From positions 1 through 64,000 of the forward strand of contig JAPJBO010000715.1 of NCBI GenBank assembly GCA_030068145.1: DNA of 64,000 nucleotides, written 5' to 3'. Source of the stretch: Diplonema papillatum (taxonomy: Eukaryota > Euglenozoa > Diplonemea > Diplonemida > Diplonemidae). The notes beneath the pieces were generated by a model. It saw only the letters and a list, made by a program, of their open reading frames with translations, had not been told where the DNA came from and made no database searches. Shown piece after piece: positions 1 through 64,000 of this stretch. Numbering within the stretch: the first letter of the stretch is position 1; each line of letters begins with the position of its first letter. Made by a program: the position numbers and the translations under genes.

Positions 1-209
<209 letters not shown>

Positions 210-249
210 GGGGAAAAAGCCACATAGCACAAACTCATACTTGACTAAG

Positions 250-1497
250 ATGAACGCGGACAACCTCCACGCGGTCCCCCTGGGTCCCGAAGCAGCTGCA
301 TCGGGAAGCAGAACGTCCGCGACAGTGCGTGTGGTGCACCTGCCGACGTTCAAGCAGTTCTCGCTGCAGTTGGACGGGCTGAAGGGCAAGGCAGGGGCGT
401 ACGAATCTGTCATCGAGCAGATCGGGTGGACGGGAGCGCGTGTCAGAATGCGGCGCGGCATGGCCATGATCGAGGCTCCGACACCACCACCGGCGCAGCG
501 AGTACGCGTCGGCGACGAGGAGGCAGACATCGTCGACCTCGAAGAGCTGGAGAAGCAGCAGCGCGAAGAGCAGAAGAAGGAGAGGGTGCGCAGCCTCGAG
601 CAGCAAATCGAGGGCCTCTCCGCGGCACACTCGCCTAAGCGCCTCCCGGACAACAACGCCCCGAGAGGGCCGACTTACTCAAAGGCGGAGTTCGTCGCAG
701 AGTTTGGGAGAAAAGAGGCCGAGAGGGAGTGGCGCATGGCTCTGAGGGCGCATACTGAGGGCCGAAAGAAGCAACTCGCGCGGCTACGGGCCTTGCTGGG
801 TGAGCTGCAGCCGAAGGCCGAAACAACGGGCGACGCCGACATGCAGGACAGAGAGGAAACCACCCGCGCCGGAGACGAGACCAGAAACGCTTGGCAAGCA
901 TGGGCTCAGCAGCAGCAGCAGCAGCGGGTGACGTGGGAAAAGGCGCGAGCTGAAGCCCGAGCCTCCTGGGAGGCGATGTACGAGAAGCGGCTCCAAAACT
1001 GGGCCGAGGCCCAGGTTTGTATTGCCACGCAGCGCGAGGAAGCAGCGCTCGTGCGCCAAATGGAGTGGATGGCCGAAGTGGAGAGGAAGCTCGCTGTCTT
1101 CGAAACAGAGATGTGTGCCCGGGTGGAGTCACTACTCCCAAGCGTAACCGCAGACGCCGGGCGGGCACCAACCCCTCCAGCAGCAGATGCGCGAGCACCA
1201 GCGCAGCCAAGCCCGAACAAGAAGGGAAAGAAAGCCGAGGCGAAGGCAAAGAAGGAAGCCGCCGAGAAGGAATTCGCAGAGCAGCTCAAACAGCTCAACC
1301 AAGCCACTAACAGAGCGGAGGCCGAGCCGAAATCAAGTGGTACCGAGCAGGAGTCGAGCGGTGTCGAGCCGAATGCACACGGAGCCGAAACGAAAGCAAC
1401 CGACGTCGAGCCGAAAGCAAAAGCAGCGAAAGGGGCCAAGCAGCAGACCCTCAAAGGGATGCTCAAGGGGAACCGGTACAACCCGCTGGAAAGCTAG
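250..1497 (+). CDS. LINE-A ORF1, coiled-coil gag-like protein
   Basis: About 415 residues from the ATG at 250 (the frame opens slightly upstream) to a TAG at 1495-1497. It has a short N-terminal region, a long charged helical stretch rich in E, K, R and Q (residues about 90-300, with a run of six Q), then a low-complexity K/A/E/P tail with repeated 'VEPKA'-like units. I see no CCHC knuckle or RRM. Its position at the 5' end of a LINE and its composition suggest the RNA-binding, RNP-forming ORF1 product. The frame continues directly into ORF2 after the single stop codon, which is unusual. Confidence 0.8.
   Translation: MNADNLHAVPLGPEAAASGSRTSATVRVVHLPTFKQFSLQLDGLKGKAGAYESVIEQIGWTGARVRMRRGMAMIEAPTPPPAQRVRVGDEEADIVDLEELEKQQREEQKKERVRSLEQQIEGLSAAHSPKRLPDNNAPRGPTYSKAEFVAEFGRKEAEREWRMALRAHTEGRKKQLARLRALLGELQPKAETTGDADMQDREETTRAGDETRNAWQAWAQQQQQQRVTWEKARAEARASWEAMYEKRLQNWAEAQVCIATQREEAALVRQMEWMAEVERKLAVFETEMCARVESLLPSVTADAGRAPTPPAADARAPAQPSPNKKGKKAEAKAKKEAAEKEFAEQLKQLNQATNRAEAEPKSSGTEQESSGVEPNAHGAETKATDVEPKAKAAKGAKQQTLKGMLKGNRYNPLES
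1495..1497 (+). promoter_or_regulatory. Single in-frame UAG between ORF1 and ORF2 (candidate readthrough site)
   Basis: ORF1 ends with TAG at 1495-1497. The next codon in the same frame (1498) starts an open stretch to 4653 that contains the OTU, endonuclease and RT domains. There is no ATG in that frame before or inside the OTU domain; the first methionine lies in the endonuclease domain. The base after the stop is G, and a perfect GGGGCGCCCC palindrome follows within 6 bases and could form a stem. Readthrough, or reinitiation at a non-AUG codon such as the GTG at 1525, would be needed. Confidence 0.6.
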
Positions 1498-4400
1498 GTC
1501 GCGGGGCGCCCCGGAGAAAGCTCGGTGGCTAGTAATCAATCAGCTAGCGATCAACGCACCAGGGCAACCCGGGGCGCCGAACGACCTACAAACAATTCAA
1601 ATGTGCGATGCTCTTGGACTGCGGAAGCGACCAACAACCCGACGCCAGCGGAAAGCGGCGACCGGTTGCTAGACAAGGCAGCAGCAGTTCTCGGAGCCAG
1701 ACGTGAAGTGGTAGGGAAGGACGGAAATTGCCAGTATCAGGCACTGATTCGCGGTGGCAGGCTGAACCTCACGGCTGCCGCCTTGCGACAGAAGGTCACC
1801 CGGCAACTCCGAACGAACCCACCAACGCCTTTTGTCCCTGAGACCCCGAAATCATTTGCAGACTACCTCTTCGAAGCTGCAAGCGACGGGGTGTATGGGG
1901 ACCACTATACTCTCCAAGCTGCCGCAGAAGTTTTAAAGGCGAGCGTGTGGGTTCTATCGACACGGAACTTGACGCAGCTTCGGTGCGAAGGAAGAGCTGC
2001 GAGGGCAACCCGAGTCGTCGTCCTGACGTATCGACCCGAGCATTACGACGCGCTCGCTCTGCCGCACAGGGTGCTGCAGAAGATTTCTGCGCTGGAAGTG
2101 GGGACGTCGACGATATCGCTGCGGCAGCTCGGAGCAGAGACTGTCGCGCCAGCCCCGCGGGGGGGAGTGGCAGGGCCCCGAGGAGAAGTGGTCCTGGCGA
2201 CAACAAATCTCGGGTCGTTGAACTCAAGGTGTCACAGTGTGGCGACACTGCCAGCGGACATCATTGCGTTACAGGAAACTCGAGCTGGGCCGGAAGTGAA
2301 ACGAACCAGCGAGTTCTACCTCGGGGCATATGGCGTGAGATGCCACTGGGGGGAGGATGTACCGGTGGTCGTAGGAGCGAGCGGAATTGGGCAGCGCGTG
2401 CCGGGAGGGGCGGCAGTGACCACGAAAAGCAACATGGTAGCGACGGTAGCCCGACCCTCAACTGAGCTGGAAAGAGAGCTCTTTCGCAGTACGCGAGTCG
2501 CGCACGCAGTAGTAGCGACGGGGAACGCGCGTGCGACTATACACGTGATATCAGTATATGCGCATGTCGGGAAAGATTCGGAAGCCGTGAGGGAGCGCGA
2601 AAAACTCCTGGCCGGTGTGTTCGAGATGGCGGCGGGGCTGGGGCAGGTACCCGTTGTCATAATGGGGGACTTCAACACCGAGACTAGAGATAGCCCAGCT
2701 CTCGAAGCGGCCTGCGGAAGCGGTGGATGGATTGATTCGGCGGCTGTCATGGCGAGGGCGCATTCACAAGCCGCCCCGGCTACCTGTTGGGCCGGGGAGG
2801 GTGGCTCGCGTATCGACATGTGCTTCCTGAACCGAACAGCGGCGCCGGCGCTAGTAGCAGTGGTCACCGCAAAGAAGGGCCAATATGACATCCCCACCCA
2901 TTGCCCGGTGTTTGTCACCCTAAGTCTGGAAGTGTTTACACAGTCAGACCCAACCGCTTGGATCCCGGCACCTTTTCCGAGGAAGCTGCCCCTGCTCTCG
3001 CCGGAGAAGAAGGAAGCAATACTCGAGGCGGCTCTACGACGGAAGGAGGAGAAGACTGGAGTGACAGGCGCATATCAAAACGCAACGGTAGTAGCTGAAA
3101 CCTACTTGCTCGAACTGCATGGCGATCCCAGACAGCCGGACGCATTGCGGGGTTGCAAAGGACGAACAGGTGGGTTTCAACAGAAGATGCAGCAGGTCTC
3201 AGCCAGGCAGGCATGTTCGACGAGAGGAGCGCTTGACTGGGCAGCAAAGCAACGCGACAAGGTCATCGGCCTGCTCCGGACCACCATCTCCGAGACGCGA
3301 CGGAGGCTTGAAAATAAATCGGTGGGCGGCCGTACTTTCGCAGAACAAAGAGCGAGAGATGCTTTACTGAGGACGGCGGGGAGGACGCAGCCACTAGGAG
3401 TCCGCCTAGGCCAGATAAGTGGAAGCCAACAAGAGCTCGAGCAGCTAATGGAAACCCTCATCGAACTAGAAGGAACCCAGCGAGATGCAATCAATTCCCT
3501 CAAGCAACAGCGGTGCCGCGCCTGGAAGGAACGAATGCAGAACGAGTGGAATGGACCTGGGAGAGGCGAGGTATACCGGTACCTGGCTGGGGGCCGGAGT
3601 AGACCACTCGCCATGCTCAGACGGAAAGACGGGACACTGACGGCTTGTTGCACCGAGATAGACAGGATGTTGAGAAGCGACGACGCGTGGGGAGGGATCT
3701 TTTGCAAATACGCTGGGACCCCCGAACCAAGATGGGATACCTTTAAAATCCACTACGCGCGCTTCTTCCCTGCACGGCAAGCGATGCCGCACGGGCCCAT
3801 CACGACAGCGGACCTGAAGGCGGCACTGGCAAAGATGAAGAAAACGTCGTCACCTGGGCTCCATGGGTGGCGCGTATACGAATTGCAGCAACTGCCGCCA
3901 CAGGTTCTAGAACTCATGGCGGACGCAATGAACAGCGTCGAACGTGAAGGGGAGTGGCCAGCCCCGCTGATGCACGCAATCATCCATCTGCTCCCCAAAC
4001 CAGAGAGCACTGGAGACCCGCTGTCCCAGCGCCCAATAACGATAACTCCAGTCTTGTACAGGATATGGGCCTCGATACGGGCGCGGGATGCATTGGAGTG
4101 GATGGACGCCATAGCGCCCAGTGGGCTACACGGTTGCCGCAAACAACACGGAACCGATGATCTCGTCTGGCACCTCGCCGCACTCATCGAGGAAGCCCAT
4201 ATAACGAAACAGCCGCTCTACGGTCTGGCGCTGGACTTCCAGAAGTGCTTCGACTCAGTTCCTGCGGAGATAGCGTTTAAGCTCGCCGAAGAATTGGGAT
4301 TCCATCCAACGGTCCTCAAAACTCTGCGGGCCGCATATGCCAACATGCAGCGCCACTTCCGTGTTGGGAACAGCATTGGAGAAGGTTTCGTACCCACAAA

Positions 4401-4653
4401 CGGGATCATGCAGGGGTGCCCAATCAGCGTGGTGCTGATAAACGTGTTGATCAGTGTGTGGATGAGACACATCGCTGGCATCGAAGCGGCGATTCCTCCT
4501 TCCTACGTCGACGACCTATATGCATTGCTGAAGAGCTGTGCGAGCTTAAAAGAGGCAGTTCGACGGTCGAGCGAGTTCGCAGGGCTGACGGGAATGCGAG
4601 TCTGTGCGCAAAAGAAGTCCTTTTGTTTTTCAAGGACGCCTTGGAGGACATAG
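1498..4653 (+). CDS. LINE-A ORF2, 5' part: OTU protease + endonuclease + reverse transcriptase
   Basis: About 1,050 residues. Near residue 70 is an OTU-like cysteine protease core: 'KDGNCQYQAL' supplies the catalytic Cys, 'YGDHYTLQAAAEVL' follows, and 'YRPEHYDAL' supplies the His. Next is an AP-endonuclease-like domain with 'ALQET', 'VVIMGDFNTE', 'SRIDMCFL' and 'THCPV'. The reverse transcriptase follows with 'LPKPE', 'LDFQKCFDSVP', 'GIMQGCPIS' and catalytic 'YVDDLYAL'. Reading ends prematurely at 4653 just after the 'KKS' motif, and the rest of the protein is in another frame. The first ATG lies far inside the ORF, so translation probably depends on ORF1. The protease role is unknown; family knowledge suggests deubiquitinase or polyprotein cleavage activity. 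Confidence 0.88.
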   Translation, partial: VAGRPGESSVASNQSASDQRTRATRGAERPTNNSNVRCSWTAEATNNPTPAESGDRLLDKAAAVLGARREVVGKDGNCQYQALIRGGRLNLTAAALRQKVTRQLRTNPPTPFVPETPKSFADYLFEAASDGVYGDHYTLQAAAEVLKASVWVLSTRNLTQLRCEGRAARATRVVVLTYRPEHYDALALPHRVLQKISALEVGTSTISLRQLGAETVAPAPRGGVAGPRGEVVLATTNLGSLNSRCHSVATLPADIIALQETRAGPEVKRTSEFYLGAYGVRCHWGEDVPVVVGASGIGQRVPGGAAVTTKSNMVATVARPSTELERELFRSTRVAHAVVATGNARATIHVISVYAHVGKDSEAVREREKLLAGVFEMAAGLGQVPVVIMGDFNTETRDSPALEAACGSGGWIDSAAVMARAHSQAAPATCWAGEGGSRIDMCFLNRTAAPALVAVVTAKKGQYDIPTHCPVFVTLSLEVFTQSDPTAWIPAPFPRKLPLLSPEKKEAILEAALRRKEEKTGVTGAYQNATVVAETYLLELHGDPRQPDALRGCKGRTGGFQQKMQQVSARQACSTRGALDWAAKQRDKVIGLLRTTISETRRRLENKSVGGRTFAEQRARDALLRTAGRTQPLGVRLGQISGSQQELEQLMETLIELEGTQRDAINSLKQQRCRAWKERMQNEWNGPGRGEVYRYLAGGRSRPLAMLRRKDGTLTACCTEIDRMLRSDDAWGGIFCKYAGTPEPRWDTFKIHYARFFPARQAMPHGPITTADLKAALAKMKKTSSPGLHGWRVYELQQLPPQVLELMADAMNSVEREGEWPAPLMHAIIHLLPKPESTGDPLSQRPITITPVLYRIWASIRARDALEWMDAIAPSGLHGCRKQHGTDDLVWHLAALIEEAHITKQPLYGLALDFQKCFDSVPAEIAFKLAEELGFHPTVLKTLRAAYANMQRHFRVGNSIGEGFVPTNGIMQGCPISVVLINVLISVWMRHIAGIEAAIPPSYVDDLYALLKSCASLKEAVRRSSEFAGLTGMRVCAQKKSFCFSRTPWRT

Positions 4654-6701
4654 GTTGGCGGTGGACGGGCCCGACGACAATCGCGTACGAAAACGAAGCC
4701 GGCGAGACGGTGACCCACGATGCAGCACAAATGGGCAACACGAAGCTTCTTCAGCACGACGTACGACATGCGACGCGCCTCCGGGAGATGAGGAAGCTGG
4801 CAGCAAGGAGACCGGCGGACTTTGACGGAGCGCAGCACGGCATCGACACGTGGGCTACGAGGCACCTGCTGGAAAAGCGGGAAACGCCGCTGACCGCTTA
4901 CCAAGCAGGAATGCTCCGGACGGTCATTGCGGGGGCCACACCGGCCACGGGGCGAACCGGGCTAGAGGTGACATGCAAGTACTGCGGCACGCAGGAAAGA
5001 GAGACTGTCGAACACCTTTTCTGGAGATGCATGGCGTGGACACAAATACGGTCGGAATATGCTGACCTGGAGGACATCCAAAGCAGTTGGCCGCCGTGTT
5101 TACGCCTATGTGGAGTCGTTCCTCTCTGCCCCCGAGCTCCACTCGAAAATCCGCTACCTGCTGACGAACACCAACGCCTCCGCATTATAGAGAGACTGCA
5201 GACGTTCTTTGTTGCGGTACTGGTAGCCAGACAGGAAACAGACAATATGCTGGACCGAGCCCCGCGACACCACCGAACGTTGGAGTATCCGCGGGGGTGG
5301 GTCCCAACAGCCCCCCGGGTTTTGAGCGTGACGGACGTCCCACACGCCGCAACCACCTCAAAGTGGAAATATGGCCCAGGTCTCTGGACAGCCTTCACGG
5401 GCTGGCTAAAAACACTCAGGTGGGCACCCCCAGGGCAGGAGACTGGAATCAGCTATATGGAGCTAGCTGTAGCCTTCGAGCTGGAAGCGGGGATCAAGCT
5501 GCCCCCGGTGAAGAATCGGTTCTACGCCCCACCGCCAGAAATTCCAAGAGGGAAGCAAACTGCAGCACGGGACACGCTTCCGGACGAGGAAACCGCGGAC
5601 GAGATTGCAGTATACTTCGATGGCGGAGCGCGCGGGAACGGCACCGTTTTTGCAGTAGCGGGAGCAGGGGCAGTACTGTACCGAAATGGCAGAAAAGAAG
5701 CTGAGATGGTGCTGCCCCTGCCGAACGTGCGGACGAATAACGTAGCGGAATATGAAGGACTTCTGGCGAGCCTGGAACTCCTCCAGCAGGCACGAACCGA
5801 ACAAGGAGCGCGTTGCGTAGTCCGAGGCGACTCGGCCCTCGCGGTGGGCCAGGTGACAGGGCAGACGGGCTGCTCGGAGCAGCTAAGGCCAATGCTCACC
5901 CGGGCAAAAGCGCTCCTATGTGAGATCCAACGACGGATGCAGGTAGTAGTGCAACATGTTCGGCGGGAGAGCAACAGCGATGCTGACGCGTTGAGCAACG
6001 CGGCGATGGACGTGGTGCAGCGGAACCGCCCACCCCGGCGGGTACAGATGCAGATGCTGCAACAGGTACAGACATCACTTCTGGGAAAGGCACTGAGCCT
6101 CATAGAGCTGGGGAGCGCCTACACAAAAGTGGCGAAGCAGCCGTGGCACTTTGGGTTCGACGCGCCAACAACGGTCCTAACATCGCTTGGAGGAACGGTT
6201 GTGCGGGGAATATCGTGCAGGGCGAAGATCTCGCAAGCTGCCGAGGATGTCATCCTGAGGATCCGTGAGCACGTGCAGAGCCGCCCTCCCTCAACGGAGG
6301 AGACGCCGCTTTTCCCGCAGTACCTAGCATGGGCCGCGACGTACCAACCAGAGGAGGTGTACCCCATGGGATGGTTGCGAGCATGGGCCGGCCGGGCGAG
6401 ACCGCAAAAGCCTGAGGATCCCCGCGGAGAGCGAAAACGAAGGGAGGCACCGCGGAACCCGGTTAGACCGCTAAACGCGGAAGGCCTGCACGAACGGCCG
6501 ATAGGGCGAGCAACGAGGAAGACGAGCGAGCGACGCAGCGAACGGAGCCCGCGACCAAAAACCGAACACTGCCAACTCCATGAACAGGAGCAGCGCCGAG
6601 AGAGTCGAAACGAAGCGTCGCGCGGCCTCAGGCACCACCCGGGCTCGCAGGAGACACCGGGCCCCCACCAGCGGCCGGGCGGGGCGTCGGCCGTAACCTA
6701 G
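4620..6701 (+). CDS. LINE-A ORF2, 3' part: RT end, zinc knuckle, RNase H
   Basis: This continues ORF2 in the -1 frame; the frame itself is open from 4416. It begins with the RT thumb region, then a zinc knuckle of the LINE type (CKYC, then H and C: CX2CX9HX4C), a 'WL..L.W' / 'ELAVAFELEAGIKLPP' module, and an RNase HI domain with 'YFDGGARGNG', 'NNVAEYEGL', 'RGDSALAVGQ' and 'NSDADALSNAAMD', so all the acidic catalytic positions are present. The last 100 residues are R/P/E-rich and probably disordered. RNase H degrades the RNA strand during target-primed reverse transcription. I see no second, restriction-like endonuclease. Confidence 0.87.
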   Translation, partial: LLFFKDALEDIGWRWTGPTTIAYENEAGETVTHDAAQMGNTKLLQHDVRHATRLREMRKLAARRPADFDGAQHGIDTWATRHLLEKRETPLTAYQAGMLRTVIAGATPATGRTGLEVTCKYCGTQERETVEHLFWRCMAWTQIRSEYADLEDIQSSWPPCLRLCGVVPLCPRAPLENPLPADEHQRLRIIERLQTFFVAVLVARQETDNMLDRAPRHHRTLEYPRGWVPTAPRVLSVTDVPHAATTSKWKYGPGLWTAFTGWLKTLRWAPPGQETGISYMELAVAFELEAGIKLPPVKNRFYAPPPEIPRGKQTAARDTLPDEETADEIAVYFDGGARGNGTVFAVAGAGAVLYRNGRKEAEMVLPLPNVRTNNVAEYEGLLASLELLQQARTEQGARCVVRGDSALAVGQVTGQTGCSEQLRPMLTRAKALLCEIQRRMQVVVQHVRRESNSDADALSNAAMDVVQRNRPPRRVQMQMLQQVQTSLLGKALSLIELGSAYTKVAKQPWHFGFDAPTTVLTSLGGTVVRGISCRAKISQAAEDVILRIREHVQSRPPSTEETPLFPQYLAWAATYQPEEVYPMGWLRAWAGRARPQKPEDPRGERKRREAPRNPVRPLNAEGLHERPIGRATRKTSERRSERSPRPKTEHCQLHEQEQRRESRNEASRGLRHHPGSQETPGPHQRPGGASAVT

Positions 6702-6761
6702 AAGGGTGCCATGCGTGGACACACTCTCGCTAAGGGGGGCGCCACGTTAAAACGAGTCCGC

Positions 6762-6930
<169 letters not shown>

Positions 6931-7067
6931 CTATCGAGGCCCAGAAGGCGCGGTGAATACCTCCCGCCCCGGAGTGGTTTGCTCGCATCACAGAAAGCCG
7001 CGATGCAGTGGGTGTGTCAGAAAGCGCCTAGACCTGCTGTCGCCCCGTAACACACACACACCAACAG

Positions 7068-7540
7068 GGAGCTGAGCGTGAAACGCTTCATCCCCGCTCA
7101 GATCTTACTGCTCCTCGGCCACAACTCGATCCTGGAAGTGAAGCACGGTGACCGCTCCCTGATTAGCACCGCGGTTTTATTCAGCGGCATCCGCAACTTC
7201 GACTCGTTTGCCGGCACCGCCACGGACAGCAGCGCGTTCGACTGGCTGGTGCTGTTTACCGAGGTGATGACGCCGATCCTCAGAGACCGCGGCGGTGTGG
7301 TGGACAAATACCTGGGGGACGGGATCATGGTCCTCAACCGGAACACACAGGCCTGTTTGGTGTCCGCGATGGAGATGCAGCAGGCCATCGACAAACTGCA
7401 GGCGAGCGCGCGCAAGGCCAGCAAACCCGGCCACGTTCCCGACAACAGCGAGCAGTCGTCGCCGCGGCAGTTTTCATCGAAACACGCCCTTCCAGCTCTC
7501 TTCGAGCGTGCCAAAACAGTTCGAGTCGACGGGGAGACAG
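7068..7540 (+). CDS. Class III adenylyl/guanylyl cyclase, exon A
   Basis: This exon encodes the first half of a class III nucleotide cyclase catalytic domain. It starts with 'FIPAQILLLLGHNSILEVKHGD', the linker typical before such domains, then 'VLFSGIRNF' and 'GGVVDKYLGDGIMVL'. The substrate Lys and the second metal-binding Asp are present. The first metal-binding Asp, normally in 'FSDIR', is Gly here (codon 7186-7188). The acceptor is CAACAG at 7062-7067. The donor is ACAG|GTGTGC at 7541, leaving phase 1, which matches exon B. Earlier exons must lie upstream of the LINE-A insertion or be lost. Cyclic nucleotide synthesis is the family function; activity of this copy is doubtful. Confidence 0.85.
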
Positions 7541-7612
7541 GTGTGCTGAAGGGACGGGCGAATCACACCACCTGTGTTATTATTTGATGTGTCTATACCT
7601 ACCCCCCCCTAG

Positions 7613-8193
7613 GGCTATGATGGCAAGTAAACGGAAACGTTTCCCGTTTCCGTTTCCGTTTCGGAAACGGCTGCTGCAGATTGCAGTGTGTAAGGTGACC
7701 ACACCTCGGATGGGCAGGGGGAAATTTTTTTAGGGGTATTTCCCAACGAGCCAGCAAAACAAATTTATCTGTGCAAACGGTGCTGTCTCCGAAGTAGTCC
7801 CGAACTGCGCGGTCCTTCGTAGTGGTGGCAACCAAGCACTCAGAGACTTGGGCCTGGAGACCTCCCCGTAAAGTTTCTTGACAAGGTTCGTATGCGCGAC
7901 AGTCTTTTCGGTTTTGGCTGCAAGTTGACACACCCTGTCGAGGATGTGAGCAGCCTCAGAAGCTGGAGTTAAAGCTGGAGTTTAAAAAGCGGGTGACACA
8001 ACCGCTTTTCGGGTGTGACTCGGGCACCCTCTTTAGCTCCAACTTCTGGGGCTGGACCTCACCGTGCGTGTAGTATTCCCTGGTGGTGTTAGCGTGGTTT
8101 GTGGGTAGCCTGCAAAACCAAGGAGCCGTTTCCGTTTCCGTTTCCATGTTTTGGAAAAAACGGATGGAAACGCGTTTACTTGCCAACATAGCC
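7613..8193. mobile_element. MITE with 21-bp terminal inverted repeats
   Basis: GGCTATGATGGCAAGTAAAC at 7613 is mirrored by CGTTTACTTGCCAACATAGCC at 8173-8193, giving 21-bp inverted ends with one mismatch. Inside are GTTTCC/GGAAAC-rich repeats and, at 7945-8065, a copy of the small 'CAGCCTCAGAAGCTGGAG' element also found at 19531. No coding capacity is seen, and no clear target duplication. Poly-C tracts sit at both edges. Confidence 0.7.
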
Positions 8194-8224
8194 GCCCCCC
8201 CCCCCCCCCCCCCCCCTTTTCCCC
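8191..8224. repeat. Poly-C tract
   Basis: More than 20 consecutive C, one of several poly-C or poly-G tracts that border dispersed repeats in this window (also 12935-12957, 13624-13636, 20627-20647, 22166-22181). Confidence 0.95.
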
Positions 8225-8619
8225 CCTCTTGCGCAAAAGTCCGCTGAGGGGTGACATACTCAAGGGGGGTGACATACTTAAGGGTTTGCAGAGGTCATCT
8301 GAGCCTCGGCTGGGGGGAAACGTCCTTAGCAGCCCTTCTAGGACACGACCGACCAGCGACAGAACGCTGGGCCCATGGCAAGGTACCAGGTGCTGAGAGA
8401 CCCGCCCGACTTCCAACCCCAGTTCCTCAGGACCCCCTGCCGGCAGGGAGACCCTGCCGACGCGCTGGACCTCAACGCAACAAGCAACAACAAGCTCGAA
8501 CGACTGGGCATAACGCGCCGCAGGCCGAACCAATGTGCCACATTGACGATCGGACGTGTACAAAGCAGACCAAGCAGTGAAGAGAGTGATGATTGAACCG
8601 TTGCGCAAAGCAGACCAGT

Positions 8620-9492
8620 GGCATGAACGACGTAGGTGATACGTGATTGTCATCATACGTGATCCACTGCTCTCCTTCTCGCGCACAGCAGACATAATGG
8701 CCGCTGTGTCCAGGCCGCTGCTTCCGGCTCAGCATTCGCTCAAACTTCTGCATTGAACGCCCCTCAGGTTGCAAGTGCAAGACACTTGAAACAATTTTAC
8801 AAACTTCCTTCTCCTGTTCACAGTCCGTGCACTTCACTTCAGCAAATCGCGTTGGCAGAATGATAACATTGCGAGGTCTGGATGTGTTTCGAAGTAGGCC
8901 GTTCCATCAGTTGCAGCCACCGGGAACAAGCCGAACAATCCACTCTCACGAAGTTCCAATGCATCCTGCTGGGCGTTTCCTTGAAATTTCTCAGGCATAC
9001 ACTTGCGGATTCGGGACAATATGGCAGACAGTGTTCCTGTTTCGACGTCTTGCTGAAGAATAGTCGTGAGGTCGTTGCAAGCGTCATTCGCAACCGACGC
9101 AATGCGGTTGACCATGTTGTGCATTAAAGGAACTGTAGGATAGCCCCCAAGTACCAGCTGTTGCCCAAATTTTGAGTCCTGCGAAACCTCCCATTTACAA
9201 CGTTGTTGGCTGCTTCAAGACCATGTGTCACTTTGGCGGTCGCGCAAACAACCAAAGAGGCGAGGATGACCGCTCCGATTGTAGTCTGCTGCTGTGCATG
9301 CTCACTGGTGCGGAAGGCGACGGTGAAAGCGGAAAACTCACAAAAAGACAGGCGCTTCGTTTTGTTTGTGCGTGCCGGTTGATCGTTTTCCCACTTGTAT
9401 TTACCCTGTGTGTATTCAGGTAAGGAATTCTGATCAACCACCAAAACACGCTGCCTACGTCTTTTTAGCCTGCACAATACATTGAAGGGCAA
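8620..9492 (-). pseudogene. Ubiquitin-specific protease (USP/UBP) domain relic, catalytic Cys replaced by Trp
   Basis: Read on the minus strand in three broken pieces. The Cys box reads 'TQNLGNSWYLGAILQFL' where the family has NLGNTCY, so Trp (codon 9154-9156) replaces the nucleophile. Then comes 'KFQGNAQQDALEL', matching the USP 'QQDA.E' box. After a frame change come 'CTDCEQEKEVC' and the His box 'GHSGHYVCC...W..YDDNHV'. The order is that of a USP catalytic domain, but a stop or frame change follows 'LQFL' (near 9124), another lies near 8837, and most of the fingers region is missing. It lies antisense inside cyclase intron 1. It is probably a degenerate retrocopy or transposon-carried protease; enzymatic activity is not expected. 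Confidence 0.72.
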
Positions 9493-9609
9493 CCCACAAG
9501 ATTGTTAGTACTTAAAAAAACCCCCCCGTTCAAAAAAAAAACTTCGCTGCGCGGGGGCCACTCCCCCCCCACTGGGACAACAGGGCAAAACCTTGTGTAT
9601 GTCACCCCC

Positions 9610-9762
9610 CCTTGGCTGTGCGGCCTTGGCGACTTCGTGGCGCTATTTATTTTGCCCGCCGCACATATGGGGGAAGGGTTCTTTTTCCCTCGAACCTTAA
9701 GCGTCCACATGTGGACAAAACGTATTTTCTCCGAGACCGAAAACGGAGCGTAAGCCCTCGAA
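9610..9762 (-). mobile_element. Partial, inverted copy of the hAT-type MITE at 16017
   Basis: It shares GGCTGTGCGGCCTTG, the CCCTCGAACCTTAAGCG segment and the GGAGCGTAAGCCCT terminus with 16017-16323, but in the opposite order and strand, so it is an inverted and incomplete copy. There is no coding sequence. Confidence 0.6.
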
Positions 9763-9939
9763 TACCAAAAGGAAAGTATCCGGGGAGGCATGCTGTGTCG
9801 AACAGTAGCAGGGGTCCAAGACATAGTAGCACACAATAAACGCTAGAATGTCATCCGAAGTTCCCCACCAAAACGTCTGCCGCCGCCGTTGACCGCCCAC
9901 CGTCGCAGAGCCGCGAGTGCCTTTTCGTAGTGCCAATAA

Positions 9940-10045
9940 ATTGTAAACACGAAAGAGAACGCTGGATGCGTGTTTGGGAGAAGATTTGCCGCTGACGATC
10001 ATATTCACTCACTATCAGGCTAATCCTCCCCCAGCACGCGCAAAC
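9940..10045 (+). repeat. Dispersed motif copy 1 (related to the 55.2 kb copy)
   Basis: GTAAACACGAAAGAGAACGC, then TGGATGCGT, a 50-base spacer with TATCAGGCTAATCCTCCCCC and CGCAAACAAG. It aligns over about 110 bases with 55203-55312, and its ends resemble the TGGCAGCG / GCACAAACAAA ends of the 108-bp repeats flanking the tyrosine-recombinase element. Confidence 0.55.
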
Positions 10046-10315
10046 AAGAAAATTTGCCAACCAACACTAAGTGAGCTTACACTCTACAAACTTTCACTCT
10101 AGTACGAAAGGCACTATATATTCGGACTGACTACAGGGGCCGGCACGCGCTAACAAACACACGCCTGTTCTCGTTTTGTATTTCACCTGGAAATTGACCA
10201 CGACCATTTGATTCAGCGCATACGAGTATGCTAACACCGATCTGAACGGGCGCTCTGAGTTGCCGATCCTTCGCACCAGAGAATAGTCTTCAACCCGGCC
10301 TTAATACCGCGACAG

Positions 10316-10574
10316 GTGAGTCGATCATCGTGAAGCGACCGCACGGCAGCATCTGCTCGAGGCAGCCTCTTTTCAGTTTGGCGAACGTCGTGATGGGCAT
10401 CAGCATCCACAGCGGCGTGGTTTGCATCGGGACAATAGGAGACGCGCAACGGCTGGATACAACCGTGATAAGCAACGTCGTGAACCTCGGCGCCCGATTC
10501 GAACGCCTCACGAAGTACTACGGCGCACGGATACTAATATCAGCCCGCGCTGCACAGGCCGTTGACATGAGCAG
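10316..10574 (+). CDS. Class III cyclase, exon B
   Basis: This exon encodes the second half of the cyclase catalytic core. 'MGISIHSGVVCIGTIGDAQR' matches the canonical GIHSG...G..G...R segment, followed by 'LDTTVISNVVNLGARFERLTK', which carries the substrate Asp/Thr and the transition-state Asn and Arg (VNLGAR). The acceptor is CGACAG at 10310-10315, and the two leading bases complete a Gly codon with exon A. The donor is AGCAG|GTATTC at 10575, leaving phase 2. Together with exons A and C the domain is complete apart from the Asp-to-Gly change in exon A. Confidence 0.86.
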
Positions 10575-11213
10575 GTATTCGAACAAACTTTCAGTAACCT
10601 TCGATCTTGTTCGTACCGAAAAATAGTAGGTGGTGGCTACATGAAACTGAACAAAGCAGACTGTGCTGCCTCCGACTCAAGCTTTGCAAGCTGTGGTTGA
10701 CCGTCACATTCCTGGACCCGGAGCGGCCTTTTTCTCTTCTTCTTCTCACTTGTCACGCAGCTTTTTGGTTGCGAGTCAGCAGACACAATCATTTTCTGAC
10801 ACTTCACTTCTGGTCAGCTATGCCTTTTTCTTGGCTGCCCAGAACCAGGGAAACCCTGCTACACGGAAGCCAAGCTTCACGTGTTCGGCGGTACTGCAGA
10901 GCCACGGGCCTATGGGTCAAGTGGCTACCGGTTTCCCAAGCTAAAGCATCAAGGCGTGGCGCACCTTGGGGCTTGACGCTCGCGCCGAACACAAAGCTCG
11001 TCGAGACGGTCAGCCACAGGGCAGAGCGGACGGGGTTGTAGCACTGTGCTGCCTCCGACTCAAGCTTTTTCTTTTTCTTCTGTCTACTTTCTTGGCTGCT
11101 AGGAAAGGTCATCACGCTTTTAAGTACCAACAATCTTGCGGGCTACGTATTGTCGGCGGTTTATCTGAGTTCCTGACCTGATGTGTGTGCTTAACGAATA
11201 TACAATCTTGCAG
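10575..11213 (+). other. Cyclase intron 2
   Basis: Its two edges share GCAGGTA (GCAG|GTATTC at the donor and GCAG|GTACGC after the acceptor). Phase 2 on both sides restores an Arg codon. The intron is mainly two SINE-family copies. Confidence 0.7.
10839..11087 (-). mobile_element. SINE-like element with 12-bp target duplication (in cyclase intron 2)
   Basis: Flanked by the direct repeat TTTCTTGGCTGC at 10827-10838 and 11088-11099. The body starts CCAGAACCAGGGAAACCCTG and ends with a pyrimidine-rich tail (AAGCTTTTTCTTTTTCTTC). A tail-end fragment of the same family lies just upstream at 10660-10750. Other copies are at 15126, 35235, 48307, 55535 and 55690. No clear pol III A/B boxes could be assigned, so SINE is an inference from the tail, length (about 250-290 bp) and target duplications. 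Confidence 0.72.
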
Positions 11214-11424
11214 GTACGCCCATCGGTCAATCGGAAAACTGGTTGTAAAGGGGTCAAGCGAAGCATACGAGCTCCTCGATGTTTTCCACACGGACTCGTA
11301 TCGCGAGAAGCGCTTTAAACAGGACACGAAGGATGAGTTTCAGAAGGCGCTCGTTTACTACGGCGACCGGAAGTGGGAGAGGGCGTCCCGGGCTTTCAAG
11401 TTCAGGCTGCCGGTCACGTTTGAC
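11214..11424 (+). CDS. Class III cyclase, exon C (post-catalytic segment)
   Basis: It encodes 'YAHRSIGKLVVKGSSEAYELLDVF', which matches the conserved 'R.lGk..vKG..epv.lyeV' end of class III cyclase domains, then a helical tail with 'FQKALVYYGDRKWERASRAF'. The family commonly has such an 'F..Al..Y..g.w..A...F' segment. The acceptor is CTTGCAG at 11207-11213. A likely donor is GAC|GTATGC at 11425, in line with the GTAT donors elsewhere in the window; otherwise the frame runs to a stop at 11452. Any further exon downstream was not found. Confidence 0.8.
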
Positions 11425-11509
11425 GTATGCCGCCGATCTACCCCCCTTTTCTAGTTTACCGCCCCCCTCGTACTATTTAGGTGGTAAACATCGGATATCT
11501 CCTGTTAAG

Positions 11510-11800
11510 TAAAGGTGTAATACCCTTATACATCCCAACACTTGAAGTTTTGTTGGTGTAATTCCCTCATATCCCAACACTTGAGGGCAAGGCAATCCCA
11601 TTGGGATATAAGAGAACAAATCTTGTTGTCCCATTGGGATATAAGGGAACAAAATTTGAAGTTGTTCGGAAAAATGTTGGACCGGAAAAAAGTCCAAATA
11701 TTTTTCAGACCCCCCAAAAGTCCAAAGAAATTCAAGTCCAAACGTTTTTCCGGTCCAAAAAATATTTTTCCGGCAAAACTAGTTTCACTGGATGCCTTGC
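11510..11800. repeat. Short palindromic repeats (CCCATTGGGATATAAG and GGACCGGAAAAA families)
   Basis: Two small repeat types are abutted. TTATATCCCAACACTTGA / CCCATTGGGATATAAG pairs form hairpins (related copy at 20210-20290). GTTCGGAAAAATGTTGGACC followed by AGTCCAAA and a mirrored CCGGTCCAAA recurs inside the element at 35671. No protein is supported. Confidence 0.6.
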
Positions 11801-12024
11801 GAAATAAAGCCAACGGAGCCGAGTAGCCGTGGACAAAAGAGCAGTCGTTGCGGATGATGAGTTTTGAGACTGAACAGTGACCGTATCCTATGAAAGGCAG
11901 GCATGCAGCGAGCTAATCAGTGAGAACTGCGACGCGGATTTGAGGTATGAAGAACTAATCTTCGTTTGCCAACTTGTCAGAAGCGCAAGCACCACTCAAA
12001 TTCCCGCCACCTATGCCTAGGCAT

Positions 12025-12190
12025 ACTGTGCATACGAGTCGTATTCTCGTCTAAACTCGTATTTCGGTCTTCGGAGCAAATTCTCGCCAAACGACTCGTA
12101 TTCTCGTGTCAAACTCGTCAAACTCGTCTAAACTCGTATCATTCTCGTCCAAACTCGTCTAAACTCGTATTGACGAGTTTAGACGAGTAC
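12025..12190. repeat. Degenerate tandem repeat of CTCGTCTAAACTCGTATT
   Basis: Variants of TCTCGTCTAAACTCGTA recur many times and end in an inverted copy (GACGAGTTTAGACGAG at 12172-12187). The same words form a palindrome at 12890-12930 (ATTCTCGTCT ... AGACGAGAAT). Confidence 0.75.
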
Positions 12191-12969
12191 AGGCTATTTC
12201 ACTGTGGAACACGGTATTTGGCCTTCTGTGCCACTTTTCTTCACCACAAGGTATCCTGCGACCCGCTGTTCCTCGTTTCCTTCAGCTCCTGGGTTCCAAG
12301 AATTCCTGCTCCCGAACTGTCGCTTTTCAGCCTACGGTTTTCAGGGTTGGTTGGATAATTTGAGGATGACCAGCCACACGAAGAAGACCAAGAGTATTCG
12401 CAACAGCATCGGCAAGATAGGCAAGACGGGGGTCCGGTACACTTGAATGTCCACAAACCAGCAGAGTACCCCATCACGACTTCAGGTCAAGCATATGGAG
12501 GCGGTGCCGCGACGCCCACGTGCTATGCACCTCGTTGAGAAGGAAGCGATTCTCAGCAGGATACTTGATGCTCACCATGACTTCTTTGAACCGAGAGATG
12601 AGAGCAGGGAAATGTTACATGGAACTGTTAGCGAGGGTTTAGCACGAGACGGATGAGCCACATGATTGGTCCCATGATGGGTGAGGGCGGCATTTGTTGG
12701 CAGCATCGACATCGATTTTATCACGGTGAAACGCTGCCATCACTTCCTCTCTGGTCGCGTTGCGTCGTTTATGGACCAGAACCAGCCCAGGAGGTTTTCC
12801 TCCGAACACAACATGTCTTAGCACCAAAGAATATGTCTCAAAAATGACCTCGTGGCCAAAATACCCCCAGTAAAACCACCTTCAAAAAATTCTCGTCTGA
12901 ACTCGTTTGACGAGTTTAGACGAGAATCTGATGACCCCCCCCCCCCCCCCCCCCCCTACAGTGCAGTTG

Positions 12970-13128
12970 ACCAGACTCACACCGCAGTCCTGTCTGCAGA
13001 CACTCAGGTTCCACGCTGATGATGGTCCGCCTTATGTGTCCGTGGCTTAAAGGACCGAAACACGGCGCAGACGGGACCAGTGCGGTGTTGAGCACATACC
13101 CATTCCAAGCACGTTCTTGCAATCCCCC
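12970..13128. repeat. R1 dispersed repeat, copy 1
   Basis: A roughly 160-bp conserved unit from ACCAGACTCACACCGCAG to CAAGCACGTTCTTGCAATC followed by poly-C. Other copies are at 13461, 19346, 35599 (interrupted) and 56906. On the minus strand all copies keep the same readable peptide core ('LNTALVPSAPCFGPL', then 'EPECLQTGLRC'), suggesting a former coding fragment. Confidence 0.8.
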
Positions 13129-13460
13129 CATTCCAGTAGGGTACTTCGCGTAACGCGACTTGCTGCCCTCAGCACGCAGGATTACTTCCTCGCACTCTTT
13201 TCCTTTTGGTACTTCAACCATTGGTGCTGCACACGGCAACCCCATGTCCACTGTGCTCTGCGGAGTTTACTTCGCAGATTGCCACCGTAAAAAGAAGACA
13301 AGTCAGTGCTGCCTAGCGAGTCGCAGTCACAATCAGGGCGAGTGCCCTGAGTTTTTTAACTGATTGCTCAGACACGGTTGTAGGGGCCTTCTCCCCGTGA
13401 CGGATTCGCCTGTGCTCTAGTAGCACGGGTGGTCCTGGCTGTGACGAGCTACGATCAGCC

Positions 13461-13622
13461 GCCTGACAAACCAGACTCACACCGCAGTCCTGTCTGCAGA
13501 CACTCAGGTTCCACGCTGATGATGGTCCGCCTTATGTGTCCGTGGCTTAAAGGACCGAAACACGGCGCAGACGGGACCAGTGCGGTGTTGAGCACATACC
13601 CATTCCAAGCACGTTCTTGCAA
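13461..13622. repeat. R1 dispersed repeat, copy 2
   Basis: Nearly identical to the copy 350 bp upstream. It is preceded by GGATTCGCCTGTGCTCTAG, which also precedes the 19.3 kb copy, so the repeat unit extends upstream in some copies. Confidence 0.8.
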
Positions 13623-13965
13623 ACCCCCCCCCCCCCTCTACAGTGCAGTTGCCTTGGAGGCTGGGTGGTCAAATTCTCTAAGGTGAAATGGTCAAAATTC
13701 CCTGCCAAAAGTGGGCCCACAAAAATTTTCCAAAGTGTGGTGTTTGGGGTATTTGGGGCAAAAAAAAATTTTTTGTTTTCTGACCGCCCACCGTGGTGAC
13801 CACCTTAGAGAGTGACAGGTAGCGTCCCCCCCCTCCACAGTGAAAATAGCCTGAGGAGGGGGGGGGGGTCAGCCGGCTGATGGATGGATGGATGGTTCTT
13901 AACAAGATGCCTGGGGGGGGGCTTGAGGTGAATCTCGCAACCGCTGCTGAACAGACTCAAATAAT

Positions 13966-14288
<323 letters not shown>

Positions 14289-14289
14289 T

Positions 14290-14685
14290 TCCAGTGGTAA
14301 CTGTAGGAATCTCTCAACAAGGAACGGAGAACGCACTTACCTGTTGTACACTAAACCTCACATTACTGAATACTCACGAATCATATTCCGCTACTTTTAC
14401 ATACACCACAACAACAACAACAACACCACAATACAGACCGATGCGCACGAAGACGATATGGGCCATAAAGCCGCCGAAACAAAGCTCTACTTCTGCAAGC
14501 AGTACGCAACGGAAGGCGTCCCGTTTCCGCATTGGTCAGGGGAAGACGTTTGGCCCCAGAAGTGAGCTGCGGGCGCTGCTGCTTCTGCCACTCGGTTCCT
14601 TGTCGAAAGACTCCGGAGGTGTACCGTGATCGACAGCGGCAGGCAATGCGATGCAGCTCCACGCGGAGACCGAATTTTCGCAGAA
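14290..14685. other. Unassigned stretch between microsatellite and tandem repeat
   Basis: A short open stretch on the plus strand reads '...YFCKQYATEGVPFPHWSGEDVWPQK' and stops at 14563. I do not recognise it, and nothing else here is supported. Confidence 0.4.
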
Positions 14686-14868
14686 GTTCGTCTTCTTGTT
14701 GCATTGGTGGGGAGTTATTTGCATGCAAATGAGTACCACACTATAGCAGAAGTTCGTCTTCTTGTTGCATTGGTGGGGAGTCATTTGCGTGCAAATGAGT
14801 ACCACACTGAGGAGTTATTTGCATGCAAATGAGTACCACAGTATAGCAGAAGTTCGTCTTCCTACGAT
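14686..14868. repeat. Tandem repeat, about 62-bp unit, carrying ATGCAAAT octamers
   Basis: AGCAGAAGTTCGTCTTCTTG followed by TTGCATTGGTGGGGAG and TTTGCATGCAAATGAGTACC recurs two and a half times. TTTGCATGCAAA inside the unit is a palindrome. Confidence 0.8.
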
Positions 14869-14999
14869 CTAAGAATTTCACCTCTGACGTAGGAGTACGT
14901 ACGACCCTATTGATCCCGCGCAACGACGCCTTAGATGAAACTCAAGAGAACCGTTAAGAACTTCGTTTTGATGATTCCTACCCGGGTTAAAGAGACCAA

Positions 15000-15128
15000 A
15001 AGTTATACACCGCGAAAGTAGGAGAAACTAGAAAGGGAAACTACAGTTTTCTGGACGTGGTTTCAGGTGGCGAATTTGCAAATGATGATGATCATACTTG
15101 GGCGGCTCAGGTTCCTCACACATTGCGT
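15000..15128. repeat. Dispersed repeat shared with 33395-33515
   Basis: Both places hold ACACCGCGA(A/G)AGTAGG, TGGACGTGGTTTCAG, ACTTGGGCGGTTCAG-like words, then TTCCTCACACATTGC and TGTGGCTAA. No coding function is seen. Confidence 0.65.
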
Positions 15129-15290
15129 GTGGCTAAGAAGAAGAAGAAAGAAAAAGAAAAAGAAAAGGCCGCTCCTGGAACGTGACGGTAAACCACAGCT
15201 TGCAAAGCTTGAGTCGGAGGCAGCACAGTGCCGCAGAACACGTGAAGCTTGGCTCCCGTGTGGCAGGCTTTCCCTTGTGGTACCTGCATG
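15126..15290 (+). mobile_element. SINE-family fragment
   Basis: An A/G-rich start (AAGAAAGAAAAAGAAAAAG), then GCCGCTCCTGGAACGTGACG, the GCTTGCAAAGCTTGAGTCGG core, and the CACGTGAAGCTTGGCTCCCG end. The middle of the family consensus is deleted. Confidence 0.7.
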
Positions 15291-15310
15291 TGCAGGGCAT
15301 TAGCTTCCCA

Positions 15311-15342
15311 TTCCAAATTCCGTCAGCTGACGGAATTTGGAA
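15311..15342. repeat. Perfect 32-bp palindrome
   Basis: TTCCAAATTCCGTCAG is followed immediately by its exact reverse complement. GACGGAATTTGGAAAA recurs at 15934, so these could be the fused ends of a small inverted-repeat element. Confidence 0.9.
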
Positions 15343-15344
15343 AT

Positions 15345-16008
15345 CCGGGCGGCTCAAAAAATTAAAAAAGAAAAGTCCAAAAAACGACCTTCGATGAAAA
15401 AAATAACGCTAAAAAAAATTGTGGGGGTCCGGTGGAGGCGTGGGTTAGGCCAGCTGTGCCAGGAAGCTGGCTGGCGGTCAGGGGCTGGCCATCGGTGGGT
15501 CGCCGCTGGGCATGGTGGGCTGACTGGCAGAAGTTTGGGGCTGCCGTCGGTGCTGAGCCGAGTGAGAGAGTCGAGGCTCAATAGCAGCCCAGAATTGTTG
15601 ACAGATTCTCTCCGAGTTGACACAAGTGCCTTGTTCCGTGTGATCTCCGGTCTGCATCTACTCGTGCCAATGATTTACCAGCACACACTATCTGAGTGGT
15701 GGATGAATTTGAAATGGGCTGTTGGCTTCAGGAGTTCGCACCAGGGGGAGCGGGGCGAGGGTCACACAGATGGCAAACAGTGCCACCAGTACGTTGGTCG
15801 TATGTCTTACGCGACAAACGGACTGAGAAGTGCAAACTCGTTCTCCACCTGAATGTACCGTACCGTATGCCAGGGGGCGGTGCCCCCCCCGGACCCCCCC
15901 TTTTGAGAGCGGGAAAAGCAAATTGGCTATTGAGACGGAATTTGGAAAACTGAGGAAAAATGAAGCTAATAGCCTGTCACCTGCCTGCGGCTAAAAAAAA
16001 AAAAAAGG
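15345..16008. other. No recognisable gene
   Basis: Open frames here have no recognisable domain. The stretch holds A-rich runs and poly-C, and ends in poly-A next to the MITE at 16017. Confidence 0.5.
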
Positions 16009-16016
16009 GAGTCGAG

Positions 16017-16323
16017 CAGGGCTTACGCTCCGTTTTCGGTCTCAGAGAAAATACGTGTGGTCCACGTCTGGGCGCTTAAGGTTCGAGGGAAAAAAAACCT
16101 TTCCCCGTATGTGCGACGGCAAAAAAAAAAATAGCGTCGCTACTGGACTTGGCGACACCTGGCTGTGCGGCCTTGACCACTAGTGGGCCTAGACTCCCCT
16201 GCATGTGGACCAATAAATCAAAATCCACATGTGGTACCTGTGGATCCACACGTGGGGGAACAAAATCCAAAAAGAATTAACGTGTGGAAATCCACACGTT
16301 CCACACGTGGAGCGTAAGCCCTG
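16017..16323. mobile_element. hAT-type MITE with 8-bp target site duplication
   Basis: The ends are CAGGGCTTACGCTCC (16017) and its mirror GGAGCGTAAGCCCTG (ending 16323). Flanking direct repeats GAGTCGAG occur at 16009-16016 and 16324-16331. Eight-base duplications with CAGGG termini are typical of hAT transposons. The 307-bp body is non-coding and contains several GTGTGGA/TCCACAC palindromes. Confidence 0.88.
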
Positions 16324-16761
16324 GAGTCGAGAGAATCGATCCAACGAAATCGAAGCTGAGCTGTACTTCTGCAAGCACGCCCCGCCCTTGTCCCATCGTG
16401 CCTCGTTGTTTCGAGATATCCCTTCGCTCTCTCGGTTTTCTGGCCTCGGTATGTGGTGCTGCTAGGATGCATTTCGCGCCTTCCTCGCTCGCCGACAACC
16501 GTTTTTCATGCCGAAACCGGGAGAGAACGAATGTTTCGCGTCTTCAGCAGCGACAGGTCGGAATTTCCAAGTCTGGGGGTGGGGTGGATGCAACCTTGCA
16601 AGTTAGGTCTCTGTTATTACTCTCCTTCTCTCTCGTTCAACAAACCTACGCGTCCCTTCTCTCTCCACAAATCGGTGTATCTTGGCAGTGGGCTGGAAGG
16701 TACTTTGCACGGATGAAAAAGCTGCGACAAGGGCGTACTTGCCGCCCTGACCTTCTTGTTA

Positions 16762-17050
16762 GTAGTTAGCGGCGTATGGTGGTCCTTTTTTCAAGATGGA
16801 TTGTGTCTGTTTCTCTCTCTCCCTTAGGGTTGCCGCCCGAGGGAACCGGCTGTGAGCCGAAGCTCGACGCCGGTCTCGCCGGATTGCACCAGGAGAGAAC
16901 TTCGCGGCGGATCACAAAGCACTCGCCCTGCACGAGGCACGCGCCCAAGACCCGTGCACGGCTACCGTAGCACCCTCCATGTTCGCACCTTCCTCGGATG
17001 CTACGGTCTACAGGACGAGACTGCACTCCTTGTCATACGCCGCTAACTAC
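16762..17050. mobile_element. Small transposon with 17-bp perfect terminal inverted repeats
   Basis: GTAGTTAGCGGCGTATG at 16762-16778 and its exact reverse complement at 17034-17050 bound a 289-bp non-coding body. Most of the body (16790-17010) is repeated at 29033-29245 without these ends. No target duplication is obvious. Confidence 0.78.
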
Positions 17051-17055
17051 CAGGG

Positions 17056-17215
17056 CAACAACCAGGAACACACTGGTAGGTGAGCAGCGACACCTCCCGA
17101 AAGTGAGCCAAGGGCGAAGGACGTATCTGCGGCTGCTGCGGCAGTTGCCCCACACGCAGAACGCGGGGAAGGGGAACGTGTTTTCCCAACTATATTGAAG
17201 CCCCTTCCCAAGTCC
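17056..17215. repeat. Repeat segment, inverted relative to 29252-29404
   Basis: Contains GGCAACAACCAGGAACACAC, GGTGAGCAGCGACACCTCCC and CAACTATATTGAAGCCCC. The reverse complement of this stretch is found at 29252-29404, directly after the partner of 16790-17010, so part of a longer repeat has been inverted here. Confidence 0.75.
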
Positions 17216-17224
17216 AATATGGTC

Positions 17225-17479
17225 GCGCGACCCTTCGTGGGATCTGATCGGTGATCACTCGGGACACCTCAAGCCAGCTCTTGGTTCTCCCGCGTCGCCA
17301 GTCCTGCTTACCAGAAGTGGCCCACGTAGAACCAGGATTCTACGTCAGGGGTCAATGAAGCAACCCCCGAGCTCACGCCCATCTTTTGAAAGTCTGAGAC
17401 TAGGTCGTCTAGGAAGCGATTTCCCCAATGCCTCCAATCATTCGCTTTACCTGGCGGAACTCCTGTTTTGGTTCTAGCC

Positions 17480-17510
<31 letters not shown>

Positions 17511-17540
17511 TACTAGATGGTTCGATGAGTTTTTCGCTTT
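17225..17540 (-). rRNA. 28S (LSU) rRNA fragment, diverged, antisense
   Basis: Read on the minus strand, it holds conserved LSU rRNA words in correct order: AACCATCTAGTAAGCTGGTT, CCTCCGAAGTTTCCCTCAGG, AAAGCGAATGATTGGAGGCA, GACGTAGAATCC, GTGGGCCACTTCTGGTAAGC and GGACTGGCGACGCGGGAGAA. Several positions differ from the usual sequence and from the second copy at 42259, and homology fades at both ends. It is therefore a nuclear rDNA-derived pseudogene, not an rDNA unit. Confidence 0.85.
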
Positions 17541-18210
17541 ACTGTAACTGCGATCCGATGAGTGATGTTATCACTTCAACAACCTTTGCAAGTAGCGATG
17601 CCGTAAATGGGTTTATTAGTGAAGGGTTTTATTAGTGAGCGGTCAAATCAGTGAAATTCTTAGCTTACAGAATTAGTAAGCATTTGACCGTTCACTATTT
17701 AAAACGGGCCTTTTGAGTGCACTTGGCGTACTGGGGGGCAAGGTTTGGAATCCTTCACCTTCACCTGGGTGTGTACTTACGAAACCGAAACCTGGCGACG
17801 GAGTGACGCCGGGAACGCTACCCCGACCAGCACGAAGGCGCTGAGGACCCCGTTTCTATTACAGAACGGTCAAATTCGTGAGGGTTTTGGCTGATTTTGG
17901 GGTAGGTGAACATTTAGCCCTTCTCACTACCCATTTACGGTATCTCGGGGGGAAGTACATATATTAGCGCCGTCTTCTTTCCCCGCAAGCCAATCGTGGA
18001 TGCCAGAAGCGGGCTTATTGCTAAGCATCTGCTTTCGTCAACCCACGGGGCTCAGTCTCCTCGTTCGTGATCATCATTTAATCCTCTGTTTCCAATCTGG
18101 CAAGTTCCCCCCTCAACACCGGCTGTTCCCCAGAATCGACATATTTGGTGACGGTCCCGCGGGATAAATAATACGACTACAAAAATGGATGTTTTTGTGT
18201 GTCCAGCAAA
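17541..18210. other. Unassigned stretch after the rRNA fragment
   Basis: It contains a hairpin (CGGTCAAAT ... ATTTGACCG at 17640-17690) and related GGTCAAAT words at 17870, but no gene, clear rRNA homology or transposon end that I can support. Confidence 0.4.
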
Positions 18211-18221
18211 TGCAATTTGTC

Positions 18222-18320
18222 AAGAACAAAATCGCCCGATCGATGGCAGCGTACTATCCTCACTCCCGTAGATGAACAAAACAGGTTTGAAGGAAGTGCG
18301 CACAAACAAAAACCGCGCTT
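18222..18320 (+). repeat. Dispersed motif copy 2 (TGGCAGCGTACT ... GCGCACAAACAAAAA)
   Basis: GATGGCAGCGTACT, a spacer with GAACAAAACAGGTTTG, then GTGCGCACAAACAAAAACC. It has the same start, middle and end words as the copies at 45846, 48214 and inside the 108-bp repeats of the tyrosine-recombinase element. Confidence 0.6.
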
Positions 18321-18374
18321 ACGCCCGCCGCTAAACCCTTAGTCTAGAGCTGCCTGTGTTTCGTGCAGGTGATG

Positions 18375-18700
18375 GAACAAAACTTTTACATACGCACCAG
18401 CTTGGAAGGAAATGCTTAACAATAGCTGCCAGACTAAGAACCGAAGGGATCCCAAGTGCTGTAACTACCGAACCACGTGTTGAAGGGATGTGAGGTCATG
18501 CGGGTCTACCCCAACACGACAAATCACACATACATAACAGGTCAAAGTCCTGAGTGAGAAACCAACACACGGTGGTGTAAGCGAAGAACAGATCAGATTG
18601 TGTTTGTATTGCATTTTCCGCTCTCCCTCTATATTTGCTCCCTTCCATTCGGAGTCAAAGCAGCTACGTCGAGTGTTTTCCACTCTAAAAGAAACAGTCT
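18375..18700. repeat. Solo arm of the foldback element found at 30.7-31.8 kb
   Basis: It matches 30720-30985 along CCAAGTGCTGTAACTACCGA, CATGCGGGTCTACCCCAACA, GATCAGATTGTGTTTGTATT and TCGGAGTCAAAGCAGCTACG. Only one arm is present and no mirrored partner lies nearby. Confidence 0.8.
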
Positions 18701-19340
18701 AGAAAAGGCGTGCTTTTTCACTTTTTCGACGACAGTTGCGGTGTCGCAAACAGATGGGTACCAGTCGCTTGTTCGACTTCCGATTCCTCATGTGCAACCT
18801 CCCCTTGCGAGTTCCAGGGCTCAGTCTTCTGCCCTGAGGGAGAGACTACAGATCACAGAGCGATGGCAGCCGAACCTTCTTCAGTGGCCAAATCAGCAGT
18901 TACACGTTTCCTCTAATCGACCCGTTCAGTCGTGCCTCTATGGTATTTCTTTCTGCAAGCGTCACGCGGCGAAGCTGAGGCAGCTCCTGAGCCAGCCTCA
19001 GCTGGTGTGTGTCCTTCCTTTTGCTCCTTTTTAGGGAGCAGGGTGAAAATGACGTCCTTTTTCTCCTTTTTGCTCCTTTTCAGGAAACAGGGCGTGAAAA
19101 AAGGACTTCCTTTTGCTCCGTTTTGCTCCTTGTAGGGAACAGGGTGAAAAAGAACAAGGGAAAACTCTTGGCAACGGGGTACCCCTATCCAGGACATTCC
19201 TCTCACCGCTTCTTCATGGAACTTGGTACAGGAGTTGTGCACAAGCTTTCGGGGTGTCTCACTGAACACCTCCCCCCTCCACGAAGCTGTGCACGGTATT
19301 CTCCCAGTGACGGATTCGCCTGTGCTCTAGTAGCACGGGT
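18700..19340. other. No recognisable gene
   Basis: The stretch contains three copies of a TTTTGCTCC...AGGGAGCAGGGTGAAAA(A) repeat (19018-19160). The longest frames lack any recognisable domain. Confidence 0.45.
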
Positions 19341-19345
19341 GGTCC

Positions 19346-19500
19346 GCCTGACAAACCAGACACCGCAGTCCTGTCTGCAGACACTCAGGTTCCGCGCTGA
19401 TGATGGTCCGCCTTATCCGTGGCTTAAAGGACCGAAACACGGTGCAGACGGGACCAGTGCGGTGTTGAGCACATACCCATTCCAAGCACGTTCTTGCAAT
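19346..19500. repeat. R1 dispersed repeat, copy 3
   Basis: Same 160-bp unit as at 12970 and 13461, with a few small deletions (for example CAGACACCGCAG for CAGACTCACACCGCAG), ending in poly-C. Confidence 0.8.
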
Positions 19501-19530
19501 CCCCCCCACCACGAAGCTGTGCACGGTGGA

Positions 19531-19627
19531 GTCCAGCCTCAGAAGCTGGAGTTAAAAAAGCGGGTGCCACACCCCGCTTTTCGGATGTGACTTGGGCACA
19601 TCCCAGCTTCAGCTTCTGAGGCTGGAC
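19531..19627. mobile_element. 97-bp MITE with 18-bp perfect inverted ends
   Basis: GTCCAGCCTCAGAAGCTG at 19531 and its exact reverse complement at 19610-19627, with an internal AAGCGGG/CCCGCTT hairpin. A diverged copy lies at 7950-8060. Confidence 0.82.
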
Positions 19628-19639
19628 CTCACTTTGTGG

Positions 19640-20195
19640 GGTCTCTTTTCCAGGGAATTAGCTACTGTTGCCAGGCTTCGGACCGTGGTCCGAATCTGGC
19701 ACCTCGACCCGAGCCTTAAAACAACCAAATTGGTACTACTGTAAGCCGGTCCACCAGTGTCCCCTGGAACTAGGATCTGGGCCAGTCCACCCCCATTTCC
19801 TGGAAGTGCATAGAACTGCCTGCTGTTGTCTATCTATGAAAAGGAGGCCGCAACAACGAAATACCACTACTCTTGTTGTCGCTTTACTTACCCAATGATG
19901 GGAAAGACGGCAGCTGCTCTCTTGTGGGGTTAGGGTCTTCGGATCCGTAGCTTATCCGTTTCCAGCGACAAACGGGCTTCGGCTCGCGAATCCTCGTTTG
20001 GAGACACCAGTCAGGTGGGGAGTTTGGCTGGGGCGGCGCATCTGTTACGCTTTAACGCAGGTGTCCTATGCTTGCACAGGCCACCGTAGTTACCTACTGG
20101 GGGGGGGGGGGTCACCTACTGTAGGTGGTCAAATACAATATTATTGGCAAATACAATAGGTCATAGATGTACGCCTGTGTGGGCGGTGCCCATAT
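19640..20195. other. No recognisable gene
   Basis: Nothing beyond a poly-G run (20100-20111) could be supported. Confidence 0.45.
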
Positions 20196-20611
20196 TTCAA
20201 TATTTTTGGGTGTATTTCCTTATATCCCAACACTTGAAATTTTGTTCCCTTATATCCCAATGGGATTGCCTTGGGCAATCCCATTGGGATCAGAACGAAA
20301 AAGTGCGAGGAATTCCTCAATAAAAAGAGGCTCGAAAAAAGAGGGTGAGGAATTCCTCATGAGGAATTTTCCCGTTGGTGGTATTGTGTAGCCAAAGCAC
20401 TGCATCAAGGTCTACTCTCTGCTGGGCATGGTGGGCTGGCGGGCAGAAGTCTGGGGCTGCCACAGGGGCTGGAGCGCAAAAAAAAAAAAAAAGCCCAAAA
20501 ACAGGTTTTTGAATTACTCACCAAAAGTGAGGTTGGCGGGAGCACTGATTGGGATATAAAATAAATAAAGAGGACTAAGCTTATCGGAAGCACTTAAGTC
20601 GGGAAAATATG

Positions 20612-22336
20612 GTACGATGCCAAAAGGGGGGGGGGGGGGGGGGGGGGTTGGGCGGAAAAATCCCCGCATAGTTCACCAGGGTCTGACGAGTACTGAGGCC
20701 CCTTACCCTTCCTAAAACATCATTCTGCGTTCAAATACGCCCTCAGAAGCCTCCGGAGAGCCTTCTATGATGTCTTAAATGCGATTTTGTGGGTTTTTAG
20801 GGGGTCCCCCCGCCTGCTGGCCGTAAACCACCATAGTAGACACATATGCAACCTGATGCTGGGTCGCTTCTCTGAGCAAGATCCCAGCCCAAACACACGT
20901 TTTCGGCGTTCTCTAGCACTCCAGGTGCATTCGACCCTCGGGCTTCGCGGTTTCTTTCACTCACAGGTGTTCCGGGACGTGCAAAGATAAGGAGAATGGC
21001 CCCCTGCATTGGGGACAGACCGAACTACGCCCTGCCTGTCTATACAGGCTTTGGGGTCAACCTGCACCGGCTTTGGCGCCACATCCACCGTTTCGGGCTT
21101 CGTTTGTGCTGCTTTGGGGTCCATTAAGAACTCTGGTCTGATTTGCGGGACGCTTTGCTCGGTTTTGGCGCCCACTTTCACTGTTCTAAGGCCTGTTCAG
21201 GCTTCTACCTGCATCATGTTATGCTATTCTGGTGATTCTGCAAGGCTTGGTGAACGAAGTAGGACAAGCGTTAAGTAACAGGCGATCATCAGCCGTTCTC
21301 AAGCGGTTGACTACGACGCGTTCACTTCATGATTTTGAAGCAGGCTTCACCGCTTTCAGGGCAGGCTTTCAGAGCTTTCCTGGCAATGTCTTCCCTTCTG
21401 GCATCTTTCTCACCCATGGCTGCAAAGTGCTTCTCGCTGGATGTCTTTGCACAGGCGGCACATGACCCGAGGGATGTGTGGCAAGCTCCTGTGCAGTGAG
21501 CTTGGTCAGACAAACTGTGTGGCGCACACACCCGCCATGGTCGGCAGTATCACCTGGGTCACAGTTTGAGTCCTGTTCCGAGACCCGCTCACGGTGAAGT
21601 GGCGTCTACTGGGTCGCTTCCTCTCCAGCTTCGGCGCAAAGTCTTCACCACTGGATGCACTTTGAACGGTGAAAGTGGGCACCAAAACCGAGCAAAGCGT
21701 CCCGCAAATCAGACCAGAGTTCTTAGTGGATCCCAAAGCAGCACAAACGAGACCAAAACGGTGCACATGGCGCCAAGGCGGCGCAATTCGACCCCAAAGC
21801 CTGTATAGACAGGCAGGGCGTGGTACAGTCTGTAGGGTCCATTCGCCTTGTTTTTGCACACCCCGGAACACCTGTAAGCGAGATAATTTATGAAGTCCGA
21901 GGGTCGAATGCACCTGTGTTTAGGCCGAGATTTTGCTCCGAGGAGCGACCCAGCATCAGGTTGCATATGTGTCTTCTATGGCGGTTTACGGCCAGCAGAC
22001 GGGGGGACCCCCTAAAAACCCACAAAATCGCATTTGGGACATCATAGAAGGCTCTCCGGAGGCTTCTGAGGGCGTATTTGAACGCAGAATGATGTTTTAG
22101 GTAGGGTATGGGGCCTCAGTACCCGTCAGACCCTGGTGAACTATGCGGGGATTTTTCCGCCCAAACCCCCCCCCCCCCCCCACACTCCCTCTTTACAACT
22201 TTCTATTTTCTATTTTGCATCCCTTTCCTAGACGACATCTTCCTCGAAGAAGACTTGATGCTAGCATCAACCATGCATGAGAGGCAGTGCTCTGCCTAAA
22301 CATTAAACTAAGATTTCCCCCCCCCTTTTGGCATCG
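20612..22336. mobile_element. Foldback element with arms of about 550-600 bp
   Basis: The left arm (20612-about 21195) is mirrored by the right arm (about 21640-22336). Pairs include TTGGGCGGAAAAATCCCCGC with its complement near 22150, GAAGCCTCCGGAGAGCCTTC near 20750 with 22050, and the TATACAGGCTTTGGGGTC segment near 21043 with 21797. Both arms end in poly-G/poly-C and GATGCCAAAAGG / CCTTTTGGCATC. The right arm has about 130 extra bases (22182-22315), itself repeated at 30600. The roughly 450-bp centre is unpaired and non-coding. Confidence 0.85.
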
Positions 22337-22346
22337 ACTCATATAT

Positions 22347-22436
22347 ATCGGAACTGCTTCCGTTATATATTTTTCTGCTTCCGTTATATATTTTCTGCTT
22401 CCGTTATATATTTTCAAGCTTCCGTTGTATATTTTT
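22347..22436. repeat. 21-bp minisatellite (GCTTCCGTTATATATTTTC), left block
   Basis: Four units of about 20 bases directly abut the left 108-bp direct repeat. The same unit resumes on the other side of the retrotransposon at 26158. Confidence 0.9.
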
Positions 22437-22544
22437 TGCGACAACCAATTTCTGCTTCCCTGGAGACAGTATTTGTTACAGCTAAAAAGAACGTTGGCAG
22501 CGGTTTAACCAGAACACACGTAGGTTAAATCGCACAAACAAAAA
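22437..22544 (+). repeat. 108-bp terminal direct repeat, left
   Basis: Identical base for base to 26050-26157. Its 3' half has the TGGCAGCGGTTTAACC ... CGCACAAACAAAAA layout shared with the dispersed motif copies. Confidence 0.97.
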
Positions 22545-22559
22545 ATAATTGCTCGTGCT

Positions 22560-25500
22560 ATGGCTTGTGAGTTCAAGGCCGTGGATTGGTCCCCGATCCA
22601 GGTTGTCCGCGCCCCCGACGAGTGGGAGGCCGCGGAGGAAGACGTCGACTGCTGTGTCGATTGTGGAAAGATCCACACCGCGGGGGCGTTCTGTGCCCGA
22701 TGCGGGAAACGGGGTCTGGCCACCTGCCTCAAAGCGGCGCTCCCAAGGGAAGTCGCGCCCCTGTTCGTAGACCACTTAGCGGCAGACGGGTGGGTTTGCC
22801 CCGCCTGCATAGTGGCGGTGCACCAGGCTGGCACCACTCTTCAAGAAGAGTTCCGTGTCCGGATCGCTCGTGCTCAAGAGCATGACGTGATGGAGCACCT
22901 GGAGGATGGGCGGGGTCTGGTACGCCAACGGCATCAGGGCGATAAGAGTGACGAAGTGGGTCCGGCGCTCGTGGTCGACCACGCTCCCCGCGTCGTGGGG
23001 GTTCTCGGGAACCAAATGGTAGGCGTATCTGCCTTTTATTTCTCTGCTCGGCGGAGCGTCGTGGTCCGCCTGGAGGCCCTGCGGCTGAAGTGCTTGCATG
23101 CGAACGGGATCGAATTCCAGATTGCGTGGGAGACACCGGTTCGGGTCTTTGGACTACACCGACTTCACGAAGTCGGCTCTGGTCCAGGCGCAAAAGTCCA
23201 TGGCCGACCTCTCAAAAAAGGCGGACCAGAGGGACGAAAGGAGGGAGCACCCCTCGAAGAGGCCGCGGAAGTGAATTGCGGCGAGCGCTTCTGTTCCCAC
23301 CGGCCTGCCTTCGGAGGGTTTGTGGAAGGAGTTGGCAGCGAGGTCACGACCTCGGAAAAAGAACTCCGCGTGCCCCGATCAAGATCGGTTCCGGACGGAC
23401 CAGGAGTCACTACTCCTCGCGTTGCAGAAGTGCTACAAGAGCACCCCTGCTATGCTGTCGGTGGTGAGCCGTGCTCAGAGGTACGCAGTGGAGGCCCGCC
23501 GGTTTTACCCCGCATTGTCCGACGAGGAGGCTTTCCTCATGTGGGTGAACCGGAAGATGATGGCCGGCGAGCTCACTGCCGAATCTGCCCTCCAGTACGC
23601 AACGTACTTCAGGATGTCCCGGGTGGACTGGATGGGTGCTTATCGCCGTTCGGTCAAGCTGACCATGGAACAGTTCGAGGGCCGACGCACCCGCGACGCC
23701 GGACGGACTCCGACCAAGGCGGCGATACAGTTGGTAGTCTCACGAGGCTCGTCCTTGCACGCCATGGCCCTCCGGTTCCAGTGGTCGACGGCTTGCAGGT
23801 TCGTGGATCTGCAGCGGATTCGGCTGGACCACATGTGGTCGGTGGACACAGGACAGGTCATGATCCTGTTCGTCGGCGGGAAGACCGACCCTACCTCAAG
23901 AGGCCAGGGTCTCTTGCTACCGCGAAGCGGTCCTTTTCTGACGCCTTTCTGGGAATGGATCACGATCCATCGGCCGGCCCTGGGCACCAAGGCGCCCCTG
24001 TTCCCCAACCTGTCACGACAGGCCTACAACAGTTTCCTACAAGAGGAGCTGGGGGTGTCGTCGCACCGCATCAGACATGCCGCGCTGAGCTGGGTGGCCC
24101 TCCTGGAGGGCGAGCAGACGGCGATGAACGTGGGGCGACACCTGAATCCCAGGACGACGCGCTTATACACTCCGCATCACCTTTGGCAGCCGGTCCTGCT
24201 CTCAGCCCCGGGCACAGCTGCCTTGCAAAGGACTGGGTGAACAGCGGCCCCGCCAAACAATCGCTGTGGCCGCGTCATCTCGACAAGATCCTGCAGGGGT
24301 ATGACTACGCCAACGGCTGGCTAGACGCGAGTAGCGGGAAACGGGTCACGAAGGCCTCGTATGACGGAGAGATCGCTGCGACCGCCCCGCCGTTCAATCA
24401 CGAAGCGCTTCTGCAGGATTTCCCCAGCCTCCGCAGCAACATGAGGTGGGTCCTCGACGCCGCGTTTATCGCCACCATGCTGAAGCCGGGCTCGTTCGTA
24501 TCCGGCCCGGGGCCCCGCAACTCCCGAATGATGCCGCACGTCGATCGCTTGCTTGAGTTGGACGTCGCTGCACCGGTCCCTAAAGCGGCGTCTTCCCGCT
24601 GGTTCCACGGCGCGTTTACGGTGGACAAACGGGCCCCCGGTCAGCTGCGCTTCATCCTCAGCTGCGAATCCATCAACCGGGCTACGGCACACGTGCCTCT
24701 GCCCCCCTGCGACCTGCCCAGCTACGCCACCATCGTGACTACGGTGCTGTCCCGCAAGTGGGTGGCTGAGTTCGACTTCCGCTCCTTTTTCTTCCAGTTT
24801 GCGCTGCCTCCAGAGGTCAGGAAGTATTTCTGTTTCCGTGTTGAGGGCAGGCTGATGTGGATGACGCGCCTGCCGATGGGCTACCGTGCCGCGCCTCAGG
24901 CGGCCCAGGCGGTCTCGCTGGAGCTTGCGGTTGCCGCCGCCCAGGGTGTTGACGTTGAGGTCCTCGCGTGGATCGACAACGTGATCTTCGTGGCGGACAC
25001 TGAGGCCGAAGTTATGGAAGCCTCGGCTCGCTTCAAGGCTTTGACTTCGAAGTACGGCTTGACCATCGGGAGCTGGTCCAAGCCTTCTACCCGCGCGGTG
25101 CTGCTGGGACTGGATCTCGACCTCGCAGCGAAGAGATGGCGCGTGGACCCAGCCTGGACGATGAAGGCCGGACCGGTAATGGGCCAGATCCTGGAGTTCA
25201 GTGCGGCTCCCGTCCGCGTGTGGTGGAAACTGACCGGGTCTCTGCTCTGGCGTCGCCACGTGATGGGGTACCCTCTCCACGAGGTGCTTCCCCTCTTGCA
25301 TTGGATGTCCGCCCTGGCCTCCGGCCGCGCGTCTACCGACAGCGCGTTCTGGGACTCCGTCGCGCCTTGCCCAGCTGCGGTCAAGAGCTGCCTCGCTGCC
25401 CAGTGCTCCGACATGCGGGGTAACGCCTGGCGGCAATGGTGCAGACCGGTTTACACTCGTTCGATTGATGTCGTCTCCGACGCCAGCATGTCGGCATGGG

Positions 25501-25832
25501 CATTCGTGGCAGACGGGTTCCATGTCTATGGGGGCTTTCCTTCGGAGTTGCTCCACGCGGACATCTTCATGAAGGAGCTATACGCCGTCGTTCGGGCCGT
25601 AGAGCACGCGGTCCACGCCCAGTCGAGCATGGACATCAACCTGCTTTGTGACAACAAGGCGGTGATAGGCTGCGTACGCCGCGGCTACACGCTTCGTCAG
25701 GATGCGATGCAGCTGCTAACTCTGATCAACAAGAGCTTGGCCTCATCCAGGAGCCGGCTGAACATCAGCTACGTTCCGTCGCTCCAGAACATCGCGGATC
25801 AGTACACAAGACTGAATCGTCCGCAATGTTAG
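22560..25832 (+). CDS. gag-like / RT / RNase H frame of the DIRS-like element
   Basis: A 1,090-codon uninterrupted frame from ATG at 22560. The N-terminus holds a zinc-binding cluster (CCVDC, CARC, then CPAC, residues about 30-85), plausibly gag-like. Residues about 255-560 overlap the recombinase gene in another frame and are compositionally odd (P/G/R-rich). From residue about 575 the reverse transcriptase is clear: 'AEFDFRSFFFQFALP' (motif A), 'RLPMGYRAAPQAAQ' and 'AWIDNVIFVAD' in place of the YxDD box. RNase H follows with 'VVSDASMSAWAF', 'ELYAVVRAVEH', 'LLCDNKAVIGC' and 'QNIADQYTRL'. Whether one polyprotein or two proteins are made is unknown. Confidence 0.85.
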   Translation: MACEFKAVDWSPIQVVRAPDEWEAAEEDVDCCVDCGKIHTAGAFCARCGKRGLATCLKAALPREVAPLFVDHLAADGWVCPACIVAVHQAGTTLQEEFRVRIARAQEHDVMEHLEDGRGLVRQRHQGDKSDEVGPALVVDHAPRVVGVLGNQMVGVSAFYFSARRSVVVRLEALRLKCLHANGIEFQIAWETPVRVFGLHRLHEVGSGPGAKVHGRPLKKGGPEGRKEGAPLEEAAEVNCGERFCSHRPAFGGFVEGVGSEVTTSEKELRVPRSRSVPDGPGVTTPRVAEVLQEHPCYAVGGEPCSEVRSGGPPVLPRIVRRGGFPHVGEPEDDGRRAHCRICPPVRNVLQDVPGGLDGCLSPFGQADHGTVRGPTHPRRRTDSDQGGDTVGSLTRLVLARHGPPVPVVDGLQVRGSAADSAGPHVVGGHRTGHDPVRRREDRPYLKRPGSLATAKRSFSDAFLGMDHDPSAGPGHQGAPVPQPVTTGLQQFPTRGAGGVVAPHQTCRAELGGPPGGRADGDERGATPESQDDALIHSASPLAAGPALSPGHSCLAKDWVNSGPAKQSLWPRHLDKILQGYDYANGWLDASSGKRVTKASYDGEIAATAPPFNHEALLQDFPSLRSNMRWVLDAAFIATMLKPGSFVSGPGPRNSRMMPHVDRLLELDVAAPVPKAASSRWFHGAFTVDKRAPGQLRFILSCESINRATAHVPLPPCDLPSYATIVTTVLSRKWVAEFDFRSFFFQFALPPEVRKYFCFRVEGRLMWMTRLPMGYRAAPQAAQAVSLELAVAAAQGVDVEVLAWIDNVIFVADTEAEVMEASARFKALTSKYGLTIGSWSKPSTRAVLLGLDLDLAAKRWRVDPAWTMKAGPVMGQILEFSAAPVRVWWKLTGSLLWRRHVMGYPLHEVLPLLHWMSALASGRASTDSAFWDSVAPCPAAVKSCLAAQCSDMRGNAWRQWCRPVYTRSIDVVSDASMSAWAFVADGFHVYGGFPSELLHADIFMKELYAVVRAVEHAVHAQSSMDINLLCDNKAVIGCVRRGYTLRQDAMQLLTLINKSLASSRSRLNISYVPSLQNIADQYTRLNRPQC
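23275..24240 (+). CDS. Tyrosine recombinase of the DIRS-like element
   Basis: It is open from 23275 in a frame different from the surrounding ORF and fully overlapped by it. Likely starts are a non-AUG codon near 23320 or an ATG near 23452. Catalytic motifs of the tyrosine recombinase fold are all visible: Arg in 'STACRFVDLQRI', Lys in 'VGGKTDPTSRG', 'SHRIRHAALSW' (HxxR box), His in 'GRHLNPRTTRLY' and the nucleophile Tyr at its end. The stop at 24238 lies just before the RT region. The enzyme would join the circular DNA copy to the genome, with the 108-bp repeat as a plausible recombination site. Confidence 0.86.
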   Translation: MAASASVPTGLPSEGLWKELAARSRPRKKNSACPDQDRFRTDQESLLLALQKCYKSTPAMLSVVSRAQRYAVEARRFYPALSDEEAFLMWVNRKMMAGELTAESALQYATYFRMSRVDWMGAYRRSVKLTMEQFEGRRTRDAGRTPTKAAIQLVVSRGSSLHAMALRFQWSTACRFVDLQRIRLDHMWSVDTGQVMILFVGGKTDPTSRGQGLLLPRSGPFLTPFWEWITIHRPALGTKAPLFPNLSRQAYNSFLQEELGVSSHRIRHAALSWVALLEGEQTAMNVGRHLNPRTTRLYTPHHLWQPVLLSAPGTAALQRTG

Positions 25833-26049
25833 CGCCCAACATCGACTTCCCGCTTCGTCGAGTCCTCGTCAAGTGGGTCGGTTGGGTTTTCCTCCGTGTG
25901 GCGTGCAATTCATCATATCAGGCGATCAGCCGCTTTTTTGCTTAGTTTCCGCCGGGTCCCATCCCGGGTTGTCTGTCGCTTACGGTGGTGAGAAGGAGGG
26001 GGGAGGGGGGGTCCGAATAGGGGCCGCTGCTCCGGTGCCTGTTCTTTTA

Positions 26050-26157
26050 TGCGACAACCAATTTCTGCTTCCCTGGAGACAGTATTTGTTACAGCTAAAA
26101 AGAACGTTGGCAGCGGTTTAACCAGAACACACGTAGGTTAAATCGCACAAACAAAAA
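26050..26157 (+). repeat. 108-bp terminal direct repeat, right
   Basis: Exact copy of 22437-22544, about 215 bases after the RNase H stop codon. Confidence 0.97.
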
Positions 26158-26325
26158 GCTTCCGTTATATATTTTCCAGCTTCCGTTATATATTTTCCAG
26201 CTTCCGTTATATATTTTCCAGCTTCCGTTATATATTTTCCAGCTTCCGTTATATATTTTCCAGCTTCCGTTATATATTTTCCAGCTTCCGCTATATATTT
26301 TCCAGCTTCCGTTTTATATTTTCCC
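26158..26325. repeat. 21-bp minisatellite (GCTTCCGTTATATATTTTCCA), right block
   Basis: Eight units in perfect register with the end of the 108-bp repeat. The block ends in TTTTCCCGACTTAAGTGCTTCC, whose reverse complement occurs at 20588-20610, left of the foldback element. Confidence 0.93.
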
Positions 26326-26476
26326 GACTTAAGTGCTTCCCTTATGGTTAAGTCCGATAAATAAACTAAATTATTAGTGCAAGGAAGGCGGTTTTGGCAT
26401 CTTATCAGCTTCGGCTGACACCATTTGCGCACTTAACCATGGTTAAGAAGACGACTGAAAGCACAGACACGAAGAT

Positions 26477-26541
26477 AGCTCAAAGCATTTGCAAATAACA
26501 CGAAAAGCCTCTAGGCAAAAACCCGTTTTCACATTTCTTTT
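26477..26541. repeat. 65-bp repeat shared with 27957-28022
   Basis: AGCTCAAAGCATTTGCAAAT through GCCTCTAGGCAAAAACCCGT and ACATTTCTT is present in both places. Confidence 0.75.
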
Positions 26542-26574
26542 CCTGCTAGTGCGCACAAGCAAAATAATGCGCCA

Positions 26575-26860
26575 TACTAATCTTTTGTATAACGTGCTTT
26601 GTAGAAATACTTGAGGAGGCTTCCAGCTGCGAAAGAGTGTGATACTCATCAGCATGCCGATGACTCACCCCATCACAACGAGAGTCCAAATCTCCAAGGA
26701 GGAAGAAGTGCTGTAGCCCACACGAAGCACACAGGGGTAAAGCTGGGTGTGGCGGGCGTAAGTGGTTGAAAAAAGGACTCACTTTGTAGTTGTGTGCTGT
26801 TGCTCTTCCTTCGGCCTCCTTTCCAAATAAGCACAAGGCGGCCCCTCGAGTATTTCTGGT
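26575..26860. repeat. R2 dispersed repeat, copy 1
   Basis: Family marked by TTGAGGAGGCTTCCAGCTGC, GTGCTGTAGCCCACACGAA, CACAGGGGTAAAGCTGGG and CACTTTGTAGTTGT. Other copies are at 29735-29835 and 31130-31495 (both inverted), 35755-35950 and 56305-56530. Confidence 0.75.
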
Positions 26861-26869
26861 TTACGTGTC

Positions 26870-28030
26870 CGGTTTGCGCAAGTTCGTTCAGCGGCGAAGA
26901 CGAAGACGCACGTGTACTTTGTGCCGAGAGCATACCGGAGCGGCGAAGACGCATGTGTACCTTGTGCCGAGAGCAGACCGAAGAGGCGAAGACGCACGTG
27001 TACCTCGGCGCGAAATCGGAATGAAACACCAACACTCAAGCCGAAAACAACCAATCAGAAAACGTCGGTGTGAATCCAGAAAAATCGAGCAATCAAGAAA
27101 AACTGAAAATAATGGAAAAAGACTCGGCAACGTTTAGCGTGGGAAAGACCTTTTTTGAGTTGTCATGAGCGAACTTTCGCTCTAAAAGGGGCACCCGCCG
27201 AAAGAACTGGGGAAGTCTGAGGTTAGAATGCAGAACCTCTGGTATTGCCAGTGCGCCAAACAGAAACCGAGAGAAAAAAAAGAAGCATAGCGCAAAACCG
27301 ACAACCATCAAAGAAAAACAGGTCGCTGATCAAAAAAAAAAAGAGGACGCTAACCCAAACAACTTCCGCCGGTAGAGTAATCTTGCCTAAAGAAATCAAC
27401 TGCCTTCGGGTAGGCTAGTCTGACACTAGTTGTCCTCGGGAATTTTTTTTTAATAGTACTGTACACCAAACTGATCTAAGTACATCTGTACACCAAACTG
27501 ATCGTCCTTCGGGATCGACGGTAACACAAAAAGAAGTTTTCGAGGCGGACGGGGGGAAGTCTTCAACAACTATGGGACTACCTCTTTACAATCGAATCAT
27601 CTGCGGTAGACTGGAAGCCAGGTTCCGCCACCGTTCTCTGTTGTGGAAAGGCGCAAAGTAGGCTTCTTCGTCCTTTGAAATAAACAGCTACCCCACGCAA
27701 TCAAACCACCAAACTTCTCCCCGAGTCGGTCAAAAAAATACTGCGGGAGAGAAGGAAAGTAAACCGATTACAAACCTGTTCTTTGCGTGCACGAGAACCG
27801 CGACTAAAGCGTGGGTTCCTCTCGAGCCCCCGGCAAAGGAGGAACGAGCAGCTCTTAGCAATGCCTCGGATAGGCCCGTTGAGGCCGGCCTGGCGGACGT
27901 GCCGCCTACTATTCAAAAAAGGTCAACTGCAGGCGTTTGTTGTTTTTCACAAAATTAGCTCAAAGCATTTGCAAAATAACACGAAAAGCCTCTAGGCAAA
28001 AACCCGTTTTTTACATTTCTTCTCGCGTGT
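26870..28030. other. No recognisable gene
   Basis: There is a local triplication of GGCGAAGACGCACGTGTAC-like units (26892-27005), whose reading frames give repeated 'CTLCRE' and 'RLR' peptides, and a copy of the 65-bp repeat. No gene could be supported. Confidence 0.45.
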
Positions 28031-28374
28031 ACAGGAGTTAACTTTTAACGAGCCAGCCCACACCTTTGTCCTGGAACTGCGTCGAATTACCTGCTGCTGC
28101 CCGTCACAGTCTATCAGGGGTATCTGGGGCAGCAGACACCTCGTCCAGGTGGGTGGCGTCACCTCCCCGATACGAGCTGATTGCCGGCTGGATGCGGGCA
28201 ACTGCACCTTTGTACCGCCGACACTCTCTAGGTGCTTCCAGGTTGCGCGCAATCGGGGGGTTTGAAACATGATTGATATCGAAAAGTCCACACCCACGCG
28301 GCGGTGACTGTGGCCGGTCTTAGAAAGGGCTGCCTCGATGTTACTTTGATCAACCTCGCACTAACCTGAAAATG

Positions 28375-28600
28375 CGGACCATCGCTACAGATATTCTGCA
28401 TTCTAACCTCAAACTCAGAGGCACTTTATCGTACTCTACCTCGGAGTGTTCTGGCGTGGAGCCTGCTATGAGGAAAATGGCCGGATGTTCCAAGCCATAT
28501 CACGGTACGCTCGAAGAGCGAGGTATTCACCTTGTGACTAGTGCAGGCCATCGCTACAGATATTCTGCATTCTATCCTCAACTACAGTCTATGAGCACAC
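28375..28600. repeat. Direct repeat pair (CCATCGCTACAGATATTCTG)
   Basis: About 45 bases at 28378-28420 recur at 28547-28590 (CATCGCTACAGATATTCTGC, ATTCTA.CCTCAA). Confidence 0.75.
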
Positions 28601-28629
28601 GGTGCGCTAGTCGTGCCATTTACTAGTCA

Positions 28630-28900
28630 CTTACTACTGATCTTACTACCTAGTAAGAATGACTACTGCAGTAGTCATTCTTATAAGTGAAAGTCCACTT
28701 TTGCGGGAAGAAAAAGTACGCCTTGTAAAGGGATTCCTTCACAAAATGCAGAAGTCACTGTTGTAAGAAACGGTAAAAATCACTAGTCAAGAATGACTAC
28801 TGCGGTAGTCATTCTTACTGCTGCAGTCGTAAGCACTTTTTTAGTAGTAATATGACTTGTCATTTTCCTGTTTTTGAAATGCCTAGTGCACCGTGCAGTC
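28630..28900. repeat. Palindrome cluster (AAGAATGACTAC / GTAGTCATTCTT)
   Basis: A 28-bp palindrome at 28655-28682, a near-copy at 28790-28817, and CTAGTGCACCGTG. A related stretch lies at 33550-33640, so this is probably a small foldback repeat. Confidence 0.75.
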
Positions 28901-29032
28901 GTGTACCGGCTCAATTCAGCATACTTGGGGGAACAGGGTTTGCTGGGGGCTGGCGCACGCGTGGTTATTAGCCGATTAGGGTTTTCCTCAAGTGCATCGT
29001 GTTGTTCCGGAAGTGTGTGATCCTTTTTAAGA

Positions 29033-29404
29033 TGGATTGTGTCTACGCTCTCTCTCTCCCTTAGGGTTGCCGCCCGAGGGAACCGGCTGTGAGCCGAAAC
29101 TTGGCGCCGGTCTCTCGGGATTGCACCAGGAGAGAACTTCGCGGCGGATCACAAAGCACCCGCCCTGCACGAGGCACGCGCCCAAGACCCGTGCACGGCT
29201 ACCGTAGCACCCTCCATGTTTGCACCTTCCTCGGATGCTACGGTCGGGAAGGGGCTTCAATGTAGTTGGGGAAAACACGTTCCCCTTCCCCGTGTTCTGC
29301 GTGTGGGGTTACCACCGGGCAACTGCCGCAGCAGCCGCAGATGCGTCCTTCGCCCTTGGCTCACTTTCGGGAGGTGTCGCTGCTCACCTACCGTGTGTTC
29401 CTGC
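29033..29404. repeat. Repeat partner of 16790-17215
   Basis: AAGATGGATTGTGTCT through CGGATGCTACGGTC matches 16795-17010 in the same direction. 29252-29404 matches 17056-17215 in the opposite direction. This is the uninterrupted version of the unit. Confidence 0.8.
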
Positions 29405-30600
29405 CTACCGTTGTTCCCTTAAAACCCATGTCGACGAAGCGCCTCGAAGTCGCTCCCGCGGCCGACGGAGCGCAAACCCGCCCCATGATCGGAAACCCTC
29501 CATTCTTGCCTCCCCGGCGCATCAAAGCGGGTGTCGAGTTGAGTCCGCCTGCTGCCAGCTGCGGCTCCGCTCCGCATACCAAATAGCTCTTTTTTTTTGT
29601 AAAAGAAAATGGCAAAACAAAACCTCCCCCCCCCCCAATTAACGACCCCCATTTATGAACCTCAAGCCAACCAGTGCTCCCGCTTAAGGGAAACCCGGAG
29701 GAATCAGGGAATTTAACGTATAAAATCCCAACCCAGATTTACCTGTGTTTCGTGTGGGCTACAGCACATTTACCTCCTTTGATCTACCGCAACTGGCAGT
29801 CTCCTCAAGCATTTCCTACAAAGCGGGTGCTTATACAAAACTAACCACGGGTACCCAGTGTGCCCAGAGTGCCTTAACTGTGGCGAGCAACGAACAGTTT
29901 TACCCAGCAAATCTACCCAAAAAAAACCTTATATTAGGGCGGAAGCAACCCGCACCACGTGAAGCACCGCAAATGTCGCGAAACCCAAGCACTACTCTAC
30001 GAGAAAATACATAAAAACGCGGACAACAGACCGGTACGGGCTACAAGGCAACCCCTGCTCAACTTGTAGAACGTGGGGGGCCCAAGATTACACTCCACGA
30101 AGGAATGTACTTGGTGTCGGTCACAAACAGTCCCGGACATGGCTAGCCATAACCCAAAACGAAAGCATGCACTAAATATACAATCCGAAACCATAAAGCC
30201 CTTTCTTGCTCTAAGAGAACCCATTCATGAACGGTCACACGGAGACCCTAAAACCCCGGTATTTCAAGCGAACTTTAACTCTAAAAGAAACTGGAGGACA
30301 AGGCAGCCGAATGGGCGACACGGTTGCTCCAGTCCTTGAAGATACTGTCGCCGGAACAATGCTTCCAAGCTCGCTCCTCCCTCTCAAGCCAATCCCCACC
30401 CGGACAGTCAGACAGAGGGAAAAGGAAAGAGGACGAGGCATCCAACAACAAAGACATTCAATCAAGGTCGCAAGACAACAGGCTGACGCACATCGTCAGG
30501 AACACAAAGAACAAGCGATCGCCACGCTAGCCCAACTCAACCAACGAATTTCATACGCGTGACCACAAGAGGTCGCAAGTGATGAACCTTAACTTCCTCT
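29405..30600. other. Unassigned; possible decayed coding segment near 30290-30650
   Basis: 29735-29835 is an inverted R2 fragment. From about 30285 one frame reads 'KKLEDKAAEWATRLLQSLK' and continues, with a stop, to 'EDLMLASNMHEGQCS'. The latter peptide also occurs at 22240-22300. It may be a remnant of a mobile-element protein; no family is recognised. Confidence 0.4.
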
Positions 30601-30690
30601 CCCACGAAGACTTGATGCTAGCGTCAAACATGCATGAAGGGCAGTGTTCCGTTCAAACATTCAACTACGATCCCCACCCCACCTTTTTTT
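30600..30690. repeat. Short repeat shared with 22215-22325
   Basis: GAAGACTTGATGCTAGC(A/G)TC, CATGCATGA, GGCAGTG and a C-rich end are common to both places. In the first place this unit sits inside the right arm of the 20.6 kb foldback element. Confidence 0.75.
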
Positions 30691-30699
30691 GGGTTTCTC

Positions 30700-31795
30700 T
30701 TTCTACATAAGCGCCAGCTTGAAAGGAAATGCTCGACGATGCTGCCCGACAAAGAACAGAAGGAATCCCAAGTGCTGTAACTACCGAACCACGTGTTGAA
30801 CGGACGTAAGGTCATGCGGGTCTACCCCAACACGACTAATCACACAAACACGACAGGTCAAAGTCCTCAGTGAGAAACAACACACGGCGGTGTAGGCGAA
30901 GAACAAATCAGATTGTGTTTGTATTGTATTTGCCCCTCTATATTTCCTCCCTTCCATTCGGAGTCAAAGCAGCTACGTCGAGTATTTTTGGAGTGACGTT
31001 ATGGCCATGCCACCCCTCGAGAGCCGCGGTCACGTGGCGTTGGATTCTTAATGTAAAATATTACTTGACGAAGTTTATCGTCACGTATCGCGGTGCATTT
31101 TCAGCCAAAGTGCAGTTTCGGAGAGAAAATACTCGAGGGGCTTCTGCTTGCTTCGAAGGAGGCTAGAGGGGGAGAAACAATACAACTACAAAGTGGGTCC
31201 CAGGCGGCGCCTCAGCCCCGCCTCCGCGGTCCCCTCGACGTCGCGTGCGACCTTTAGGCGGTTGTTTGCGGTGAATGTAAGAAGGGACGGGACATCAGTC
31301 CCGACCACCCTCTTCACCCAGCTCACCGCGCCCGACCTGTCGAGTTGCTTCGCGGCATTTTTGTTGAACGCTTACGCCCGCCACTGAACCCAGATTCACC
31401 TGTGTTTCGTGTGGGCTACAGCACATCTACCTCCTTAGATCTTTTTTGCAACTGGCAGCCTCCTCAAGTTTTTCTGCAAAGCAGGTGCTTATACAAAAAT
31501 ACTCGACGTAGCTGCTTCGACTCCGAATGGAAGGGGGGAAATATAGAGGTAAGGGGCAAATACAATACAAACACAATCTGTTTTGTTCTTCGCTTACACC
31601 ACCGTGTGTTGTTTTCTCACTCAGGACTTTTGACCTGTTGTGTTTGTGTGATTTGTCGTGTAGGGGTAGACCCGCATGACCGTCCGTTCAACACGTGGTT
31701 CGGTAGTTACAGCACTTTGGATCCCTTCTGTTCTTTGTCGGGCAGCATCGTCGAGCATTTCCTTTCAAGCTGGCGCTTATGTAAAAAAATAAAGG
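30700..31795. mobile_element. Foldback element with arms of about 290 bp
   Basis: The left arm 30700-30990 is mirrored by 31497-31795. Examples are CATAAGCGCCAGCTTGAAAG with CTTTCAAGCTGGCGCTTATG, and GGAGTCAAAGCAGCTACGTC with its complement. The centre contains an inverted R2 copy (from 31130) that is itself split at about 31203-31362 by 160 bases of unrelated GC-rich sequence. A single arm alone occurs at 18375. Confidence 0.85.
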
Positions 31796-31799
31796 ATGC

Positions 31800-33390
31800 A
31801 CCCTTTTCCTTTTGGTGCACTTTGCCCTGGACGCATCTGGGGGTCTTTTGCGAGTGCTGACTTCCGCGTACGTACAGAGCGAAGAGCACCGACGTTGGCT
31901 CCTGGTGGCTAGTATCGTTTGCGGCGTCCAAGGTCTGGCTTCGTCGGCATGACCCCATGTCCGGCTGGTGATGCTGTTTGACCTTCTATCGTGACAACGT
32001 GCCGCCTCTCCTCTCGCAAGGAGCAGGTCCCTCCCCCGCTGTCAAGTTCACAACAAACGGCTACATCGTTTCCCTGGAGGGAGCTTAAACAGAAAGTAGT
32101 GCCCCGTGGCGGTTGGTTGCGAGCCACAATCCCATCCAAAACCATAGGATAATACAGGGGGTCTTTTGCGCACCTCAAATGCGCAAAAAAAATATATATA
32201 TAAATCCGTGCCCGGATCTTGTGTCAAGGTGTACTCCAGTACACACATGAACTGTGGGTGGGGCTCCGGGTGTGCATGGGAGGGAGGGCCGGCGGAAGGT
32301 TGTGGAGGGTCGAGGGCGGTTGCGGAGGGTCGAGGAGGGTCGGCAGAGTACGCACGTTGAAGAGCTCCCGTGTGTGCTCGTCGAACTGGCTCGGATCAAG
32401 CCTGTTTCAGCCTCTCCGACCTTACAGACTATGCTGTGAAGTTCGTGGAGCTCCACAGGCTAGGAAAGTTGTTGTCACTGTATCCAGAGGCCGTGTGTTC
32501 TGCCTTTGTGAACCCTTGCCTGCCGTGAATGCCATGAGTACTGCCCTCTTTCACCATCTTGGATAGACACGCCTCACGCTCGCACCACCCGAAACCGAAA
32601 CGACCCATGACCCCAAGAGCTGTGCCTCCCGCTGTGCCCGAATACACCCCGCTTTCTAATAACTATTAGGTTTGAAGCCGTAAGTAAGCCCTGCCCACAG
32701 TCCATCGATCGCAAACTGGGACCAGTCAGAGGTACTTTTTAACAAGAACATCCTCCTCTATCGGAAACAAGCATTTGCTTTTGTGTGACAGTTCAAAGAT
32801 TTCCGCGCCTGCGGCGCAGGCATAATTTGCATCTGTCTCTGCGGTGGGTGGTCGGGGCATAGCTAGTTCCCTGTCCCCGAAAAGGTCGAGTGCCTGTCCA
32901 AGAGTCTGGACAAGAAATATTAATTCTGGGCCCCTCCAAAAAGTAAAATAATTCGGCCATAAATTGCATGGCCATAAAATAGAATTCCGCAAATTATAGG
33001 GCCATAAATTGTCAGGGTGTACAAAGCCTTCAGGCCGAAAAACGTCCAGATGCGCAAAACACCCGTTTTTGGCCAAAATCACGTCTCTGTATTATGCACT
33101 GTCCAAAACCCCGCTTTAAAAAAAAAAAAACGAATGATGAAGATATTTCCTGTGCCGCCTGCTTAAGCGCTACGCAAAGATGTTACCCTCTTCTGCCTGA
33201 ACCGTTTCAGCTACAAGTTTTCTCCTCTTGGCCGGCCATCGCATTCCGTTTCTCTCATTGCCGTGACGGTGCTGATAGTTTTTACCTTCACGGACGATGG
33301 GGGGTGGCTGTGCGTTCATTTTGATAAGCTGCATCGCTCAGTCTGAAGACACGCCAAAGGAAAAAACCGTACACCGCGAGAGTAGGTTTC
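31800..33390. other. No recognisable gene
   Basis: There is a GGTCGAGG(A/G)CGG-type short repeat at 32290-32345 and GGCCATAAATTG repeats at 32955-33015. None of the open frames shows a domain. Confidence 0.45.
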
Positions 33391-33394
33391 GTTG

Positions 33395-33515
33395 ACCGCA
33401 CTACCCTGAGCCCAAATCCTGGACGTGGTTTCAGATGGCAAATTCGGCACATGATCATGATCAGAAGGTCCTACTTGGGCGGTTCAGTTTCCTCACACAT
33501 TGCATGTGGCTAAAA
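33395..33515. repeat. Dispersed repeat, partner of 15000-15128
   Basis: See the 15.0 kb copy; the same words occur in the same order, with small insertions. Confidence 0.65.
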
Positions 33516-33838
33516 AGAAAATAACGAGTGCTCGCTTGGCGGGACTCTCACGTGTGCACTAGTCATCTGAAAAACAGCGTAATGACTAGTCATATTACTA
33601 CGTGCTTACTACTGATGGCATGGCTAGTGCACCGTGTTGCAGCTCTTCTGTGATCTATGGTATCTGCGGTCGGTTTTTACTCCGGAAAGCTGCCTTCCCC
33701 CTCCGTCCGTAAGAGGATAATCAGCATTTCTGAACCAGCACGCTGTTCATAAGTACAACTCCTCTCTCTCTCTCTCTTTAAATACTACAGCAGATACGAT
33801 ACGCACACTAACATACTATACCTCAAACGAACCTTTAC

Positions 33839-34050
33839 CATGCAGGGTCAAAACCTTGTGTCTTTTTGAAAATGGCAAAAAAAAAGTTTCCGGAAAAAAA
33901 AATGGGGTTTTTGAATTTCAAAAGTTTGGAACAAACTCTGCAGTAATTTTTGATGAAGTTGAGCAAAAAAAATTTTTCCAACTTTTTTTTTTGGGGTCCA
34001 TCGGCCCCGCGGGAGCGTTTTAAAAAGACACAAGGTTTTGACCCTGCATG
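33839..34050. mobile_element. 212-bp MITE with 29-bp perfect inverted ends
   Basis: CATGCAGGGTCAAAACCTTG continuing to TCTTTTT at 33867 is exactly mirrored at 34022-34050. The body is A/T-rich and non-coding. Depending on where the true end lies, CATG may belong to the target; no longer duplication is seen. Confidence 0.85.
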
Positions 34051-34418
34051 TTACGCCAATGGTCACCCGCAGGCTATAAAATCCCGGATCCCGGAGTGAA
34101 CTTGCACTCTTAAATATCTGCGGGAGCCGCCGCCTGCTGGTGGCGTTCTCAGCGAGTGATGGGTGTTCGGCACGTTCGGCAACATTAAGACCGTTTGCAG
34201 CAATAAATGGACCCCCGAAATGACTCGTCACAACAGTGTGAACCACAAAACCCGAACCTGGCGGACGGTATGTTGCAGCTTCTGCAACGACGTTTTTCAC
34301 CAAGCAATCGGAGCAGGGGGGGGTCGCGTGTCTGCAGGTTCGGCCAAGGAATTCCCAGCCAAGATGAGGTGTGGGCTTTCGGTGAGTTTCGAACAGGACA
34401 TCGAAGAAAGATAAAATG

Positions 34419-34705
34419 GCTTGGGACCGAAGCATCAGGGGACTGGACTGGTGTGGCTTGGGATCGAAGCATCAGGGGACTGGAATGGTGTGGCTTGGGA
34501 TCGATGCATCAGCGGACTGGACTGGTGTGGCTTGGGATCGAAGCATCAGGGGACTGGACTGGTGTGGCTTGGGATCGAAGCATCAGGGGACTGGAATGGT
34601 GTGGCTTGGGATCGAAGCATCAGGGGACTGGAATGGTGTGACCGAAGTCAGGGAACTGGACTGGTGTGGCTTGGGATCGAGCATCAGGGGGCTGGACTGG
34701 TGTGT
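34419..34705. repeat. 37-bp minisatellite (GGCTTGGGATCGAAGCATCA)
   Basis: About seven and a half units with small differences. 37 is not a multiple of 3, so one frame reads through successive units in rotating phase, which is not evidence of a protein. Confidence 0.93.
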
Positions 34706-35234
34706 CCTGGCACCCGTGTGCTTTAGTACCAATCGTTTGGTCGAAGTTAGCCAGACCTAAACAGTCTAAAAATCTAGGGGGCCGTAAACTAAACGAAGCA
34801 CCTGTCTTTTTTGTGGATACACGCCGGAGTCCAGCGTCAGAAGCTGAGTTCAGCTCACTTATACAATGTAGCCCCTCCGTTTTACAAACCCCGCACTGAA
34901 TTGCGCAGTTCACGCATTCTCTTTCGGCAATCCTGCACGTCCCAGCAAGCTCGTCAGTGGCAGCTTTGAGGCGAGCAATTACACCTTGCCTCAGGACCGA
35001 CTGACCTATGTTGCTGTTGACACGGAAACCTTCTCCACTTCGGCCTTCAATGTTCTCCATTGAATATTCGCTACTACAACCAAGATCTGCACTCATCCGC
35101 GCTCCATCGACTTCGCGGTGTGGACCACGCACTCCTACGCACGCCTGGCTTTGTGATACCAGTACCCAGTGTTGTAACTATTAAACCCGTACACGCCTCC
35201 GCACAAACAACGGAGGGGCCAAACCATGGACAGT

Positions 35235-35460
35235 CGCACCTGGTCCAGGAACGTGACGGTCAACCACAGCTTGCAACGCTTGAGTCGGAGGCAGCACAGT
35301 GCTACAACCCCGTCCGCTCTGCCCTGTGACTGACCGTCTCGACGAGCTTGTGTTCGGCGCGAGCGCCAAGCCCCAAGGCGCGCCACGCCTTGATGCTTTA
35401 GTTTGGTGTGGGAAATCGGTGGCCACTTGACCCGTAGGCCCGTGGCTCTGCAGCACAGAG
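35235..35460 (+). mobile_element. SINE-family copy, truncated
   Basis: It starts at GTCCAGGAACGTGACGGTC and ends near GTGGCTCTGCAG. The A/G-rich start and the CACGTGAAGCTTGG end are missing. Confidence 0.7.
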
Positions 35461-35598
35461 AATAAAAAACGACGTCCGCTCTTCCGAACGCGACGACGCT
35501 TCTCTCGCCCTTTCCTCTCTGAAACCACTTCTCCTCTCTTAGTGAGCCAGCCTTCTCTCCTCCCCCGTCTGTTGTAGGGACCTCCTCCCCGTGACGGA

Positions 35599-36070
35599 CT
35601 GACAAACCAGACTCACACTGCTGTCCTGTCTGCAGACACTCAGCTTCCGCGCTGATGATGGTCCGCCTTACCGTGTTCGGAAAAATGTTGGACCGGAAAA
35701 AAATCCAAATATTCAGACCCCCCAAAAGTCCAATAATTTTAGCATTTGTAGGAAATACTTGAGGAGACTGCCAGCTGCAAAAGATCAAAGGAGGTAAATG
35801 TGCTGCAGCCCACACGAACACACACAGGGTTCAGTGGCGGGCGTGAGCGTTCAACAAAAAAGACCCACTTTGTAGTTGTATTGTTTCTCCCCCTCTAGCC
35901 TCCTTCGAAGTAAGCACAAGGCAGCCCCTTGAGTATTTCCGGTCCCAATTTTTCCAGTCCGATATTTTTCCGTACACGGTATGTGTCCGTGGCTTCAAGG
36001 ACCGAAACATGGCGCAGACGGGACCAGTGCGGTGTTGAGCACATATCCATTCCAAGCACGTTCTTGCAAT
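35599..36070. repeat. R1 dispersed repeat, copy 4, split by a transposon
   Basis: R1 sequence stops at 35670 (CCGCCTTA) and resumes at 35980 (TATGTGTCCGTGG). The uninterrupted copies read CCGCCTTATGTGTCCG, so the 309 bases between are an insertion. Confidence 0.88.
35671..35979. mobile_element. 309-bp MITE with TA target duplication inside R1
   Basis: The ends CCGTGTTCGGAAAAAT and ATTTTTCCGTACACGG are inverted repeats with one mismatch. TA is duplicated at 35669-35670 and 35980-35981, as in Tc1/mariner-type insertions. The body contains an R2 segment (35755-35950) and the GGACCGGAAAAAAATCC motif, so it is itself composite. Confidence 0.85.
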
Positions 36071-36079
36071 CCCCCCGTT

Positions 36080-37090
36080 TTAAGACAGCACCTCGTGATG
36101 TTCGCATCACAAAGAAGAGGAAGACAGAGAAATGGTCGTTACCTGGTCGGGGCTTCGCTCACGACCGTTTCCTGACCAATCCTTCAAATGAATCTCTACC
36201 GGTAGTTAAAAAAACCTCACCTAAGCCGCAAACCTCCATCGAAAGAAAAAGAAGGCTTTCGGATGGTCAGAAACACAGAAAAAGTACTTGGGGGACAAAA
36301 GAAATACAAATAAGAAATAAATGAAGGCGTTGGCTTCCATGGCAGGTTCCGCCCACGCGTTTGTCAGCTTTTCCTTTGCATTGTACTGCTTTTACTTTCG
36401 TCAGGGGCTCTGACGCAGAGTCGCGAAGTCTGAAAAGACGTTGGCAGCATGTTTTCGGAAGGAACTTGGGTCCCAACCTCGAAAAAGAAACAAGGCGAAC
36501 AAAGCCCGTGGGAAAACACTCAACCGAGCAAGATACCTCAGGCTTGCGTAGATGTCCAATGCCGGTGCGGTGGAGTTTGAGAGTGAATGGCGGAAACTGT
36601 GCCACAGCATGAGGAAAGAAGAGGCGATGCTGACAGGAGTTCACTCTTCGCTCTCGTCGACTTGTCATCCCCACTGCGCATCAGAACTTGTACATCTGTC
36701 GGGAACCGATCCGTGTCTATCATTCCCTTTTTGTGTTTGTGCGATATATATCTCGTGGATTTGGTTACTCCTGGCACGGCTACCGTTTACGGTATTGTTA
36801 CGCTACCAGGGACAGTCTGTTGAGTTGACATAGGGTGGACGAACTCCAATACAGTACCCTGTCTCGTGATCCGGAGATGTGCTTTGTGGTCAGAACCACC
36901 CTGGATCTCGTTCTCTGTGCTCCAGCAAGTCGTTTTCGACACGGGAAAGGTTCCCAAAATCCAAACCTGAAACGGTAACATACCCAGTTTCACTGGAGTG
37001 CCCGTTCCCGGCGAGCTACGAGGGAACGAACCTGTAAGAGTGCCAACGCTACTCTTTCAATAGCGTACATATAAAAGGTGTCACGGGATA
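36080..37090. other. No recognisable gene
   Basis: No domain, exon pair or transposon end could be supported on either strand. Confidence 0.45.
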
Positions 37091-37099
37091 CGCCGGCAG

Positions 37100-37290
37100 C
37101 CGCTGCTTAACGGATAAATGCAAGCTTACCCCTGTGGTACCTGCATTTCAAGTTCACACTGCTTAACGGTGCATGCTAATCCATGTGGTTCATGTACTTA
37201 AAAGAACTCAATGCTTAACGGCTTATCACGTGGGCGGCCCTGAGATTACCCCCTCAGGTGACACCACTTTATCTTTAGCCATACTTCAAC
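37100..37290. repeat. CTGCTTAACGG repeats and first intron-satellite fragment
   Basis: Three CTGCTTAACGG-type units, the second with GCATGCTAATCCATGTGGTT, which recurs at 59345. They are followed by CTGAGATTACCCCCTCAGGTGACACCA, the end motif of the tandem intron repeat at 45.9-47.6 kb. Confidence 0.65.
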
Positions 37291-37593
37291 GTTCTTGCTA
37301 GAACGTCCGGTTTCCAGTTGGTAAAAACCCTTGGTGATGGAGCTCTGACTTTGATTCGGTAGCATTTTCGTGAGGGCGAGGCTAGAAAGACGCAGGCGCG
37401 GCGTGTTATCAGGTTTCGCAACCTGGAAAAGGAAGAAGGTAAACAGGGGTAAGAACAAGCGGGAACCCGATCAACCGGGGGGGATACATAAAAGCTCGAA
37501 TTAATTGTGAAGAATACAAGGGCTCGAGACACCGACGACGGGTCATTTTGCCACTGTTCAAACGGCGATGCAAACGACGGTCAGGCCAGGGAT

Positions 37594-38200
37594 ACGGGAC
37601 GTACGCAACACCAGGCCAGGTTGTTCAAAAATAAAAATAAATAAAGACATAGAGAACACACAGCTGCAAAGACCACCCAGCAGCCGAATCAACAGGTTGT
37701 ACCAGCCCACACCCAAGGGAGAACACCAAGCCGCCTTGACCGGCAACTGTGATGCAGAGCACGGATTCTTGAAACTCGAAACCGTCTAAAAATCCCGGTT
37801 TCGCAAGAGAACTGTACTGTGTAACTCTAAAGACGACGAAAAAGGGCAAAATACGGGCAGGGGGCGTGTGTTTTACGGGAGAGGACCTGGGAGCCGAAAC
37901 TGCAGCGGAGCAGCCACACTCGCGGGGCGGGGGAAGGCATGTCGCAGGAGGAGCTTGCGGCGCCGGTGGAAGACAACGGCAAGGCGGCCGCCGGGAAGGA
38001 GGATGCGGCCGCCGTGAATGGGCAGAAGGCAAAGGTGCGCAAACCGGTGGTCGTCACCGACAAGCACGGCAACGTCGTGGACCTCGGCACCAGGAGCCCG
38101 GCATCCACAGTCAGCACACCGCCGGTGGTCCGTCGAACACGACGTTTTCCCACTCTCCTGCATACGGGACGTACGCAGCTACAGGTGCGTTGTTCCAAAA
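37594..38200 (+). pseudogene. Damaged copies of zinc-domain gene exon 1 with upstream region
   Basis: A start codon at 37939 opens 'MSQEELAAPVEDNGKAAAGK', close to the intact exon 1 at 42854, and keeps 'RKPVVVTDKHGNVVDLGTRS', but a frame change after 'STPPVV' ends the similarity in frame. The upstream TACGGGACGTACGC and GACATAGA(G/A)AACACACAGCTG sequences show that the leader region was copied as well. It is the longest of the upstream copies and the probable ancestor of the 466-bp units. Confidence 0.8.
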
Positions 38201-41200
38201 TAGAAAATGAGTAAAGACATAGAAAAACACACAGCTGCAAAGACCACCCAGCAGCCGAAGCAACAGGTTGTACCAGCTAGCCCACACCCAAGGAAAGCAC
38301 ACCAAGCTGCCTTGACCGGCAACTGTAGACACAGAACACGGGTTCTCGAAACTCGAAACCGTCTAAAAATCCCGGATTCGCAAGCGAACTGTCTTGCGTA
38401 GCTCTAAAAAAGGGCAACACACGGGGGTGGGAGGTGGCAGGGGGCGTGTGTTTTACGGGAGACGACCTGGGAGCCGAAACTCCACACTCGCGGGGCGGGG
38501 AAGGCATGTCGCAGGAGGAGCTTGCGGCGACGGTGGACCTCGGCACCAGGAGCCCGGCATCCACAGTCAGCCCACCGCCGGTGGTGCGGCAGAACCCGTC
38601 GAACACGACGTTTTCCCACTCTCCTGAAGACGGGACGTACGCAGCACCAGGTGCGTTGTTCCAAAATAGAAAATGAGTAAAGACATAGAAAAACACACAG
38701 CTGCAAAGACCACCCAGCAGCCGAATCAACAGGTTTTACCAGCTAGCCCACACCCAAGGAAAGCACACCAAGCTGCCTTGACCGGCAACTGTAGACACAG
38801 AACACGGGTTCTCGAAACTCGAAACCGTCTAAAAATCCCGGATTCGCAAGCGAACTGTCTTGCGTAGCTCTAAAAAAGGGCAACATACGGGGGTGGGAGG
38901 TGGCAGGGGGCGTGTGTTTTACGGGAGACGACCTGGGAGCCGAAACTCCACACTCGCGGGGCGGGGAAGGCATGTCGCAGGAGGAGCTTGCGGCGACGGT
39001 GGACCTCGGCACCAGGAGCCCGGCATCCACAGTCAGCCCACCGCCGGTGGTGCGGCAGAACCCGTCGAACACGACGTTTTCCCACTCTCCTGAAGACGGG
39101 ACGTACGCAGCACCAGGTGCGTTGTTCCAAAATAGAAAATGAGTAAAGACATAGAAAAACACACAGCTGCAAAGACCACCCAGCAGCCGAATCAACAGGT
39201 TTTACCAGCTAGCCCACACCCAAGGAAAGCACACCAAGCTGCCTTGACCGGCAACTGTAGACACAGAACACGGGTTCTCGAAACTCGAAACCGTCTAAAA
39301 ATCCCGGATTCGCAAGCGAACTGTCTTGCGTAGCTCTAAAAAAGGGCAACATACGGGGGTGGGAGGTGGCAGGGGGCGTGTGTTTTACGGGAGACGACCT
39401 GGGAGCCGAAACTCCACACTCGCGGGGCGGGGAAGGCATGTCGCAGGAGGAGCTTGCGGCGACGGTGGACCTCGGCACCAGGAGCCCGGCATCCACAGTC
39501 AGCCCACCGCCGGTGGTGCGGCAGAACCCGTCGAACACGACGTTTTCCCACTCTCCTGAAGACGGGACGTACGCAGCACCAGGTGCGTTGTTCCAAAATA
39601 GAAAATGAGTAAAGACATAGAAAAACACACAGCTGCAAAGACCACCCAGCAGCCGAATCAACAGGTTTTACCAGCTAGCCCACACCCAAGGAAAGCACAC
39701 CAAGCTGCCTTGACCGGCAACTGTAGACACAGAACACGGGTTCTCGAAACTCGAAACCGTCTAAAAATCCCGGATTCGCAAGCGAACTGTCTTGCGTAGC
39801 TCTAAAAAAGGGCAACATACGGGGGTGGGAGGTGGCAGGGGGCGTGTGTTTTACGGGAGACGACCTGGGAGCCGAAACTCCACACTCGCGGGGCGGGGAA
39901 GGCATGTCGCAGGAGGAGCTTGCGGCGACGGTGGACCTCGGCACCAGGAGCCCGGCATCCACAGTCAGCCCACCGCCGGTGGTGCGGCAGAACCCGTCGA
40001 ACACGACGTTTTCCCACTCTCCTGAAGACGGGACGTACGCAGCACCAGGTGCGTTGTTCCAAAATAGAAAATGAGTAAAGACATAGAAAAACACACAGCT
40101 GCAAAGACCACCCAGCAGCCGAATCAACAGGTTTTACCAGCTAGCCCACACCCAAGGAAAGCACACCAAGCTGCCTTGACCGGCAACTGTAGACACAGAA
40201 CACGGGTTCTTGAAACTCGAAACCGTCTAAAAATCCCGGATTCGCAAGCGAACTGTCTTGCGTAGCTCTAAAAAAGGGCAACATACGGGGGTGGGAGGTG
40301 GCAGGGGGCGTGTGTTTTACGGGAGACGACCTGGGAGCCGAAACTCCACACTCGCGGGGCGGGGAAGGCATGTCGCAGGAGGAGCTTGCGGCGACGGTGG
40401 ACCTCGGCACCAGGAGCCCGGCATCCACAGTCAGCCCACCGCCGGTGGTGCGGCAGAACCCGTCGAACACGACGTTTTCCCACTCTCCTGAAGACGGGAC
40501 GTACGCAGCACCAGGTGCGTTGTTCCAAAATAGAAAATGAGTAAAGACATAGAAAAACACACAGCTGCAAAGACCACCCAGCAGCCGAATCAACAGGTTT
40601 TACCAGCTAGCCCACACCCAAGGAAAGCACACCAAGCTGCCTTGACCGGCAACTGTAGACACAGAACACGGGTTCTCGAAACTCGAAACCGTCTAAAAAT
40701 CCCGGATTCGCAAGCGAACTGTCTTGCGTAGCTCTAAAAAAGGGCAACATACGGGGGTGGGAGGTGGCAGGGGGCGTGTGTTTTACGGGAGACGACCTGG
40801 GAGCCGAAACTCCACACTCGCGGGGCGGGGAAGGCATGTCGCAGGAGGAGCTTGCGGCGACGGTGGACCTCGGCACCAGGAGCCCGGCATCCACAGTCAG
40901 CCCACCGCCGGTGGTGCGGCAGAACCCGTCGAACACGACGTTTTCCCACTCTCCTGAAGACGGGACGTACGCAGCACCAGGTGCGTTGTTCCAAAATAGA
41001 AAATGAGTAAAGACATAGAAAAACACACAGCTGCAAAGACCACCCAGCAGCCGAATCAACAGGTTTTACCAGCTAGCCCACACCCAAGGAAAGCACACCA
41101 AGCTGCCTTGACCGGCAACTGTAGACACAGAACACGGGTTCTCGAAACTCGAAACCGTCTAAAAATCCCGGATTCGCAAGCGAACTGTCTTGCGTAGCTC

Positions 41201-42250
41201 TAAAAAAGGGCAACATACGGGGGTGGGAGGTGGCAGGGGGCGTGTGTTTTACGGGAGACGACCTGGGAGCCGAAACTCCACACTCGCGGGGCGGGGAAGG
41301 CATGTCGCAGGAGGAGCTTGCGGCGACGGTGGACCTCGGCACCAGGAGCCCGGCATCCACAGTCAGCCCACCGCCGGTGGTGCGGCAGAACCCGTCGAAC
41401 ACGACGTTTTCCCACTCTCCTGAAGACGGGACGTACGCAGCACCAGGTGCGTTGTTCCAAAATAGAAAATGAGTAAAGACATAGAAAAACACACAGCTGC
41501 AAAGACCACCCAGCAGCCGAATCAACAGGTTTTACCAGCTAGCCCACACCCAAGGAAAGCACACCAAGCTGCCTTGACCGGCAACTGTAGACACAGAACA
41601 CGGGTTCTCGAAACTCGAAACCGTCTAAAAATCCCGGATTCGCAAGCGAACTGTCTTGCGTAGCTCTAAAAAAGGGCAACATACGGGGGTGGGAGGTGGC
41701 AGGGGGCGTGTGTTTTACGGGAGACGACCTGGGAGCCGAAACTCCACACTCGCGGGGCGGGGAAGGCATGTCGCAGGAGGAGCTTGCGGCGACGGTGGAC
41801 CTCGGCACCAGGAGCCCGGCATCCACAGTCAGCCCACCGCCGGTGGTGCGGCAGAACCCGTCGAACACGACGTTTTCCCACTCTCCTGAAGACGGGACGT
41901 ACGCAGCACCAGGTGCGTTGTTCCAAAATAGAAAATGAGTAAAGACATAGAAAAACACACAGCTGCAAAGACCACCCAGCAGCCGAATCAACAGGTTTTA
42001 CCAGCTAGCCCACACCCAAGGAAAGCACACCAAGCTGCCTTGACCGGCAACTGTAGACACAGAACACGGGTTCTCGAAACTCGAAACCGTCTAAAAATCC
42101 CGGATTCGCAAGCGAACTGTCTTGCGTAGCTCTAAAAAAGGGCAACATACGGGGGTGGGAGGTGGCAGGGGGCGTGTGTTTTACGGGAGACGACTTGGGA
42201 GCCGAAACTGCAGCGGAGCAGACACACTCGCGGGGCGGGGGAAGGCATGT
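38173..42250 (+). repeat. 466-bp satellite: promoter/leader plus shortened exon 1, 8 full units
   Basis: Eight near-identical 466-bp units plus partial ends. Each contains leader sequence and an ATG (38506, then every 466 bases to 41768) that opens a 56-codon frame 'MSQEELAATVDLGTRSPAST' to '...GALFQNRK'. Compared with exon 1, each lacks about 130 bases between two GTGG words (microhomology deletion) and 12-13 bases upstream of the ATG. Very few differences separate the units, so amplification is recent. Whether any unit is transcribed is unknown. Confidence 0.92.
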
Positions 42251-42258
42251 CGCAGGAG

Positions 42259-42449
42259 GATCCCGCGTCGCCAGTCCTGCTTACCAGAAGTGGCCCACGT
42301 AGAACCAGGATTCTACGTCAGGGTTCAATGAAGTAACCCCGAGCTCACGCCCATTTAAAGTTTGAGAATAGGTCGAGGAAGCGAATTCCCCAATGCCTCC
42401 AATCATTCGCTTTACCTGGCGGAACTCTTTTGGTTCTAGCTATCCTGAG
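42259..42449 (-). rRNA. 28S rRNA fragment (about 190 bp) inserted in an exon 1 copy
   Basis: It covers the same LSU region as 17289-17490 but is closer to the usual sequence (minus strand reads CGACCTATTCTCAAACTTTA and TGACGTAGAATCC). It interrupts the exon 1 copy between GCAGGAGGA and GAGCTTGCGG. It is not a functional rRNA gene. The short overlap at the junctions suggests capture during break repair. Confidence 0.88.
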
Positions 42450-42600
42450 GGAGCTTGCGGCGACGGTGGACCTCGGCACCAGGAGCCCGGCATCCACAGT
42501 CAGTACACCGCCGGTGGTGCCGCTAAACCCGGCGAACACGACGTATTCCCACTCTCCTGAATACGGGACGTACGCAGCTACAGGTGCGTTGTTACAAAAT
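42450..42600 (+). pseudogene. Exon 1 copy remnant after the rRNA insert
   Basis: It continues 'ELAATVDLGTRSPASTVSTP' to '...TYAATGALLQ' and then the GTAAAAGACATAGAAAAACA leader seen in the satellite. It has the same internal deletion as the satellite units, but 'PPVVPLNPANTTYSHSPEYG' is closer to the intact exon. Confidence 0.8.
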
Positions 42601-42853
42601 AAAAATTGGTAAAAGACATAGAAAAACACACAGCTGCAAAGATCACCCAGCAGCCGAATCAACAGGTTGCACCAGCTAGCCCGCACCCAAGGAAAGCACA
42701 CCAACCCGCCTTGACCCGCAACCGTAGAATCCTTAAACCTCGAAACCGTCTAGAACAGGGCAAAATACGGGGGTGGGTGGTGGCAGGGGGCGTGTGTTTT
42801 TTTACGAGCCGAAACTGCAGCGGAGCAGCCACACTCGCGGGGCGGGGGAAGGC

Positions 42854-43472
42854 ATGTCGCAGGAGGAGCTTGCGGCGACGGTGGTAGACAACGGCAAGGC
42901 GGCCGCCGGGAAGGAGGATGCGGCCGCCGTGAATGGGCAGAAGGCGAAGGCGCCGGCCGACGAGGCCCAACCCGCGCGCAAGCCGGTGGTCGTCACCGAC
43001 AAGCACGGCAACGTCGTGGACCTCGGCACCAGGAGCCCGGCATCCACAGCCAGCACACCGCCGGTGGTGCCGCAAACCCCGGCGAACACGACGTATTCCC
43101 ACTCTCCCGGGTACGGGACGTACGCTACGCCAGGCGCGGGCCGCGGGTACGCCACATCACAGTACCCGGCCGACCATCCGTACGCACAGTATGCCATGGC
43201 GCACGGCAAAAAAGGCGGTGCGCCGGCGTACGGAGGCACCCGGGGGTACCCCCCGGTGCCGCTTGACGGGAAAGGCGGGCACAAAGGCTACATGGGAACA
43301 CCGCCGGGACCGGCGCCTTACGCGTATCCGGCTTCGGCGAGCCCGGCGCCTTCGAACGGGCTCAACGCGTCTACGCCGCCGTTCCACCCGGCCGCACACA
43401 CGCAGCAGGCGCCGCTCACGCAGCACACGCCGCCGCGGTGTCCGTCCGGGCACGTGCTCACGCAGACCCATG
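42854..43472 (+). CDS. Zinc-domain host gene, exon 1 (intact copy)
   Basis: ATG at 42854 ('MSQEELAATVVDNGKAAAG'), preceded by the leader sequence also present in the satellite units. About 206 codons: an acidic/Ala-rich start, 'RKPVVVTDKHGNVVDLGTRS', then a long Tyr/Gly/Pro-rich low-complexity region ('YGTYATPGAGRGYATSQYPA', 'GGHKGYMGTPPGPAPYAYPA'), ending 'PRCPSGHVLTQTH'. The final C..GH begins a Cys/His zinc domain completed by exon 2. The donor is CATG|GTATTG at 43473, phase 1, matching exon 2. The protein family is unknown to me. Confidence 0.78.
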
Positions 43473-43597
43473 GTATTGCTTTTGCATTTCGGAACAATGT
43501 GTTTTAAAACATCGAGGGGCTTTTATTATTTGGGGTCAACTCCACACGTTGGCGAGTGAGCTGGTCTGGACCGCTCATCTGCGATGGGTTGAATCGG

Positions 43598-44012
43598 GTT
43601 ACGCGCGCTCCGATACTGAGTAGTCCAGGGACGACAGAGTTTTGTTACGCGCGTTCCGATACTGAGTAGTCCAGGGACGACAGAGTTTTGTTACGGGCGT
43701 TCCGATACTGAGTAGTCCAGGGACGACAGAGTTTTGTTACGGGCGTTCCGATACTGAGTAGTCCAGGGACGACAGAGTTTTGTTACGCGCGTTCCGATAC
43801 TGAGTAGTCCAGGGACGACAGAGTTTTGTTACGCGCGTTCCGATACTGAGTAGTCCAGGGACGACAGAGTTTTGTTACGCGCGTTCCGATACTGAGTAGT
43901 CCAGGGACGACAGAGTTTTGTTACGCGCGTTCCGATACTGAGTAGTCCAGGGACGACAGAGTTTTGTTACGCGCGTTCCGATACTGAGTAGTCCAGGGAC
44001 GACAGAGTTTTG
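43598..44012. repeat. 46-bp tandem repeat, 9 units, in intron 1
   Basis: Units read TTACGCGCGTTCCGATACTG continuing AGTAGTCCAGGGACGACAGAG TTTTG. Some units have TTACGGGCG. It lies right after exon 1 in the intron and is not a CRISPR array, as no spacers separate the units. Confidence 0.95.
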
Positions 44013-44596
44013 AATTCCCCCTTTTGTACGTGAGTACAAACCTTCTTTCCGAAGGTGTTCCTGAACGGTTGTAGAGGTTGACTAATCGATAATAAAAGAA
44101 TCTTCGTTTCATTTTCACTTGCTGTAACAGTTAGTGTGTGAAAATGAAGACCTCCTTTGTTTGTTACCGGTATTGCATTCCGTAACAGAACACGGCGGTT
44201 GTATAGGAGAAGAATTTTGTGTGTTACCGGTATTGCATTTAGTTACGAAACAGTCCCACATGGCTAGCCGAAGTAAAGAAGCGCAAACTAAACGCGCAGA
44301 AATGTGCAAGATGCTAGAAAAGCAAGGTCCTACCCAACCGACAGTAACCGCTTTTACCCGCCCTTCGATACCCAGAAATACCGGTTTCTTACAACTCGAA
44401 ACAGCTTAAAAAGAAAATGAAAGCGGGCTCTACAGACGTCGAATATATTCGGCAACAAAGTCACTCACATACGCGAATACACTGCTGCTACCACGGATAT
44501 ACGCTATACCCAATATACCATAAAGAGACCCGTTCGACGGAGGCTTTTAAGAACCCGGATCCTCAAAGGAACTTTGACTCTACTAACCAACACAGG

Positions 44597-44775
44597 TGCG
44601 CAACTGGTGAGCGATACGAACGGGGCGCTGTCGGAGTGTTCGAGCATCTTCTGCCGACTCTGTGACAAGGAGGATCTCGACCGCGTGTTTAACGGCAAGG
44701 GGTTCTACTTCACGTGCGCCGCCTGCAACTGGGACTGTTGCTTGGAGTGCGCGGTGAGCGCTGGGTACAGCGGAA
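44597..44775 (+). pseudogene. Truncated copy of zinc-domain exon 2
   Basis: It starts after the same AACACAG acceptor with 'AQLVSDTNGALSECSS' and keeps all zinc-ligand positions ('FCRLCDKEDLDRV', 'FTCAACNWDCCLECAVSAG'), but after 'SAGY' it jumps to 'SGSTPGNV' and leaves the exon. It and its flanks are a duplicate, offset by about 505 bases, of the intact exon at 45102. An alternative exon is possible but not supported. Confidence 0.75.
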
Positions 44776-45101
44776 GTACACCGGGCAATGTACAAGTGAC
44801 ACAAAAGCAAGGTCGTACCCAACCGAGAATGATCACGGCAGCCGCATTTACCCGCCCTTCGATACCCTGGAGACGCAGAAGTACCGGCTTCTTGCAACTC
44901 AAAACAGCCTAAAAAGGAAATGAAAGCGGGCTCTACAGACGTCGAATATATTCGGCAACAAAGTCACTCTTATACACGCGAATACACTGCTGCTACCACG
45001 GATACGATACGCGTACCAAAGAATATCATATTCGACGGAAGCTTTTACAAACCCGGATCCTCAAGTGACCTTTGACTTTATAAAAGCGGTAACCAACACA
45101 G

Positions 45102-45742
45102 GTGCGCAACTGGTGAGCGATACGAACGGGGCGCTGTCGGAGTGTTCGAGCATCTTCTGCCGGCTCTGCGACAAGGAGGACCTCGACCGCGTGCTGAACG
45201 GCAAGGGGTTCTACTTCACGTGCGCCGCCTGCAACTGGGACTGCTGCTTGGAGTGCGCGGTGAGCGCCGGGTACGCGGCGTCCCAGCGGAAGTACACCGG
45301 GAAGTCGCCGACGCTGGCGGCGGGCGGTGCGACCGGTGTCCACGGGGTGCCGTCGATGGCGCCGCTGCCGGCGGGCATGGCGACGGGTAAGAGCGGGTCT
45401 GTGACGGACGTGCTGTTTTCGATCCGCGGGCTGCTGAAGGTGCTCAAGGACGAGGAGCCGTGGGGCCTGCAGCAGATGCCGCCCCGGCGGCTGGCCGAGT
45501 ACGAAACCTTCCTCAAGGCACGTGCGGTCGCGGCGGGCGTGCTGCCGAAGGCAGCCACCTCGGCGCTGTCGCCGTCGACGCCGCCGTTCCACCCGCAGCA
45601 GCGGCAGGCGGCGCCCGCGGCCACGGCGGCCGCGCTGCCCGAAAACGGCGGCATGCAGAAGAAGGACCCGAAGCGCAAGCTCGCCTTCAGCGTCGGCGAC
45701 CATGTCGTATTCGTCGGCGGCGGCCGCTTCCCGGGCAACCAG
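45102..45742 (+). CDS. Zinc-domain host gene, exon 2
   Basis: With exon 1 it forms a zinc domain: CPSGH, then 'CSSIFCRLC', 'YFTCAAC' and 'CCLEC', a Cys/His pattern like ZZ or DC1 domains, which usually bind proteins or lipids. A helical segment follows ('DVLFSIRGLLKVLKDEEPWG', 'LAEYETFLKARAVAAG'), then an Ala/Pro-rich linker, and 'KRKLAFSVGDHVVFVGGGRF', which looks like the first strands of an SH3-like barrel. The acceptor is AACACAG at 45101. The donor is CCAG|GTATAT at 45743, phase 0. A truncated copy of this exon lies 505 bases upstream. Confidence 0.8.
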
Positions 45743-45845
45743 GTATATAGCTTCCCATTCTTGCGTGGAGTCTTGCACTCTGCGACCCGTTTCCTACCTG
45801 TGTTGTGTGTATTTTTGGTTGTGGTAACAAGCTTGCTTGTCTATA

Positions 45846-45922
45846 TCAAAAAGTGACGGATGGCAGCGTGCTGTGTTAAATCACTCAAAACAGGGTTTAC
45901 ACACGTACGCACAAACAAACAG
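45846..45922 (+). repeat. Dispersed motif copy 3 (in intron 2)
   Basis: ATCAAAAAGTGACGGATGGC, AGCGTGCTGTG, a spacer with AAAACAGGG, then ACACGTACGCACAAACAAAC. It sits about 105 bases inside the intron and is strongly similar to the copy at 48214 inside the next intron. Confidence 0.65.
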
Positions 45923-45934
45923 AGCCACGACACT

Positions 45935-46325
45935 TTTTGTACCCCCTCAGGTGACGCCAGCAATTGACTTCTACCCTTACTCACCCAACTTTGAGATGGA
46001 GCGACGAAGCTCTCAGTTGCTGGTCGCCTCTAAACACCGGCTTCGTTCACACGAATCGTCGAAACGGGTAAAGAAATGCGTTACGTCACGGCTCCGAGAT
46101 TACCCCCCTCAGGTGTTACCAGCGGTTTACTTCTAACCGTACCTCAACTAACTTAGAGATGGAGCGACGGAGCTCTTGGCCGCTGGCCACCTCTAAACAC
46201 CGGCTTCATTGACACGAATCGTCGAAACGGGTAAAGAAATGTCTACTTACTTAAGGTGCCACGACTCTGAGATTCCTTCTAACCGTGCCTCCACTAACGT
46301 AGAGATGGAGCGACGGAGCTCGACT
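45935..46325. repeat. Tandem intron repeat, about 160-bp unit (block 1)
   Basis: Units contain CCCCCTCAGGTGACGCCAG, ACTTCTAACCGTACCTCAAC, GAGATGGAGCGACGGAGCTC, TCTAAACACCGGCTTCATTG and CGAATCGTCGAAACGGGTAA. About two and a half units occur here and again before exon 3 (47270-47629). The last unit runs directly into the exon 3 copies, so the unit carries the 3' splice region. Confidence 0.85.
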
Positions 46326-46330
46326 GACAG

Positions 46331-46565
46331 TCAACACGACTTGGGCACCGTGATGGAAGTGGACAAGTGAAGTGCCAGTTCGACTACGTGTACGTGAAGC
46401 TCGACGAGGGCGACATCCGGCCGGCGCCGGGGAAGAAGCGCGGCGGCAAAGGCGCCGTGCCCGCCGCCGGGAAGAAGACCGACACTGCCATGCAGGTCCA
46501 GAAGTCGCAGGTCGTCGCCGTCCGCGACGAAGACGACGCCCAGGCGCGAGGGAGAGTGGTCGTGT
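46331..46565 (+). pseudogene. Damaged copy of exon 3
   Basis: After CTGACAG it reads 'HDLGTVMEVDK' and then TGA. Relative to the intact exon, 14 bases after GTGGACAAG are missing, and in the shifted frame 'KCQFDYVYVKLDEGDIRPAP' follows. Similarity ends near 46545. Confidence 0.8.
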
Positions 46566-46804
46566 CTAGGACGGGGGGAAGTGCGAGCGATACACCACAA
46601 GAGCCTCGGCAAAAGCAGTGTGCGGATGGGCACGAGACTCAGTGCACCGCAGGCGTGCAATAGGAAGGAGAATGACACCGCCTCGGCGGGAGCTACCCCT
46701 ACGAACCACACCACAGCCACCCCCCCCAATCGCCAACAAAAAACCAGCCACGGCAGCGGGGGGAGAAGACGTGAATGGGACACTGGGACCTAAGGCTCCG
46801 GTCG

Positions 46805-47080
46805 TGGCACCCGAGTCAGTCGATATCCTAGCCAACGGTGGCACCCGAGTCAGTCGATATCCTAGCCAACGGTGGCACCCGAGTCAGTCGATATCCTAGC
46901 CAACGGTGGCACCCGAGTCAGTCGATATCCTAGCCAACGGTGGCACCCGAGTCAGTCGATATCCTAGCCAACGGTGGCACCCGAGTCAGTCGATATCCTA
47001 GCCAACCGGTGGCACCCGAGTCAGTCGATATCCTAGCCAACGGTGGCACCCGAGTCAGTCGATATCCTAGCCAACGGTGG
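46805..47080. repeat. 34-bp tandem repeat, 8 units
   Basis: Unit GGTGGCACCCGAGTCAGTCG continuing ATATCCTAGCCAAC, nearly perfect, between the damaged and intact exon 3 copies. No spacers, so not a CRISPR array. Confidence 0.95.
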
Positions 47081-47269
47081 AAGATCGAATGTCACGACCG
47101 CTAACCGGGCCGAAAAGGGTCGAACGGGCCTCACGACCACGAATTCGTGCTACCTGCAAGCGGCTTTGAACCTGATCGCGGTCACTGACATGGCGCAGCA
47201 GGTAGCTTCCAGCGGTGCGACACGCATGAGAAAGGCGAACCCGGCTCCCGCGGCGCCCCCGCGAAGCGG

Positions 47270-47629
47270 ACCTCTAAACACCGGCTTCATACACACGAAT
47301 GGTCGAAACGGGTAAAGAAATGCCTTGTCAACAACTTACGAGACAAGGTGTCAGGGCTCTGAGATTTCCCTCCTCAGGTGCCAGGGATTTACTTCTAACC
47401 GTACCTCAACTAACTTAGTGATGGAGCAACGGAGCTCTCGCCACGTCTAAACACCGGCTTCATTGACACGAATCGTCGAACCGGGTAAAGGAATGCCTTA
47501 TCAACTACTTACCAAATGACGTCACGGCCCTAAGACTACCCCACCACCCCCTCAAGTGACACTACGTTTTACTTCTTCTAACCGTACCTCAACTAACGTA
47601 GAGATGGAGCGATGGAGCTCGACTGACAG
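47270..47629. repeat. Tandem intron repeat (block 2), leading to exon 3
   Basis: Two to three further units of the 160-bp intron repeat, the last ending GAGCTCGACTGACAG, which is the exon 3 acceptor. Confidence 0.85.
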
Positions 47630-48141
47630 TCAACGACTTGGGCACCGTGATGGAAGTGGACAAGCGCGAAGCGTGGCCGGTGAAGTGCCAGTTCGACTAC
47701 GTGTACGTGAAGCTCGACGAGGGCGACATCCGGCCGGCGCCGCCGCCGCCGCCGGCGCCGGGGAAGAAGCGCGGCGGCAAAGGCGCCGTGTCCACCGCCG
47801 GGAAGAAGACCGACACCGTGCGGGCTGCCATGCAGGTCCAGAAGTCGCAGGTGGTCGCCGTCCGCGACGAAGACGACGCCCAGGCGCGAGCCCCGGCTCC
47901 CGCGGCGCCCCGCGAGGCGGAGCGGCCGCGGCCGCTGGCCACGTCTTCGGCGGCGCACGCGCCGCAGCCCGCCGCCTCTCTCGAGCACAGGGGTGGCAGC
48001 GGCCCGCCGTCGCCGCCGCGCCACGACCAGGCGCCCGCGCAGTCGCGCAGCCTCCCCCGCAAGCACTCCTTGGGGAAGCGCTGGGTCCGGAAGACGGGGC
48101 CGAGTTACTTCGAGCAGCACCTGCCGCTGATCATCACCATG
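47630..48141 (+). CDS. Zinc-domain host gene, exon 3
   Basis: 'LGTVMEVDKREAWPVKCQFD' and 'YVYVKLDEGDIRP' plausibly complete the SH3-like barrel begun in exon 2 ('GDHVVFVGGGRFPG'), as in Agenet/MIB-type folds. A basic Pro/Ala-rich region follows, ending 'LGKRWVRKTGPSYFEQHLPL'. The acceptor is CTGACAG at 47623-47629 and the donor CATG|GTATGA at 48142. The simple exon 2-exon 3 junction is out of phase (0 versus 1), so a missing small exon, another donor or a 2-base loss (the upstream copy has two more bases) must be considered. Downstream exons were not found. Confidence 0.72.
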
Positions 48142-48213
48142 GTATGATTGCGGAGACACTATCCGGGTTGTTTTCTTACACACCTTTTTCATGGTACGCG
48201 GTTATCATTATCA

Positions 48214-48282
48214 AAAAGTGACGGTTGGCAGCGTACTGTGCAAATTACCAACAGGTGATAGCACATACGCACAAACAAAGAA
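48214..48282 (+). repeat. Dispersed motif copy 4 (in intron 3)
   Basis: ATCAAAAAGTGACGGTTGGC, AGCGTACTGTG, CCAACAGGTGATAGC, then ACATACGCACAAACAAAG, about 70 bases inside the intron after exon 3. Same layout as the 45846 copy. Confidence 0.65.
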
Positions 48283-48306
48283 GAAAAAGGCAGATTCTCG
48301 GGAGAA

Positions 48307-48595
48307 GAAGAAAGAAAAGAAAAAGAAAAAGACCGTTCCAGGTCCAGGAACGTGACGGTCAACCACAGCTTGCAAAGCTTGAGTCGGAGGCAGCACAGTG
48401 CCACAACCCCGTCCGCTTTGCCCTGTGGCTGACCGTCTCGACGAGCTTGTGTTCAGCGCAAGCGCCAAGCCCCAAGGTGCGCCACGCCTTGATGCTTTAG
48501 TTTGGGAAATCGGTAGCCACTTGACCCGTAGCTGCAGTACCGCCGAACACGTGAAGCTTGGCTCCCGTGTAGCAGGCTTTCCCTGGTACCTTCTG
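48307..48595 (+). mobile_element. SINE-like element with 14-bp target duplication
   Basis: Flanked by GATTCTCGGGAGAA at 48293-48306 and 48596-48609. It is the most complete member of the family here: A/G-rich start (on the opposite strand a CT-rich tail), GTCCAGGAACGTGACGGTC, GCTTGCAAAGCTTGAGTCGG, GACCGTCTCGACGAGCTTGT and CACGTGAAGCTTGGCTCCCG. Confidence 0.85.
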
Positions 48596-48669
48596 GATTC
48601 TCGGGAGAAAAAAAAAGACTTCGGTAAAGCTGCCGTGCAGTAGCCTTGCTTGTCTGGAATATTGTCAAA

Positions 48670-50200
48670 AAGCACTGCATTCTAATCCAAACAATCAATC
48701 TCGTCGTGAAACAATACGGGAAAGAGAGGTTTCGGGTGAGGATGGACGCTCTCCTTCGCGTGGGAGCCGACTCGTCTATCAAGGGTCCCGTAGGTCTTAT
48801 GGCTAATCTTCTGCGGGAGATAAGATTCCTACGGGCCACGCAGCACAGCTTCCAGTCCCTGTCTTTCGACGGGACTCCCGTGTCGCTACTCGGTAAAGAA
48901 GCCCCACACCTCTTTCGTGAGGGCCTGCGTCTGCGCGCGTGGCGTTACTTGACCACACAGAGACAAGGATTTGACGGAATCGAAGGAGGGGTGGACGTAC
49001 GTGCCATGAATCGGCTTTGGCTGAACCGCGCGACGGACCACAAATTGAGTTCCGCGATCAGTCGATGTATTGGGGGAGCGGTGTACTCACGGGAATGGTG
49101 CCGCAGGAAGTGGGGTTCGGGGAGCGGCGACTGCGAGTTCTGCGACAGCGGTGCGACGGGGACCCTGTGGCATTACTACTGGCAATGTCCGGGCCCAGGT
49201 TGTAGATGGAACGAGCTGCGATCCCGGTTTTGCATTGCTGAGGCGATGGTCCGGGACATGCCCCAGTGCTTGTGCATTAGAGGGATACCCCCCTACGGGA
49301 CCCCTCCTGACCTCCTGGAGAAGATCCAGAGGCTGATCGGTACGATCTCAATCGAGATGGCGCAGGCGCAGCGGAGCCTTGCGGCAACACGCCCTTGGGA
49401 ACTCGCCTCAGGTGCGTCGACGAAATACGACGTACACTTAGCAACGGACAGTCGTAAGTTGCTAACGACCAACATCGGAACCCGCTTCGCAGCGACGTTG
49501 GTCTTCTGGCTGCGGAGTCTATCATGGGTCAGCTCCAACCCTCTCCCGACGACAGGCGTGGAACTCGCGCTTGATTTTGAGGCATTTACGCGTTCGAAGC
49601 TCCCAGGGAGAACCTTCGCCGAGAAGGGGCTGCAAATTGGGTACCTTATGCGAGCTATCAACGACCTGTGCTGCGCCGACTCAGGAGTCGCCTCCTTCCC
49701 TGGGAAGTGGCGGCAGGGGGTCTGTTCCCTCCGCTGTTTTGGTGCGCCGGCTATGCCGGGTTGTACCCACCGCCCACGCTTTGCGGCTGGACGGAAGACC
49801 GAGTGGATGTTGGGCAAGCTGGAAACAATTTGCGCCCGTAACAGCTGGAACGATGCCGTGCCTGAATATCCGCACGACGTACCCTATGTTCAGTGGGAGT
49901 TGAGATTCTCTGTCAAGATGCTAGCCGCCGCCATAGGGCGGGCTATTGCCAAAAGGAGGAGAGCCCGCGAAACAACGTGCCAACACACGCCTGCCAGGCG
50001 GTCTCGTCCGCCAGTCAGAACGCCCCCGGCTGCGCCACCATCGGTGCAACAATCATCTTTGACAGGGCCACGGCTCGCTCCGCGCCCACGGCGCAACGAC
50101 TTGCGCCCGCCGTAGTAGTACGGGATAGTAGTGGGGCGACCGGATACTCCTCGGAGAGATGGTCCCTGCACTCTAACTCGTCTCTCTCTCTCTCTCTCTC
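48670..50200 (+). mobile_element. LINE-B, 5'-truncated non-LTR retrotransposon
   Basis: Only the C-terminal part of a LINE ORF2 remains. The 5' edge follows TGCATTCTAATCCAAACAA (48678), a word that also occurs at the LINE-C 3' end. The 3' side runs through (TC)n at 50180-50204 into the TCGATTACAC minisatellite. Confidence 0.78.
48697..50115 (+). CDS. LINE-B ORF2 C-terminal fragment
   Basis: About 470 codons without RT. It contains the LINE zinc knuckle 'CEFCDSGATGTLWHYYWQC' and, after it, 'FWLRSLSW' and 'ELALDFEAFTRSKLPGRTF', the same module as in LINE-A ('ELAVAFELEAGIKLPP') and LINE-C ('ELAVDFEVYTGLDLPGSL'). 'CSLRCFGAPAMPGCTHRPRF' also parallels LINE-C 'GSLRTVGAPPCLTGYEMRPI'. The C-terminus is Arg/Pro-rich. 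It is not autonomous, and the open frame upstream to 48646 is outside the element. Confidence 0.8.
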   Translation, partial: NLVVKQYGKERFRVRMDALLRVGADSSIKGPVGLMANLLREIRFLRATQHSFQSLSFDGTPVSLLGKEAPHLFREGLRLRAWRYLTTQRQGFDGIEGGVDVRAMNRLWLNRATDHKLSSAISRCIGGAVYSREWCRRKWGSGSGDCEFCDSGATGTLWHYYWQCPGPGCRWNELRSRFCIAEAMVRDMPQCLCIRGIPPYGTPPDLLEKIQRLIGTISIEMAQAQRSLAATRPWELASGASTKYDVHLATDSRKLLTTNIGTRFAATLVFWLRSLSWVSSNPLPTTGVELALDFEAFTRSKLPGRTFAEKGLQIGYLMRAINDLCCADSGVASFPGKWRQGVCSLRCFGAPAMPGCTHRPRFAAGRKTEWMLGKLETICARNSWNDAVPEYPHDVPYVQWELRFSVKMLAAAIGRAIAKRRRARETTCQHTPARRSRPPVRTPPAAPPSVQQSSLTGPRLAPRPRRNDLRPP

Positions 50201-50218
50201 TATCTTTTTCGTAGTAAT

Positions 50219-50356
50219 GAGCCAATTCACCTACCCCCCCTGAAAGCGACTTGAGCTCGATTACACTCGATTACGCGTCGATTACCCTCGATTACACTCG
50301 ATTACGATCGATTACAATCGATCAGCTTTTGGTGAATTGGGGGGGTACTGTAACAA
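50219..50356. repeat. TCGATTACAC minisatellite between inverted GAGCCAATTCACC ends
   Basis: GAGCCAATTCACCTACCCCC, then repeated CTCGATTACA words, then GGTGAATTGGGGGGGTAC. An almost exact mirror of the left end (GGGTGAATTGGCTC) closes the LINE-C 3' flank at 55171, so one short palindromic element may have been the target of LINE insertion. Confidence 0.75.
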
Positions 50357-51940
50357 TTGATTAAACACACAGCACTCAGCCAATCCTGATTAGCCGATGC
50401 AACGTGTCTATTATCGAGCCTTCTTCTGGGGCTAAAGATGCTGATAGCACGATCATCGAATATCGAACAAAAAGAAGCATATTCGTCTGAAAAAAGGATG
50501 TAGCCAGGTAGTGCAGCAGGGGACGAGGAAGTTCGGACTGACTTGTGGAAGCAGGTTGTCGAGTGCATAGGGGCTCGGGTACCCCTTTTCCCGTATTAGC
50601 AACCTTTGCAATTTAGCGCAGCTAATACTCGAGCCTTTTGGCATTCCCTGCGGGGCAGTTCCAGGCGATAGGGCAAGCGCTTGGCAGACACCCTGTCCTC
50701 GAAGATGTCAAGTTTCTGTTTGTGGGTTCGATCTCCCTGGCGACAACAAGGCGGTTGAAAACGGAGGCTAATCTCACCTTTAGGCACTGCAATGTCACGC
50801 ATGCCATTGTCAGACGCTACCGTCTGGCATTGCGCAATTCGTGCCATAGTCGTTGGGGGTATTGGCAAGGGGGTTCAGTGGACACTCATCTGTTGGCTCC
50901 TCGTTACTGCCCACGTAGGTTCCGGGAGGTCTGCTTGGCTGCACGCGGCTTGTGGTGTTGCTTCGTTCTTGAACTTTTTCTTCGGCTTCATGCGGTTCAT
51001 CGTCCCGGCCTGCCCCTGGTACACGACTCGTCTCGTCTCCGTAGCTCGTCTATCCTGCTTCACTTCGTGCTTCCATCGAGCCTACTTGCGCTGTCACATT
51101 CCGATGGGTAGTGCGTCTGCGGGAGGAACCTGCCGTTATTGTGGCTGACACACCCTGTCCCTGCGGCCTTCATCGCTGTCTGCTCTCGTGCGGCCACTGT
51201 GGGGCATGATTCCGCCTCGGATCCTCGGTTGTGCTCCTTAGCTGGATCGCTAGCTCGATAAGAAGAGCTGGTGTGTGGGCACAAGCGAATGTGGTTGCGG
51301 TTGCGGGCCGGCCGGCGTGACTGCGAGCAGACAGGCTGCATGCGCGTGGGCCCAATCGCGCCATTCACGCGGTACTCCAAAGGCCTAATCGGGCCGGGCC
51401 GGCACATACAGATTGCGACCGGGGCCAGCGTCGCACCTCGGTCTCGTCCCTTACAGCCGGAGCACGTGGCTCTCCCCAAGCCTCTGGGAAGGTGGCGGAG
51501 CTGGGAAGACGCGAGAGAAAACCAAAGTAGCGGCGGCCGACCTCTGTCTGCAAGCACGTCTCTGGCAGGGCAGTCGGCACCAAACGGAGCACAGTACCTC
51601 TTCCAAAGCAGTCGGCTGAAGCGGAGCACAGTCAATGGGCATTCAGAGAGTGCAAAGCATGTCTCTTGTAGGGCAGTGGGCAGCGGGCTTTGAGGGAAAG
51701 GTCAGCGCGGTAGCGATGACCAGGAGAACACATACAGATGGGTGGGGAGAGGCCCTGGGACTAAGGCGTGACTACCCCCGTCCCTGTCCCTCCCAGGGCG
51801 CCACCCCGAATCTAGCCTGGCTCCACCACGGTGAAGGCCCACACCTGCGGTTTCCGTCCCTCGTATGCTTGTGCTTGGCACTTCTTGGGCCAGACAGTGG
51901 TCAACATGGTCGCCCATGGGTCAGCCAGGGGTCCACCAGT
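50357..51940. other. No supported gene
   Basis: Around 50640-50760 one frame reads 'FQAIGQALGRHPVLEDVKFL', faintly like a ribonuclease-inhibitor-type leucine-rich repeat. There is only one such unit and the surrounding frame is unremarkable, so no gene is called. The rest is unassigned. Confidence 0.35.
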
Positions 51941-51954
51941 GGTCGAACCCAAAA

Positions 51955-52045
51955 TACTAGTGTCAATTTCGATCACACTCTACAACGCTCGACTACACTC
52001 TACTGCACTCTACTACACTCGATTACACTACTACACGCGGCTCAG
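51955..52045. repeat. Degenerate TCGATTACAC minisatellite, 5' flank of LINE-C
   Basis: ACACTCTACAACGCTCGACT, ACACTCTACTGCACTCTACT and ACACTCGATTACACTAC variants directly precede the truncated LINE-C 5' end. Confidence 0.8.
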
Positions 52046-55000
52046 GGACGTCGTCCAGTGGCAGGAGAAATGGATAGCGGATAGCCAGCACGGATTCAGG
52101 CCCAAACACGGGACCGTGGACGTGGTATTCGAAATCGCCTCGCAGATCGAAGAAGCGCTCTTGACGGGTAAGGAGCTATACGGCGTGGCCTTAGACTTTG
52201 CCAAGTGTTTTGACAAGGTGCCGCGAGACATCGTGTTGAAGCTGGTGGGGGAGCTGGGCCTCCATGAGAGAATCCTCGGGCCGCTGCGCGACATTTACGC
52301 GCGATTACGGAGGCGGTACAAGCTGCACATGGGAGTGGGAGGTGTCTTCTTCACCACCAATGGGATACTGCAGGGCTGCCCCCTGAGCGTGATCCTCATC
52401 AACGCGCTGCTGTCCATCGTGGTGCGCAGAGTGGACGACGTGGGGGAGGTGACGAGCGAATCCTTCGCGGACGACCTCACCCTCCTGTCGCGTCTCAGGG
52501 AAGCCTGCTTGCAGGACGCCTTGGTGGAAGTCGACAGATTTTGTTCGAACACCGGCATGTCGATCGGGATACCGAAGACGTTTGCTTTTGGGACGCCGAA
52601 GGGGTATGAAGCGAAGTTGAGGGTAGGCGGCGCACTTATCGCGACGAAGGAGGAGCTCACCATCGTTGGGTGTCTAGTCGGCACGAAGCGAACACGCAGG
52701 ACAACGGACCTGCGCTACGACCAGCGTGCAGAGGAGGCCGAACGGTTGGGAGCTCTGCCGATCTCGATGACGCAGAGGTCGGGACTAGCGGCGATGGCAG
52801 TTTTACCGGCGGCGACATACGGCTCGGAGTTCGCGCTTCCGACGGTGCGGGGGCTGGGGAAGTTCACCGCAGCATTACTCAGAGGCGTCTGGGACCCGGT
52901 GAGGCTGCATCGGGCACAGGAGGCCGTGTTGGGCATTCTAAACAAGGCCCACTTGCTCGACCCCTACACAGTGCTGCCATATCGGTCGCTCGGCATGATC
53001 GCAGAAGTGTGCCGAAAGAGGCCGGTATGGAGGGCCCGCGTCGCAACAGTTCGAAGGGCGTATGGCAGCAGAATCCGCGCATGGGGACCGATCGGTATTG
53101 CGGCCGAGCATGCAAAAAAGCTCGGTATACGATGGACAGAAGATCTCGACGACGCCGAGGACGAGGCAGGGAATGTGCTGAGGCTGGTGCGACAGAGTAA
53201 GGGGGAGCGAGGGCACACCCTGAGAAAGGCGATTCACGGCTGGCGACTAGGGGAGCTCGAGAAGAGGCGCACAAACTTCGGAGGGGTACGGGCGGGTGTC
53301 GACTACACCGCGACGAATGCCTACGGGCTGAAGGCGTCGACAACGCTGACGGCCGCGCGGGACGTTGCCGAGGTCGTAGCAGGGTCGGTGATGACGGAAT
53401 CACATGCTGCCAAGCTGTGGGGAGGTGACGGGCTGTGCAGACGCTGTGACGAGGCGACGGAAGAAACTCTGGGCCACATTTGGTGGCAGTGCCGGGCGTA
53501 TGAACGAATCCGAATGCAACAGCAGTATGCCGAAATTGTTGACGCAGATCGCTCGACTTGGCCTCCGTGCCTGCAAGAACACGGGATTCTGCCGAAGGGA
53601 AGTCGAATCAACATCGAAGTGCTGCACACATTCATGGCGGAAGTCATGCAAGAGAGACGACGGCTGGAGAGAGAAGGAAGAGACCGGGCAGTCGGCCACC
53701 CCTGGAGACAACTGCACCCTGACGACTGCCCCCCGCGCCGGCTGAATTTCGAAGCGATCGCTGGACCGGGGACCTTCACGGCGGTAGCAGGAGAGAGGTG
53801 GTTCCGGGCGCTGCAGTATTGGCTGGATGGGATGTGCTGGTCGGTAGCGGGTGACGTCTCGACGGCAGAGCTCGCAGTAGACTTCGAAGTGTACACCGGG
53901 CTCGATCTACCGGGCAGTTTAGTGGCGACGACAGGTGGGACGCCGCTGTGTATCCGTGCGAGAATGTTGGCGCGGATGCTGAAAACGATCGGGGAAGCGC
54001 TTGAGCGGAAAGGGGTGGGGCCGCTTCTGCCGGGTAGAAAGCTGGAGAAGATAGGTTCATTGAGAACGGTAGGGGCCCCCCCATGCCTCACGGGCTACGA
54101 GATGAGGCCAATTTTCCGCGGCGGCGAGGAGACGATGGGAATCTTGGAGACGCAGCTGAAGGCGAGCCGGCATGCGTTCACCGGCGAGGCGTGGGGGATG
54201 GACCTTTTCCCGACGTACGGAAGAGAAAGGGCGGAGCGTGCGGCGAGATGGGCGGCCTTCGATGACGCTACGGAGAAGAAGAAAGGCAAGAAGTCGGCTG
54301 TCGTCGGAGGGGATCCGTGGCTCGTGCCGGAAGGGATTCCCCGACACGAAAAGTGGGGTGAGCGGGTGTGCCCCGGGCACCAAAAGGTGAAGTGCGACGT
54401 GTGCAAGCGCCGGGGCAAGTCGGTGGCGTGGTGCTGCCAGGCCCATCACAGGGAGGGTGATGGCCTAGCCGTAAAAATGTGTGCCGAGCACCGGATGACG
54501 CAGTGCGCCACGTGTAAGACGACAGCGGAGTGCTGTCGCAACCATCACCACCGATGCCTCGATCATGGCATGCCGACGTGCGACGGCTGTAAGAAACACG
54601 CCGACCTGAGGAGTAGGAGACCCGGGCACTGCTGCAGGAAAGGGCACCACCGGGCGGCCGTGGCGAGAGGTGAAGAAACAACGGCGAAGAAGAGGAAGGC
54701 GGAGCCGGAGGGTCCCGCGCCAGCGCCGAGACAGGCGAAACGTGAGAACGTGGTGCTCGTTCTGCCGGAAGCAGAGGAAGACGAGCGAGAACCCGCAACA
54801 TCAACGCCGACATCAGCAGCGAAGGTCGGGAAGACGGCGCCAACGCCAGCGAAGAAGCGGCAACCAGACTCCGCGGCGGAGCCGGTACCGAAAAGACGCA
54901 AAGGACGCGTCGATGCGCCACGACCATCGCCCAGGCGCTGGGAAAAAGCAGAAATCGACGCGCAACCGATGAACCTCGACGAGCAATCGAAGAAGAAGCG

Positions 55001-55135
55001 AAGCACCAAACGCGCGCCTGAGCGCGACGATCAAGACGAGCTAAAGAGGCGAAAGCATGACACATCACGTGCGAAGAGATAACCGCGCCGTCGGCGATGC
55101 AGATTATCGCCACAGATTCTTTGCATTCTAATCCA
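52046..55135 (+). mobile_element. LINE-C, 5'-truncated non-LTR retrotransposon
   Basis: It begins inside the RT domain and runs to a 3' end near ATTCTAATCCAAACAAC, then meets ATTACACTCGATTACGCTCG. TCGATTACAC-type repeats lie on both sides. The reading frame is intact over more than 1,000 codons, so the copy looks young although dead from truncation. Confidence 0.85.
52050..55082 (+). CDS. LINE-C ORF2 fragment: RT, zinc knuckle, shared module, Cys/His-rich tail
   Basis: About 1,010 codons; the frame also stays open upstream to 51831 by chance. RT motifs: 'HGFRPKHGTVDVVFEI', 'LDFAKCFDKVP', 'GILQGCPLS' and catalytic 'FADDLTLL', then 'GIPKT'. The N-terminal RT fingers and all upstream domains are missing. 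Then come the zinc knuckle 'CRRCDEATEETLGHIWWQC' and the shared 'YWLDGMCW' / 'ELAVDFEVYTGLDLPG' module. No RNase H is visible. Instead residues about 760-860 form a dense Cys/His array (CPGHQKVKCDVC, CCQAHH, CAEHRMTQCATC, CCRNHHHRCLDHGMPTCDGC, CCRKGHH), likely a multi-zinc nucleic-acid-binding domain, followed by a Lys/Arg-rich tail. Confidence 0.86.
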   Translation, partial: VVQWQEKWIADSQHGFRPKHGTVDVVFEIASQIEEALLTGKELYGVALDFAKCFDKVPRDIVLKLVGELGLHERILGPLRDIYARLRRRYKLHMGVGGVFFTTNGILQGCPLSVILINALLSIVVRRVDDVGEVTSESFADDLTLLSRLREACLQDALVEVDRFCSNTGMSIGIPKTFAFGTPKGYEAKLRVGGALIATKEELTIVGCLVGTKRTRRTTDLRYDQRAEEAERLGALPISMTQRSGLAAMAVLPAATYGSEFALPTVRGLGKFTAALLRGVWDPVRLHRAQEAVLGILNKAHLLDPYTVLPYRSLGMIAEVCRKRPVWRARVATVRRAYGSRIRAWGPIGIAAEHAKKLGIRWTEDLDDAEDEAGNVLRLVRQSKGERGHTLRKAIHGWRLGELEKRRTNFGGVRAGVDYTATNAYGLKASTTLTAARDVAEVVAGSVMTESHAAKLWGGDGLCRRCDEATEETLGHIWWQCRAYERIRMQQQYAEIVDADRSTWPPCLQEHGILPKGSRINIEVLHTFMAEVMQERRRLEREGRDRAVGHPWRQLHPDDCPPRRLNFEAIAGPGTFTAVAGERWFRALQYWLDGMCWSVAGDVSTAELAVDFEVYTGLDLPGSLVATTGGTPLCIRARMLARMLKTIGEALERKGVGPLLPGRKLEKIGSLRTVGAPPCLTGYEMRPIFRGGEETMGILETQLKASRHAFTGEAWGMDLFPTYGRERAERAARWAAFDDATEKKKGKKSAVVGGDPWLVPEGIPRHEKWGERVCPGHQKVKCDVCKRRGKSVAWCCQAHHREGDGLAVKMCAEHRMTQCATCKTTAECCRNHHHRCLDHGMPTCDGCKKHADLRSRRPGHCCRKGHHRAAVARGEETTAKKRKAEPEGPAPAPRQAKRENVVLVLPEAEEDEREPATSTPTSAAKVGKTAPTPAKKRQPDSAAEPVPKRRKGRVDAPRPSPRRWEKAEIDAQPMNLDEQSKKKRSTKRAPERDDQDELKRRKHDTSRAKR

Positions 55136-55139
55136 AACA

Positions 55140-55185
55140 ACATTACACTCGATTACGCTCGATCAGGGGGTGGGTGAATTGGCTC
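55140..55185. repeat. TCGATTACAC minisatellite end and inverted GGTGAATTGGCTC terminus
   Basis: ATTACACTCGATTACGCTCG, ATCAGGGGGTGGGTGAATTG, GCTC. The last part mirrors GAGCCAATTCACC at 50219. Confidence 0.75.
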
Positions 55186-55202
55186 AAGTAACAATGCTTT
55201 GT

Positions 55203-55312
55203 AAACACGAAAGAGAACGCTGGCAGCGTATTTGGGAGAAGATTAGCTTAACGATCGTATTCACTCATGTCAATCACTAACAGGCTAATCCTCCCCCGGC
55301 ACGTACAAACAA
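55203..55312 (+). repeat. Dispersed motif copy 5 (partner of 9940-10045)
   Basis: GTAAACACGAAAGAGAACGC, TGGCAGCGTATTTGGG, CACTAACAGGCTAATCCTCC, then GGCACGTACAAACAAACG. The TGGCAGCG and ACAAACAAA ends agree with the other motif copies. Confidence 0.65.
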
Positions 55313-55534
55313 ACGCCACGAAACCCCCCAGTTTCACACTTTTCTGAACCCAAACGAATTTGCAGGGCGCGGTGTGCATCGCTGGGGCATTTCTGCTCAC
55401 GCGCAGGAATAAGCAGTGACGGACGCGCGAACAGCGGAAGCCGGATGGATCTTCCTGGTCGAGACACGTCATGACGAAGGAGAAGGAGTTCGCTCCAGGG
55501 CACAGCTGCAGCCGGTCTACCGCTGCAACCCCGT

Positions 55535-55650
55535 TTATTGACCGCGGGCTTGTGTTCAGCAAGCGCCAAGCCCCAAGGCACGCCAAGCCTCGAAGCTTTA
55601 GTTTGGGAAATCAGCAGCGTGCCGCAGGCCATTGGCTCTGCAGTATCGCG
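55535..55650 (+). mobile_element. SINE-family fragment
   Basis: GACCGCGGGCTTGTGTTCAG through GTTTGGGAAATC and GGCTCTGCAGTA corresponds to the second half of the family. It lies directly upstream of a complete copy. Confidence 0.65.
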
Positions 55651-55689
55651 CGTGGGGCCTGACAGGTGTGACAGGTACACTCGTGCTCG

Positions 55690-55976
55690 AAAGAAAAAGA
55701 AAAAGGCCGCTCCTGGTCCAGGAACGTGACGGTCAACCACAGCTTGCAAAGCTTGAGTCGGAGGCAGCACAGTACCACAACCCCGTCCGCTCTGCCCTGC
55801 GGCTGACCGTCTCGACGAGCTTGTGTTCAGCGCGAGCGCCAAGCCCCAAGGTGCGCCAAGCCTCGATGCTTTAGTTTGGGAAATCGGTAGCCACTTGCCC
55901 CGTACCGGGCCCGTGGCTCTGCAGTACCGCCGAACACGTGAAGCTTGGCTCCCGTGTAGCAGGCTTTCCCTGGTAC
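55690..55976 (+). mobile_element. SINE-like element with 10-bp target duplication
   Basis: CTCGTGCTCG at 55680-55689 and 55977-55986 flank a 287-bp copy that starts AAAGAAAAAGAAAAAGGCCG and ends TTTCCCTGGTAC. Confidence 0.83.
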
Positions 55977-56304
55977 CTCGTGCTCGGAAAAAAAGAGGGG
56001 AGGTGTGTCGCTGCTGACTGGCCAGACCCGTTCTGGGTTCATCGAAACGCCGGGGAGAGGGTGTGGCGCTCCCAGCCACCTGTGCTGCCTTCCATCAGCT
56101 TTGCCGAGTTTCTTTGTTGAAAGTATGCCAATACTGCAGGGAATAGTTGACTAGACCTCTTGAGTTTGTGCTAACCACGAATTAGGGAGTCGGGAGAACC
56201 TACAAAGCCAAAGCAGGACCGACCCCCCCGTTCGCGAGAAAAAGCGAAGAATAAAAACACCTTCTTTTTTTCATCTATCTTTGTCAAGAGCTGCAACTCA
56301 ACTA

Positions 56305-56530
56305 TTTTTGTATAAGCACCCGCTTTGTAGGAAATGCTTGAGGAGACTGCCAGTTGCGATAGACCAAAGGAGGTAAATGTGCTGCAGCCCACACGAAACA
56401 CAGGTAAATCTGGGTTTAGTGGCGGGCGTAAAGCGTTCAACAAAAAAGACCCACTTTGTAGTTGTATTGTTTTCTCCCCCTCTAGCCTCCTTCGAAATGA
56501 GCACAAGGCAGTCCCTCGAGTATTTTCTTG
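56305..56530. repeat. R2 dispersed repeat, most complete copy
   Basis: TTTTTGTATAAGCACCCGCT through GTGCTGCAGCCCACACGAAA, GCGTTCAACAAAAAAGACCC and CCCCTCTAGCCTCCTTCGAA to CCCTCGAGTATTTT. It serves as reference for the split copy at 31130-31495. Confidence 0.8.
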
Positions 56531-56905
56531 CGGCTTGCGGCCTCCCCTTCCGGGCGGTATGGCCAGAGCTTAACTAGTACGCAGAATCAAAACGAAGCGC
56601 CTGTGTTTTCCAGGTATTTGGTCCCACCTGACGATAAGCTTACAGCTCGCTGGCAGAAAAACCTGCCTACCGTTCCTTACACTCCCCTGCACCCACTTGC
56701 CGTTCGAATTCGCCCGAACCAATGCAAAAGGTTGTCCTGGTTCCGGTGCCCATACCTTCTTTCTTTTGTGTTCTATTGCCGCCCACGCGGCGTTGACGAT
56801 CGCGAGAATCCATTGCATCGGGTCAATTCGTACCCACCGCGTTTTCATGGTGCCAATTAACAACCTTCTTCTCCCCCCCCCCTTTTTGACGAGCTACGAA
56901 CAGCC

Positions 56906-57070
56906 GCCTGACAAACCAGACTCACACCGCAGTCCTGTCTGCAGACACTCAGGTTCCGCGCTGATGATGGTCCGCCTTATGTGTCCGTGGCTTAAAGGAC
57001 CGAAACACGGCGCAGACGGGACCAGTGCGGTGTTGAGCACATATCCATTCCAAGCACGTTCTTGCAATCC
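56906..57070. repeat. R1 dispersed repeat, copy 5
   Basis: Uninterrupted 160-bp unit, nearly identical to the 13.46 kb copy. Useful as the empty-site control for the insertion at 35671. Confidence 0.8.
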
Positions 57071-57369
57071 CCTTTTCCCTTCTTTTTCCTTTCTTTTCTT
57101 TTTCGAATGCGGAGTTGAGCACCTGCTATTATTATAGCAGGCTGCCGGTTGCAAAGCACAAAATAGTTTGGTACACTTCAGCATGCCGATGACTCCCGAC
57201 CAGCAGAGAAGGATGCCTGTGGCGGTGAAGTGACGAAGCTCTCGAGTGTGACCGGTGAAACCCCTTGTCTGACAGTCACTACCGAACAACTGTGACAGAC
57301 GTCGTCACGCCGCGCACATGTAGCGTGGCCGCAGGTGAGTACCCGTGCAGGGCGCGGCCGGCAGGGTTT

Positions 57370-57660
57370 GCCCGTTTGACGTGTCAGACACAGCAGTCTT
57401 AAACTACCCGTCTTGGGCCAAGTAGTCTAACACGTGTCCGAAGCTTAGAGTGCAAATCCGCAAACGGGTCAGACACAGCGTTTTCATTCATTCTACCCGT
57501 CTTCGAACACGGACTAAAAGAGTCTAACCGCGTGCGAGGCTAACGATGTCAAACCCGTAGCCACTCGTGTCAGACACAGCGATCTTGTACTCCCCGTCGT
57601 GACGTCGTGAGAACACAGACCGAAAAGGTCTAACACCTGTGCGAGGCTTCGGGTTGGTGT
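57370..57660. repeat. Imperfect tandem repeat, about 100-bp unit, 3 units
   Basis: Each unit has GTCAGACACAGC, CTACCCGTC(T) or CTCCCCGTCGT, then a AGTCTAAC or GGTCTAAC word and CGTGTGCGAGGCT-like ends. Partly self-complementary; function unknown. Confidence 0.65.
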
Positions 57661-60200
57661 GAGGCTTGTTCGGGATAATGCTACACGATTTTCAATACCG
57701 ACTTTCCGCGTGAAGGCAATGGCGATCCTTTTGGCCTCGCTTCCATGTGGTTCGAAAATATTACCACCAGCTGGATACCGCTGAATTGTGGTCACCCTCA
57801 TGTTCCGCGACGTACAGCGTCGAAAAAGACAGTTCGGCACCAGCTCAGAGAAACGGCTGCCGTTCAGACCCGCTGCTGCTGCTGCCAGTTGCCTCAAGGC
57901 GTCCCGAAAGGCCCAATTACGACATTCTACCATTTCCCAGCTCTTCCCGAGCTTCGACCCGGCGCTTCTCTTTTCAATAGTACCGAAGGGAACATTTCCG
58001 GAACAGCCGTTGCCGTTCCACAGAAGCCAATGAAAAAGTGCAAGAAACCTTTACTCCGAAGAACCCATTCGACGAATATTCCCCGTGACCTTGCAGTCTG
58101 AAAGAGCGCCGGCGCAGGAATACCTCTACCAGAGACGTTTCGTCGTCATTCGGTCAGCTGGCACTAATCGTCCGTTGCTTCGTCTTTCAGCGTACGTCCC
58201 CTAGCTCCGGAAATGATTCCCTTTTCTTCTCCTTTTCCTCGTCTCTTTTCTTCCCTCCCCCCCTCTCATTTTCTCGTTTCTAAAAGACTTAGAGTAATCT
58301 TGCAGCCTCCCTGGGCACGCCTTTTTTGATGTTATCTGCCCCATGGAGGTTGCCCTCCCGGCGGGGGGTGGCCTGCTGCTGCTGACGGAACACCGCCTTC
58401 GCTACGCTGACCCCGCAAGATACAGCAACGCACTGTAGTGCTAGCTGCTAGTGGACCGCTCATTCGAAGCTTAGCACGCTACTACTGTCCTCAGGTACTA
58501 GGATGGATACATCGACACAACCACACGGCGGAAATCGTCCGGCCTGATCACAGACATGTCGGCTCGCTTTGGCTGAGATCCACCTCTAAGCCAGAACCCA
58601 GTCTAGAGGAATGCGTGAGTTACTCAGGGCACATCGGATTTATCGGGCCACGACTAGCTTCGGCGAACGGCAACTTCCAAATTCACATCCAGATCCCGTG
58701 TCTCCAACCGGGTCTATACGAGTCCGAATGGACCGGCGGGCGTAACGCACTGAGGAGCCTTGTTGTTCCGAGGGTTTGAGCCTTATGGCCGTGCCTGTGC
58801 TCGGCGTGCAGCTTGCCGCACGACAGCCGTGACTTAAAGGTGAGACGAGAGGCATTCGCTCGCTCTGTCGAACGACGATACCATTAGCGCAACGGTCAAA
58901 AAGCCCAGCCCACACAAAAACACAGCTGAATGCGGTGCCGAGCGAGCGTATGCGCGTGAAGACAAGTTTGTGTAGCTGTTTTGGTTGTTCTCCTCCTTCT
59001 CAGCCTCTGGCGAAATAAGCTTCGCACGGGCAAAAAAGAGTCGTTAGACCGTGTTGACTTCCCTGCTTCGAGTCCACGTACTTAAAAGCTCTCAGTGCTT
59101 GGAGTGTTCCAGGCATGGTTGGGTGGTCTCGGCCATTGTCCCGTAGACCCGCAGCTTTTCATAACCGCTGAAAACGTGAAGCTAGGCTCAAGTACACTTG
59201 GGCTCGGGAAAGGGTCAGTTCCGTAGAAGAAGAACGACACACAGAGCAGTTGGGACACAATGTTGAGCATGCCGCTCCCCCCCCGGCGAAGCAGACGCAC
59301 AAAGGGACGGTGCCACGGCATGATTCGGCAGCCGCTGCTCAACGTAGTGCATGCTAATCCATGTGGTTCATGTACTTAAAAGAACTCAATGCTCAACGAA
59401 CATCGACGTGGGCGGCATAGAGAGAAGAACTACTCTACGGCACAATCCACCTTGCAGGCAAAAACACAACAAGAACACAATAAAACAGAAGTCCTTCGGA
59501 GAGAAGAAAAGAGCACGCAAAAGGAACCCTTTTCGAACCGTCATTCCCTGCTTAAGAAAGAACGATGTGGTGAGCAGGGACCAGCTTCAACAGACTAGCG
59601 TGATTCAGAGGCCTCAACAAGTCTTTGGCAAAACAGACACAGTTTGTACAAACCCCTCCTCAATCAACCCCCGTCTCTTTTTTGTCCGCCTCTCTTTTTT
59701 TGTTGGTTTGTTGGTCTTGCTATCCCCTCCCTCGATACACAGGCTAGCGGATTGTACTTCTCTCGTTATTGTTGTTGTTTTTTTTGTTCCCCCCTTCCCG
59801 CCGCCGCGCATCGTCGTTGCGTTACCTCGGTCTTGCAACACGCCAACTCATTTTTTGCTCAGCACGTGCCGATACACCAGCCAGCTGTTGAGTATAAGGC
59901 CCCGATCCCGCGCTACAAGCAAAGGAGCGCGAAGAAACGCAGCCCGTTTGAGAGAGCGAAAAGAAACCCAACGAAAGGCTTTTTCCCCCCCCGGAAGGTT
60001 TTGTTTTCCCTGCCACAAACAGGTAAACCACCCAAGATACGCACCCTTTTCTCTTCGCTTTCCTGCGGGGGCTTTTTTTTTGCGGCGTCTTCTTTTTCTT
60101 GACCCCCGCAGGCCAGGGATATTTTTGGGAAGTCAAATCGCGAATAGCGTTGGGAACCCGCGCCCAGCTTAGAGTGCTCCACGCGGGATCGGAGGGTCGT
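57661..60200. other. Upstream region of the PDZ-membrane protein gene; no supported gene
   Basis: Short open frames (for example 58438-58779 plus strand and 57670-57933 minus strand) have no recognisable domain. 59325-59410 repeats the TGCATGCTAATCCATGTGGT segment of 37.17 kb. Long T/C-rich runs (59680-59800, 60070-60100) just before the gene at 60248 could be promoter or 5' UTR sequence. No TATA-like element could be assigned. Confidence 0.45.
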
Positions 60201-60247
60201 GATCGCCGGTTGTGGTTGGGGAGCGGGGGAGAGGTTGGAGTTGGACG

Positions 60248-63112
60248 ATGGCACAGGGCCGCGTGAGCCCCGTGCCGCAGCGGTCAGACGACACCGCGAG
60301 CATGAATGGGGTCTTCAGCGCCGGGGAGGTGAAGTCCCGCGGGACGAGTTCGCCGCCGCCCAGCGGGCTCACGCCCCTGATGCCCCCTTCGCAGGCCTTC
60401 GCGCACAACGGGCTGCCTTCTCCCCACCACCACCACCAGCAGGGCGGCCCCAGCGAAGCTGGCGGTTCCCAGGGGACGCAGCCCCAAGCCTTGGGCAAGG
60501 TCGGGTTGTACACCCGGGTTGCCACGCCGCAGAACGTGTCGCCGCCTGTGTCCGCTCCGCCGTCGCCCAGCTCGGTCGCCGAAGACGCGTGGCAATCGCC
60601 GGTGGTCCAGACGCCGACGCCTCCGTTGATTCCCGAAGTAGGGATCATCAAGCACGTCGTCGTCGACCGGAGGAAGTGCACCTCCGCGGAAGCCGCGAAG
60701 CGAGGCTTCGGGTTCCACCTGGAAAAAACGTCGCTGAAGATCACCTCCGTCGACGCCGACAGCAGCGCGGAAATCGCGGGTCTCAAGGACTACCTGGGGT
60801 ACATCCTGACCCACATCGACGGGCTTCGCGTCACGCGGCCGGACGAAGTGCATGTCTGCCTGCTCGACAGGATCGCGGTCACCGTGACCTTGTTCCGGCC
60901 GGTCGGAGCCGGGAACAACGGATTTCCCCCGCTGCTGCAGCCGCCGGGGATGATGGACTTCCGCCCGCAGGCGTCGGACGCGAATATGTCGCACGGGTTC
61001 GGGTCGGCGACGCTGCGGCACTCCGTGTCGTTTCAGGACCAGACGATGTCGTCGGCGCTTTCCCCGAACAGCCTCAGCCCGCTGGTGCGCGGGCTGCACC
61101 AGCGGGAGAACTCGTCGCAGAACCTCGACCAGGCCGCAGCGAGGAACGAGCAGGCGGCGGGGTACCCGGCCTTGGCAGGATATGCCCTCGGGTCCGAATC
61201 CCCGCAGTCCCCCGCCGGCAGCAGCGTCGGGCTCCGCCGCGAAAACAGCGGGGGCCGCGCCAACGGGAAGCCCAACCCGGGCGGCAACCCCGCCGCGGCG
61301 AAGTATGCGGTCGCCAACGGCAACAACACCACCGCCACCACCGCCACGACCCCCAACAACGGCAGCAGCACGACGAACAACGGGAACGGCGGGAACAACG
61401 TGCGGTCCGCGTCGTCGCCGCGGCTGGGGTTCTCGCGGCGGCAGTCGGTCGATGCGCAGAGCGGCGGCGGGCGGCGGGGGTCGCTCGCCGGGCAGAAGCT
61501 GAACGTAGAATTCGTCGACACGCCGTTGGCCTTCGTGTCGGAGGGCAGCATCCAGAAGACCGACTCGAACGACTCAATCAGCAAGTTCGGCGCGTCCGGG
61601 AAGAAGCGGTCGCTCGCGAAGATGCGGTGGGATCGTGCCCTCAGCCACTCCATCGAAAAAGTCGTCGACTCCGACGGCGCCGACGACGTCGGAAACGCGT
61701 CGGCGGTCAGCATGTTCAGCATCCGGACAATCGGCAACGCCGCGTACGAGCTGATCCTGCTCGTCATCTTCACGTTCTTCGTCACGCTCCTCCTTGCCTT
61801 CATGATCATCCTCTGGCTGCGGGTCGCGGAGTGGTACCAAGAGGAGGACGCCTCCGATGGGGTGCACATCGCGACCATAGGCCAGCGTGCTCGAACCAAC
61901 TGGGCGGCGTTGGAGCTGTTGACGGTGTCGGTGATGCACTTTGCGACGACGTTTTGCCTCGTTCCGGCGGAAACCTGGCGGTGGGTCGTGACGCTGAAGA
62001 CGATCACTGCGCTCACCGGCGTGCTGTGGCTGCACAACGAGAAGGTGCACGGGATGACGTCCGACAACTTTTTGTTCCCGGCGCTGCTCATCCTCCTCGC
62101 TGGGGTGCTAGCCGACATTTTGTACCTGATCGCGGCCAAGCGGAAGCGGCCGTGGGTTGTCCTGATTTCCGTGCTCTTCCCCATCGGGTACGCCCTGTTG
62201 ACCATCATGCTGATGCTCCACCCGTACTGGACGGCCCCGCCGTGGCTCAAACTCGTCCTGTCCCTCGTCGTGTTCCCGCTGATCACGTCGGTGACGACGA
62301 CCATCCTTTCAGTCCTCGGCCGGCACTACGCCGACGCCGACTTGCCGCTGCTCTCCATTGCAACCGTGTGCACTACCTTCGCCGTCTCCAGCTGCGTGTC
62401 TCGTGTGATGATCCTCCGAAGTCCCCGGTGGGTTCAAATCGTCCAAGTCGTCGGACTCGGTATCTATCAGTTCATCCGGAAAGGAGTGTACCTCAAGGCG
62501 GTCACCGCCCTCGACTCGCACTACTGCCAAAAGTTCCGCGGGATGCCGCACGAGGAGCTAGACGACTGGTACAACGGGGCCGCGTTTCAAGAGTACATCG
62601 GCTGCGAGCATTTCTTCGAGATTGTCATCGAGTTCTCGAGCATCGTTGGCGTCAATTTGATGGCGGCGGTCGCCTGGGGCCCGGCGCGGAACTTCTTCGA
62701 CTACTACTCTCCGGACGCGAGCGCGCCGGGGGCTTGGTTCGCGTTCTTAATCGCGCTGCAGTTCGGGATGCAGTACTTCGCCACCGTCATCGCCCTCCCG
62801 CTCCAGCGGAACCACACCGACTTCAGGCTGCCCTTGCTTGAGTTTTTGGTGAGGCTGGTCGGCAGGCAAAGGTTGCTGGTGCTCGCCGCCTGCTCGTTCT
62901 ACTTCATGATGATCCTCTCAGCCAGCGTCGTGAAGACGAGCTCGCGGTACCACGACTGCGACGAGTACGCCGCCGCCAACCACACCATTTGCTTCGACGG
63001 CTTTTCCGACGACGGCGGCGGCGCCATGGTGTTCCCTTCTCAGAACCTGACGTACTGCTGCTCGTCCTGGGAAGGAACGTACCTCGCGGGCACCTCTTTG
63101 TACTTCACGTAA
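60248..63112 (+). CDS. PDZ-domain, multi-pass membrane protein (unknown family)
   Basis: An intact single-exon frame of about 954 codons from ATG at 60248 ('MAQGRVSPVPQRS'); the frame is open slightly further upstream but without ATG. Residues about 130-220 resemble a PDZ domain ('RGFGFHLEKTSLKITSVDAD', 'AEIAGLKDYLGYILTHIDG', 'VCLLDRIAVTVTLFRP'). A Ser/Asn/Pro/Gly-rich disordered region with Asn and His runs follows to about residue 490. The C-terminal half has about nine hydrophobic spans, starting 'LILLVIFTFFVTLLLAFMII', with charged loops and a Cys-rich end ('NLTYCCSSWEGTYLAGTSLY'). Potential N-glycosylation sites occur near the C-terminus. A membrane protein scaffolded through PDZ contacts is plausible; transported substrate or ligand is unknown. 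Confidence 0.83.
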   Translation: MAQGRVSPVPQRSDDTASMNGVFSAGEVKSRGTSSPPPSGLTPLMPPSQAFAHNGLPSPHHHHQQGGPSEAGGSQGTQPQALGKVGLYTRVATPQNVSPPVSAPPSPSSVAEDAWQSPVVQTPTPPLIPEVGIIKHVVVDRRKCTSAEAAKRGFGFHLEKTSLKITSVDADSSAEIAGLKDYLGYILTHIDGLRVTRPDEVHVCLLDRIAVTVTLFRPVGAGNNGFPPLLQPPGMMDFRPQASDANMSHGFGSATLRHSVSFQDQTMSSALSPNSLSPLVRGLHQRENSSQNLDQAAARNEQAAGYPALAGYALGSESPQSPAGSSVGLRRENSGGRANGKPNPGGNPAAAKYAVANGNNTTATTATTPNNGSSTTNNGNGGNNVRSASSPRLGFSRRQSVDAQSGGGRRGSLAGQKLNVEFVDTPLAFVSEGSIQKTDSNDSISKFGASGKKRSLAKMRWDRALSHSIEKVVDSDGADDVGNASAVSMFSIRTIGNAAYELILLVIFTFFVTLLLAFMIILWLRVAEWYQEEDASDGVHIATIGQRARTNWAALELLTVSVMHFATTFCLVPAETWRWVVTLKTITALTGVLWLHNEKVHGMTSDNFLFPALLILLAGVLADILYLIAAKRKRPWVVLISVLFPIGYALLTIMLMLHPYWTAPPWLKLVLSLVVFPLITSVTTTILSVLGRHYADADLPLLSIATVCTTFAVSSCVSRVMILRSPRWVQIVQVVGLGIYQFIRKGVYLKAVTALDSHYCQKFRGMPHEELDDWYNGAAFQEYIGCEHFFEIVIEFSSIVGVNLMAAVAWGPARNFFDYYSPDASAPGAWFAFLIALQFGMQYFATVIALPLQRNHTDFRLPLLEFLVRLVGRQRLLVLAACSFYFMMILSASVVKTSSRYHDCDEYAAANHTICFDGFSDDGGGAMVFPSQNLTYCCSSWEGTYLAGTSLYFT

Positions 63113-63130
63113 ACTCCGCGGCAATCTGTG

Positions 63131-63640
63131 TTTGCAGGTCGATACGCACACCAATGCCCTCCAGGAACCGCTGTGGGCTTCACGAGTCCTTCCGCTGCGA
63201 GCGCTACTTCGAGATTATCATCGAGTTTTGAAGCATCCTCGGTGTCACAATTTGATACTTCGATTTGTGCAGTCTATCGTCACAGATCGTTGCTGCATAT
63301 CAAGTTCAAACTTCGACTACTATTCGCCAGATGCGGGCGCGCGCCGGGGGCTTGATTCGCGTTCTTGGTCGCGCTGCAGTTCGGGATGCAGTACTGCGCC
63401 ACCGTCATCGCCCTCCCGCTCCAGCGGAACCACACCGACTTCAGGCTGCCCTAGCTTGAGTTTTTGGTGAGGCTGGTGGGCAGGCAAAGGTTGCTGGTGC
63501 TCGCCGCCTGCTCGTTCTACTTCATGATAATCCTCTCAGCCAGCGTCGTGAAGACGAGCTCGCGGTCCCATGACTGCAACGAGTACGCCGCCGCCAACCA
63601 ACACCATTTGCTTCGACGGCGATGCCAGCCGGCTACCGAA
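63131..63640 (+). pseudogene. Decayed partial copy of the PDZ-membrane gene 3' end (copy 2)
   Basis: It repeats the region encoding 'CEHFFEIVIEF' to 'HDCDEYAAANHTICFDG' (62590-63000) with stops and frame changes: 'CERYFEIIIEF' then TGA, 'GLIRVLGRAAVRDAVLRHRH' in a shifted frame, and 'LVGRQRLLVLAACSFYFMII' back in a readable frame. Distance to the parent segment is about 615 bases. Confidence 0.85.
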
Positions 63641-63819
63641 AACACGTTTTTTGAGTTTTTTATCAGAGGAGGTTTTCGAGCCTCGCCGGCGGCAGTTTTT
63701 GACGGCGGCATGTTTTTCCTCGAACTGGAAAAACACGCAGTCTTTTATCCCGCGATTTCCACGGCCTTTCTTCAAAGGTCCCGCTGCTGCTAGCGGGCCC
63801 AGAGAAGGGAAATAATACT

Positions 63820-64000
63820 GCTGCGGCGAATCAGTCCGCTGGGGACGCTGCCTGCCTGGTTTGCGTGCTTGATCGCGCTGCAGGGGTGCTTCGCAACGCG
63901 TTTGTCGCTCGTGCCGCCACCAACCCCACCTTGGCTTCCGGCTGGTTGGCGGCAGAGGTTGCTGGTGCTTGTCAGGTGCCAGTCTTTCTTGCAGGGCGAT
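63820..64000 (+). pseudogene. Third, most decayed copy, running off the window
   Basis: 'AWFACLIALQ'-like sequence (TGGTTTGCGTGCTTGATCGC, GCTGCAGG) followed by GGCAGAGGTTGCTGGTGCTT corresponds to 62735-62885 of the parent gene with a large internal loss. Confidence 0.65.

Follow-up and report, generated by a model that had tools for sequence, protein, structure and literature searches.

The two open reading frames of the LINE described here are divided by a UAG codon, for which programmed readthrough, yielding an ORF1-OTU-endonuclease-reverse transcriptase (RT)-RNase H fusion, is the best explanation and a probable one. The UAG and the shared frame are kept among other copies of the element, a stable hairpin is predicted shortly past the stop, the sequence that follows bears the marks of coding evolution, and no in-frame AUG occurs from the stop through the OTU-like domain. 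These features support the preliminary description of this DNA, which had suggested stop readthrough. One frame would then serve two products. Most ribosomes would halt at UAG 1495 and release the ORF1 protein; a minority, reflecting the presumed efficiency of readthrough, would pass it and make the fusion, which may work with or without later cleavage. The G after the UAG and the hairpin, with a main stem that begins 8 nt past the stop, would aid this passage.

The element and its reading frame

The element, a non-LTR retrotransposon (LINE) of full length, belongs to a family that was copied recently and is seated in (AC)n arrays (Table 1). The LINE-type RT and the upstream APE-type endonuclease are identified by profile matches, and the RT also by matches to solved chains named LINE-1 ORF2 protein (from E 2.6e-13). 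When the window, i.e., the whole stretch of 64,000 nt that was analysed, was compared with itself (low-complexity filter on, hits of more than 60 bp), no repeat pair that could represent LTRs started inside 208-6762. ORF1, which is 415 aa long in intact copies of subfamily A (see below), has no Pfam match, and its dN/dS between subfamilies A and B is 0.18. The OTU-like domain is matched by Pfam OTU and C65, both with E 2.4e-4 and each slightly under its gathering score; a PDB chain named OTU1 matches 1699-2055 with E 0.083, which alone is not significant. Further, the OTU region is 33% identical (E 1e-12) to that of a cousin family, termed C. No tRNA genes were found in the 64,000-nt window, and a search with three spliced-leader motifs gave no match.

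Table 1. Coordinates of the element, its junction and its flanks in the window
Feature	Position	Strand	Remarks
(AC)n array, 5' side of insertion	1..207	+	equal flank in 5/5 longer copies examined
ORF1	250..1497	+	ATG 250 to TAG 1495-1497; gag-like position
UAG at ORF1/ORF2 junction	1495..1497	+	G next: UAG-GUC
Outer helix pairing the stop codon itself (predicted)	1495-1501/1582-1588	+	61% of cells paired; not conserved in B
Spacer from stop to main stem, 7 nt	1498..1504	+	stem starts at 8th nt
In-frame linker, stop to OTU	1498..1677	+	third-position bias, omega
Predicted post-stop hairpin	1505..1578	+	main stem 1505-1514/1569-1578 plus 1516/1568
Upper stems of hairpin (predicted)	1520-1527/1557-1565, 1528-1533/1543-1548	+	partly re-paired in B
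OTU-like cysteine protease domain (DGNC ... HYD)	1699..2055	+	first domain 3' of stop
APE-type endonuclease domain	2239..2865	+	Exo_endo_phos E 1.8e-11
Reverse transcriptase domain	3997..4629	+	RVT_1 E 1.4e-18
Deletion breakpoint, 565 nt missing	4625..4626	+	blastn vs intact copy; ORF2 frame broken
RNase H domain	5658..6005	+	RVT_3 E 2.6e-10; frame shifted by 565-nt deletion
UAG terminating ORF2	6699..6701	+	likewise in A and B copies with readable end
(AC)n array, 3' side	6763..6928	+	same in 3/3 longer copies with readable end

We confirmed that ORF1 and ORF2 share one frame, with a single UAG between them and the frame open from 1498. The preliminary description had followed this frame to 4653 without a further stop. 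The frame is indeed open, but its end at 4653 is only a product of damage, because 565 nt that an intact copy has are missing from the window copy at 4625. This internal deletion accounts for the break in frame, and a -1 frameshift near 4630 is thereby ruled out. In intact copies the ORF2 frame stays open for 1920-1925 codons. The first in-frame ATG after the stop in the window copy is at 2434, within the endonuclease match; the ATGs upstream of it, at 1601, 1608, 1895, 2330, 2340 and 2357, are all out of frame.

The junction in other copies

Fifty-nine junction loci (L009-L067) were fetched, of which three (L024, L050 and L066) have no recognisable junction. At the remaining 56, all of them besides the window copy, the junction codon is UAG without exception; a sense codon, which the preliminary description had named as evidence against its reading, was never seen. 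These loci represent 54 distinct places, as L053 and L065 are one place and L052 and L067 another. One locus (L009, on C2897) shares its 1051-codon frame with the window copy, of which it may be an allele or a duplicate contig. The match lists cover the best candidates, and copy counts are therefore lower bounds. Among the best 46 scored, at least 27 copies have the full ORF2 frame bounded by the junction UAG: at least 12 in subfamily A (1920-1922 codons) and at least 15 in subfamily B (1925 codons). The dS between A and B is about 0.6-0.85, and many copies inside each subfamily are near-identical, such that the evolutionary comparison is effectively one of two lineages. When the ORF2 frame was traced upstream, the junction UAG was reached first, with no AUG before it, at 41 of 45 loci. 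The four exceptions are L024 and L050, without a junction, and L022 and L053, in which frame-breaking indels disconnect ORF2 from the frame of the UAG; ORF2 is still long in these two (1852 and 1878 codons).

The persistence of the UAG across copies, so many of them with full ORF2 frames, rules out both decay and error as its source. That the UAG arose by decay of a once-fused ORF1-ORF2 gene in the window copy might be thought plausible from the deletion elsewhere in that copy. The codon is found, however, in every readable junction, in two subfamilies and in copies with intact frames; other copies in the same genome thus refute this notion, to which we assign a negligible probability. A UAG inside an otherwise continuous coding frame could also mean that the host has reassigned this codon to an amino acid, as had been proposed earlier. 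We regard this as very improbable. UAG itself terminates ORF2 in A and B, and in A no further stop separates this codon from the (AC)n array, into which the frame runs. Further, UAG ends two of the five other window ORFs checked, in one case as UAGUAG, and the conserved domains are without in-frame UAG.

The claim that ORF2 has no usable AUG largely stands. From the stop to the end of the OTU domain no in-frame AUG is found in A or B, but B does have one ahead of the endonuclease. In the five copies inspected, the first in-frame AUG of ORF2 is codon 313 in A and codon 237 in B, in both cases downstream of the OTU. The AUG of B, at the position of 2185 and thus between the OTU and endonuclease domains, is in good context in every B copy checked; A has GAA at this position. 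Subfamily B could therefore yield endonuclease and RT without OTU by another route. This AUG is one reason to consider an independent start of ORF2, whether through splicing, an internal promoter or internal initiation; another is the minor promoter activity ascribed to the gag-pol junction of Tca2 (PMC2194720). Nevertheless, the AUG is absent from A, and a product begun at it in B would omit the strongly constrained OTU and linker. The preliminary description had named an upstream spliced AUG as evidence against its reading; there is no GTRAG donor in 1201-1497, and no site between the stop and the catalytic Cys reached the threshold for a pyrimidine-rich acceptor. Cis-splicing at consensus sites was rejected on these grounds, and we consider an independent start for ORF2, by any of these means, improbable.

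The post-stop hairpin and the linker

A palindrome had been noted after the stop. It is present (GGGGCGCCCC at 1503-1512), but it is mostly one arm of the predicted hairpin (1505-1514, pairing with 1569-1578) and not a separate feature. The fold of 1498-1600 has a z-score of -5.2, and none of 200 shuffles was equally stable; extending the folded segment to 1440-1640 weakens the signal (z -2.9, 2 of 200 shuffles). Of 323 windows along the element, the one with the hairpin ranks first by z-score and by energy, and 3000 synonymous recodings of its peptide gave no fold of equal stability. Among the 631 ORF-terminal stops in the 64,000-nt stretch, the hairpin ranks fifth when a stem starting 4-9 nt past the stop is considered, and seventh by plain 100-nt energy. 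It is not unique at large, given that 29 of 5112 windows on both strands have a lower composition-corrected energy.

On refolding, each of the 11 haplotypes was predicted to form the same main stem at +8 (-46.7 to -53.1 kcal/mol), with 98.3% of its cells paired. No covariation was found in the main stem across haplotypes, because this stem hardly varies. The loop is variable in length in subfamily B. We rejected the notion that the stop codon is held in a conserved helix, since the outer helix that pairs it in A is broken in B. A compact loop pseudoknot of the MLV subtype was likewise rejected: neither of two loop segments (1534-1542 and 1549-1556) has a pseudoknot partner of at least 6 bp in 1300-1494, 1589-1900 or 6500-6762.

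Synonymous change is restricted in the hairpin, affecting 4 of about 24 sites versus 48% elsewhere (P 0.0013), although low synonymous divergence occurs elsewhere too, with some other 22-codon windows at a pS of 0.05-0.08. The identical run of A and B at the stop is 30 nt and is not the longest such run. The conserved hairpin sequence could serve another RNA role. In the linker, 14 of the 22 changes between A and B are at third positions (one-sided P 0.0035) and omega is 0.20; judged by these substitutions, the stretch from stop to OTU evolves as in-frame coding sequence. The OTU domain has an omega of 0.05 between A and B, and is therefore translated.

These observations bear on termination-coupled reinitiation without an AUG, in which the hairpin would hold ribosomes that restart at or next to the UAG on a non-AUG codon, in the manner of SART1 or L1. 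Such a mechanism has precedents: the stop-start site of SART1 requires a secondary structure on its downstream side, and L1 begins the translation of ORF2 in an unconventional way (PMC5972666, PMC2881922). In family C, moreover, an AUG is the sixth codon after the stop, with 15 nt between them, in 4 of 4 copies read. Yet the first in-frame AUG in A and B neither overlaps nor adjoins the ORF1 stop, as it would in SART1-type coupling, and the stretch through the OTU lacks any. The linker evolves as protein, and ORF1 and ORF2 share a frame in A and B and also in C, which reinitiation would not require. The better near-cognate codons also differ between A and B. No CUG, GUG or UUG before the OTU catalytic Cys is common to both; in a comparison of one A and one B copy, B retains none of GTG 1525, GTG 1603, TTG 1666 and GTG 1708, and only AGG 1561, ACG 1642, AAG 1675 and AAG 1717 are kept. 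Ordinary near-cognate initiation was rejected accordingly. We view reinitiation as possible but rather unlikely.

Family C also tempers the case for readthrough. Its RT is 41% identical to that of the A/B family, and it likewise has one in-frame stop between ORF1 and ORF2, in this instance UGA-CUG. It has the early AUG, and no strong hairpin was found after its stop. Therefore, an in-frame layout alone is no proof of readthrough. A, B and C are all from a single genome; scans of viral contigs, genome contigs and plasmid proteins confirmed no relatives outside it.

Relation to known recoding and LINE systems

In murine leukemia virus (MLV), as here, a G follows the UAG and a protease, in MLV an aspartic one, comes directly after the stop. 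The scheme that we favor, programmed readthrough, would be much like Gag-Pol production in this and other gammaretroviruses, where gag and pol lie in one frame with a single UAG, and an RNA structure begins past a spacer of 8 nt (PMC3542737, PMC4178896). MLV requires a compact pseudoknot, whereas a long hairpin without a detected pseudoknot partner is predicted here; further, our element is a LINE with an OTU-like protease. Type III readthrough, as portrayed in parts of PMC3542737, combines UAG, a 3'-adjacent G and a 3' structure about 8 nt downstream. The junction has the invariant UAG, G after it in all haplotypes, and a predicted structure at about this distance in 11 of 11 haplotypes. A purine-rich octanucleotide can take the place of the G; the octanucleotide after our stop, GUCGCGGG, is not wholly purine. 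For signals of types II and III, the same source describes a stem-loop at a fixed short distance past the stop in alphaviruses and in rice stripe necrosis benyvirus (UAG-GGG), an arrangement similar to ours. The stem-loop shortly after the stop also recalls Drosophila dfr, in which a stem-loop near the UAG promotes readthrough via its distance and stability (passages of PMC13170385).

Among retrotransposons, Tca2 of Candida has one stop between gag and pol and a predicted 3' structure (a pseudoknot), but the stop is UGA and the element has LTRs; no readthrough was seen at this junction in S. cerevisiae (PMC2194720). Candida Zorro3, an L1-type LINE in poly(A), shares the simple-repeat target and the two ORFs. 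It differs in having multiple stops between the ORFs, and the first ATG of its ORF2 matters for retrotransposition (portions of PMC7175516 and PMC1965478). SART1 and L1 are LINEs that likewise have two ORFs, and the translation of ORF2 is considered dependent on that of ORF1 (PMC5972666, PMC2881922). SART1, however, has an overlapping UAAUG, and L1 a 63-nt spacer between ORF1 and ORF2, in contrast to the one continuous frame, without AUG before the end of the OTU, of the present element. Within the titles, abstract openings and some passages of the open-licence PMC literature, we found no LINE described with a readthrough-type signal for ORF2.

How LINEs translate ORF2 is an open question, and L1 and SART1 initiate unconventionally. 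If our reading is correct, ORF2 of this LINE relies on stop-codon readthrough, and the element, with a signal that is compact and conserved and with numerous near-identical copies, would offer a simple assay of this step. A bolder proposal, which we offer as doubtful speculation, is that a LINE lineage independently reached the retroviral plan of gag-UAG-protease-pol, with ORF1 in excess and a readthrough polyprotein that is processed or stabilised by the OTU behind the stop; related families of the one host would have kept a single in-frame stop and swapped the recoding signal (UAG-G plus hairpin in A/B versus UGA-C in C). Readthrough could set the ratio of ORF1 to ORF2, as it does that of Gag to Gag-Pol, and would bring retrovirus-like gag-pol expression to elements without LTRs.

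Layout and copies of the element

Reading the frame of the window copy confirmed that ORF1 and ORF2 lie in one frame with a single UAG between them. The ORF2 frame had been described as running from 1498 to 4653. It indeed has no stop through 4653, but its end there results from a 565-nt deletion at 4625 in the window copy, as judged against an intact copy. Past the UAG, the domain order is OTU-like protease, APE-type endonuclease, reverse transcriptase (RT) and then, in a shifted frame, RNase H. The OTU domain is weak by Pfam (E 2.4e-4 with the isolated piece, just under the gathering score). Its DGNC and HYD motifs, read as those of an OTU-like cysteine protease, align to a solved chain named OTU1 with an E-value of 0.083, which alone is not significant. 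Further, it is 33% identical to the OTU region of a cousin LINE family, C (E 1e-12).

Coordinates of the LINE and other features of the window
Feature	Position	Strand	Remark
(AC)n array, 5' side	1-207		window start
ORF1	ATG 250 to UAG 1495-1497	+	
Open frame continuing that of ORF1	after UAG 1495-1497	+	stop-free to 4653
APE-type endonuclease	2239-2865	+	
(AC)n array, 3' side	6763-6928		LINE reaches up to here
Isolated eukaryotic LSU rRNA fragment	17160-17496	-	
466-bp tandem array	38077-42209		8.9 copies, 99% matches

A search of the assembly (271 Mb, 2910 contigs) for ORF2 returned at least 46 scored copies (47 rows), most of them in subfamily A (97-100% identity to the window copy) or subfamily B (82-88%). 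Among the matches listed, the ORF2 frames span 1920-1922 codons in 12 A copies and 1925 codons in 15 B copies. Two intact A copies are identical over the 1245 nt of ORF1 and differ at 2 of 5766 nt of ORF2; therefore, the family has been copied recently. No relatives beyond this genome were found among the viral contigs, genome contigs and plasmid proteins searched. At L069, a B copy on contig C5, the 5' (AC)n is preceded by the apparent 3' tail of another copy, which suggests serial insertion into the same array.

The junction was sampled in 59 fetched stretches, 56 of them recognizable and representing 54 distinct places; L024, L050 and L066, which have no recognizable junction, were not counted. 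UAG, followed by GTCGCGGGGCGCCCCGGA, is present in all 56 readable loci, and the sense codons or extra stops that the preliminary description had envisaged for other copies do not occur there. Walking upstream in the ORF2 frame, UAG is met first, with no AUG on the way, in 41 of 45 loci; the exceptions have frame-breaking indels (L022, L053) or no junction (L024, L050). UAG also ends ORF2 in the three copies, from A and B, that could be read to their end, as well as 2 of 5 other ORFs checked in the window. Thus, to judge from element copies and window ORFs, UAG apparently serves as a functional stop in this host. In A, the frame past the ORF2 UAG stays open until it runs into the (AC)n array.

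Elsewhere in the window (22524-25832 and 23275-24240), a retroelement RT frame (RVT_1) overlaps an upstream ORF that has no Pfam match; its text presumably resembles a tyrosine recombinase, so the element is possibly DIRS/Ngaro-like with an unusual order. The 466-bp array is related to 37592-38189 and 42561-43138. Part of the LSU rRNA fragment (17288-17490) recurs at 42261-42452 with 91% identity, and the fragment may thus be a dispersed repeat.

Start codons and selection

The contention that ORF2 has no usable AUG holds for A, where the first in-frame ATG after the UAG is at 2434, within the endonuclease, and the preceding ATGs are out of frame. It needs qualifying for B, in which the codon corresponding to A position 2185, directly 5' of the endonuclease, is an in-frame AUG with a favorable context (GGG AUG G) in 24 of 24 loci (L025-L048). 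A has GAA at this position and must manage without such a start. The AUG is possibly a second start in B; because it lies 3' of the OTU, it cannot account for that domain or for the linker (1498-1677). Near-cognate codons 5' of the OTU catalytic Cys were compared between one A and one B copy. B retains only AGG 1561, ACG 1642, AAG 1675 and AAG 1717 of A, having lost GTG 1525, GTG 1603, TTG 1666 and GTG 1708; A has no CTG in this interval, and an out-of-frame ATG at 1608, which has a B counterpart, could trap a scanning subunit. Ordinary initiation at a non-AUG codon is therefore unlikely.

The evolutionary evidence comes from two close lineages, A and B, and one distant cousin, C. One intact copy each of A and B (L068 and L069) were compared. 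The last 46 alignable ORF1 codons are near saturation (dS 2.0); dS is 0.64-0.84 in the other tabulated segments, with omega of 0.04-0.18. Changes in the linker favor third positions (14 of 22, P 0.0035, one-sided binomial), also in the part beyond the post-stop hairpin (1591-1677; 10 of 15, P 0.0085, same test; omega 0.15). Evolution of the linker as coding sequence argues for a protein made in this frame from 5' of the OTU. The hairpin codons have synonymous differences at 4 of about 24 sites, versus 48% elsewhere (P 0.0013), which points to an additional RNA-level constraint. The hairpin is not unique in this regard: pS is 0.05-0.08 also in 22-codon windows at 250-320 (the first ORF1 codons), about 3712-3780 and 4057-4130, where further RNA elements are possible. 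The identical A/B run at the stop is 30 nt, and the longest run is 65 nt.

The predicted post-stop hairpin

The palindrome noted previously, GGGGCGCCCC, is present, but as a portion of a larger predicted hairpin in which 1505-1514 pairs with 1569-1578 and two more stems sit on top. The predicted fold of 1498-1600 has an energy of -45.8 kcal/mol (z -5.2), equalled by 0 of 200 shuffles; when the flanks are widened to 1440-1640, the z-score weakens to -2.9, and 2 of 200 shuffles match the stability. Along the element, 1488-1587 ranks first of 323 windows in both z-score and energy, and none of 3000 synonymous recodings of the same peptide attains the observed stability. Among 631 ORF ends in the window (ORFs of at least 60 codons), the stem starting 4-9 nt 3' of the stop ranks fifth in strength, and by plain 100-nt energy this UAG is seventh. 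Against uniqueness, 29 of 5112 windows (64 kb, both strands) are lower in composition-corrected energy.

Refolding gave the same main stem in all 11 hairpin haplotypes (-46.7 to -53.1 kcal/mol). Ten of its eleven pairs are invariant, which leaves no covariation; in the upper stems, one-sided changes mostly preserve pairing, yet not beyond shuffles. The B loop holds a His-coding (CAT)n insertion that leaves the main stem unaffected. Loop length differs among B copies with the main stem retained, and expansion (e.g., L029, L030, L060) produces runs of as many as nine His residues in the linkers of the copies that were conceptually translated. An outer helix containing the stop codon, with 61% of cells paired, is preserved in A and disrupted in B, and was therefore left out of the proposed mechanism.

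The cousin family and known recoding systems

The RT at 52020-52589 (41% identical) belongs to family C, for which an ORF2 frame of 1845 codons is common to 34 of 82 rows listed. The family C copy in the window (51816-55082) is 5'-truncated and adjoins a CTCTACT/CTCGATTACA-like tandem repeat. In the four copies read (L082-L085), the ORF1 stop is UGA, with CUG next to it, and ORF2 continues in the same frame, with its own OTU as seen in L082 and L083; the sixth codon past the stop is an in-frame AUG. A strong hairpin after the stop was absent from the two copies folded (-23 to -25 kcal/mol per 100 nt). Thus, two LINE families have the one-frame layout in common but not the signal. For family C, either leakiness of UGA-C or reinitiation at the AUG is conceivable; as regards the OTU, A and B are without the latter option.

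For A and B, an alternative reading is structure-assisted reinitiation independent of AUG. SART1 provides a precedent for structure assistance, as described in PMC5972666, and we regard this route as rather improbable here. Programmed readthrough of the UAG, aided by the 3' G and the hairpin, is the account that we favor with some confidence. Tca2 counsels caution, in that a similar layout failed a readthrough test in S. cerevisiae, according to PMC2194720. The distance and the stability of a stem-loop are reported to affect readthrough in Drosophila dfr (PMC13170385), and 5-10% of ribosomes are stated to read through in MLV (PMC4178896). Type III readthrough, as characterized in PMC3542737, a review of non-canonical translation, combines UAG with either a G immediately 3' of it or a purine-rich octanucleotide, and with an RNA structure farther 3'; readthrough structures typically lie about 8 nt past the stop, according to that review; A and B resemble this type in having UAG-G and a predicted main stem at +8.
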